A stretch of DNA of 36,747 nucleotides from Saccharothrix sp. NRRL B-16348. Its GTDB lineage: Bacteria; Actinomycetota; Actinomycetes; Mycobacteriales; Pseudonocardiaceae. The stretch spans positions 1 through 36,747 of the forward strand of contig NZ_LGED01000254.1 in the NCBI RefSeq assembly GCF_001280085.1, given 5' to 3'. Shown here piece after piece: positions 1 through 36,747 of the stretch. The number at the start of each line of letters is the position of its first letter. Position 1 is the stretch's first letter. The notes under the pieces are model-generated. The model saw nothing but the letters and a program-made list of their open reading frames with translations. It was not told where the DNA came from and did no database searches. A program made the position numbers and the translations under genes.

Positions 1-87
1 GTCGCGACCAGGTACGACAAACTCGCCGTCCGCTACAAGGCCACCGTCCACATCGCAGCCATCAACATCTGGCTACGCCACATCTGA
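1..87 (+). pseudogene. IS5-type transposase, C-terminal tail (cut by window edge)
   Basis: An open frame runs from base 1 to a TGA at 85-87 and encodes 28 residues containing RYDKLAVRYKATVHIAAINI. This matches the extreme C-terminus of IS5-group DDE transposases (typically 'RYDKLAxRYxATVxIAAIxxWL'). The rest of the gene lies left of the window, so I cannot tell whether the element is intact. No terminal inverted repeat is obvious just downstream, and the convergent vWA gene ends only 8 bases further on. Confidence 0.75.
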
Positions 88-95
88 AACACGCG

Positions 96-677
96 CTAGA
101 CGCGGTCGGGACGCCGGGCCGTGCCGGTCACCGACACCGCCAGCGCCGTGCCGAGGCGGATGCCGTCCTGGCCGAGGAACACGCGGGACGTGCCGATGCG
201 GTCGAGCGTGCCGCGGTCGACCGCGCCGAGGCCGAAGGCGGTCACGGTCGGGCGGGACGGCCAGGCGGGGTCCGCCAGCGCGGCGAACGCCTCGGGCCAG
301 GTCGCCGGGTCGGTCGGCCGCCCGTCGGAGGTGAAGAAGACGACCGGGCGGTGGACCCGGAGGCGGTGCCCCTCCAGGGTGCGGACGTCGTGCGCGATCG
401 TCTCGCGCAGCAACGCGAACGCGGGGCCGAAGTTGGAGCCCGTCCGGGGTCTCGCCCCGCTCAGCTCGGCCAGCTCCGCCGCGGGCCGCAGCGGTTGCAG
501 CACGGCAGGCGCCGCCGCGAACCCGACCACGCACACCCTGACCCGCGCGGCGGCCGACGGGTCGGCGTGCACGGCGCCGCGGAACTCGCGGAGGCCCGCG
601 TTCACCTCGTCGAGGTGGTCGGTCATCGAGAGCGACACGTCGCACACCACGTAGCACGGCAGCACATCGGATCCCAT
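96..677 (-). CDS. von Willebrand factor A (vWA) domain protein, TerY-like
   Basis: Encodes 193 residues. A longer frame runs upstream to 803, but the ATG at 677 has a clear GGAGGAG ribosome site just before it and starts right at the first vWA strand. The MIDAS metal site is visible as DVSLS (residues 13-17), with a central TGSNFGPA loop and a later FFTSDGRPTD strand, the usual three-loop metal-binding layout of a single vWA domain. There is no signal peptide or extra domain. TerY-like vWA proteins usually work with a kinase, phosphatase or ATPase partner in stress or conflict modules. No such partner is adjacent; the only neighbour is the divergent SARP regulator. The family call is firm, the partner and role are unknown. 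Confidence 0.8.
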   Translation of the reverse strand: MGSDVLPCYVVCDVSLSMTDHLDEVNAGLREFRGAVHADPSAAARVRVCVVGFAAAPAVLQPLRPAAELAELSGARPRTGSNFGPAFALLRETIAHDVRTLEGHRLRVHRPVVFFTSDGRPTDPATWPEAFAALADPAWPSRPTVTAFGLGAVDRGTLDRIGTSRVFLGQDGIRLGTALAVSVTGTARRPDRV

Positions 678-759
678 GTGGCTCCTCCACCTCACACCTT
701 TTGCGGACAAGCCGGAGCGTGGCGGGTGTTTGTCTACCGGAGGTGGACCCGAGGCGGAT

Positions 760-796
760 TGCGACACACATCCGGCCGTTCGTGCGACATCCGTCG
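760..796 (+). promoter_or_regulatory. Direct repeat upstream of the SARP regulator gene
   Basis: TGCGACA occurs at 760-766 and again at 783-789, each followed by an ATCCG-type tail. The start-to-start spacing is 23 bp, in the divergent promoter region between the vWA gene and the regulator start at 827. SARP-family proteins typically bind short direct repeats spaced by about one or two helical turns, so autoregulation is possible. The match is short and could be chance. Confidence 0.25.
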
Positions 797-826
797 TAGA
801 CATCAGCTCGCGAACCAGGAGGCGGC

Positions 827-3778
827 GTGGAATTTCGGATGCTTGGTCCGTTGGAGGCGTGGCACGGGAGTGCTCGGCTGCCGCTGGGCGACCAGCAGCA
901 GCGGTTCGTGCTCGTGGTGCTCCTGCTGCACGCGAACAGGCCGGTGTCCACCGAGAAGTTGACGGAGATCGTGTGGGGCGGCAACCCGGAGCGCCGCGTC
1001 CTCGTGCGCGGCTACATCAACAAGCTGCGCAAGGCGTTCCAGGACGTGGACGACGTGTCGATCGAGACGACGCCGACCGGCTACCTGCTGCGGGTCGACG
1101 AGGACCAGGTCGACACGGCCCGGTTCGCCCGGCTGCGCGCGGAAGCGGCGAGCGCGGCGGACGCGGGCGACCGGCGCCGGGCGATCGGGCTGTTACGCGC
1201 GGCCGTCGACCTGTGGCGCGGCCGGTTCCTGGAGGACATCGACCACGACCGGATCGGCGGCACCGAGGTGATGTACCCGGACGACGGCTTCTTCGACGCG
1301 GTCGGCGACCTGGCCGAGCTGGAGCTGGACGCGGGCGACCACCGGTCGGCGCGGGACCGGCTGCGCCCCGTCGTGCGCACCGACCCGGCCCGGCAGAAGC
1401 ACGCCGAGCTGCTCATGCGGGCGTTGATCGCGGGCGGAGACCGGGTCGAGGCGGTCCGCGTCTTCCACGGCACCGAGGCGGCGCTCGCCGAGCTCGACAT
1501 GGAGCCTGGGCCACGGCTGCGCAAGCTGGCCGCGCGGGCCGGGCGAGGTGAGCCGGCCAGTTCCCTGCCGTCGCGGCCCGGCGGGTTCACCGGTCGTGAC
1601 GCAGAGCTGGCCGCGATCGAAGCCGTGGCGTCGACGCCGGGCGAGCGGCGCGCGGTGTGGGTGAGCGGTGCGCCGGGCGTGGGCAAGACCGGGCTGGCCG
1701 TCGAGGCGGCGCACCGGCTGCGGGACCGGTTCCCGGACGGGCAGCTGCTCGTGCGGCTCAACGGGTACACGCCCAACCTGGCGCCGGTGACCGTGTCGGA
1801 CGCGCTCACGCAGCTCCTGGTCGAGCTGGGCGTGCCGCCGGAGCAGATCCCGGCCTCGGTGAACCGGAAGTTCACGCTGTACCAGACGGAGCTGTACGGC
1901 ACGCGGACGTTGGTGGTGCTGGACAACGCGCACTCGCCGGAGCAGGTGCGGTCGCTGCTGCCGGAGGCGTCGGGCTGCCTGGCCGTGGTGACCAGCAGGC
2001 GGATGGGCGAGCCGGACACCGGCGAGCACGTCCGGCTCCCGCCGTTGCCGCCCGAGGACGCGTTCGCGCTGTTCCGGGCGCTGGCCGGCACGTTGCGGCT
2101 GCGCGGCCGGTCGGCCGAGGTGTCCGGGGTGGTCAAGCGGTGCGGGTACCTGCCGATGCCGATCCGGGTCGCGGCGGCGTTGTTCCGCAGGCACGAGCGG
2201 TGGCCGCTGGAGCACCTGCTGCGGCAACTGGAGGAGAGCGGGCCGTGGCGCGCGGACACCGACGACGAGGAGGGCACCGCCGCCGTTCGGGTCTCCTACC
2301 TGCAGCTGGACGTGCCGCAGCGGGAGGTGTTCCGGCTGCTCGGCCACCTGCCGGGGCCGGATCTCGACGTGGTGGGCGCGGCGGCGCTGGCGGGCCGCGA
2401 CGTCCCCGGCGTCCGCGCGGTGCTCGACGACCTGCACGAGGTCTGCCTGCTGGAGGAGGTCGCGCCCGAGCGGTACCGGATGCTGGACCCGCTCAAGGAG
2501 TTCGCCGCCGCCGAGCCGCCGCCGACCACGCCGACCGAGCACGCGGACGCCCTGCTGCGGCTGCTCGACTTCTACCTCGTCGGGCTGGCGGACGCGGTGG
2601 GCGCCGCCTACCCGTTCGACCGCGCGCAACTGCCCGCCGTGCACCGGACCAGCCGCGTCGTCCCGGTCTTCGAGGACAAGGACGACGCGACCGCGTGGAT
2701 CGCCGCCGAGCTGGACAACCTGGTGGCCGCCGTCCGCTACGCCGCCGACCACGACCTGCCCGGCCACGTGTGGCGGCTGGCCGTGCTGATCTGGCGCCAC
2801 TTCAACACCACGAACCGGTTCGAGGACTGGGTCGAGACCATGGAGCTGGCGTACGGGGTCGTGTGCGCCGAACCGGACGAGCACTACGGCCGCGCGCACG
2901 TGCTGCTCCGGCTGGCCACCGCCTACGACCGGCTCGGCCGGCTCGAGGAAGCGCTCGGCCTGGCCACCCGCGCGTTGGCGGAGTGGCGGCGGTTCGGCGA
3001 CGTGCTCGGCGAGGCCGTCACGTTGTGCGCGATCGCCGTGCCCCTGATGGAGCTCGGCAGGCACGACGACGCGATCGAGCACTTCGAGGCCGCGCTGGAG
3101 AAGTACGAGCGGTGCGGTGACCGGCGCGGCCAGGCGCACGCGTTGAGCATGCTCGGCTACCTCAACGAGGAGCGCGGCAACCTCGACCTGGCGCTGCGAC
3201 AGCACCTGGCCGCGGTGCCGATGCTGCGCGAGGTCGACCACGTGCAAGGGCTGGCGCACGCGTTGAACAACCTCGGCACGGTGCAGCAGCGGCTCGGCTT
3301 GGCGGACGAGGCGCTGGCCTCCCACCTGGAGGCGTACGAGCTGGCCTGCGCGCTCGGCGACGACTGCCTGGCGGCCTACGCGCTGAACTACACCGGCAAC
3401 GTGCACCGGTCGCAGGGCCGGACGGCCGAGGCCGCGCGGTACCAGGAGCGGGCCAAGGAGGTGGCGGCCGAGGTGTCCGACGCCGACCTGCGCACCCGGC
3501 TCTACCTCGACCGCGCCGCGACCGCGCGGGACGGCGGCGACCGGTCGGAGGCGTTGCGCTCCTACCGGGCGGCGCTGGACCTGGCGGTCGGCACCGGCAG
3601 CCGCGGCCACGAGGCCCACGCCCACCACGGCGTCGCGCGGGCGTTGCACGCGCTCGGGCAGCACGCCACCGCCGCCGAGCACTGGCGCGCGGCCGAGGCG
3701 GGCTTCGTCGCGCTCGGCCAACCCGAGGCGGCCGTGGTCCGGGCCGAGCACGCGGCCCTGACCTGCGCGTGCCGCTGA
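827..3778 (+). CDS. AfsR-like SARP transcriptional regulator (wHTH-BTAD-NB-ARC-TPR)
   Basis: 983 residues starting at GTG 827, with AGGAGG at 816-821. Domain order: OmpR-like winged helix (about 1-95, beginning MEFRMLGPLE), bacterial transcriptional activation domain (about 96-240), NB-ARC/STAND ATPase with Walker A GAPGVGKT at 281-288, then a helical C-terminus with tetratricopeptide repeats (about 680-970; e.g. repeated 'ALxxxLxxLGxLxxxLG' blocks). This is the AfsR architecture. Family members switch on secondary-metabolite or developmental genes when the ATPase/TPR part senses a partner. No biosynthetic cluster lies next to it here, so the target is unknown. It could regulate the divergent vWA gene. 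Confidence 0.92.
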   Translation: MEFRMLGPLEAWHGSARLPLGDQQQRFVLVVLLLHANRPVSTEKLTEIVWGGNPERRVLVRGYINKLRKAFQDVDDVSIETTPTGYLLRVDEDQVDTARFARLRAEAASAADAGDRRRAIGLLRAAVDLWRGRFLEDIDHDRIGGTEVMYPDDGFFDAVGDLAELELDAGDHRSARDRLRPVVRTDPARQKHAELLMRALIAGGDRVEAVRVFHGTEAALAELDMEPGPRLRKLAARAGRGEPASSLPSRPGGFTGRDAELAAIEAVASTPGERRAVWVSGAPGVGKTGLAVEAAHRLRDRFPDGQLLVRLNGYTPNLAPVTVSDALTQLLVELGVPPEQIPASVNRKFTLYQTELYGTRTLVVLDNAHSPEQVRSLLPEASGCLAVVTSRRMGEPDTGEHVRLPPLPPEDAFALFRALAGTLRLRGRSAEVSGVVKRCGYLPMPIRVAAALFRRHERWPLEHLLRQLEESGPWRADTDDEEGTAAVRVSYLQLDVPQREVFRLLGHLPGPDLDVVGAAALAGRDVPGVRAVLDDLHEVCLLEEVAPERYRMLDPLKEFAAAEPPPTTPTEHADALLRLLDFYLVGLADAVGAAYPFDRAQLPAVHRTSRVVPVFEDKDDATAWIAAELDNLVAAVRYAADHDLPGHVWRLAVLIWRHFNTTNRFEDWVETMELAYGVVCAEPDEHYGRAHVLLRLATAYDRLGRLEEALGLATRALAEWRRFGDVLGEAVTLCAIAVPLMELGRHDDAIEHFEAALEKYERCGDRRGQAHALSMLGYLNEERGNLDLALRQHLAAVPMLREVDHVQGLAHALNNLGTVQQRLGLADEALASHLEAYELACALGDDCLAAYALNYTGNVHRSQGRTAEAARYQERAKEVAAEVSDADLRTRLYLDRAATARDGGDRSEALRSYRAALDLAVGTGSRGHEAHAHHGVARALHALGQHATAAEHWRAAEAGFVALGQPEAAVVRAEHAALTCACR

Positions 3779-3788
3779 ACCGGTGACC

Positions 3789-3822
3789 GTGCCCGGCGGG
3801 TCGCGACGAACCCGCCGGGCAC
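3789..3822. terminator. Bidirectional hairpin terminator
   Basis: A perfect 13-bp inverted repeat (3789-3801 with 3810-3822, loop 8 nt) lies between the convergent ends of the SARP gene (3778) and the XRE regulator gene (3828). There is no T-tract, as is usual for actinomycete terminators. Confidence 0.8.
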
Positions 3823-3827
3823 GCCGG

Positions 3828-5033
3828 TCAGTACCGCTGCTGCAACACGCGCCGCAGCTCGGGGTAGACCTCCCGGACCGCGCCGTGGTTGCGCCAGCGG
3901 GCGAGGGTCCTGGCCAGTTCGCGCAGGTCCGTCCGCACGGTCGCCGAGTCGACCTGCGCCGCGTCGTCGAGCGTGCCGGTCAGCGTCACGCAGCTCTGGT
4001 CGACGTCGCCCGCGAGCGCGTGGGCGAGCGACCGGCGCGCGCCGAACCGGGCCCGCGAACGGCGGGCGGTGGGCGGCAGCCCGGCCAGCTCCCGGTCGAG
4101 CACCGCCGCCGACTCGGCCGTCCGCCCGAGGTCGCACAACGACCAGCCCCTGGCCAGTTCCGCCGGGTCGGGCGCGGTCGAGCCGAGCACGGGGTAGGCG
4201 GCGGTGTCCGAAGTGGACGCGCCGAGGAGGTGGGCGGCACGGTCCAGCGCGCGGTCGAAGGAGCCGCGGTCGCCGGCCAGGGCGTGCCCCTGTGCTTCCC
4301 GGCGGGACGCCAGGCCGAGGGTCCGCAGGCTCGCCTGGTCGACCTCCTGCGCCTGCCGGGCCAGGTCAATCGTGCCGATCGCGTCCTGCCGGTAGAGGGC
4401 GAGCCCGGCCTCGCGGACGAGCGCGTAGCTCACGATCTCCCGGTCGCCGCCCGCCCGCGCCAGTTCCGAGGCGTGCCGGGTCCACGACAGCGCGCTCTGC
4501 TCGTCGCCTGCTTCCTGGTTCATCCACCCCGTGTACTCGGCGATCCGGGCGGCGAGCAGCAGCAGCCGCGTCCTGATCGGCTGGGGGTTCTCGTGCGCGA
4601 GCGCGTGCACCGTGCGCACCAGGGCGACCAGCGGTTCGAGGACCACCACGGGGCTCGTCTGCGTGCCGAGGGCGCGCAGGTGCTCGAACGAGGTCCGCAT
4701 CCCGACGACCACCCGCTCGTCCGGCACCGGCCGCGGCCCACCCCGCAGCGCCAGGCCGAGCACCGTGCCCGTGCCCGCGACCAGCACGTGGCGGCGGTCG
4801 AGCCCGGCGTCGGCGATCCGCTCACGCGCCGCGCGGGCCGCCTCGATGAGGGCGCCGCCCGCGTCCAGCACGCCGTCGCACAACCGCGCCATCGTCTCGT
4901 GCGGCAGCTTCAGGTCGTTCTCGATCTTGCTGAGATAACCCTTGCTGTAGTGCACGCGCTTGGCCAGCTGACCTATCGACAGACCCGCGGCGACGCGGGA
5001 TTCACGCAGTAATTCACCAAATGATCCGCTCAC
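3828..5033 (-). CDS. XRE-family regulator with long helical (TPR-like) C-terminus
   Basis: 401 residues from GTG 5033. AGGAGG lies 6-7 nt upstream, which decides the start against a longer frame reaching 5159. The N-terminal 60 residues are a classic Cro/CI helix-turn-helix (LLRESRVAAGLSIGQLAKRV, followed by HYSKGYLSKIEND). The remainder (about 80-401) is alpha-helical, with repeated 'ALxxARxA...A.xxR' pairs like degenerate tetratricopeptide repeats. HTH plus TPR is the architecture of peptide-responsive RRNPP regulators, and also of many actinobacterial XRE proteins of unknown ligand. The next gene upstream on the same strand encodes a short exported peptide (5147-5320). A palindrome lies between the two, so they may be separately transcribed or attenuated. 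Confidence 0.85.
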   Translation of the reverse strand: MSGSFGELLRESRVAAGLSIGQLAKRVHYSKGYLSKIENDLKLPHETMARLCDGVLDAGGALIEAARAARERIADAGLDRRHVLVAGTGTVLGLALRGGPRPVPDERVVVGMRTSFEHLRALGTQTSPVVVLEPLVALVRTVHALAHENPQPIRTRLLLLAARIAEYTGWMNQEAGDEQSALSWTRHASELARAGGDREIVSYALVREAGLALYRQDAIGTIDLARQAQEVDQASLRTLGLASRREAQGHALAGDRGSFDRALDRAAHLLGASTSDTAAYPVLGSTAPDPAELARGWSLCDLGRTAESAAVLDRELAGLPPTARRSRARFGARRSLAHALAGDVDQSCVTLTGTLDDAAQVDSATVRTDLRELARTLARWRNHGAVREVYPELRRVLQQRY

Positions 5034-5091
5034 GCGAGCCTCCTGATCCGGCTTGAGGTCGAGTACACCACCGCACTCGTTGCGACGCAAT

Positions 5092-5130
5092 CGCCCGGCC
5101 GCCCGGGTAATACCCGCGAACGGCCGGGCG
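5092..5130 (-). terminator. Nested inverted repeat between peptide gene and XRE gene
   Basis: Outer arms 5092-5101 and 5121-5130 are perfectly complementary (10 bp). An inner palindrome CGGGTAATACCCG sits at 5104-5116. It lies downstream of the exported-peptide gene and upstream of the XRE gene, so it could terminate the peptide transcript, attenuate read-through or be an operator. Nothing in the sequence distinguishes these. Confidence 0.5.
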
Positions 5131-5146
5131 CACATTTGCGGCCTGG

Positions 5147-5320
5147 TCAGCCGTGCCACGGGTTACCGTCGGGGCCGACGGTGACCGTGGTGGGCGGCGG
5201 GCACTCGTCGAACGACGAGGCGGCCGCTCCACTCGTCGAGGCGAGCACGGCGACGACGGCGCACAAACCGGCCAGCGACAAACCGGCCTTGGTCACGAAA
5301 TTGGACGTGATCTTGGACAT
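5147..5320 (-). CDS. Small exported peptide (57 aa, signal peptide)
   Basis: ATG at 5320 with GGAGGG 7 nt upstream; TGA at 5147-5149. The product begins MSKITSNFVTKAGLSLAGLC and has a typical signal peptide: basic n-region, hydrophobic core at about 13-27 and an SGAAA-S cleavage motif near residue 34. About 23 mature residues remain, starting SSFDECPPPT and ending NPWHG, with a single Cys. I do not recognise the family. Its position directly upstream of, and co-directional with, an HTH/TPR regulator suggests a secreted signal or pro-peptide. It could equally be an unrelated small secreted protein. The 246-nt gap upstream (5321-5566) is a divergent promoter region shared with the TIR-like gene. 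Confidence 0.7.
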   Translation of the reverse strand: MSKITSNFVTKAGLSLAGLCAVVAVLASTSGAAASSFDECPPPTTVTVGPDGNPWHG

Positions 5321-5424
5321 GGCAAACCCTCCAGGGGAATCCGGTGAATGAATTGGAGGGCATTTATTCCGACTGTTCCGCCCTCACCAACAATGATTCA
5401 CCGGCGGACCGGGGACGACCAGGT

Positions 5425-5460
5425 GTTGCCCGTTTCCCGGCGGTGGGGGCAACGGGCAAC
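5425..5460. repeat. Inverted repeat in divergent promoter region
   Basis: GTTGCCCGTT (5425-5434) is perfectly inverted as AACGGGCAAC (5451-5460) with a 16-nt spacer. It lies between the exported-peptide gene (leftward) and the TIR-like gene (rightward). It could be an operator for the TIR-like gene or a 5'-UTR hairpin. Nothing else is recognisable between 5321 and 5566. Confidence 0.45.
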
Positions 5461-5566
5461 GGCGGCACATCCACTCCTCGTCCACTTCCGGTCGACACGC
5501 GGTCCCGATGCTGTGCCGACCAGGACAACCGGCCGCCAGGCCGGGGTTGAACAGGGAGGTTCGGTC

Positions 5567-6460
5567 GTGAGCGAGTACGACGTCGCCGTGTCGTTCGCCG
5601 AGGAGCAGCGCTCCGCCGTCGAGGAGGTGGTCGAAGCGTTCAAGCAGCGTGGGCTGACCGTGCTGCACGGGCCCGAGCAGAACCACGAGTGGTGGGCACA
5701 CAAGGAGGGCGGCGACCTGCCGGACGCGCGGGTGCGGTTCTTCGTCCCGTTCGTGTCGGAGGTGGACGACTTCACCACGGCCGCGCTGCGCGCGGTCAAG
5801 GCCGGTGACGAGCACGTGCTGCCGGTGCTGCTCGGCGACGTGGCCGTGCCGCCGGACCTGCTGCACCCGCACGTCGCCTACGTGCGCGGCACGGCGCCCG
5901 ACCAGCTCACCGAGGCGTTGGTCGCCCGGATCGAGGCCGCGGAGGCGGTCGGGCGTGAGCGCGCGCCGGTCACCGAGGTGGTGACCAGGGTCAAGGCGGT
6001 CGTCCCGGTGGCGGAGGAGGCGCCGGCGGAGCCGGTCGTGCCCGTCACGTTCAGCCGCTACACCGAGCAGGACGCGACGCTGCGCTACCTGGGCGCGCAG
6101 TTCGCCGCGGCGCTGCCGAGCCTGGAGCGGCGCGGGTTCGTCGGCACCGCGCACGTCGGCGAGACGCGGATCGCCGTGCGGGTCGAGCGCGCGGGCGACA
6201 CCGTGTACGCGCTGGACGTCCAGCGCGGCGGGATCGGCGGCGACGAGACGGTGAACTTCGTGGTCGGCAAGCCGGACGGCACCCTCACCAACGGCTGGGC
6301 GCGCCCGGTCTACGACACCGGCGTGGGCGCGGCCGTCCTCGAAGTGCACGACTTCTCGGTGCTCGGCGGCGGTGGCGCGCCCCGCAGCTACCGCCGGGAG
6401 GAGCTGTTCAGCGCGCTCTGGCAGCGGATCGACGCGGTGCTCACCTCGACCGTCGCCTGA
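5567..6460 (+). CDS. TIR-like domain protein with unrecognised C-terminal domain
   Basis: 297 residues from GTG 5567, preceded by AGGGAGG. The frame extends upstream to 5348 but without a ribosome site. Residues 1-130 have the TIR strand/helix order: YDVAVSFAEEQR (first strand and box 1), GLTVLHGPEQN, a RFFVPFVS strand, then HVLPVLLGD. Unlike active TIR NADases, the segment after the third strand reads DDFTTAALRAV and lacks the usual (W)C/S..E glutamate, so it may not cleave NAD+. Residues about 160-297 form a second beta-rich domain I do not recognise (FVGTAHVGETRIAVRVER, GGGGAPRSYRREELF). It converges on the TIR/ATPase operon and shares its terminator. A co-function is possible but not shown. 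Confidence 0.7.
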   Translation: MSEYDVAVSFAEEQRSAVEEVVEAFKQRGLTVLHGPEQNHEWWAHKEGGDLPDARVRFFVPFVSEVDDFTTAALRAVKAGDEHVLPVLLGDVAVPPDLLHPHVAYVRGTAPDQLTEALVARIEAAEAVGRERAPVTEVVTRVKAVVPVAEEAPAEPVVPVTFSRYTEQDATLRYLGAQFAAALPSLERRGFVGTAHVGETRIAVRVERAGDTVYALDVQRGGIGGDETVNFVVGKPDGTLTNGWARPVYDTGVGAAVLEVHDFSVLGGGGAPRSYRREELFSALWQRIDAVLTSTVA

Positions 6461-6473
6461 CCGCCCGGCGCTC

Positions 6474-6520
6474 GACGAGACGCGCTCCCCACCCACCGCG
6501 GGCGGGGAGCGCGTCTCGTC
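6474..6520. terminator. Strong bidirectional terminator
   Basis: A perfect 17-bp inverted repeat (6474-6490 with 6504-6520, loop 13 nt) separates the convergent TIR-like gene (ends 6460) and dual-ATPase gene (ends 6530). Its length and GC content make it a convincing stem for both directions. Confidence 0.88.
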
Positions 6521-6529
6521 GTGCCGGGG

Positions 6530-9500
6530 TCAGTCCCGACCGTCACGCGCCCGGTCGAGCACCTCTTCCAACCGCAGCGGGCTCGGCGGGTGGTGGCTCA
6601 GGCACAGCGGCGTCCGCATCCGGCGGAAGCCGAAGGTCTCGCCCGTGGCGTAGAACTGGCCCCGTTCCAGCCGCGAGATGTCGACGACCGAACTGCCCTT
6701 GGCCCTGGCCATCTCGGTCGCCGCGGCGATCTGCGCCGGGCTCTGCAACCTGCCGAAGAACTGCGTCGTCGCGTTGCCGACCACCTGGTTGTGCACCCCC
6801 TTCGGCGCCTGGGTCGCCAGCAGCAGGCCCAACCCGTACTTGCGTGCCTGCGAGGCCAGCAGGATCGTGCTCTGCGTGCTCGCCGTCCACCCGCTCGACG
6901 GCGCGATCGTCTGCGCCTCGTCCATCACGAGCAGGCCGCCGAGCGGCCGGTCCACCGCCGGGTTGCGCTTGATCCAGGCGAACACCTCCAGCTGGAGCTG
7001 GCTGACGAACCCCTGCCTCTGCTCCTCCGACGGCAACCCGACGAAGCTGATCACCGAGATCCGCGCCCGCTTGCCCGGCGTCGGGGTCAGCAGCACCGCC
7101 GGGTCCGTCGCCTCGCCCGCACCGCCGAGCAACGGGTCGTTGACCATCGCGGCCCGCAGCGTCTCCGCCAGGTCCGCCGCCGTCGCGCGGGCGGTGCTGA
7201 GCTTGCTCAACCCCTCCGGCAGGTCGTCCAGCACGTCGATGAACGCCGACAGGTCCCGCCCGTCCGTGTGGGCGTAGTGCGTCAACGCCTCTTTCAGCAC
7301 GGCCCGGCCACGGGCCGCGGACTTCGAGTCGCCACCCGCCTTGGCGTGCGGGACGAGACGGGCCAACGCCGCCTCGACCGAGGCCGCGAACTCGTCGACG
7401 TCCCCGCGCACCTCGGCGAAGTCCGGCAACGGGTGGAAGCTCAACGGCCGGCCACCGGCGCGACCGGGCGTCCACAGCACCACCTCGGTGTTCTCGAAGT
7501 ACTCGGCGGCCCTGCCCGCGTCACCGGGCAACCAGTCGCCGGGCGGCTCCGGCCACGCGTCACCCAACCGTGCCAGGTCGTTGTTCGGGTCCAGCACGAT
7601 CGCCGACACCCCCCGCAGGGCGCACTCCTCGACGATCCGCCGCAACAACACCGTCTTGCCACTGCCGGACCCCGCGAACACGATGGCGTGCTTGCGCAAC
7701 GACTCCAGCTCGATCCGGATCTCGCCGTCCATGCCGAGCACGATCTCCGTCGGCGACGGCGGCGTGGCGGGTCCCTGCTCCCCCACCGGCGGCGGCCGCG
7801 TCTCCTGGTGCCCTGCCGCCGACCGCTCGGACCCGGACCGATCAGCCCCGGGCAGGACCTCCCGCAGGAACGTCGTCCGACTCGCGGGCTTCCGCGCCAC
7901 CAGCCACGACAGCAACTGGTGCGTCTGCGAGGACAACATCTCCTTGAGCGCGCTGAACGTCCGCAGGTCGTCGTCGGAGATCTCGACCCACCGCCCACCG
8001 GCCTGCTCCAGCTCGGCGACCTCGGCCCTGGTCACCTTGCCGGTCCACCCTCCATTGCTGTTGCGGAGCAGGACCAGGTGCCTGTTCTGGGAACCGAAGC
8101 GTGCCGCGTCGCGAACCTTCCGCATGCGGTTCAGCACGGAGTTCCCCTGCGCGCTGGCGATCAGCCGGAAACCCCAGCGCTCGTCAGTGTCCAGGTCCTC
8201 GTTCACGGTCCGGAGCAGCCGGGCGTGCACATCGCTCCCGCCCTGGAGCTGTTCTGCCTGCCACGCCAGGTCGTCGTTGCCCACCTCGTTGATCCACGAC
8301 TTCAACCCCGCCGACAGCAGCGCCGGCATCACCTCGTCCTCGTTGTGCCGTTGCAGCGCGGCGGCTGAGATATCCGCCTTCTCCCGCAACCGCTCGAACT
8401 CGGCGTCGAACCCCTGGAAGTAGTCCGGCTCCGGCCCGACCACCTCCACCGGGGGGCGCGGCTCGTCAGGTTTCTCGTCAAAGGACGTCAGCTCGCGGAT
8501 CTCGCCGTTCAGACAAGCCTCGGCGTGCGTGTGAATGCTCCGGAGCAACTGGCGCGGAGTCCGGAAGACCCAACCTTCGGTAAAGGCGCTGTCCGCCACG
8601 GGCCAGCTCGGGTGTGGAGGTGTGATGTCATTGCGGCGGTACACCTCCTCCAGCCACCGCTGGACCAGCGCACGCCCGACCGACGGATCGGTGATGGCGC
8701 CCAGGATCGCCGTTTCGGCGAACCGGTCCTTCACAGTGTCGCTGGCGACGTCGTGCAGCTTCTTCCACGTATTGGGCAGGCAGGCGACGATCGACAGGGT
8801 CCGGCTGGTCTTCTGCCGCAGCTTCATCAATCCGTCGGCGATGAGCGCGAGTTCCCCTTTCAGCTCCGGGCTCGTCACCTTCGTGTCGGTCTCGTCCTGG
8901 TCGATGTTGATCAGAGTGTCCAACTGGTCTACCGCGATCACGCACGGGCCGGTCATGGCCAGGACGCGCGAGATGTCCCGCACCAGCGTCTGTGGCTGCT
9001 TCGCCCTGGGCAGGAGACCCCACTCACGGCTCCCCTCGGCCAAGCCGAGGAGGTGGGACATCCCGATGTCCGCATGCTCGGAGGCGTAGAGCGCCAACGC
9101 CCGGATCGTGTCACCGCACTCGTAGGCGATCCGGCCATCCACCTCTCGCAGGTGGCTGAGGAAGACGTCCAGGTCATGAGGCGTCAACGGTGTCGCGCCC
9201 GTGATCGCCCCCGCCACCGTCCCGGACACGCCCGCCGTCTCGCACAGCTGCCGCAACAGCACCGTGAGCTGCAGTTCACCGTCGTCTGTGCTCCGGCGCA
9301 GCTCACTGCGCAACGCCTCGGCAACGTCGTTCCAAAATTCGTGCCCTGTAGTCAGCTCGACGAGGAAGAAGTAGCCGCCTTCGCGCTGCACCATGCGGCG
9401 GACCGAGCCGAGCAGGTGTGTCTTGCCGACGCCCTTGCGCCCTTGGAGCACCAGGCCGAGAGGGCTGGCGCCGGTGCTTCTCTTGGCATCCGCAATGCCG

Positions 9501-9631
9501 GCCCGGATTTGTTCTTCGGCTCTATTGTGCAGGCCGTCGACGTGTGACGGCGAGGTCTCCCAGACGTTGTCGCTCGTCTCGGCGGAGATGAAGCGGAGCG
9601 TGGCCAGTGCCTTGCGCTGCTGCTCAGTCAT
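6530..9631 (-). CDS. Dual ATPase: N-terminal AAA/STAND plus C-terminal HerA-like motor
   Basis: 1033 residues. ATG at 9629-9631 overlaps the upstream winged-helix gene's stop (ATGA). The N-terminal module (about 40-330) has Walker A GRKGVGKTH at 64-72 and Walker B CVIAVDQLD at 230-238, followed by a helical region (about 300-380), as in AAA_16/STAND ATPases. The C-terminal module (about 625-1033) has a second Walker A, GSGSGKT at 654-660, Walker B LLVMDEAQ at about 900-907 and 'LLLATQAPKGVHNQVVGNA', which are HerA/FtsK-type motor motifs. HerA-like motors form hexamers that thread DNA or activate nucleases and NADases in several defence systems. It is the last gene of a four-gene operon with a TIR protein, so the likely role is sensor/motor of an anti-phage complex. 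No nuclease domain is visible. Confidence 0.88.
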   Translation of the reverse strand: MTEQQRKALATLRFISAETSDNVWETSPSHVDGLHNRAEEQIRAGIADAKRSTGASPLGLVLQGRKGVGKTHLLGSVRRMVQREGGYFFLVELTTGHEFWNDVAEALRSELRRSTDDGELQLTVLLRQLCETAGVSGTVAGAITGATPLTPHDLDVFLSHLREVDGRIAYECGDTIRALALYASEHADIGMSHLLGLAEGSREWGLLPRAKQPQTLVRDISRVLAMTGPCVIAVDQLDTLINIDQDETDTKVTSPELKGELALIADGLMKLRQKTSRTLSIVACLPNTWKKLHDVASDTVKDRFAETAILGAITDPSVGRALVQRWLEEVYRRNDITPPHPSWPVADSAFTEGWVFRTPRQLLRSIHTHAEACLNGEIRELTSFDEKPDEPRPPVEVVGPEPDYFQGFDAEFERLREKADISAAALQRHNEDEVMPALLSAGLKSWINEVGNDDLAWQAEQLQGGSDVHARLLRTVNEDLDTDERWGFRLIASAQGNSVLNRMRKVRDAARFGSQNRHLVLLRNSNGGWTGKVTRAEVAELEQAGGRWVEISDDDLRTFSALKEMLSSQTHQLLSWLVARKPASRTTFLREVLPGADRSGSERSAAGHQETRPPPVGEQGPATPPSPTEIVLGMDGEIRIELESLRKHAIVFAGSGSGKTVLLRRIVEECALRGVSAIVLDPNNDLARLGDAWPEPPGDWLPGDAGRAAEYFENTEVVLWTPGRAGGRPLSFHPLPDFAEVRGDVDEFAASVEAALARLVPHAKAGGDSKSAARGRAVLKEALTHYAHTDGRDLSAFIDVLDDLPEGLSKLSTARATAADLAETLRAAMVNDPLLGGAGEATDPAVLLTPTPGKRARISVISFVGLPSEEQRQGFVSQLQLEVFAWIKRNPAVDRPLGGLLVMDEAQTIAPSSGWTASTQSTILLASQARKYGLGLLLATQAPKGVHNQVVGNATTQFFGRLQSPAQIAAATEMARAKGSSVVDISRLERGQFYATGETFGFRRMRTPLCLSHHPPSPLRLEEVLDRARDGRD

Positions 9632-10236
9632 GATTCCTCGATCGCCACCAGGTGGTTGTCCTCGCCGGCCACCCGGACCGCGGCGGCGTGGTCGGCGTCG
9701 GTCAACACCTTGCGGTTGGAGTCCGGAGCGAGGTGGACTGTGCCGGTCTTCACCATCTCCAGCAGGACCTCGTCCACCTCGGCCTTGTCCGCGCCGTTGA
9801 GCTTGGGGCGCAACTTGGCCAACCGCACCCAGTCCTGCGGCTTGACCGACAGCTCCAGGTAGGCGTCCCTGATCACCGACTCCAGGTCATCACCGGCCCG
9901 GAAGATGTCGAGGAGGCCGATACCCTTCCTCCGGAGGAGCGGCAAGATGCTCCGCAACATCGAGAACCCCTCGCGGACCAGAGCACCCGCCCCCGCAGGC
10001 GGCTCGAGAACGGGTGCCGCACTCTCGCACCAGCGGATGCCTTCTTCGGTGATCCGGTGCACGTACGGCGTGGTATCCGTGTTGGTCTCGAGAAGGCCTG
10101 CTTTGATCAACTTGTTTCGTCCGTTGACCGTGAGCTTGACGTTCGCCTTCGTCAGCTCAGTGTTCAGTACGTCCCGGTTCAGCCGCATGAGCATGAACAA
10201 CGCGGCTTGTTCTTGATTCCCGTACTTCTCCGGCAT
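9628..10236 (-). CDS. Winged-helix protein of the TIR/HerA operon
   Basis: 202 residues, ATG 10236 with AAAGGCGG upstream. It starts 11 nt after the KGGVGR ATPase stop and overlaps the next start by ATGA. The N-terminal part (about 8-70) looks like a winged helix: 'LFMLMRLNRDVLNTELTKA', 'LTVNGRNKLIKAGLLET' and a wing ending YVHRITEEG. The C-terminal part (about 135-202) may be a second, weaker winged-helix fold (LRPKLNGADKAEVDEVLLEM, TGTVHLAPD). There are no catalytic motifs. It is most likely an adaptor or DNA-recognition subunit of the operon's complex, or its regulator. The function is inferred only from context. Confidence 0.75.
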   Translation of the reverse strand: MPEKYGNQEQAALFMLMRLNRDVLNTELTKANVKLTVNGRNKLIKAGLLETNTDTTPYVHRITEEGIRWCESAAPVLEPPAGAGALVREGFSMLRSILPLLRRKGIGLLDIFRAGDDLESVIRDAYLELSVKPQDWVRLAKLRPKLNGADKAEVDEVLLEMVKTGTVHLAPDSNRKVLTDADHAAAVRVAGEDNHLVAIEES

Positions 10237-10247
10237 GGCGCCGCCTT

Positions 10248-11861
10248 TCAGTTGATGGACGCGTCGATCCGACGGTCGATCCGGTCGAGGAGGGTCTGGA
10301 TGTCGGTGAGCAGGACGGGAGAGGTGGCGAACCTGCCGCCGTCCGCGTAGGGCTTGGACAGCACGTCGAGGTCCACCGACAGGTCCTGCAACGCGGCCAG
10401 GTCGCCGTTGTCGAGTGCGGCGGACATGCCGCGCACGGTTTGCTCGACCAGCGACAACCGCCCGGTGGTGGGCAACCGGTCCGGCACGGTGCGCAGCGCG
10501 GACGCCGCGTTCCGCAGCGCTTCCCCGACGCGATCGACCTCACCGGCCGGCGTGCCGTTGATCATGTCGTAGAGGTTGCGCGCCACACCCGGCCCGAACT
10601 TCAGGTGGCGCAGGTTGCGCAGGAAGCCGGGCAGGATCTCAGGGTCGGTGCCGCCGGTCAGCACGCAGAACAGCCGGCGCTGACCGCCGTCCGGGCCGAT
10701 CGTGTGCCGCAGGAAGCGCTCCACCTCGGTGACCTGCCACCGGCTCAAGCTGCCGTCCACGACCAGGCACAGGTGTTCGGCGAGTTCACTGGTCTTGTCG
10801 AGGATCTCCAGGTCACCGGACGACGACCGCTCGACCCGCAAACCGAGGACCCGCAACTCCTTGATCAGCTGGTCCGCGGTGCGCAACGCGGATCGCGGAC
10901 TGGACACCAGCAGGTCCAGGGCGAAGTCCCGACGGCGGTCACGTGCCGCCGCCACGTAGGCGTCCCGGTTGTCGGCGAGCAGGTCGGTGCGGTCGAACTG
11001 CTGCGCGAGCACGGCCGCCACCGTCTCCAGCGCGAACGAGACCTGGCCCGCCGAGGGGACCTTCTCCTGCAACACCGACAACTGCTCGCCGAAGCTCCAG
11101 TGGGAGACGTAGGGAACCGTGAAGTGTCGCAGTGCCAGGTCCTCCGGCATACCCTTGACCAGCCAGTTGCCGAACAGCGGCGCGACAACCTCGGCGCACC
11201 GGCGTTGCCACCGCTCCGCCTGCTCGTACTCCACCCGGTTGTCCAGCCGCGACAGGATCGGCAGCACGAGGTGTCGCGGCCGGTCGTAGGGCAGGCGGTC
11301 CCGGGCGTCGTCGGCGCGGCGCACGACGTCCACGACGTCCTTGAGGTTCTGCTCGTTGGCGGTGAACAGGACGGCCAGCCGGTCGGGCAGCTGCGCCGTG
11401 CAGATCCCGGCGATGTCCGAGATACCGGTCCGGCTGTCGATCAGCACGAAGTCGTAGTCCTCGATCCACTGATCCCGGCAGCGCTCCAGGAAGGCGGCGA
11501 ACCCGCGCCGGTAGAGGTCCTCCCAGTCGATGGCCTGCATCCGCTCCATGTACGAGCCGTCGTCCCGGCCCGCCGCCAACAGCGCGAGGGTGTTGCCCTC
11601 GACTTCCAGGCGGACCGCGTGCGGCCGGGGGTTCTCCGCTCCCGCGAGGAAGTCGTGGGCGAGGTCGATCACGCCGCCTTCGGGCTCTTCGGGCATCACC
11701 GACTTGAAGTAGTGGTGCAGGCCGGGAGCTTCGAGGTCCCAGTCGAGGGCGAGCACGCGGTAGCCCCAACGGGCCAGCAGCACCGCGACGTTGGCGAGCG
11801 TGAAGCTGCGCCCCACACCGCCCTTGTAGGAGTAGAACGTGATGACCGTCCCGGTCCTCAT
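10248..11861 (-). CDS. KGGVGR-type ParA/MinD-like ATPase with TIR-like C-terminus
   Basis: 537 residues from ATG 11861, which overlaps the preceding TIR gene's stop (TGATG). The deviant Walker A is YSYKGGVGRS (residues 11-19), in which the usual lysine/threonine 'GKT' is changed to 'GRS'. It is followed by LALDWDLEAPG (37-47, switch I) and YDFVLIDSRTG (about 140-150, Walker B). This is the 'KGGVGR variant AAA ATPase' type often found beside TIR proteins. Residues about 315-430 (DFALDLLVSSPRS, VLGLRVERS, LCLVVDGSLSRWQVTEVERF) have TIR-like strand/helix spacing, so a degenerate TIR domain may be fused. Likely role: nucleotide-dependent switch controlling the TIR effector. A frame extending upstream to 12539 is only read-through of the TIR gene. 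Confidence 0.85.
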   Translation of the reverse strand: MRTGTVITFYSYKGGVGRSFTLANVAVLLARWGYRVLALDWDLEAPGLHHYFKSVMPEEPEGGVIDLAHDFLAGAENPRPHAVRLEVEGNTLALLAAGRDDGSYMERMQAIDWEDLYRRGFAAFLERCRDQWIEDYDFVLIDSRTGISDIAGICTAQLPDRLAVLFTANEQNLKDVVDVVRRADDARDRLPYDRPRHLVLPILSRLDNRVEYEQAERWQRRCAEVVAPLFGNWLVKGMPEDLALRHFTVPYVSHWSFGEQLSVLQEKVPSAGQVSFALETVAAVLAQQFDRTDLLADNRDAYVAAARDRRRDFALDLLVSSPRSALRTADQLIKELRVLGLRVERSSSGDLEILDKTSELAEHLCLVVDGSLSRWQVTEVERFLRHTIGPDGGQRRLFCVLTGGTDPEILPGFLRNLRHLKFGPGVARNLYDMINGTPAGEVDRVGEALRNAASALRTVPDRLPTTGRLSLVEQTVRGMSAALDNGDLAALQDLSVDLDVLSKPYADGGRFATSPVLLTDIQTLLDRIDRRIDASIN

Positions 11862-12451
11862 CAGAACCTCGGCATCGGAACCGGCGGAGGGAGCACGGGA
11901 TTGGGCGGATCCACGTCCGGCCAGTCGGGCCGCCAAGGCGGCACCTGCTTGAGCAGGTCGACCAGGTCGGCCGCGACCCTGTTGACCTCGCGGTGGAAGT
12001 AGACGAACTCGCGGGTCTCCTGGTACGGCGGATCCGGGTTGGCGAATTCCTTGAAGTTCTGCCAGGACCGCTCCTTCCCCTCGGGCGGGAAGTTGTCGGA
12101 GTCCGAGTAGAGGATGGGGTAGACCAGCCCCATCGGCTGACCTGGATTGGCCATTCCCAGCACTTTTTCCCTTTCCAGCATGCTGTACCACTCGGCCATG
12201 CACCACCTCGACTCGAAGTAGTGCGGCGTCAGCAACTGGATCATGATCTTGCTGTGCCGCAGGGCGTGCTGCAGACTGGACGGCCAGTGCACGGCACGTG
12301 CCATTTCCCGGTCGACGTACACCTTGGGCGTCGGCGCCAACTGGTCGGCCAAGCACTCCAGGAGCTTCTGGTGAAAGTGGTTCAGCAGCCATTTCTGGAC
12401 ACTGCCGCGACGGGCGTAGCTGATGAAGAAATCGAACTTGTAGCCGGACAC
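11861..12451 (-). CDS. TIR domain protein (putative NADase effector)
   Basis: 196 residues if started at GTG 12451 (VSGYKFDFFISYARRGS). Upstream alternatives are GTG 12469 and TTG 12505; none has a strong ribosome site, and I chose 12451 because TIR domains of this type begin at or just before YKFDFFISYAR. The TIR motifs are good: box 1 FFISYAR, PKVYVDREM, IMIQLLTPHYFESRWCMAEW with the WC..E glutamate (E87) used by TIR NADases. The C-terminal tail is Pro-rich. It is the first gene of the four-gene operon. Established TIR effectors deplete NAD+ or make cyclic ADP-ribose signals on infection. Here its control by the coupled KGGVGR ATPase and HerA-like motor is inferred. Confidence 0.85.
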   Translation of the reverse strand: MSGYKFDFFISYARRGSVQKWLLNHFHQKLLECLADQLAPTPKVYVDREMARAVHWPSSLQHALRHSKIMIQLLTPHYFESRWCMAEWYSMLEREKVLGMANPGQPMGLVYPILYSDSDNFPPEGKERSWQNFKEFANPDPPYQETREFVYFHREVNRVAADLVDLLKQVPPWRPDWPDVDPPNPVLPPPVPMPRF

Positions 12452-12490
12452 GCCGCAGATGATATGCACCGGTTGCGCGCGAAAAACAGA

Positions 12491-12535
12491 CAAAAAAGTG
12501 GGCAATCAGGTCCGTACGGGCCAAAAAGTGGACAA
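12491..12535 (-). promoter_or_regulatory. Direct-repeat operator candidate upstream of the TIR operon
   Basis: CAAAAAAGTGGGCAA (12491-12505) and CCAAAAAGTGGACAA (12521-12535) match at 13 of 15 positions with a start-to-start distance of exactly 30 bp (about three helical turns). A CCGTACGG palindrome (12512-12519) lies between them. The AT-rich, phased pair sits 40-85 nt upstream of the TIR start and stands out from its GC-rich surroundings. It may bind a repressor, possibly the operon's winged-helix protein. Confidence 0.5.
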
Positions 12536-12590
12536 ACACGGGTCAGTCGCACCGGCGGCCGTGCGCGACACTCTCTCCTGCCCTTGACAG

Positions 12591-12629
12591 CACTCCGCCC
12601 CGCTGGACGGCATCCAGCGGGGCGGAGTG
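12591..12629 (-). terminator. Terminator of the small membrane / lipoprotein pair
   Basis: A perfect 17-bp inverted repeat (12591-12607 with 12613-12629, loop 5 nt) begins 7 nt after the stop of the leftward gene ending at 12637. It would also insulate the downstream TIR operon promoter. Confidence 0.88.
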
Positions 12630-12636
12630 GGCTACG

Positions 12637-13107
12637 TCAGCACTTGGATTCTTCGAGGAACTCCTCGTGCGTCATGTTCTTCAAGTGGTATCGGACTCTG
12701 CCGTCGGCCAGGTCATCGAGGCCGAACCCCGCACCGAACGTCATCCCGCCGTCCGTGATGATCTGGGCGAAGAGCCTTTGGTCAGGACCCGGATCCCGCC
12801 ACTCCACCACCTCTTTGCCCCCCGACGGAACCTGGCCGACGACATACGTGCGCGCCGTCGAAGGCGACTCGAAGTCGATCCTCCACAGCCGGGGATCATT
12901 TTCGCCCACCACCGTGTCGGCGTCCGGCGAGATCACTTCGACCCTGGTCACCGCCTGCATGTCGCATTCGGTGTCAAGGATTTCGATGGCCCCTGACTCG
13001 CCGAGTCGAACAGCGAGCGGATCGAAAGGAGTCTGTGGCACGCACGCCACCGAAGCAGCGCCGACTAGAGCGAGGAAAAGCACAGCCGCAAGAAGCCTGG
13101 TCAGCAC
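12637..13107 (-). CDS. Secreted protein or putative lipoprotein, unknown function
   Basis: 156 residues from GTG 13107, with AAGGGAGG six nt upstream. This start overlaps the end of the preceding small ORF by 7 nt. The N-terminus VLTRLLAAVLFLALVGAASV followed by AC resembles a signal peptide with a lipobox-like Cys (SVAC, imperfect at -3). The mature part is about 135 residues, mostly beta, acidic, with Cys pairs at DTECDM and the C-terminal ESKC. I do not recognise the family. Translational coupling to the membrane protein upstream suggests they act together at the envelope. Confidence 0.7.
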   Translation of the reverse strand: MLTRLLAAVLFLALVGAASVACVPQTPFDPLAVRLGESGAIEILDTECDMQAVTRVEVISPDADTVVGENDPRLWRIDFESPSTARTYVVGQVPSGGKEVVEWRDPGPDQRLFAQIITDGGMTFGAGFGLDDLADGRVRYHLKNMTHEEFLEESKC

Positions 13108-13316
13108 TTGTAACCTCCCTTCTCGGCATCCGCCATCACCTCGAAGACGTTGCAACTGCCCGTGAGCACCGCCGGCAGCTCGGCGGCGACGTAGAGCGCC
13201 AGCAGGGATGCCAGGATTCTGGGCGTGCGCAGGCGTGATCGCCCGGCCGCCGTGCGGCTGGTGGACAAGATGATGGAGCCCCCAAGGTGAGCGCATGTCC
13301 CCCGACGACACGCCAC
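13101..13316 (-). CDS. Small single-pass membrane protein (start uncertain)
   Basis: Up to 71 residues, ending ADAEKGGYKC at a TGA (13101-13103) inside the start of the next gene. The convincing part is about residues 25-71: basic RSRLRTPR, then a hydrophobic stretch ILASLLALYVAAELPAVL and a Cys-containing tail (GSCNVFEVM). The start is unclear: GTG 13316 has no ribosome site, and an internal TTG near 13268 is preceded by GGGGG. The overlap with the following gene and the sensible membrane topology are the reasons to list it. Confidence 0.45.
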   Translation of the reverse strand: MACRRGTCAHLGGSIILSTSRTAAGRSRLRTPRILASLLALYVAAELPAVLTGSCNVFEVMADAEKGGYKC

Positions 13317-13741
13317 CGGAATTTGTCAGCTCGCAGCGTGCGGCCCTCACACACATTTCACCTAGAACTCGTGCGGGTGATGAGCGTCATCTTGACCAAC
13401 CGAGGATCACTCAGCTTCGCCCACGTGGCCCGCGACACCGGCCCGTCCACACCCTCGACTGCCCACGCCGTCACCGCTCCTGATCAGCGCGTTCACCACG
13501 GCGACACGACAGGTGGCACCTCAACGGACGACCGCCCGGCTCCACCCCGTCCGCCACGACGCGGACCACCGCTCCCGCCGGCGGGACGCCCGGAACCGCC
13601 CGCCGGCGAGCAGGCCGCGACCCCTAAAACCGGCCCTGGACTCCCTGAGGACCGTGACCCGGTGGCGGCAGCGGCGGCCAGAGCGTCAAACGCGATCGGA
13701 ATAATCCCCAAGCAGCCCTTCGCCGAGCGACTGGACGGACC
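13317..13741. other. 425-base gap without a supported gene
   Basis: It lies upstream of the gene at 13742 and of the leftward membrane protein. Several open frames exist on both strands, but all are Pro/Arg-rich GC-driven shadows without ribosome sites. The segment 13535-13625 is rich in CCGCC/GGCGG runs. I see no RNA gene, strong palindrome or IS end. Confidence 0.5.
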
Positions 13742-14428
13742 GTGAGCGAGTACCAGTACTTCGAATTCCTGGCCCTCGACCGGCCACTGGACGACGACGA
13801 GCAGGCCGAGGTCCGATCGGCGTCCACCCGGGCGACGATCACCGCCACCAGCTTCGTGAACGAGTACCACTGGGGCGATTTCAAGGGTGATCCCACCGCG
13901 TGGGTGGAGCGCTTCTACGACGCGCACCTGTACGTGGCGGACTGGGGCACGCGCCGGCTGATGCTCCGCCTGCCCGCCCACCAGCTCGACCCCGCCGTCG
14001 TCGACGACTACCGCGTCGACGACCAGGTGACCGCCTGGACCGCGGGCGATTTCACCGTGCTCGACTTCGGCATCGACGACGAATCCGGTGACGTCGACTT
14101 CGACTACGACACCGAGGAGTTGCTGTCGGCGATCGTCGGCGTCCGCACCGAACTCGCCATCGGCGACCGCCGACCGCTGTACCTCGCCTGGCTCGCCGCC
14201 TACGGCGTGTGGGAACGCGACGAGGACGCCTTCGACCGCGCTGCCGACGACAACCTCGAACCACCGGTCCCACCCGGACTCACCACGCTCACCCCCGCCC
14301 AGCGCGCGTTGTCCGACTTCCTCCGCCTCGACGACGACCTGCTCGCCACCGCCGCCCAACCCACCACCGCCCGCCGAACCGCGGGCGCCCTGCTCGACGC
14401 GGCCGCCCGCCGACGAGCCGACCGCTGA
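13742..14428 (+). CDS. Conserved actinobacterial hypothetical protein
   Basis: 228 residues from GTG 13742 (weak GGACGG upstream). It begins MSEYQYFEFLALDRPLDDDE, then AEVRSASTRA, FVNEYHWGDFKGD and WGTRRLMLRLP. I recognise this as a widespread actinobacterial family whose usual members carry the same N-terminal block and often a longer C-terminal region. Here the protein stops about 50 residues after 'PLYLAWLAAY', so it may be a short form. It is very acidic in the middle (DFGIDDESGDVDFDYDTEE). Function unknown. No operon partner; the next gene converges on it. Confidence 0.75.
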   Translation: MSEYQYFEFLALDRPLDDDEQAEVRSASTRATITATSFVNEYHWGDFKGDPTAWVERFYDAHLYVADWGTRRLMLRLPAHQLDPAVVDDYRVDDQVTAWTAGDFTVLDFGIDDESGDVDFDYDTEELLSAIVGVRTELAIGDRRPLYLAWLAAYGVWERDEDAFDRAADDNLEPPVPPGLTTLTPAQRALSDFLRLDDDLLATAAQPTTARRTAGALLDAAARRRADR

Positions 14429-14490
14429 CGTCAGCCGCCGGGTGTCACGCCGCACGCCGTTCGCGATGCCGACAACGCCCCTGAACGACG

Positions 14491-14523
14491 ACGTGGCCCG
14501 CCGGCTGAGCCGACGGGCCACGT
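14491..14523. terminator. Bidirectional hairpin terminator
   Basis: ACGTGGCCCG (14491-14500) pairs perfectly with CGGGCCACGT (14514-14523), with a 13-nt loop, between the convergent ends of the genes at 14428 and 14536. Confidence 0.7.
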
Positions 14524-14535
14524 GGAGAACCGCGA

Positions 14536-16887
14536 TCAGGCGGGCTGCACGCTGTACGTGCGCGTCACCTCACCCGACTCGACCCCTTCGGGGGTTCGGC
14601 TGGACACGGTGAGCTGGAACGACCCGAGAGGCGTGTAGGTGAACGTCGCCTTGCCGTCCGGACCGACCGGCACCACCTGCGTGGTGTTGAACGAGATGCG
14701 CCACAGCACCTCGTGCGAACCGGGCACCGCGGGGGTCACCGTGAACTCGACGGGTTGCCCCGGCCGGGCGGTCGACGGGCCGTCGGCCGGGAACTGCGGG
14801 CTGGTCACGGTCGGCGGCAGCGCCTCGACCCAGAACGTGAAGGACCTCTCGTCGGTCACGACACCCGCCGCGGTCACGCCGCTGACCCGCACCCAGTGGT
14901 AGCCCGGCTTCTTGGGCGTCCACCGGACCGACGCCGTGCCGTCCGCGCCCGCCACGACCTCCTGCTCCGCCTCGCCGCCGAACGCGTACCGGTACGAGAC
15001 CACCGGCAGCCGCGGCGAGGAGAACGTGAAGGTGCCCGTGACGCCAGGACCGCCGCGCGCCGGGTAGCCGGGGTAGTCGGCGCTCGTCACGGTCGGCTCG
15101 GGCGCCTCCGCGATGAACGAGGTTTCGCCCCAGCCGGAACGGACACCCGCCCCGTTGACGCTCGCCACCAGGACGTCCGTGGCGCCCGGCACCATTGGGG
15201 TGTGCTCGAACGTCAGCGAACCGTCCGGCGCGGCGGGCACCGACACCTCCGGGTTGTCGCCGATCCGGTACACGTAGGACACCACGCCGGCCCGGTCCGT
15301 CGTCACGGTGAAGACCCGCTTCTGACCGACGAGACCGTCCCACACGTCGACGTCCACCCACGGCCACGCCTGGTCGACGTAGAACGACGCGTCGTTGATC
15401 CCCGACTTGACGCCCGCGGCGTCGACCGTCCACACCGTGAAGGTGCGGTTGGCCTGCCCCGGCTCGGAGAACACGAGCGTCACGCGGCCCGTGCCGTCCG
15501 GTCCGACCGGCACCGTCTGCTCGGCGCCGCCGTCGAGCCGGTAGACGAACGTCGTCGCACCGTCCTGGTTGGCGGTGAGCAGGACGTCCCTCGGCACGCC
15601 GAGTTCGAACAGCGGCCTCTCCGCGTACGGGGCGGTGGTCCGCACCCAGTACCGGTAGGTCCGGACCGGCGACCAGTGGCCCGCCCGGTCGATCCCGTAG
15701 ACCTGGATGGAGACCGACCCGTCGGTGGTGGGCGTGACGGTCACCGTGGCGGAGCCGCCCGGCTGGTCGGCGTCCACCCGGCCACCGACGATCCCGATGC
15801 CCGTGTACTCGAACGCCACCACGTCCTGATCGCCGTCCGCGCTGAACGTGAAGTCGCCCGCCAGTCCCTCGCCACCGTCACCGGGCGGGCCGCCGTTCTC
15901 CCGGTACACCGTGGAAGTCACCGTGGGCGCCTTCGTCGGCGCCACGAGGTCGGCGGTGAACACGCAGGGCGCGGACCACTCGGAGTTGGCGAAGCCGTCC
16001 TCGGTGCGCGCGGCGAAGGCGTAGGTGCCACCATCCTGGATCATCCCCGTCGGGAACGAGCCGGACAGCCTGCCGCCGCCCGCGGACGTCAGGACCTCCA
16101 CCCGCCGTTCGGGCGCGTCCACCGGCCAGTACGCCAGCCGGCCCTGCAGCCCGTACAGCCCGTCCGCGTCGTTCACCTGCGCCGACACCCTCTGCCAGGC
16201 GTCGGCGAGGACCACCGGCTCGCCGGTGCACGCCACGTGGTCCAACCGAAGGCCGGTCGGCGTTCCGGGCGGGGTGTTGAACGTCGTGTCCAGCACCGCG
16301 GAACCACTGTGGGTGCGGCCGTAGGCCACGTCGCCTTGGAGCTCTTCGGAGACGCGGACGGCAACGGTGAGCGAGGAGCGCCCCTCAGCGACGGACCGCT
16401 TGACCACGTCGAGGACGTTCCAGCCCAGCCACGGCGTCACGCACTCGTCCGTCACCTCGGGCCCCGCCACCCTGGCCACCTCACGCGGCTGGTCCGCCCA
16501 CGTGATCGCGCCCGACGGTTCGACGACCCACAGCTCGGTGGCACGCGGCTTGGCGCAGTCGTTCGCGGCCAACTCCGGCGTGCGGATCGACGCCGTGAAC
16601 ACCTGTGTGCCCACGAACCGCGCGAGGTCGAACGTGAAGTAGACCTTGCCGACGTGGTGCTTCCCCACCTCGTCCCGCCACGAACCGATCCGCGCGTCAC
16701 CACCGACAACGCCCTCGTGCGGCGAGCGCGAGTCGATGCTCACCCACGTCGTCGGGCTCAACGTGGCACGGTTCGGACTCTGCGCCGCAACAGCCGTGCC
16801 CGACACCACCGCGAGGCCACCGACCAGTGCCGCGACGAGCACCCCGGCACGCACAACGCGCCCAGGTCTTCCGGACGATCCCATCAT
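14536..16887 (-). CDS. Large secreted protein with DNRLRE-like N-terminus and Ig-like repeats
   Basis: 783 residues. Two consecutive ATGs (16887, 16884) follow a GAGGGGGG ribosome site; either may be used. A signal peptide (hydrophobic VVRAGVLVAALVGGLAVVSG, then a TAVAA-Q cleavage site) shows export. Residues about 40-210 resemble the DNRLRE fold (WVSIDSRSPHEGV, VGKVYFTFDLARF, GWNVLDVVKR). The rest (about 215-780) consists of five or so Ig/fibronectin-like beta-sandwich units marked by repeated 'PTVTS', 'TFTxS', 'VPVGPDGxGxVTL' phrases. There is no catalytic domain or LPXTG sorting signal. Such proteins are usually extracellular adhesins or matrix components. No operon partner is seen; the gap 16888-17147 around its promoter is featureless. 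Confidence 0.82.
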   Translation of the reverse strand: MMGSSGRPGRVVRAGVLVAALVGGLAVVSGTAVAAQSPNRATLSPTTWVSIDSRSPHEGVVGGDARIGSWRDEVGKHHVGKVYFTFDLARFVGTQVFTASIRTPELAANDCAKPRATELWVVEPSGAITWADQPREVARVAGPEVTDECVTPWLGWNVLDVVKRSVAEGRSSLTVAVRVSEELQGDVAYGRTHSGSAVLDTTFNTPPGTPTGLRLDHVACTGEPVVLADAWQRVSAQVNDADGLYGLQGRLAYWPVDAPERRVEVLTSAGGGRLSGSFPTGMIQDGGTYAFAARTEDGFANSEWSAPCVFTADLVAPTKAPTVTSTVYRENGGPPGDGGEGLAGDFTFSADGDQDVVAFEYTGIGIVGGRVDADQPGGSATVTVTPTTDGSVSIQVYGIDRAGHWSPVRTYRYWVRTTAPYAERPLFELGVPRDVLLTANQDGATTFVYRLDGGAEQTVPVGPDGTGRVTLVFSEPGQANRTFTVWTVDAAGVKSGINDASFYVDQAWPWVDVDVWDGLVGQKRVFTVTTDRAGVVSYVYRIGDNPEVSVPAAPDGSLTFEHTPMVPGATDVLVASVNGAGVRSGWGETSFIAEAPEPTVTSADYPGYPARGGPGVTGTFTFSSPRLPVVSYRYAFGGEAEQEVVAGADGTASVRWTPKKPGYHWVRVSGVTAAGVVTDERSFTFWVEALPPTVTSPQFPADGPSTARPGQPVEFTVTPAVPGSHEVLWRISFNTTQVVPVGPDGKATFTYTPLGSFQLTVSSRTPEGVESGEVTRTYSVQPA

Positions 16888-17147
16888 CCCCCCTCAGGAC
16901 ACGACGACGGAGCGTTCACCCCCGCCTGTCGCCGGGATAATCCCAGGTGACGCCCATACCTGTCCGAGAATTTCCCAGTCCCGCCACCGACCGCGTAGCG
17001 ATAGGCCTCTGACCAATCCGGCCTCCGACCCGCGATGAACGCCGCTCAGTCGTCCTCCGTGTCGGTCGCCGGGCTCGACGAGGAGGTGGCAAGGGCCGCA
17101 GGACGGCGGAATCGAGTCCGTTCAACGAACGCACGACCCCAACCGTG

Positions 17148-18482
17148 TCAGAGCTCACCTCCGCGGACCCCGGCCGGGATGACGTGCCCCAACTTGAGCA
17201 GGGCCTTGCGGAACTTCAGCTCCTGGTCCGGCCGGACGGCGAGGTGGCGGTCACCGATCGGGCGGCACAGCGCGCGGGTCGCGCGGTCGCGGCTGATCAA
17301 CGCGGCGAGCGCTGGATCGGCGCACTCGATGACGCGGACGTGGCCGAGATCTGTCAGCTGCGAACTCCGCCGCTCGACGTCCGCGACCAGCGTGCGCAAC
17401 GCGTCGGGCAGGTCGTGCTCGGTCCGTTCGGCGAGGAAGTCGACGAACTCACCGAGGTCGCGGCCGTTGCCGAGCGCCGTGAGCAGGCCGTCCGCCGACA
17501 CCATCCAGACGCGGTCGGCGGTCTGCTCCGCGTGGGCGGACAGGACGAGCCGGTCCGCGACGCCGATGTCGCCCATGGCGACGACGTCGAGGTTGGGCAG
17601 CACCTTCAGCGGCCGCGTCCCGGCGGCCTTGGACTCAGGCGGTCGGTACGCGTCGGTCAGGCCGAGGGCGTAAGCGCCGAGCGCGGTGAGCCTGATCGCC
17701 ACGAGTCCGTCGTAGCGGCTCAACGCGTCCAGGTCGTCACCACCCCAGTTGTCGACGTAGTCGTCGCGCGCACCGCGTGGGTCGACGTAGTCGAGGTCGA
17801 TCAACCCAAGAGTGCCCGCGTACTCGAACAACACGGCCAGGGTGTAGCGACCTTCGAGGATTTCCCAGTCGTGGTGCTCCTCGTAGCCGAGGCTGCCGTA
17901 TTCAGGGTCGACGAGATACAGCTTCCACAGCGCCATTTCGGTGCGGGCGATGGTGGGACTCATGTTGCCGCGCCGCATGGCGGTGAACAGGAAGTCCACG
18001 TCGACCCACTTGCCCGGCGGGCACGTGGCCAGCGCCGCGGCGACCACCTGTCGCCGGGTCTTGGCCGCGGTGAGCACGTTGCGCCCTTGCTGGCCCTTGA
18101 TCTGCTCCACCCGACTGAACTCGTCGATCACCGCGTGGGTGAGCCAACGCCGCCACAGGTCCCGAATGGCGTCGGCAGTCGGCTTCCCGAGCACCGCACG
18201 TCCCTTCGTGGTCAACCGGAGGCGGGTGCCGTCGAGCGAGGCGAGGCCACCGGCCTGGAGCAACAGCGGCCAAGCGAACGCCGCGATGGGCTCTTCTGGA
18301 TAGAAGTCACCGTGCACCAGGTGTGCGCTGACGGTGCGCACGGTCGCAGCAGACGGACGCCGGGTCTTGTCACTGCACTTCACCTCCCCGGCCGCACACA
18401 GTTCGAGCACAGCGCGCAGGTTGGCCAGGGCTTCCTCCTCGGTGAACCGCACCTGTTCCGGCCAAGGGTCCACCGGGTTCAC
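17148..18482 (-). CDS. Helicase XPB/Ssl2 N-terminal-domain-like protein
   Basis: 444 residues from GTG 18482, overlapping the preceding stop by GTGA and preceded by AAGGGGG. The C-terminal half (about 300-440: VLPNLDVVAMGDIGVADRLV, VWMVSADGLLTALGNG, LPDALRTLVADVERRSSQL) matches the XPB/Ssl2 N-terminal / 'helicase C3' domain found in actinobacterial helicase-associated proteins. The N-terminal half contains winged-helix-like segments (LRLTTKGRAVL). There are no Walker or helicase motifs, so it is not a helicase itself. The coupled upstream gene is CcbP-like. Role unknown; DNA binding is the likeliest property. Confidence 0.75.
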   Translation of the reverse strand: MNPVDPWPEQVRFTEEEALANLRAVLELCAAGEVKCSDKTRRPSAATVRTVSAHLVHGDFYPEEPIAAFAWPLLLQAGGLASLDGTRLRLTTKGRAVLGKPTADAIRDLWRRWLTHAVIDEFSRVEQIKGQQGRNVLTAAKTRRQVVAAALATCPPGKWVDVDFLFTAMRRGNMSPTIARTEMALWKLYLVDPEYGSLGYEEHHDWEILEGRYTLAVLFEYAGTLGLIDLDYVDPRGARDDYVDNWGGDDLDALSRYDGLVAIRLTALGAYALGLTDAYRPPESKAAGTRPLKVLPNLDVVAMGDIGVADRLVLSAHAEQTADRVWMVSADGLLTALGNGRDLGEFVDFLAERTEHDLPDALRTLVADVERRSSQLTDLGHVRVIECADPALAALISRDRATRALCRPIGDRHLAVRPDQELKFRKALLKLGHVIPAGVRGGEL

Positions 18483-18796
18483 GCCCCCTTCGCCCAGCGG
18501 CGGTAGGCGTCCACCCACTGCATGCCTTCCAACAGCGGGGCAGGCAGCGGCAGGTCCAGGACGGGGATGCGCTGCTTCGACTTCCCGCGCACGCAGACAG
18601 CCACGATCTGCTCGTCATCGGTCAGGTCCACACTCGTCACAATCACGTCCATGCCCAGCACCACCGTCTGGAACGGCACGACGAGGTACTCCTCGATCAT
18701 GGAGTGGAAGCCTGTGACACACTCGCTGTCGTCATAGCAGTCGACAGTTGCTTCCGCGATCAGCGCATCCAGCGCCACCCGGTTCGATCGGCTCAC
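18479..18796 (-). CDS. CcbP-like putative calcium-binding protein
   Basis: 105 residues from GTG 18796 (VSRSNRVALDALIAEATVDC). An in-frame ATG at 18814 adds six residues, but the family normally starts at the SRSNR block. The conserved pattern VDCYDDSECVTGFHSMIEE, PFQTVVLGMDV, LDLPLPAPLLEGMQWVDAYR fits the CcbP (Calci_bind) family, small acidic proteins named for a cyanobacterial Ca2+-binding member. The stop overlaps the next start (GTGA), so the two are translated together. No strong ribosome site is visible for either start. Confidence 0.78.
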   Translation of the reverse strand: MSRSNRVALDALIAEATVDCYDDSECVTGFHSMIEEYLVVPFQTVVLGMDVIVTSVDLTDDEQIVAVCVRGKSKQRIPVLDLPLPAPLLEGMQWVDAYRRWAKGA

Positions 18797-19226
18797 GCCG
18801 CGAGGTTCCCACATTCGGCAACGGGACTCTTACGAGGAGCGGCAACCGCAAGTTTCTCTCCCGAACCACCCGGTAGGGTCACCCGGCTTGGAGCACAACA
18901 CCGACAACCTGCTCCAGACTTGCTCCACCCACCGCAGTGTGAGCGACGGCAACAAGTGCCGACCTCAACCCCCGAACACGGTCCCACGCGCGGTGTGGAA
19001 CTCGACCCGCACCCGCAGCACCGTCGCCAACCGCTCACCCGGCTCGTCGTCGCCCGTTCATCGGGGCTGCCGAGGCATGGGACTCGATGGACACCACGCG
19101 GCGGCCGACTGGTTATCGAAGCCTGTCTGGGGCCTGTCACCGGTCGGGCAGAGGCCGCTGGCAATTTCACCGCTTCAACCACTCTTGCACTTGCCCGACC
19201 GGTGGAGTACGACCTCGACATGCTGG
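18797..19226. other. Gene-free 430-base segment containing the left flanking repeat
   Basis: No open frame here has coding character. The right half (19081-19226) shows nothing recognisable. The left-centre carries a sequence related to 28440-28900 (see the repeat entries), so this gap probably marks the left boundary of the 7-deazaguanine island. Confidence 0.6.
18876..19060 (+). repeat. Left copy of an imperfect direct repeat flanking the 7-deazaguanine island
   Basis: TGGAGCACAACnnnGACAAC (18889-18908), CCTGCTCCAG (18908-18917) and CGCAGTGTGA (18933-18942) recur in the same order and orientation at 28454-28473, 28743-28752 and 28767-28776. Weaker similarity continues past 'CGAACA..CG.TCCCACG..CGGTGTGG'. 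In this copy the first two blocks are adjacent. In the right copy about 270 nt separate them. Confidence 0.65.
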
Positions 19227-19751
19227 TCACTCTTCGCTGTGGACCAAGGTCTTCCTACGGCCGAGCAACGCCAGGACCGCCACAGCGGCAACGGTCATCC
19301 ACGCCTTGCCGATGATCTGCCCGGGCAGGAACTCGAAGGAACCGAAGGCCATCTTGAGGAAGATCAAGCTGTCCGCCAGCAGGCCGACGATGTTTGAGCC
19401 GACCACGGCGACGATGAGTCCACGCTTCCGCAGCGGTTCGTACACCGCGAAGTCCAGGAGTTCCGCCACGATGAACGCGGCGGCCGACGCGGTGGCAAGC
19501 GCCGGGTCGGCCAGGAGGTAGGACAGGACAGTGCCCACGACGATGGCGCCCAGGACCGCTCGGCGGCCAACGCTCTCACGTGCCAGATCCCGCAGGACCA
19601 GAGCCAAACCGGCGAAGTAGACGGCTGCTGGGGCGAGGAAGCCGAACCCGACCGGGACAACGCCGAAGTGGGTCACGACGAGGTTCGCCAAGGGGATGGT
19701 GGCGATGTATGCGACGAGCAGAATCACCCCGCTCGGAGTGACCTTCTTCAC
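19227..19751 (-). CDS. VUT/YhhQ-family queuosine-precursor transporter
   Basis: 174 residues, GTG 19751 with AAGGA upstream. About five or six hydrophobic segments are visible (GVILLVAYIATIPLANLVV, FLAPAAVYFAGLALVL, AVLGAIVVGTVLSYLLA, a final VAAVAVLALLG). The family signature is present as LLDFAVYEPL and SNIVGLLADSLIFL. YhhQ/VUT proteins import preQ0/preQ1-type 7-deazaguanines. It is the last gene of the que operon, 91 nt after folE2. Since the neighbours make preQ0 de novo, it may salvage precursor or balance the pool. Substrate is inferred from family and context. Confidence 0.85.
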   Translation of the reverse strand: MKKVTPSGVILLVAYIATIPLANLVVTHFGVVPVGFGFLAPAAVYFAGLALVLRDLARESVGRRAVLGAIVVGTVLSYLLADPALATASAAAFIVAELLDFAVYEPLRKRGLIVAVVGSNIVGLLADSLIFLKMAFGSFEFLPGQIIGKAWMTVAAVAVLALLGRRKTLVHSEE

Positions 19752-19842
19752 GGAATCCTTCTTTCGGAGGGGGCTGACCGACTGGCTTCAGGGAGCGGCT
19801 TCGCGCTCGGATCGGCCGTGCGGAGTGCTTGAGGGTATGCCG

Positions 19843-20610
19843 TCACCCCGTGATCAGAGCCACCGCATCGTGGCTGTGGATGCTCTCGAGGTTTCGCACC
19901 CTCACCTGGTGGGGCAGCCCTCGGGAGCGGCACGTGAGCGAGATGTCACGCACCATGTCCTCGACGAACACGGGGTGGTCGTAGGCCTGCATCGTGAGCG
20001 TGCGTTCATCAACGCGCTTGACCAGCGGAACCACCGGCGCCGACCCGCTGTCGCGGATGATCTTGACCGCGTCCAGCACCGGCAGGGGATACAGGTCATC
20101 TCCACTGCCCGTGACCGACAAGGTGACCTTGCTGCGCTGGTTGTGGGCGCCGTAGTCGGAGATGCTCTTCGAGCACGGGCAAAGACTTGTCACCTCGGAC
20201 GTCACCGCCGTGGTCACGCGGCAGGTGCCGTCCTGCCAGGTGCCGGTCACCTCCACGTCGTGGACGGACACGGACTCCAAGCCGCTCGTCGGCGCGGATG
20301 TCACTTCGGAGATCGGCATGCTGAGTACTACCGAAATACCCGGGGCGTCCAGTTCAGCCGCACCGCTTTTCAGCACCTGCGCCATGTCTCGGGGGTCGAA
20401 CGCTTGCAAGCGTTCGTGCACGAGAGCGACCATCCGACTCATGTGCGTGCCCCGGCGGTCTGCCTGCAGTTGGACGGTGACCGAAACCTCGGCGATGCTC
20501 CGCTGGTTCGTGACGCCGTCATCGAACACCACCGGGTACCGCAACCCGGCGATGCCGACCTGATCGACCTCGATGCCCCGAGGGTCCACTTCTGCCTGGA
20601 TGTCGTGCAC
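19843..20610 (-). CDS. folE2: GTP cyclohydrolase IB (FolE2 type)
   Basis: 255 residues from GTG 20610, one nt after the QueD stop, with GAGG upstream. Recognised by GTHMSRM (54-60), SLCPCSKSIS (142-151, catalytic Cys region) and GAHNQRS. It converts GTP to 7,8-dihydroneopterin triphosphate, the first step to preQ0. FolE2 is the form that is not zinc-dependent; clusters of this kind often carry the zinc-dependent FolE instead. Fourth gene of the operon queC-queE-queD-folE2-transporter. Confidence 0.92.
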   Translation of the reverse strand: MHDIQAEVDPRGIEVDQVGIAGLRYPVVFDDGVTNQRSIAEVSVTVQLQADRRGTHMSRMVALVHERLQAFDPRDMAQVLKSGAAELDAPGISVVLSMPISEVTSAPTSGLESVSVHDVEVTGTWQDGTCRVTTAVTSEVTSLCPCSKSISDYGAHNQRSKVTLSVTGSGDDLYPLPVLDAVKIIRDSGSAPVVPLVKRVDERTLTMQAYDHPVFVEDMVRDISLTCRSRGLPHQVRVRNLESIHSHDAVALITG

Positions 20611-20611
20611 G

Positions 20612-20968
20612 TCACCGTCCTCGATAAGTGCACCCGGAAGTGCAGGTCTCCCGGACCGTTACAGCGGACACCTCGGGCAACCGCGGCACCAGGCGGTCCC
20701 AGATCCACACGGCCAGGTTTTCGCTGGTGGGATTCTCCAACCCCTCGACCTCGTTGAGGTAGTGGTGATCGAGTTGCTCCTCGATGGGCTTGAAGGCTGC
20801 CTTCACGTCGCCGAAGTCCATGATCCAGCCGGCACGCTGGTCGACGGGTCCCTCCACGTGCACGGTCACGCGGTAGGAGTGGCCGTGGAGGCGGGCGCAC
20901 TTGTGCCCCTCCGGCACCTCGGGAAGCCGGTGAGCGGCCTCGAAGGTGAACTCTCGAAAGATCTCCAT
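20612..20968 (-). CDS. queD: 6-carboxy-5,6,7,8-tetrahydropterin synthase
   Basis: 118 residues. ATG 20968 overlaps the QueE stop by one base (TGATG). Zn ligands H13 (AAHRLP), H28 and H30 (LHGHSY), catalytic Cys24 in [10 protein letters not shown], and the C-terminal [13 protein letters not shown] are in place; the length is normal. It turns dihydroneopterin triphosphate into 6-carboxytetrahydropterin, step two of preQ0 synthesis. Confidence 0.94.
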
Positions 20969-21603
20969 CAGCGGATTCCCAGGTACTTGTGCGTCTGCAG
21001 GGACAGCGACCAGCGCGGGTTCTTCATGCAGTACTCCACCGCCGCCTCGGTGTGGCTCTCCCGCTCTTGGTCGTCGAGGGGTTGGAGCCGGAACGAGCGG
21101 AAGTCCAGGTGTTCGAACTGCGCGGGATCGCCGCCAGCCTGCGGATAGACCAACTTCAACTCGTCACCCGAGGTCACCACGAGATCGGCCCCGATCTTCG
21201 GGCTGACGCAGAGCCAGTCCACTCCCGCAGGCGGTGTGCGGGTGCCGTTCGTCTCCACGGCGACCTCGAAACCCCGGCGGTGCAGGGCATCGACAGCCGC
21301 TGCGTCCAACTGCAGCAGTGGTTCTCCGCCCGTGCACACCACGAAGCGATGGTCCCTGGTCTGCGATGGCCATGCCGCTTCGACCGCGTCAGCGAGCTCG
21401 TCGGGCGTGGCGAACCGTCCGCCTCCCGTGCCGTCGGTGCCGACGAAATCCGTGTCGCAGAACTTGCAGATCGCCCGGTAGCGATCTTTCTCGAGACCGG
21501 TCCAGAGGTTGCACCGGGAGAAGCGGCAGAAGACGGCCGGCCGGCCGGCGTGGCTGCCTTCGCCCTGAAGGGTGTAGAAGATTTCCTTGATGAGGTAGGT
21601 CAT
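20968..21603 (-). CDS. queE: 7-carboxy-7-deazaguanine synthase (radical SAM)
   Basis: 211 residues from ATG 21603, overlapping the QueC stop by ATGA. It begins [20 protein letters not shown]. The [4Fe-4S] ligands follow the variant QueE spacing C31-X14-C46-X2-C49 rather than CX3CX2[12 protein letters not shown] is the GGE motif that positions SAM. It contracts 6-carboxytetrahydropterin to 7-carboxy-7-deazaguanine. A longer upstream frame (to 21675) is only overlap with queC. Confidence 0.94.
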
Positions 21604-22301
21604 GCGTCCACGTTTCGGTACGTCACGGGATCGGTGACACCGGCCTCTGAGAAACCCTTGAGCCGCAGCAGGCAAGTGTCACAGCGACCACATGCCCGTG
21701 CCTGCTCGTCGGGGTCGTAACAGCTCGAGGTGATCGAGTAGTCGACCCCCAGGCGGAGGCCCTCGCGGATGATGTCCGCCTTGGACATCTCGATGAGCGG
21801 TGAGCGGAGGCGAAGCGGGGTCTCCCCTTCGACACCGGCCCGAGTGGCGAGGTTGGCCATCTTCTCGTACGCCGCCATGTACTCCGGCCGGCAGTCGGGG
21901 TAACCGCTGTAGTCGACAGCGGTCACGCCGGTGAAGATGTCCGTCGCGCCGACCACCTCGGCGTAGGCGAGCGCGAAAGACAGGAAGATGGTGTTGCGTG
22001 CCGGTACGTAGGTCACCGGGATGCTGCTCGCGTCGACCTCTTCGAGGTGGTCGTGCTTGGGCACCGAGATGTCCGACGTGAGCGCTGAACCGCCGAAGGC
22101 TCGAAGGTCGATGTCGACGGTCTTGTGCCCGGCCGCCCCGAGCGCCTGAGCAACTCGCCGAGCCGCCTCCAACTCGACGACGTGGCGCTGCCCGTACCGG
22201 AAGCTGAGGGCGTACGGGGTGAAACCCTGGTCCTTCGCTATGGCCAGTACCGTCGTCGAGTCGAGACCGCCGCTGAGCAGTACGATCGCCGGTCGTTCCA
22301 T
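21600..22301 (-). CDS. queC: 7-cyano-7-deazaguanine (preQ0) synthase
   Basis: 233 residues from ATG 22301 with AAGGGG eight nt upstream. PP-loop [10 protein letters not shown] (SGGLDS at 10-15) and the Zn site C194, C204, C207, C210 (ACGRCDTC) are intact. It converts 7-carboxy-7-deazaguanine to preQ0 with ATP and ammonia. First gene of the leftward operon, divergent from the DNA-modification operon across 111 nt, so precursor synthesis and use are likely co-regulated. Confidence 0.95.
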
Positions 22302-22412
22302 CGACGTCACCCCTTCAATTGGTGGACAGCGGGTCAAGATCATATCCCGCTAACTAGGATGTAGAGTAAACCGCATCGGAAGCGAGTTAGGGTTCAAGGG
22401 AGCCGGCGAGGC
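22302..22412. promoter_or_regulatory. Divergent promoter region between que and DNA-modification operons
   Basis: This is the only intergenic space between the two operons and is visibly AT-richer (22335-22375) than the genes on either side. A short inverted repeat AGCGGG (22328-22333) / CCCGCT (22346-22351) lies in it. I cannot assign -10/-35 boxes with confidence and see no preQ1-riboswitch-like pseudoknot sequence. Confidence 0.5.
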
Positions 22413-23303
22413 GTGAAGAAACTATCCGTGGTAGTGACCTGCACGGACCGTAAGATGCTCGTCCCGCCTCCGGCTCTCCGTGTGGGTTCCCTCCCGACGG
22501 GCACGGTGAGCAGCCGACTCGAGACGTGGACGGACCGGGTCCGCGCGGAGAGGGACCGCACCCCTCTGAGCGGCCTGTACAAGGGTGAGCACTGGCTCCA
22601 AGCGCACGCCGTGGTCGATGCGGCAACCCGTGCGGGGTTCGAGGCGGAGCTGTGGGTCGTGTCCGCAGGGCTGGGCTTGCAGCCCGCCACCGCCTCGTTC
22701 CCGGCGTATGCCGCAACCTTCAGCGCCGGCCATGAAGACAGCGTCGCATCGGCCGGCGTCGACCGGAGGCTGTGGTGGAAGGGCCTCCAGGAGCGCATCG
22801 GCACGTCGACCCTTGCCGATCTGGGCTCCCGCAGTTCCGTGCTCCTGGTGCTGTCCGAAGTCTACGGGAGCGTACTGACGGCCGAGTTGGGCGAACTCGG
22901 TCAGCTGGGCGGTGACACACTTCTCGTCGGCGGCAGCGAGGACATACCCGGGGTGCAGCGCGTACGAGCCAACGGATCGCTTCGCAAAGCGCTGGGCGGT
23001 ACCCTCACCGGGCTGAACGCGCGGATGGCCGGTTCCTGGCTGACCCACTGCGAGGACGGTGTGCTGACCTCACCTGCCACGACGGAGTCGTGGACGCGCT
23101 GGGTCGAGCACTCGGCGCACCGCGAGACCTACAACCGCACACCGATGACGGACGCGGAGGTCAAAGACTTCATCCGGGCGTCGGCGGCCAAGCACGACGG
23201 CATCTCGCGCACGAGGTTGCACCGGTTGCTCAGGGAGAGCGGCAAGGCTTGCGAGCAGAAGAGGTTCGCCAACCTCTACTCCGAGACGATGGGAGAGCGG
23301 TGA
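22413..23303 (+). CDS. YaaA/DUF6884-like protein, candidate preQ0-modifying (DpdC-role) enzyme
   Basis: 296 residues from GTG 22413. It opens with a Rossmann-like strand KLSVVVTCTDRKM and continues WLQAHAVVDAATRAGFEAEL, then WVVSAGLGLQPATA. This layout resembles YaaA/DUF6884 proteins, whose first strand ends in C-T/S-x-x-K and whose second signature is '(V/L)SAxxGL'. C-terminal residues 225-296 are helical and Lys/Arg-rich (ADVKDFIRASAAKHDGISRT). It is first in the operon and its stop overlaps the next start (GTGA). In characterised dpd clusters a third protein besides DpdA and DpdB converts the inserted preQ0 to the amide; this gene sits where that function is expected. That role is inference. 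Confidence 0.6.
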   Translation: MKKLSVVVTCTDRKMLVPPPALRVGSLPTGTVSSRLETWTDRVRAERDRTPLSGLYKGEHWLQAHAVVDAATRAGFEAELWVVSAGLGLQPATASFPAYAATFSAGHEDSVASAGVDRRLWWKGLQERIGTSTLADLGSRSSVLLVLSEVYGSVLTAELGELGQLGGDTLLVGGSEDIPGVQRVRANGSLRKALGGTLTGLNARMAGSWLTHCEDGVLTSPATTESWTRWVEHSAHRETYNRTPMTDAEVKDFIRASAAKHDGISRTRLHRLLRESGKACEQKRFANLYSETMGER

Positions 23304-24424
23304 ACCTCAAGCGCAGGGCGTTGAAGGTGCACCAGCACCCTACGATCCCCCTGTACATCTTCACCCTCGCGGCCGAGGAAGTCGCGCTGATCTCCGACGT
23401 GGCGCGGATCTCTCGGGATGACGCTGGTCGACTCCTCGGTTATCAGCGCCCTGAGAAGAAGCAGCACGTCAACCAGATCCTTGAGTACCTGGACAGCGAC
23501 GAGGTGCTGTTCCCCAACGGGTTGATCATGGCTCTGCCCGACTCGGTTCGCTTTCGATCCAGTCCAGGTCCTTCAGCCACCGACGGCCTGGCCACGAGCG
23601 GCACACTCGAAATCCCGCTCCCGCAGACCCCGGACGAACCCCGACCGGCGTGGATCGTGGACGGCCAGCAGCGGAGCCTGGCCCTCGCGCGGACCAAGCG
23701 GACCCGCCTACCGGTGACGGTCGCCGGGTTCGTCGCCGAGGACATCGCCACCCAACGCGACCAGTTCCTGCGGGTGAACACGGTGTCGCCGCTGCCCGCC
23801 AACCTCGTGTCGGAACTTCTGCCCGAGGTGGGCACGGCCCTGCCCGCGAAGCTGTCTGCCCGCAAGTTGCCGTCCGCCCTGGTCACGATGCTCAACCAGG
23901 ATTCGGACTCGCCCTTCCGGGGGTTGATCAAGCGACCGTCGACCAGCCCGGAACAGCGCGGTACCGCCGTCGTCACCGACAACAGCCTCACCGCTGCGGT
24001 CGAGGAGTCCCTCAACTCGTCCGCGGGCATCTTGTTCCTCTACCGCAACCTGTCGAACAGCACCATAGACACGGGTGCGATACGCAAGATCCTGGTCTCC
24101 TACTGGACCGCCGTGCAGCACACCTTCCCCGATGCCTGGGGTCTGCCGCCGACCAAGAGCAGACTGATGCACGGTGTCGGGATCAGAGCCATGGGGCGAC
24201 TCATGGACAAGATCGTCCCGAACGTAGACCTGGGCGCCGCAGATGTCGTCGAGCAGATGAAGAAGGAACTGACCTTGATCGCGGATCACTGTCACTGGAC
24301 CAAGGGGCGGTGGAGTGAGCTGAACATCGCTTGGAACGAACTCCAGAACACCCCGCGGCACATCAGCGTCCTGTCCAACTTCATCATCCGTGTCTACGTC
24401 AAGTCGCGGGTGAACGCGTCGTGA
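23300..24424 (+). CDS. DGQHR-domain protein 1 (DpdB/DndB-like)
   Basis: 374 residues, GTG 23300 overlapping the previous stop (GTGA). Contains GYQRPEKKQHV (47-57) and the signature WIVDGQQRSLAL (DGQQR at 121-125), the fold shared by DndB/DpdB and, distantly, ParB. Also FLRVNTVSPLP and, near the C-terminus, LMHGVGIRAMGRLMD and W..LQNTPRHISVL. DGQHR proteins bind or regulate DNA in phosphorothioation and 7-deazaguanine systems, where DpdB is needed with DpdA for base exchange. It is clearly paralogous to the product at 25688 but diverged. Likely role: DNA handling or ATP-linked partner of the transglycosylase. Confidence 0.85.
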   Translation: MNLKRRALKVHQHPTIPLYIFTLAAEEVALISDVARISRDDAGRLLGYQRPEKKQHVNQILEYLDSDEVLFPNGLIMALPDSVRFRSSPGPSATDGLATSGTLEIPLPQTPDEPRPAWIVDGQQRSLALARTKRTRLPVTVAGFVAEDIATQRDQFLRVNTVSPLPANLVSELLPEVGTALPAKLSARKLPSALVTMLNQDSDSPFRGLIKRPSTSPEQRGTAVVTDNSLTAAVEESLNSSAGILFLYRNLSNSTIDTGAIRKILVSYWTAVQHTFPDAWGLPPTKSRLMHGVGIRAMGRLMDKIVPNVDLGAADVVEQMKKELTLIADHCHWTKGRWSELNIAWNELQNTPRHISVLSNFIIRVYVKSRVNAS

Positions 24425-25695
24425 AGTTCTACTTCCCGGACAGTCAGGACCTCGTCAGCCCGACGTACGACTTCATCAACGACGAGTACCTGCCTACCAG
24501 GGTCCGCCAGCGCGACGACGTGTACGCGCACGAGGCGGTCACACCGTCCCCCTACGACGGCATCCTCGTCAGCAAGGCGATCGTCGACGGCTCGATGAAG
24601 GGGGCAGGCAAGTACCCCGCACCCCAGCGCGCGAGGCTCTACCGCCTAGGAGTGCGCAAGTTCTTCAGGCTGCCGCCTGACACTGCCAGTCTCGGCGACT
24701 GCGGCGCCTTCAACTACGCCGAGGAGGAGTACCCGCCCTACTCGGTCGATGAGGTCCTCGACTTCTATGACGAGTGCGGGTTCGACTCGGGCGTCAGCAT
24801 CGACCACGTCATCTTCGGCTACCTACCGGAAGCAGGCGAAGACGCGGTAGACCCCGCCTGGGCGAAACGGCGGCACATATCCCTGGACCTCGCGGAGAAG
24901 TTCCTCGCCGCCGTCCAGAGCAGGGGCAGCCTTGTCGAACCTGTCGGTGCCGCGCAGGGGTGGAGCCCTGCCAGTTACACGGACAGCGTGGCCCGCCTCC
25001 AAGAGATGGGGTACCGCAGGATCGCGCTCGGCGGCATGGTGCCGCTGAAGACCCACGAGATTCTGGCGTGCTTGGAGGAGATCTCAACCGTCCTGCAGGC
25101 GGAGACGCAGCTGCACCTTCTCGGGATCACCCGTGTGGAGAGCATGGAGCGCTTCGCCGGACTCGGTGTGACCAGTTTCGACAGCACGTCGGCTTTTCGG
25201 CAGTCGTTCATGGACGACCGGAACAACTACCACACTGAGGACGGCGCCTACACGGCCGTACGCGTCCCCCAGGTTGACGGCAACCCAGCGCTGAAGCGAG
25301 CGATCCTCTCAGGAGCGGTGTCGCAACGTGATGCCATCCTTGCGGAACGGGAGTGCCTGAGCGCCTTGCGCGGATACGACCAGGGCGTTGTAGACCTCGA
25401 GCACGTCATGACCGCCCTGGCTGCTTACGAAGCGCTGGTGCTGGGCGACAACCAGACGAAGAAGAAGAGCTACCTGGTCCAGTACCGTAGAACGCTGGAG
25501 GCTCGTCCCTGGAAGTACTGCCCATGTGCGTTGTGCGAAAAGCACGGCGTCGAGATAGTGATCTTCCGAGGCACGGAGCGGAACAAGCGGCGTGGGTTCC
25601 ACAACCTCGCCGTCCTGGAAGCCAAGATGCGCAAGGTCGCCCCGCGACCGGTTCGCGGTGAGACCGCCCCCTCAACTAGGAGAGAAAGTGGCTGA
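24421..25695 (+). CDS. dpdA: DpdA-like DNA-guanine transglycosylase
   Basis: 424 residues, GTG 24421 overlapping the previous stop (GTGA). TGT-superfamily barrel: YDGILVSKAIVDGS, LGDCGAFNY (91-99, guanine pocket like SGGFQ), GVSIDHVIFGYLP (D128), MVPLKTHEI and LGITRVESMERFAGLGVTSF followed by D254 at the nucleophile position of tRNA TGTs. The Zn site CPCALC (C367, C369, C372) with H394 (RGFHNL) is intact. Full-length and free of a tRNA-binding PUA domain, it fits DpdA, which swaps guanine in DNA for preQ0. Adjacent preQ0 synthesis and DGQHR genes support DNA, not tRNA, as substrate. Specificity is inferred. Confidence 0.88.
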   Translation: MKFYFPDSQDLVSPTYDFINDEYLPTRVRQRDDVYAHEAVTPSPYDGILVSKAIVDGSMKGAGKYPAPQRARLYRLGVRKFFRLPPDTASLGDCGAFNYAEEEYPPYSVDEVLDFYDECGFDSGVSIDHVIFGYLPEAGEDAVDPAWAKRRHISLDLAEKFLAAVQSRGSLVEPVGAAQGWSPASYTDSVARLQEMGYRRIALGGMVPLKTHEILACLEEISTVLQAETQLHLLGITRVESMERFAGLGVTSFDSTSAFRQSFMDDRNNYHTEDGAYTAVRVPQVDGNPALKRAILSGAVSQRDAILAERECLSALRGYDQGVVDLEHVMTALAAYEALVLGDNQTKKKSYLVQYRRTLEARPWKYCPCALCEKHGVEIVIFRGTERNKRRGFHNLAVLEAKMRKVAPRPVRGETAPSTRRESG

Positions 25696-26794
25696 CAGGT
25701 ACACCCTGCGACTCCCGGCCCTCGAGGTCCGGCAGGGGCGTCGACGGATCTACTGCTTCGCCGTCGACGGCAAGAAGTTGCACAGCTTCGCAGCGGTGTC
25801 GCGCATCCGCCGTGATGATGACGAGCAACTGCAGGGCTATCAGCGTCCGGAGGTGCTCAGCCACATCCGCGGTATCCGCAAGTACCTCGAGTCGGGCGGG
25901 GCGATGCTGCCCAACGCGATCGTCGTCGCCTTCGACGAGCGCGTGCAGTTCACACCCTCCTTGATGATCCCCTCGGACACAGTCGACTACTCGGTTCCGG
26001 GGGAACTCGTCATCCCGGTGGACGAGAGCCTGTCCGAGGCCGAGAAGCCCGCGTGGCTGGTCGACGGTCAGCAGCGCAGCGCCGCGATCCGTGATGCCGA
26101 CGTCGCCGAGTTCCCCGTCGCGGTCGTGGGCTTCATCACCGACTCGGAAGAGGAGCAGCGCTCGCAGTTCATCCTGGTCAACTCCACGAGGGCGTTGCCC
26201 AAGGGCCTCATCCACGAGTTGCTTCCCGACACCACCGGTCACCTGCCTGATGCCTACGTGCGCCGTCGCCTGCCGGCGCAACTGATGACGCGCTTGAACG
26301 GCAAGCGCGAGAGCCCGTTCTTCCGCATTATTGCGTCACCGACTGCGCCCGACGGCTACATCAAGGACAACAGCGTCCTGAAGATGGTCGAGCACAGCCT
26401 TTTCGAGGGAGCGCTTTACCAGTACCGCAACCCCGTCGACGGCACTGGCGACGTGGATCGGATGCTCACCCATCTGATTGGCTTCTGGTCAGTGGTGCGC
26501 GACGTTTTTCCCGAGGAGTGGAGCAAGCCGCCGCGCAGTTCACGTTTGACGCACGGCGTCGGCATCCAATCGCTGGGCTTCGTCATGGACACGTTGACAG
26601 AGGACGTACCGGCCGAAGGCGTGAAAACAGTAGAACTCAGGGAAACTTTGGAGAGCCTGCGTCCGCACATGGCGTGGACATCCGGAAGTTGGAAGTTCAG
26701 CGATGGCGAGCGGCGCTGGAACAACTTGCAAAACACGCCGAACGACGTCCGCCAGTTGACGACGTACCTATTGAAGTTGCTGCGTCGTCGGTAG
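25688..26794 (+). CDS. DGQHR-domain protein 2 (DpdB/DndB-like)
   Basis: 368 residues, GTG 25688 with TAGGAGAG upstream, overlapping the DpdA-like stop by 8 nt. Same plan as the protein at 23300: QGYQRPEVLSHI (49-60), PAWLVDGQQRSAAI (DGQQR 126-130), FILVNSTRALP, RLTHGVGIQSLGFVMD and WNNLQNTPNDVRQL. The two paralogues are diverged but align throughout, so they probably arose by duplication and may form a hetero-oligomer, or one may act as regulator as DndB does. Last gene of the operon; no hairpin terminator is evident in 26795-26986. Confidence 0.85.
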   Translation: MADRYTLRLPALEVRQGRRRIYCFAVDGKKLHSFAAVSRIRRDDDEQLQGYQRPEVLSHIRGIRKYLESGGAMLPNAIVVAFDERVQFTPSLMIPSDTVDYSVPGELVIPVDESLSEAEKPAWLVDGQQRSAAIRDADVAEFPVAVVGFITDSEEEQRSQFILVNSTRALPKGLIHELLPDTTGHLPDAYVRRRLPAQLMTRLNGKRESPFFRIIASPTAPDGYIKDNSVLKMVEHSLFEGALYQYRNPVDGTGDVDRMLTHLIGFWSVVRDVFPEEWSKPPRSSRLTHGVGIQSLGFVMDTLTEDVPAEGVKTVELRETLESLRPHMAWTSGSWKFSDGERRWNNLQNTPNDVRQLTTYLLKLLRRR

Positions 26795-26986
26795 TGAGCC
26801 CGTCTATTCTCATCCGGCGTCGAGGCGGAGTGCAAGGACGACTTAGGTCAGGTCGGTGATGCGAGTGGTAGAGCAATGGAGTCTGCGCAGGCATTGAGAG
26901 GGAGATGGCTCGTTCGCCAAGCGCCCGGATGTGTGCGTAAAAGCGGTTGGCCGCCTGCTGGCCAGGCGAAAGGTTATGCCACCTGC

Positions 26987-27335
26987 TTAGGTAGGGATGC
27001 GGACAGAGTCGCTACCGCGTCGGTATGCCTTGCCCGCTGGCGGGTGTGCGAGGACTTGAACACTCATGCCGTGGCGCTTGAATTTTCCGGAGTAGTACGG
27101 ACCGTCGGCGGCGATCCGGTCGATGGACAGCACGGTGCCATCGAGGATCACGTAGGACTTGCCTACGTCGCCTCGACGAGATCGGCAAGGAGTCAGGTGG
27201 CTTCGTGGATGTAGCGGCAGACGGTGGCCAAGCCGGATGCCGAACCCGGCGGCAAGGCGGATGTACGTGTTGCCGCAGCGCAGATGCGCCAGCACCAACC
27301 CTTGGCGTCCGGGATCGAGGTGCCTCCACTTGCTG
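26987..27335 (-). pseudogene. IS5-family transposase remnant
   Basis: Fragments in at least two frames: KWRHLDPGRQGLVLAHLRCG and NTYIRLAAGFGI (HTH), CRYIHEA, then SYVILDGTVLSIDRIAADGP and YYSGKFKRHGMSVQVLA. These match in order the N-terminal half of an IS5-group transposase, the same subfamily as the remnant at 32839-33180. The DDE catalytic half is missing. The element abuts and apparently truncates the ATPase fragment to its right. Confidence 0.75.
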
Positions 27336-27578
27336 CCAGCACTTGCGACCGACCCGCTCGCCCGCCATGCGCGTCCAGTCCCACGCCTCGGCGAATGCCT
27401 CGACCAGGGTCGACTTCCCCGAACCGTTCTCCCCGACCAGGAAGGTGATTGGCCGCTCGAAGACCATGCCTTCATCGGTCATCTGCGCCAGGCACGGCAC
27501 GGTGAGCGGCCGCGGTCGTGAATCCGGAAGGCCGGAGGGCAGTAGGTCGTCGGGAATGTACGCGCGGCGGGCAAGCAT
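27336..27578 (-). pseudogene. AAA ATPase, N-terminal fragment
   Basis: Starts at ATG 27578, 12 nt after the radical-SAM remnant's stop. Reads MLARRAYIPDDLLPSGLPDS and then FERPITFLVGENGSGKSTLV (Walker A GENGSGKS), the N-terminus of an SMC/ABC-like 'predicted ATPase'. The good match changes frame around 27390 (LDAHGGRAGRSQ in the next frame) and is then cut by the IS fragment. Probably the third gene of a former peptide-modification operon. Confidence 0.7.
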
Positions 27579-27590
27579 GGGCTGTCTTGA

Positions 27591-27945
27591 TCAGTACTCG
27601 GTCGGGACGCATTTCCCCTTGGGCGTGCAGTTGCCCGCAGGGTTGCACGCCGGGCCACAACTCGGCCCGCACTGCGGGTCGCACATGTTCGGCACACACG
27701 GCGACACCGGTCGTTGCGCGAACCGCTCGGCCAACGCAGTCGTCGTCGCCAGCATGGTTGGTCCGTTCAGGATCTCGACAAGCGGAGCAAGCCGCACGTT
27801 ACCCACCGGCAGCCAACGCGAAAACACGCACGGCCACACCGAGCCGTCCTCGGCAACCGCGACCTTCCTATCACCGCGCTGCCCGCACAGTGCAGACGAG
27901 TCGGAGGCCACGGCACGGTCACCGAGGATGTCGGCAGCAGTGCGG
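27591..27945 (-). pseudogene. Radical-SAM maturase, C-terminal SPASM-like fragment
   Basis: About 115 residues: ADILGDRAVASDSSALCGQR, GDRKVAVAEDGSVWPCVFSR, WLPVGNVRLAPLVEILNG and a Cys-rich tail (CVPNMCDPQCGPSCGPACNP, ending CVPTEY). This is the auxiliary Fe-S (SPASM) end of a radical-SAM peptide-modifying enzyme. The SAM-binding CX3CX2C half is absent. At about 27945 the frame joins directly to methyltransferase sequence, so an internal deletion fused two genes. Confidence 0.7.
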
Positions 27946-28125
27946 CGTTGTAGCCGGCACCGATCTCGAGGACGCGGTGGCCGGGTCGGTCGTCAAACGG
28001 AGATGCGACTGGCGGGCCTGCCGCCGGGTTCGCCAGCCTTGATGGTGAGGACCTGTTGGCGTAGTCGTCGGGCACGAACAGGTGACGGGGTACCGTGCGC
28101 GCCCAGTGTCGGTGGTGGCAATCAT
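27946..28125 (-). pseudogene. PIMT-type methyltransferase, N-terminal fragment
   Basis: Recognisable as 'VPRHLFVPDDYANRSSPSRL' and 'RPGHRVLEIGAGYNAALL', the SAM-binding motif I of isoaspartyl-methyltransferase-like enzymes found beside actinobacterial lanthipeptide or radical-SAM loci. Motif I lacks the usual 'GTGTG' spacing (GAGYN, a deletion), and the gene stops at the junction with the radical-SAM fragment. Confidence 0.65.
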
Positions 28126-28212
28126 CCGGCTCCTTTCCACACCTACTGCCTCAGCGGCGACAACCGCGCCGACAAGCCTGTCACCGTGGACGGTGACATC
28201 GCCCTCGACGAT

Positions 28213-28252
28213 GTCATGACAGAGATTCCGGCGTCATGACAGACATGCCGGC
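28213..28252. repeat. Tandem 20-bp duplication
   Basis: GTCATGACAGAGATTCCGGC (28213-28232) is followed immediately by a second unit with 18 of 20 identical bases (28233-28252). Each unit starts with the 8-bp palindrome GTCATGAC. Confidence 0.8.
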
Positions 28253-28439
28253 CAACCCACAACCGCACCCGACCGTGGTGTACACGAGGAACTGGCCAAC
28301 GATCGGACCGGCGTAACGACAACGCGGCTCCATACGCCCGCTGACGGCCGTCTGGAACCGTTCGAGGGTCGGTAACACCGGAGCCGGGCATCGGCAACCG
28401 CTACGGCCGTTGAAAAGTCACCGGCAGCACCATCCGGCC

Positions 28440-28475
28440 GGGTCACCGAGACCTGGAGCACAACGCTGACAACAT
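28440..28475 (+). repeat. Right flanking repeat, part 1
   Basis: TGGAGCACAACnnnGACAAC at 28454-28473, preceded by GGGTCACC, corresponds to 18876-18908 in the left copy. The continuation found in the left copy resumes only at 28743. Confidence 0.6.
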
Positions 28476-28537
28476 TTCGTGCGGAGCACGCCCGTGCTCC
28501 AGATCGGCGGGCCCGGTCCACAGTGGACGCAAAGCAA

Positions 28538-28578
28538 GATCGCCCGCCACCTGCATTATCGCAGGTCAGCGGGCGATC
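28538..28578. terminator. Strong hairpin terminator next to the tRNA fragment
   Basis: GATCGCCCGC (28538-28547) pairs with GCGGGCGATC (28569-28578). CACCTGC/GCAGGT extend the stem inward around an ATTATC-type loop. It lies just beyond the 3' end of the leftward tRNA-Ala fragment, where a tRNA terminator would be expected. Confidence 0.8.
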
Positions 28579-28597
28579 CATGTGCTGTATTCGATTG

Positions 28598-28644
28598 TGG
28601 AGCTGAGGGGACTCGAACCCCTGACCCTCACACCGCCAGCATGG
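28598..28644 (-). tRNA. tRNA-Ala(GGC) 3' half, probable attachment-site remnant
   Basis: On the minus strand there is a perfect 5-bp T-stem with loop (AGGGG-TTCGAGT-CCCCT, 28606-28622), a 7-nt acceptor strand CAGCTCC plus discriminator A (28598-28605), and upstream an anticodon loop CTGGCGG with GGC at 34-36 (28633-28639) on a weak stem. Nothing beyond 28644 can form the D-arm or the 5' acceptor strand, so only the 3' half is present. Tyrosine-integrase elements commonly carry such tRNA 3' halves as att sites. No CCA is encoded. Confidence 0.6.
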
Positions 28645-28742
28645 TCCCGTGAGTGCCCTGACCAGCACAAACAGAGAACCCGCACGTCAGCCGGTACCGT
28701 TCACCGCTGTTCGGAGCTGTCGCGCGTCGTTCAACTCCACCG

Positions 28743-28900
28743 CCTGCTCCAGATCTGCTCCACATCCGCAGTGTGAATGACGACAGAGGCCGGACTCGAG
28801 CATCGAACATGCGTTCCCACGTACGGTGTGGCACTTGGTCCGCAATCGCAGTGCAGACGCCAACCGCCCGGTCAATCGTGCGCCCCGATCGCGCCATGTC
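28743..28900 (+). repeat. Right flanking repeat, part 2
   Basis: CCTGCTCCAG (28743-28752) and CGCAGTGTGA (28767-28776), followed by CGAACA..CG.TCCCACG..CGGTGTGG and GACGCCAACCG, align in order with 18908-19035. Overall identity looks roughly two-thirds by eye, so the copies are old or derive from related elements. Confidence 0.6.
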
Positions 28901-28959
28901 GCAGCAGGAGACTCGTCCGGAAACCCAGAGCCGTCGGATCGGCCGGGCGCAGATGGCCT

Positions 28960-30450
28960 AGAACTCCTATCCCACGTGTCGCCGCTGTCGCCGCGGCACC
29001 GGCCCTGCCGGCGAAACAAAAGGAAGCCCGCACGCTCGTCGCACGCCTCCAGCACGGCGACCGCCGTCGGGGCGTTGAACTCAGGGGCGCGCACTGGCGA
29101 CCAGGCGGAATGGGCGACCGCCCGGGCGAGGCGGTCTCGCGCCTCACGTGCCTCGTCGAGTGGATCACCAGAACCACAGTTGTGCACGAGGACCGGCACT
29201 GTCCCCGCGCGTGCGTAGTACGTGTGGCTGCTCTCGATGGAGAGGTCGTAGACAGGCTCAACGTGGGTGTAGCGATCGAGTCAGTGACCTGTGGCGAGGT
29301 GCTGCCGATCGACGTAAGTTGTTGACCGGGTTTGAGGTCGCCGATGTTGACGAAGCGGCCTTCGGCAGCAATCCAGACGGGGTGCCAGTAGGTGGCGTCG
29401 ATGGTGCCGTCTCCAGCGGTGATGGTGAGGCGGGTCATGTCGTCTTCGTCGGCGTGAACGATGGTGGCGACGACGTCGCGGTCGGTGGTCTCGCCGGTGG
29501 TGGGATCGGTGGCTTTGACTTTGTCGCCGATCTCGACTTCGGCGATGGGTTTGGTGGAGCCGTCGGCCATCAGGACCAGGGTCGTGGCGGAAGCTGTGCT
29601 TCACACAGCTCCGCCGCCCTTCAATGTCAGCTTCTGGAACTGTTCGGTGGCGGCGCGGGAGACGTTGTCGGCGATGGATTGGACACGGCGCAGGACGCCC
29701 TTAGCCTTGTCCACGATGCCCGCCAGGCGACTGACCGCCTTCACCGCATTGAAGCCGGTTTCGAGCATCTTGCCGACCTTGCCCCACCGCACGAGGCCGG
29801 CGACGAGGCGACCACAAGCCCAGATGTCACCCTTGGAGAAGCAGTCGACGATGTCGTGCCAGCCCGAGATGTCCTTGAGGACCTCCCAGGCGACTTCCTT
29901 GATCACTTGTGGACGTCGGCCAGCGCCTTCTGGTAGTCCTCCCAGGAGATGCCCTCCAAGGCCAGGCTGTTCCTCAACGCCCTTTCGTTGTTCCGGTTCG
30001 CCTGCTGCCACGCCCGCTCACGATCGTAAAAGGCCTGCCGTTCCCGCTCGTAGCTCTCGCGGTTCTGGTGAACAGCGGGTTGTAGCCGCACAGCACGCCG
30101 TCGGAGCCGCAGTCCCTGAGCAGACCGGTCTGGTCGCTGAACGTCACCGGGCTGTTGTTGGCGTAGGCGTGCCATTGAGCTGCTGCGGGTCGTAGTTGTC
30201 GATGACCGGGTCGGCGGAGAGGGACCGACTCGAGGACTGGTCGTACAGGCGTGCGCCGACCTGGGTCAGGCCCGACTCGTCGTTGTGGCCGCCGACGAAG
30301 CCCAGGCGGTCGGGCCATTCCGGTGGGGCGGTGCCGCGGGTCGCGCCGAAGGATGTTTGACGGCGTTGGGTGACGGTTTGCGCGTGTCGTTGGCAACGGA
30401 GAGTTGGTTGGTGCGGTGGTGGTCGGAGGTGAGCCACTTCAGGCCGGAGA
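28960..30450 (-). pseudogene. RHS polymorphic toxin, C-terminal relic with HINT domain
   Basis: Read leftward through several frames: LKWLTSDHHRTNQLSVANDT, QRRQTSFGATRGT, LGFVGGHNDESGLTQVGARL and YANNSPVTFSDQTGL (RHS core end), a linker (WEVLKDISGWHDIVDCFSKG), then a HINT pretoxin domain (LVLMADGSTKPIAEVEIGDK, ATYWHPVWIAAEGRFVNI, VYDLSIESSHTYYARAG, VPVLVHNC). After VHNC begins a toxin domain (DEAREARDRLARAVAHSAWS) that fades near 28960. Frame changes occur near 30365, 30172, 30070, 29905, 29595 and 29283, so it cannot make a functional product. No immunity gene is recognisable beside it. Confidence 0.8.
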
Positions 30451-30454
30451 TGCT

Positions 30455-30605
30455 GAGCACGACCCGGCCGCGCAGCGCGTCGGGCAGAGGCGGGGTGTGC
30501 GGGCAGGTGACCTGTCCGAGCAGCGGCGCGATGCGTCGAGGACACGGGAGACACGGTGGGTTGGGAGACGCCGAACCAGTCCGAACGCTCTAGGCTTCGG
30601 AACTG
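30455..30605 (-). pseudogene. Transposase N-terminal HTH fragment fused to the RHS relic
   Basis: SDWFGVSQPTVS, then after a frame change RIAPLLGQVTCPHTPPLPDA and LRGRVV. This resembles the helix-turn-helix start of an IS5-group transposase. It runs directly into RHS sequence (ISGLKWLTSDHH), marking an old recombination junction. Confidence 0.5.
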
Positions 30606-30654
30606 CGGGACCGGAGTAACTAGGCTATAGCAGCCTTAGACAAGGAGGTACCCT

Positions 30655-30717
30655 ATGACGATAGAACAGGTTAAGACTCATGAAATAGGCCATCGACCAG
30701 CGGAAGGAAATTCATGA
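30655..30717 (+). CDS. 20-codon leader ORF coupled to the HAD gene
   Basis: ATG 30655 has a consensus AAGGAGGT ribosome site (30642-30649) and encodes MTIEQVKTHEIGHRPAEGNS, ending in TGA 30715-30717. That stop overlaps the HAD start (ATGA). Perfect initiation signal plus perfect stop/start overlap make real translation likely. It may serve only to couple or attenuate translation, or be a functional micropeptide. No amino-acid run suggests classic attenuation. Confidence 0.6.
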   Translation: MTIEQVKTHEIGHRPAEGNS

Positions 30718-31427
30718 GGTCACATTCGGCGGTCCTTCTAGACTGCGACGGACTTCTTGTCGATAATGTCGAGTTCGAGAAAGCCGTCACGCTATTCCTA
30801 GTCGAACACCTGGCTTCGTCCTCGCAAATTTCCGTAAACGAGGCAACGATCGCATGGGAGCAGGAGCTTCTCGATACTAAAGGATCTCCATCTTGGTACG
30901 ACTATGACTTTCACTGCCAAAGGCTCGGCCTGCCAAAACTTGCTAGAGAAGCACACAGGGCAGCCCGCCATCTCCTCGTTCGCATGCCCGAAGCAGAGAA
31001 AACTTACGCCATGCTTCTCGAAACCGGCATAAAATTGGGCGTTGCTACCGACGCCGTTCGTTGGGTCGTTGAATTCAAGCTCGAATCCCTGGACTTCCCT
31101 AAGCCAAACTTTATTCTTTCATCCGACTCGATGTCGGCAACCAAAAGTTCACCTCGCTACTGGCAAACGTACAGGGAACAATACCCGACGGATGACGTAT
31201 GCATATTTGCAGACAATCGCGTCGTAAACCTGGACACTGCAGGATCCGTACTACCAGACGCCGACCTTATCTGCTTCGTTGGCGATGAACACGTTCTACA
31301 ACTCTCAGGAATCGTCGGACCAAACGAAGTGCAGAATAGAATCTCGGAAACACCCATCGATATCGTTGCTGATCACTACGAGCTAATGGAGCAGATAATC
31401 GACTTCCTGGTGCAGGGTAAACAATAA
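30714..31427 (+). CDS. HAD-superfamily hydrolase
   Basis: 237 residues from ATG 30714 with GGAAGGA upstream. HAD motifs: I DCDG (nucleophile D10, acid D12), II VATDA (T112), III K144 (SATKSSPRYW), IV FADNRVVNLDTA (D167/D174), with an alpha-helical type-C1 cap (about 15-85). It resembles phosphoglycolate-phosphatase-like or beta-phosphoglucomutase-like enzymes, but the substrate is not predictable. Codon use and GC are clearly lower than in the flanking high-GC DNA, indicating recent transfer. Flanked by an RHS relic and IS fragments; the 20-codon ORF upstream is its only operon partner. Confidence 0.85.
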   Translation: MRSHSAVLLDCDGLLVDNVEFEKAVTLFLVEHLASSSQISVNEATIAWEQELLDTKGSPSWYDYDFHCQRLGLPKLAREAHRAARHLLVRMPEAEKTYAMLLETGIKLGVATDAVRWVVEFKLESLDFPKPNFILSSDSMSATKSSPRYWQTYREQYPTDDVCIFADNRVVNLDTAGSVLPDADLICFVGDEHVLQLSGIVGPNEVQNRISETPIDIVADHYELMEQIIDFLVQGKQ

Positions 31428-31766
31428 CATTGAAGGCGACAGTAACGATCTGCTTCAGTTTACTTACCCGTCACCGACGGTCGGAGGTGCGCACAAGTTA
31501 TTGAGACGAAAGTGCGAGGCTGCCTTCCTAATGACGGCAAACCCGCTGGTCAGCGGCTTGGGATGCAAGAAAGCTGACACTTTCCACGCAATAACCCTGT
31601 GGAGCGCGAGTTGCTGCAATTGCAGGTGGTGACCGTGGTAGAGATGGGAAGGGTGAGGGCTACAGGAAGGCTGCGGAGGTGGTCGGAAACTTCCGAACGT
31701 TGAGCCATTTTCATCGTGACGTCGCAGGTCATGACGCAGGCTGAGTGGTGGGTGCGGGGAAGGGCA

Positions 31767-31834
31767 AGGCTCCCGGTAAGACAGCAGTCGACCAAGATCC
31801 GATGCCCTAACCGGGAGCCTCGCTGTGCTGTCTT
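31767..31834. repeat. Compound inverted repeat
   Basis: AGGCTCCCGGT (31767-31777) is inverted at 31810-31820, and AAGACAGCA (31778-31786) is inverted at 31826-31834. The two pairs interlock, which suggests alternative pairing or paired IS ends rather than a simple terminator. Confidence 0.6.
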
Positions 31835-31885
31835 AGTGGCCGTTTCCGAGCTTGGGCTGGTGGATGGCCTTTGGTGCGGACACAA

Positions 31886-31937
31886 GGAACTCCTGGTAGA
31901 TCGGACGTTGTCGAAGCGCCGCTCTGCCAGGAGTTCC
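31886..31937. repeat. 11-bp inverted repeat, IS-end-like
   Basis: GGAACTCCTGG (31886-31896) and CCAGGAGTTCC (31927-31937) are perfectly complementary with a 30-nt spacer. It lies upstream of the broken IS5 transposase. Confidence 0.55.
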
Positions 31938-32007
31938 GTTGTTATCGTGCCCGATCCCCGCGGGCGGTTCCACCGGGGGTGCCCCGTGCTGCCGCTTGGC
32001 TGCCTAA

Positions 32008-32825
32008 CACCAGCCCACCCGACGGGCGGCCCGGTATCCCACCGACGTCACCGATGCGCAGTGGGCCGAGCTGGACCCACTGCTGCCCGATCCCGCGTGC
32101 TTGGCCGGTCGGGCGGCCGGTGGGAGAAGCACTGCCGCCGCGTGATCGTGGACGCGAACCTGTACGTGGTCGACAACGGCATCAAGTGGCGGGCGCTGCC
32201 GGCGGACTTCCCGCCCTGGCCCACGGTGTACAAACGCTTCGCCGCCTGGGAGAAGGTCGGCGCGTCGCAACGACTGCTCGACGCGCTGCGCGACCGGGTC
32301 CGCCTGGCCAAGGGCCGGGTGGCGGCACCGTCGGCGGCGGTGATGGACTCCCAGTCGGTGCGCGCGGCAGCCACCGTCGATCGGGCCATCCGCGGCTGGG
32401 ACGGCGGGAAGAAGGTCCAAGGCCGCAAGCGGCATATCGTCGTGGACACCATGGGGTTGCTGGTGGCCGTGTTGGTCACGCCCGCCTCGACGCAGGACCG
32501 GGTCGCCGCCCGCAGCCTGCTGCGGCACCTGCGCGACACCGCCGGGAAACGGGCCACGCTGGTGTGGGCCGACGGCGGCTACACCGGCACCCTGCTCGAC
32601 TGGGCCCGCATGACCCTCGACCTGCTGGTGGAGATCGTCCAACGTCCGCAGGTGCCGTACTTCACCATGCTGCCTAGAATATGGGTGGTCGAACGCACTC
32701 TGGCCTGGATCACCGGACACCGCCGCTGCGTCCGCGACTACGAACGCCTACGCCACCACCACGAGGCCATGGTCCGCTGGTCCATGATCCGCATCACCAC
32801 CCGCCGACTCACCCAACGCCGGTAG
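32008..32825 (+). pseudogene. IS5-family transposase, frameshifted
   Basis: The N-terminal part (RYPTDVTDAQWAELDPLLPD, from 32032) is in a different frame from the catalytic part (EKHCRRVIVDANLYVVDNGI onward). The shift falls near 32110-32125 and no start codon precedes the N-terminal segment. The DDE triad is readable: D in VMDSQSVRA, D in WADGGYTGTL, E in WVVERTLAWITGHRRCVRDY. It could move only if supplied in trans or by programmed frameshifting; no slippery sequence is obvious. Confidence 0.8.
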
Positions 32826-32838
32826 CTCGGAAACGGCT

Positions 32839-33180
32839 ACTTACCTTGCCGCGATTCCGCTGTCCAACTACACCTTCGTGCGCCTGGGCGACCTGATCCG
32901 CGCAGAGCGGGCGCGGCGGCGGCGCCTGGAGCCCGGTCGTCAGGCGTTGCTCGTGCTAGCCCACCTGCGCAACGGCGACATCCACGCCCGCCTCGCCGTC
33001 GGGTTCGGTATCTCCCGCAACACCGCCTGGCGCTACGTCCGGGAAGTGGTGGACTTGCTCGCCACACTGGTCGACGACCTCGGCGCCGCCGGTGAACGCG
33101 CCCGCCCGACTGGCCTACGCGATCCTGGACGGCACGCTGGTTCCCATCGACCGCGTCGCGAGCCAGAAACCCTACTACTC
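32839..33180 (+). pseudogene. Second IS5-group transposase, N-terminal fragment
   Basis: [60 protein letters not shown], then in another frame [20 protein letters not shown] and PYYS. Same subfamily as the fragment at 26987-27335. The catalytic C-terminus is missing and the sequence runs into an oppositely oriented IS1182 fragment. Confidence 0.75.
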
Positions 33181-33189
33181 GAGTAAACC

Positions 33190-33365
33190 CGAGGCCACGG
33201 GGTCAATGTCGGCTGCAGTCGGCGAGGATATGGGTATGGGCCGTGCAAGTCCTTGCTGACCTGGCCCTGCGGACAGGTGGCCTGTCGGCGGTCGAAGTCG
33301 ATGTGAAAGTTGTCGTGGATGAAGCCCTCGCCCCGCCGGTGCTGATGGCTGGGCCTTGTCGATAC
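33190..33365 (-). pseudogene. IS1182-like transposase fragment
   Basis: [20 protein letters not shown] followed by [17 protein letters not shown] matches the Cys-containing central region of IS1182-family transposases ('FxIDWxxxxVxCPxGxxS'). About 55 residues remain and no ends are recognisable. Confidence 0.65.
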
Positions 33366-33447
33366 AGACTCTGAATGGCCAGGATTGATGGCGTTGCTCA
33401 TGGCCTGCCCTCGATGATCATGTCCGGCATTGGGTATCCGGGGGGTC

Positions 33448-34130
33448 ATGAGGTATGCGGATGGTGGCGGTCTGTTCGAGCGGGGCAGGGCCACAAGCGA
33501 GCAGGTCCGGTTGAAGGCGGCGCAGTGGTTCGCCCAGGACGTGGCCGTGGCGGAGATCGCCCGTCGGCTGCGGGTGTCGACCAACGCGGTCTACGCCTGG
33601 CGGCGTCGATGGCGCACCGAGGGCGAGGCCGGATTGGCGTCGAAGGGCCCGGGCGGGTCGTCGTGCCGACTCGACCAGCGACGGTTGGACCGGCTCGCCG
33701 AAGCCTTAGAGCGCGGTCCCGCCGCACACGGGTTCGGCGACGACCAGCGCTGGACCCTGGCCCGGGTCTCCGACCTGATCGCCAAACTGTTCCATACCCG
33801 CTACACACCGCGCGGCGTGTCCTACTTATCGCATTCCATGGGGTTATCTCCGCAGGTGCCGGCGCACCGGGCGGTCGAACGCGACGACGATGCGGTCGTG
33901 ACGTGGCGTCGGGAGACGTGGCCGGCGGGAAAACGGTAGCGGCGGAGCGGGGGCCTGGCTGTGCTTCGAGGACGAGCCGGGCGGACACTGCGCCCGCCGA
34001 AGGCCCGAACCTGGGGCGGCGCGGGCGGACCCCGACCGTGGTGGTGTCGAGCAAGGGCTCGGACCGGGTCTCGATCGCCGGACTGGTCCGCGCGACCATC
34101 GTTAGCCTTCCAGAACTACCTCGATAAGCA
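33448..34130 (+). pseudogene. IS630-family transposase, broken
   Basis: ATG 33448 after GGGGGG. The N-terminal HTH ([36 protein letters not shown]) and linker (HTRYTPRGVSYLSHSMGLSP) are intact, ending at a stop at 33939. The DDE half continues in other frames (FEDEAGQTLRPPKARTW-like segment at about 33965-34015, TPTVVVSSKGSDRVSIAGLV at about 34032-34090) and stops without the terminal acidic motif. Frameshifted and 3'-truncated. Confidence 0.75.
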
Positions 34131-34246
34131 AGGCATCCAGCGCCCGCGTTCCAGGCGATCCGTCGGCTGACATAACAGCGACGAGACCCCCGACAGCGCC
34201 ACGCTCATTAGGTTTACGATTATTGAATTTCAGGCCGGAATGATCT

Positions 34247-35512
34247 CTAGCCGGAATGCTGGCGATCCGCAGTACCAGTTTGATTCACAGCGAGACGTAT
34301 GCCTCGACGTAAGGACTTCTTCAGCCTCGAAAGGTAATGATGCTCGTACTCGTCACGAAACCGCCGGATTGGTCGCAAAGTGAGAGCTGTACCGATTATG
34401 GCAGTAACACCTCCCCCAATCGCCAAAAAACCTGGATCCATAGCCGTTGGTGCAGCAAAAGCGAGCCCAAGTATTGACGTCACAAGTTCACTCTTTTGTT
34501 TCCTCCAGACCCTCGGAAGTAGTTTCAATTTAGCATACCCACTCTGCATCTCAAGCTCCCCGGCCAATTGATCGGTTTCGGCGATTAAGGTTTTTTCCAT
34601 ATCTACGCGCAGTTTGTTGTAGTCTTTAACAAATAACTGCCAGTCGCTGTCGGTCTTCAATCGAAGCAATAGATTCCGCACACTCGGCGATTCATCGTTA
34701 GCCAACGCCTCGCCAACCGACGGGCCAAATACATGAGATACTACTCGCCAGAATAAATGGGGATCGTACGGATGAATAGTTGGATCATTGGGATCAAGTG
34801 TCGGAAGCCCTGCCACCACGTAACCATCGTCTACATTAGCTCGATAGTATAAAACTAGCAGTCGAGAGTAGAATTTACCGTCTTTAGCCAGACCTGGCAA
34901 ATGTTGTCGACGAAAGAAATCCACTACAGAATCAAGAGATACGAGAGGTGCACCTGAAATAAACCCCCTGAGCGCCCGGATAATCTTCTTGACAGAGACG
35001 GGTTGCTGGTACCTCATAACGTGCTGCACTATCTGCTCACGAAGAGACTCTCCGGCAACCGTTGAATTCGAGAGATCACGCAAGAGCAGTTGTCGAAACA
35101 TCGAATCTCGACTATCCTTAAAACTAACTGCACTGTCTACGAATCTTTCGGACAATTCCGCCGCTTGTGTAGTTAAGTCGATACCCCAACGCCGGTACTG
35201 GAGGAGCTCCATATTAGATTCAGAAGTTTTCCCCCTTGCCAATTTCGCTATGCGCTGATTCATATATTCGCTCAGGCTGGGAGAGTCGCCTAGAACTATT
35301 TTGGTAAATGGGGGGGCGAGTATGCCAGCAGCTTCCCTGTTGACGATCGAATGAGTTAAAGGCGCTTGCCATACGTAAGCGGGATGCACAAGCAATGAGG
35401 GAGCAAGGAGGAAATAGCATCTTATCCGCTGACGAAGCGAATCTCCGTCCAAGCCAGCAACACGCTGGTAGTCGTCATCAAACTCTGCAAGAAAAATCCC
35501 TCGCTCACTCAT
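34247..35512 (-). CDS. Unrecognised 421-residue protein with hydrophobic C-terminal segments
   Basis: Start ATG 35512 (AAGGG five nt upstream); a GTG at 35518 would add two residues. It overlaps the end of the XRE gene by 8 nt. The protein is mostly helical (MSERGIFLAEFDDDYQRVAG ... DSLRQRIRCYFLLAPSLLVH), with an acidic/basic coiled region (about 290-330) and hydrophobic stretches at about 344-379 (SILGLAFAAPTAMDPGFLAI, GGGVTAIIGTALTL) that could be membrane hairpins, then a basic tail. No domain is recognised. The lower GC and coupling to an XRE regulator resemble toxin-antitoxin or abortive-infection units carried by mobile DNA. Intact amid broken IS elements. Confidence 0.7.
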   Translation of the reverse strand: MSERGIFLAEFDDDYQRVAGLDGDSLRQRIRCYFLLAPSLLVHPAYVWQAPLTHSIVNREAAGILAPPFTKIVLGDSPSLSEYMNQRIAKLARGKTSESNMELLQYRRWGIDLTTQAAELSERFVDSAVSFKDSRDSMFRQLLLRDLSNSTVAGESLREQIVQHVMRYQQPVSVKKIIRALRGFISGAPLVSLDSVVDFFRRQHLPGLAKDGKFYSRLLVLYYRANVDDGYVVAGLPTLDPNDPTIHPYDPHLFWRVVSHVFGPSVGEALANDESPSVRNLLLRLKTDSDWQLFVKDYNKLRVDMEKTLIAETDQLAGELEMQSGYAKLKLLPRVWRKQKSELVTSILGLAFAAPTAMDPGFLAIGGGVTAIIGTALTLRPIRRFRDEYEHHYLSRLKKSLRRGIRLAVNQTGTADRQHSG

Positions 35513-35771
35513 TTTCACCCTTAGAATATGAGCGGAGAACAGGAAGATCGGCTAGCAGTAACCCTGGCTTCACATCAAGCGCTTCCGCTAACGCAACGAT
35601 ATTAATTAGCCCAATATTGCGTTCACCACGTTCGATGGAACTCACATAGGTTCGGTGCAAATCGGCCCGATCGGCAAGGGTTTCCTGCGACAGACCAGAC
35701 TGTTCCCGAATCTGGCGGACAGTTGCCCCAAATGCTTGCAGAATCGGAGAGCGCTGCTCGATGGGTCCCAC
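35505..35771 (-). CDS. Small XRE-family (Cro/CI) regulator
   Basis: 88 residues from GTG 35771. A single HTH: AFGATVRQIREQSGLSQETL, ADRADLHRTYVSSIERGERN, then IGLINIVALAEALDVKPGLL. This is the standard Cro/CI five-helix domain and almost nothing else. Its stop lies 8 nt inside the next gene, so regulator and effector are translated together. Likely represses its own operon. The promoter must lie within about 35772-35811, right against the IS701 relic. Confidence 0.85.
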   Translation of the reverse strand: MGPIEQRSPILQAFGATVRQIREQSGLSQETLADRADLHRTYVSSIERGERNIGLINIVALAEALDVKPGLLLADLPVLRSYSKGENE

Positions 35772-35811
35772 GACCCTAGCTTGGTGTTACGATGCCTAAG
35801 AGTCGACAGAC

Positions 35812-36610
35812 TATGAGTCTCACCGCGAGCGCTGCGCCGAGGCCGGGATCGGCGAGGGGGTCGGGTTCGCGACCAAGCCCGTCCTGGCCGCGCGGATGCT
35901 GCAACGGTTGCTCGACGCGGGTGTCACGGTGCCGTGGTTCACCGCGGACGAGGCCTACGGCGACAACCCGGGACTGCGGACCTGGCTTGAGGAGCACGGC
36001 CTGGACTACGTCATGGCCGTCTCGTGCGACGACCGGTTCACCACCCCGCACGGACCCGTCCGGGCCGACGAACTGACCGGGAGCGCCCCGCGCAAAGGCT
36101 GGCAACGACTCTCGGCCGGGGCCGGCAGTAAAGGGCCGCCTCTACAACTGGCTGCTGCTCGACCCCGGTGCCGACACCCACACGTTGTTGGTGCGCCGCT
36201 CGATTGGCAAACCCACCGAACTGGCCTACTACGTCTGCCACACCCGCCGACCCGTGCCGTTGGCCGAACTCGTCCGCGTCGCCGGAAGCCGTTGGGGCGT
36301 CGAGGAAACCTTCCAGTTCGCCAAGAACGAAACCGGCCTGGACCACTACCAGGTCCGCAAATACGACGCCTGGTACCGCCACATCACCCTGTCCATGCTC
36401 GCCGCCGCGTTCCTCGCCGTCACCGCCCACACCGAACGGACCCACGACGCAAAGGGGGCTCCACCGGAGGCCATGAGAATCTGATCCCGTTGTCGTGCAA
36501 CGAGATCAGACGCCTATGGGCCAGCCTGACCCGACCGCACACACATCGACCACTGGTCGGACTGGCGACGACTCCACCAAACCCGCGCCCGACACAGCCA
36601 CTACCAGCGA
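35812..36610 (+). pseudogene. IS701-family transposase, frameshifted and 5'-truncated
   Basis: Starts abruptly inside the protein (YESHRERCAEAGIGEGVGFA, then TKPVLAARMLQRLLDAGV). D-containing motif FTADEAYGDNPGLRTWLEEH is followed by a frame change near 36120. RSIGKPTELAYYVCHTRRPV and RWGVEETFQFAKNETGLDHY with the catalytic E follow, then another shift before LIPLSCNEIRRLWASLTRP. The N-terminal third and the left end are missing. Confidence 0.78.
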
Positions 36611-36644
36611 CAACACCTCAAGTATCCAGATTGCGGCTGTAGTA

Positions 36645-36747
36645 CTAATACTCCAGCCGCAGTTCGTGATCATGTTCTGGTAGCTTGTCGATCTTGTGTT
36701 GGTCGATGAGGATGTCCAGGCGTGGATGACCGGCTTGGACGAGTTGT
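36645..36747 (-). CDS. Unidentified protein, C-terminal end (cut by window edge)
   Basis: Leftward frame with stop TAG at 36645-36647. It reads QLVQAGHPRLDILIDQHKID then KLPEHDHELRLEY. It looks protein-like (acidic/His-rich), but with only 33 residues I cannot name it; it may belong to another IS element. A second frame in the same bases is rich in Ser/Thr but is not favoured. Confidence 0.3.
   Translation of the reverse strand, partial: QLVQAGHPRLDILIDQHKIDKLPEHDHELRLEY

Follow-up and report, generated by a model that had tools for sequence, protein, structure and literature searches.

Systems related to the locus

The closest described counterparts of the locus are the Dpd islands, which combine dpdA-C with dpdD-K and are represented by those of Salmonella Montevideo, Kineococcus radiotolerans and an Enterobacter plasmid (L099). 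By curated models, their DNA-modifying genes (the writer) and their dpdE-F-G-H-J-K-D restriction arm are like those of Saccharothrix sp. NRRL B-16348. PreQ0 genes and YhhQ have been described near Dpd islands (accessible part of PMC11888242), and DpdC has been assigned the hydrolysis of dPreQ0 to dADG (accessible part of PMC12839542). The Saccharothrix system differs from these islands in having its arm on a separate contig, and from the Enterobacter island also in carrying two DpdB proteins around dpdA instead of a single one of the downstream type; DpdJ of the Enterobacter arm is 33% identical to the type found here on contig C236. Cassettes on alphaproteobacterial plasmids (Sinorhizobium, L100; Agrobacterium vitis, L151) share the dpdC-dpdB-dpdA-dpdB order, queE, queD, queC and a VUT gene, and have no dpdD-K genes annotated in the stretch shown, as in the window; however, their genes lie on a single strand and folE2 does not adjoin them.

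Two further systems are comparable in part. In Dnd/Ssp phosphorothioation the writer and restriction modules are often decoupled, with DndFGH or other modules as partners (PMC10853773, in its accessible sections), and DpdB belongs to the same Pfam DndB family as Dnd. The chemistry and the genes are different, and, going by the same sections, the partners there are other nucleases, whereas here they are homologous but diverged arms; the two DGQHR proteins of the window scored 51 and 44 bits against NCBIfam DGQHR_dnd_1, below its cut-off of 450. BRIGADE combines 7-deazaguanine genes with YprA-family helicases, to which DpdJ of Dpd corresponds, but the available portion of PMC12458937 places it only in halophilic archaea, where a pair of YprA helicases is usual. 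The genes by which a Dpd restriction-modification system is recognised were found in Saccharothrix: DpdA, two DpdB, DpdC, an adjacent preQ0 supply and, unlinked, the dpdD-K genes, DpdI having no family match.

Gene content and organisation of the cassette

The window, the whole analysed stretch of 36,747 nt, contains between positions 19227 and 26794 nine genes on two divergent strands, vut-folE2-queD-queE-queC opposite dpdC-dpdB1-dpdA-dpdB2. The reverse strand carries vut (19227..19751), encoding a VUT/YhhQ-type transporter and possible preQ0 importer (Pfam Vut_1, 42.7 bits, cut-off 27.2); folE2 (19843..20610), for GTP cyclohydrolase FolE2 (Pfam GCHY-1, E 2.8e-64); queD (20612..20968), for 6-carboxytetrahydropterin synthase (NCBIfam queuosine_QueD, 116 bits, cut-off 89); queE (20968..21603), for 7-carboxy-7-deazaguanine synthase (NCBIfam queE_Cx14CxxC, 345 bits, cut-off 240); and queC (21600..22301), for 7-cyano-7-deazaguanine (preQ0) synthase (NCBIfam QueC, 204 bits, cut-off 150). 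QueC, QueE (as Radical_SAM), QueD, FolE2 and VUT all passed Pfam cut-offs; of the NCBIfam cut-offs, those of QueC, QueE and QueD were exceeded, while FolE2 (204 vs 215 bits) and VUT (41 vs 51) fell slightly under. Chance is excluded as a source of the family matches.

An earlier note, made from the sequence alone, had described the preQ0 genes as facing a four-gene operon across 111 nt, and this intergenic region was located, read directly, at 22302..22412, where it separates the preQ0 and dpd operons. The same note had all genes overlapping at their stops and starts, which holds for five junctions: 4 bp at queC/queE, dpdC/dpdB1 and dpdB1/dpdA, 8 bp at dpdA/dpdB2 and 1 bp at queE/queD, the lengths depending on the gene starts adopted in this analysis. 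The two remaining junctions have gaps, of 1 nt between queD and folE2 and 91 nt between folE2 and vut.

The first gene of the forward operon (22413..23303) had been called YaaA-like, and dpdC had been considered missing. Its best PADLOC model is DpdC (E 2.3e-112, residues 2-295), so the supposedly absent dpdC is this very gene, a predicted dPreQ0 to dADG hydrolase; Pfam and NCBIfam searches of the protein returned no family at E 0.05. The writer set is complete because the YaaA-like gene is dpdC. Nor is the gene set unusual, as had been suggested: among related actinobacterial loci 75 of 80 have the C-B-A-B order, as do 6/6 of the alphaproteobacterial plasmid loci fetched, in a survey from which hits shorter than 500 bp were dropped.

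The transglycosylase and its DpdB partners

The product of dpdA (24421..25695, forward strand) is a predicted DNA-guanine transglycosylase, with 618 bits against NCBIfam DpdA (cut-off 200) and, as the one solved relative found, the 'DNA-guanine transglycosylase' 7ui4 (E 1.6e-124). The possibility raised earlier that it might group with tRNA transglycosylases was checked by family scores, and the DpdA score of 618 bits compares with at most 21 bits for TGT (Pfam TGT, 20.9 bits, cut-off 26.3). A whole-genome search with the Pfam TGT model gave no match at E 0.001 (controls 14/14). The genome contains one DpdA and two DpdB. The NCBIfam scores of DpdA and of both DpdB proteins support the earlier reading, in which the locus encodes 7-deazaguanine modification of DNA and includes two DpdB. 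Among 50,697 phage records a single one matched the window DpdA, at 39.7% identity, so that no close phage DpdA was found.

DpdA is flanked by dpdB1 (23300..24424, forward; NCBIfam DpdB, 407 bits, cut-off 300) and dpdB2 (25688..26794, forward; 523 bits, same cut-off), which belong to the upstream and downstream clades of the DpdB tree, respectively. A recent, redundant duplication might be supposed from the similar lengths of the proteins (374 and 368 aa) and from the DGQQR motif kept in both. However, the tree, in which identical sequences were represented by one copy, separates 81/81 distinct upstream from 85/85 distinct downstream sequences (support 0.91), both clades being common to Actinomycetota and alphaproteobacterial plasmids, and identity is 36% between the clades but about 60% within them (every third sequence compared). 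A recent origin of the pair is therefore extremely improbable, and by their phylogeny the DpdBs flanking dpdA are ancient paralogues. That both are conserved suggests that the partner of DpdA has two parts, which a model with a single DpdB would miss. Two extra reverse-strand DGQHR proteins (L090, L093) fall on the upstream side of the tree and outside the 81/85 counts.

An unlinked restriction arm in the same genome

The earlier note had seen no recognisable restriction arm in the window, and tblastn with Enterobacter queries agreed, finding no dpdD-K gene there at E 1e-5; arm remnants downstream of dpdB2 were likewise not seen within the window. Whole-genome searches, however, showed that contig C236 carries, unlinked to the writer, a dpdE-F-G-H-(I)-J-K-D operon. 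DpdE, F, G, H, K, D and DpdJ of this arm exceed their NCBIfam cut-offs, DpdH by only 1.6 bits, whereas no family was matched by DpdI. The assembly is a draft in which C236 and C253 are distinct contigs, and the distance between writer and arm is at least about 17 kb. A search of the genome for a second writer next to the C236 arm found none. The alternatives offered earlier had been a modification-only system or an unlinked or unknown nuclease: the nuclease arm is indeed unlinked, but it is the known dpdD-K set.

A modification-only role, in which the cassette would shield DNA from other nucleases or act in regulation and the C236 arm would not be its partner, agrees with the lack of dpdD-K genes in the window, with the arm-less islands known from the accessible part of PMC11888242, and with 6 of 80 related loci having no arm gene within the flanks examined; in the other 74 the arm is linked to the writer. 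Against it, the genome has the C236 arm and no other writer. Furthermore, DpdA occurs in 9 of 200 genomes of the host family (Pseudonocardiaceae), the same nine have a DpdH match of at least 352 bits, and the other 191 have neither DpdA nor a strong DpdH match among the at most three candidates scored per genome. The modification-only reading was rejected upon finding the arm and is considered unlikely. DpdA and DpdH are unlinked in six of the nine family genomes with both; in a single-contig relative (G355) writer and arm lie 3.2 Mb apart, and another genome (G456) combines a single DpdA with two arms. Since an arm may be megabases away, a modification-only system cannot be judged from a single island.

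The assembly, with 278 contigs and a contamination estimate of 3.62%, could in principle have supplied C236 as a contaminant. However, one flank of C236 aligns from end to end with a same-genus genome at 91% (as that of a same-genus contaminant would too), the GC content of C236 (0.70 in the flanks, 0.66 in the arm) resembles that of the window backbone, and an arm is present in all the other family genomes with DpdA, which makes contamination highly improbable.

Exchange of arms behind a conserved writer

Three writers with DpdA 91-92% identical (those of Saccharothrix, S. luteola and ALI-22-I) are paired with arms only 33-35% identical in DpdJ, these being roughly as distant from each other as from Enterobacter DpdJ. 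Compared with S. luteola, DpdC, DpdB1, DpdA and DpdB2 are 92-99% identical, whereas arm proteins show 25-35% over the longer aligned parts. Such dissimilarity could also arise by descent, if phage selection diverged the arms very fast while the writers stayed constant, and arm genes are in general less conserved than DpdA. However, DpdJ of Saccharothrix is 66% identical to that of A. pegani vs 35% and 34% to those of its writer's sisters, and the arm of S. luteola is likewise closer to that of Nocardiopsis (55%) and the arm of ALI-22-I to that of Crossiella (59%). A single DpdJ clade for the three close writers was rejected by the AU test (p 1.6e-13), as it was for Actinomadura L084/L086 (p 6e-61), with trees that were quick, built without a mixture model and, in the case of DpdA, flagged for long branches at L099 and G456. 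In addition, one writer cluster holds arms in both orientations. Descent without exchange is thus very unlikely.

Continuous DNA similarity breaks off no more than 150 bp from the dpdB2 stop in 15 hand-picked pairs, some sharing members, of which 11 were chosen on DpdJ or DpdF and four on DpdK alone (pieces longer than 150 bp, same strand, near register). Eight of the 15 have short patches of similarity (67-79%) deeper in the arm; given these patches and the four pairs picked on DpdK alone, some cases are exchanges between related arms. Arms differ (at least two types at 45% identity) in 8 of 13 writer clusters, or 5 of 13 with DpdK left out, and the remainder are uniform. Arm typing by reference was dropped as a measure, top scores lying within 1.3-fold in 11 of 74 typed loci, and arms were compared by clusters and by pairwise identities computed on stop-to-stop frames. 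By sequence, the writer in this lineage forms a discrete cassette with dpdB2 as its last gene, and arms are exchanged behind it or kept apart. Dpd gene content and arm-less islands are already published; no earlier account of arm swapping was found in the literature searched, in which coverage of the central Dpd papers was incomplete.

Proposed function of the system

The cassette very probably supplies the DNA-modifying half of a Dpd restriction-modification system, the other half of which, the restriction arm, lies unlinked in the same genome, in a lineage where arms are exchanged or kept apart. FolE2, QueD, QueE and QueC would make preQ0, which the VUT protein may also import; by homology to systems in the literature, DpdA with the two DpdB paralogues would swap guanine in DNA for preQ0, and DpdC would hydrolyse DNA preQ0 to the amide ADG. 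The C236 arm would attack DNA without the mark. Since arms are exchanged behind the writer or kept apart from it, they probably recognise the mark itself and not a partner-specific feature of the writer.

A broader proposal, the case for which seems evenly balanced, is that arms are interchangeable readers of a common mark laid by a near-constant two-DpdB writer, the diverged arms being swapped, parked megabases away or doubled as in G456. Writer and arm would then not have to evolve in step for self-recognition to work. This bears on two unsettled questions, how Dpd distinguishes own from foreign DNA and which of its subunits selects the target sites. Near-identical writers with three very different arms constitute a natural swap experiment, in which protection by one writer against each of the three arms would place recognition in the mark rather than in proteins matched to each other.

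Variable slot around the cassette

Relatives cease to resemble the window in DNA sequence at 26784, and the conserved cassette is bounded on the right by the end of dpdB2. Downstream of dpdB2 the window contains fragments of an AAA ATPase and of a SPASM protein as well as transposase pieces. The cassette is held in a variable slot (18850..28428): the same-genus genome G472 aligns with the window as far as 18849 and resumes at 28429, carrying different genes in the interval. The only repeat bounding the cassette, a direct one of 129 bp and 74% identity (18908-19034, 28743-28867), is unconvincing as an attachment site. A tmRNA as integration site was rejected (Rfam 27.3 bits, gathering threshold 47), a tRNA-Ala 3' remnant being the better reading. 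This 3' part of tRNA-Ala(GGC), about 43 nt on the reverse strand (28597..28639), was aligned to whole tRNA-Ala genes of G472 and G410 and lies at the right edge of the slot.

Gene content of the writer cassette

The window is contig C253 in its entirety (36,747 bp), part of a 10.9-Mb draft genome of 278 contigs; from the names attached to the loci, its family is Pseudonocardiaceae. Its genus also contains Saccharothrix sp. ALI-22-I, since G427 has dpd coordinates identical to those in the genome of locus L020. As described in the earlier note, positions 19227-26794 are fully occupied by nine genes in two divergent operons separated by 111 nt, with queC, queE, queD, folE2 and vut on the minus strand and dpdC, dpdB1, dpdA and dpdB2 on the plus strand, in these orders. 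The first plus-strand gene, previously called YaaA-like, gave no match in either Pfam or NCBIfam at E 0.05 and was identified by PADLOC as DpdC (E 2.3e-112), so that dpdC is present and not missing. The resemblance itself was fair, since DUF328, the family to which DpdC is assigned, is the YaaA family. By content this is an ordinary writer cassette, the biochemistry of which we infer throughout. According to PMC12839542, DpdC is a DUF328 protein hydrolysing dPreQ0 to dADG, DpdA a TGT homologue and DpdB its ATPase partner. A weak Rfam match to the COG2908 RNA inside dpdB2 (26529-26564; 23.4 bits, gathering threshold 58.7) is probably due to chance.

For the proposed DpdA-like transglycosylase, the DpdA equivalog gave 618 bits, whereas tRNA TGT models gave at most 21 bits, below their cut-offs; by score, it does not group with tRNA TGTs. 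The sole solved relative found was 7ui4, a 'DNA-guanine transglycosylase' (E 1.6e-124). Residues Asp93, Asp254, Cys367, Cys369, Cys372 and His394, which we take from TGT to be the catalytic and zinc residues, are invariant across the 28 aligned sequences, including that of the window. Judged by its sequence, the enzyme is a DpdA and not a tRNA enzyme. A Pfam TGT search of the NRRL B-16348 genome found nothing at E 0.001, with 14 of 14 controls positive, and the preQ0 pathway here is therefore probably not serving queuosine.

Gene order in related loci

The gene set had been considered unusual, a view contradicted by a neighbourhood survey of the best 80 of 212 actinobacterial DpdA loci found, taken with flanks of up to 10 kb. 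The order dpdC-dpdB-dpdA-dpdB occurs in 75 of these 80 and in all six alphaproteobacterial plasmid loci fetched (L100, L149, L151, L152, L155, L157); therefore the set in the window is not unusual. The exceptions are L021 and L098, in which this count registers no full DpdBs, L070, which is a short contig and has no dpdC, and L090 and L093, with an additional DGQHR gene. In contrast to the window, an Enterobacter plasmid has the order dpdC-dpdA-dpdB with a single DpdB. At three cyanobacterial loci and one Paenibacillus locus (L150, L153, L154, L156) DpdA alone, and no DpdB, was detected with the queries used; at about 2.1 kb, their dpdA genes far exceed the others in length and have an N-terminal extension, and an annotated DGQHR or DndB gene lies nearby in two of the four.

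Genes dpdD-K lie beside the writer in 74 of the best 80 loci (of 212) and were not found within the flanks (up to 10 kb) of the other six, L021, L022, L023, L037, L076 and L098, with only about 3 kb available past dpdA in L037 and L076. Whole-genome searches for four of the six, L021, L022, L023 and L076, located the arm at another site in each case. PMC11888242 counts 2,335 unique dpd windows, 333 of them from Actinomycetota, and reports that some islands have no restriction operon, that additional dpdB copies occur, and that preQ0 and YhhQ genes are found nearby. The cassette of L021 (Actinokineospora inagensis) looks broken, with dpdB1 absent and dpdB2 shortened, and other contigs of this genome carry further full and partial DpdB copies. 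In L022 (Crossiella sp. SN42), a stretch judged by eye (12959-21272) holds what look like a CRISPR-like repeat array, with GTSPRAWGG repeated in translation, and Cas-like frames, directly after the dpd cassette.

A restriction arm on another contig

NCBIfam models of DpdH, DpdJ and DpdG matched in all eight genomes tried, namely NRRL B-16348 together with seven related entries; two of the latter, G249 and G301, share the same coordinates and probably represent a single assembly. Matches were above cut-off in 3, 8 and 4 of the eight, respectively, NRRL B-16348 being included in all three. Its genes are located on contig C236 (42,318 bp, 40,000 read), where dpdE (7212-10418), dpdF (10379-12856), dpdG (12857-13867), dpdH (13831-16842, by only 1.6 bits), dpdJ (about 17588 to 22027), dpdK (22024-22560) and dpdD (22557-24767) exceed the NCBIfam cut-offs, and a gene in the dpdI position (16839-17591) has no family match. 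The reading frames are uninterrupted; a single HxK(x)4D motif occurs in DpdK, and a DEAH box in each of DpdE and DpdF. Of the suggestion that the system is modification-only or relies on an unlinked or unknown nuclease, the first part thus becomes very unlikely, as the genome carries these arm genes. PMC5567051 cites a more than 1,000-fold restriction of unmodified plasmid by the Salmonella cluster. Even if C236 and C253 adjoined, at least some 17 kb would separate writer and arm. One same-genus genome matches a C236 flank at 91% identity over its entire 3,710 bp, and seven of 25 genus genomes searched match a window flank at 87-89%.

Among 200 family genomes, DpdA was above cut-off in nine (NRRL B-16348 counted), and the same nine have a DpdH match of at least 352 bits; the other 191 genomes gave only three DpdH matches, each at most 26 bits, in a search scoring at most three candidates per genome. 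The nine are spread over four genera and do not count as nine separate events. The halves are unlinked in six of the nine: on different contigs in NRRL B-16348, G249, G408, G436 and G467, and 3.2 Mb apart in the single 9.17-Mb contig of Crossiella G355 (dpdA at 1,157,551, dpdH at 4,393,058). The arm is linked to the writer in G359, ALI-22-I (G427) and G456. The last (L188-L190) has one DpdA, a linked arm and, unlinked on a different contig, a further arm that differs in type and includes at least dpdF, H, J and K; no second DpdA was found there.

Two families of DpdB

The two DpdB-like proteins recognised earlier belong to two ancient families: in a tree of distinct sequences one branch (support 0.91) separates 81 of 81 upstream from 85 of 85 downstream copies. 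The single Enterobacter DpdB, scored as downstream because it is positioned after dpdA, falls in the downstream family, with pairwise identities of 46% to dpdB2 versus 35% to dpdB1. The split is common to Actinomycetota and alphaproteobacterial plasmids, which indicates that the pair already existed before the cassette spread between these groups. On average, sequences are about 61% and 60% identical inside the two families and 36% identical across them (every third sequence). DGQQR is present in all sequences compared, and 49 positions are at least 95% conserved in both families. Both families look functional, and we infer that the two DpdBs may act as a pair.

Probable exchange of arms behind the writer

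The window matches S. luteola (92%) and ALI-22-I (87%) at the DNA level; the match begins just beyond the end of vut and breaks off 10 bp short of the dpdB2 stop, and both relatives have an arm after dpdB2. Between NRRL B-16348 and S. luteola the writer proteins share 92% (DpdC), 99% (DpdB1), 92% (DpdA) and 98% (DpdB2) identity; for the arm proteins the values, from best pieces covering 76-100% of length, are 31% (DpdE), 35% (DpdF), 27% (DpdG), 25% (DpdH), 35% (DpdJ) and 32% (DpdK), with no aligned piece for DpdI and one covering 13% of length for DpdD. The DpdJ proteins of NRRL B-16348, S. luteola and ALI-22-I have 33-35% mutual identity and 30-33% to that of Enterobacter. The nearest DpdJ to that of NRRL B-16348 is from A. 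pegani (66%), the DpdA of which is 74% identical. The DpdA tree groups these three (SH-aLRT 99) and the DpdJ tree scatters them to three places; a tree constrained to unite the three DpdJ is worse by 2,509 log-likelihood units (p-AU 1.6e-13). Likewise, Actinomadura loci L084 and L086 share 98% identity in DpdA and 33% in DpdJ (p-AU 6e-61).

In 15 pairs selected because their DpdA are alike and their arm genes are not, the continuous stretch of DNA similarity stops at -37 to +149 bp from the dpdB2 stop, with short patches of 67-79% similarity further on in eight. Five of six control pairs continue for at least 8.8 kb, and L032/L033 resumes after a 1.8-kb gap. Of 13 DpdA clusters at 85% identity or more, eight contain two or more arm types, or five when DpdK is disregarded; the 16-locus Streptomyces writer cluster has arms in both orientations. 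On the simplest reading, arms are exchanged while the writer stays constant. The arrangement in the window is revealing in that Dpd writers and restriction arms emerge from it as parts that can be separated and, judged by sequence comparison, apparently exchanged. Decoupling of the writer from restriction modules is described for phosphorothioation in PMC10853773. The literature searched, which covered the central Dpd papers only in part, made no mention of DpdB falling into two families, of arms unlinked from the writer or of arms being exchanged.

Genomic site of the cassette

Two same-genus genomes in which no DpdA was found, G410 and G472, match the window backbone at 96-12559 in large part, G472 also at 17090-18849, and both match a stretch ending at 28639. 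The G472 counterpart of 18849-28429 is about 8.9 kb with other genes. The right edge of this slot is formed by 43 nt from the 3' end of a tRNA-Ala(GGC) gene, of which G472 and G410 have complete copies, and a tRNA-Arg(CCG) is downstream of the cassette in Crossiella G355 and Actinokineospora L023 and L076. The GC content is 0.65 in the cassette, 0.62 after it and 0.70 on the left side. These features are consistent with a mobile slot next to tRNA genes.

A 129-bp direct repeat (74%; 18908-19034 and 28743-28867) flanks the cassette, and in S. luteola a related, inverted stretch is located roughly 1 kb to the left of the cassette. At 27012-27911 the minus strand carries short pieces of AAA ATPase and SPASM type that are probably gene remnants. 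Downstream of the slot, 28872-33939 holds a pretoxin-HINT fragment, an IS4/5-type transposase and a piece of a winged-helix transposase.
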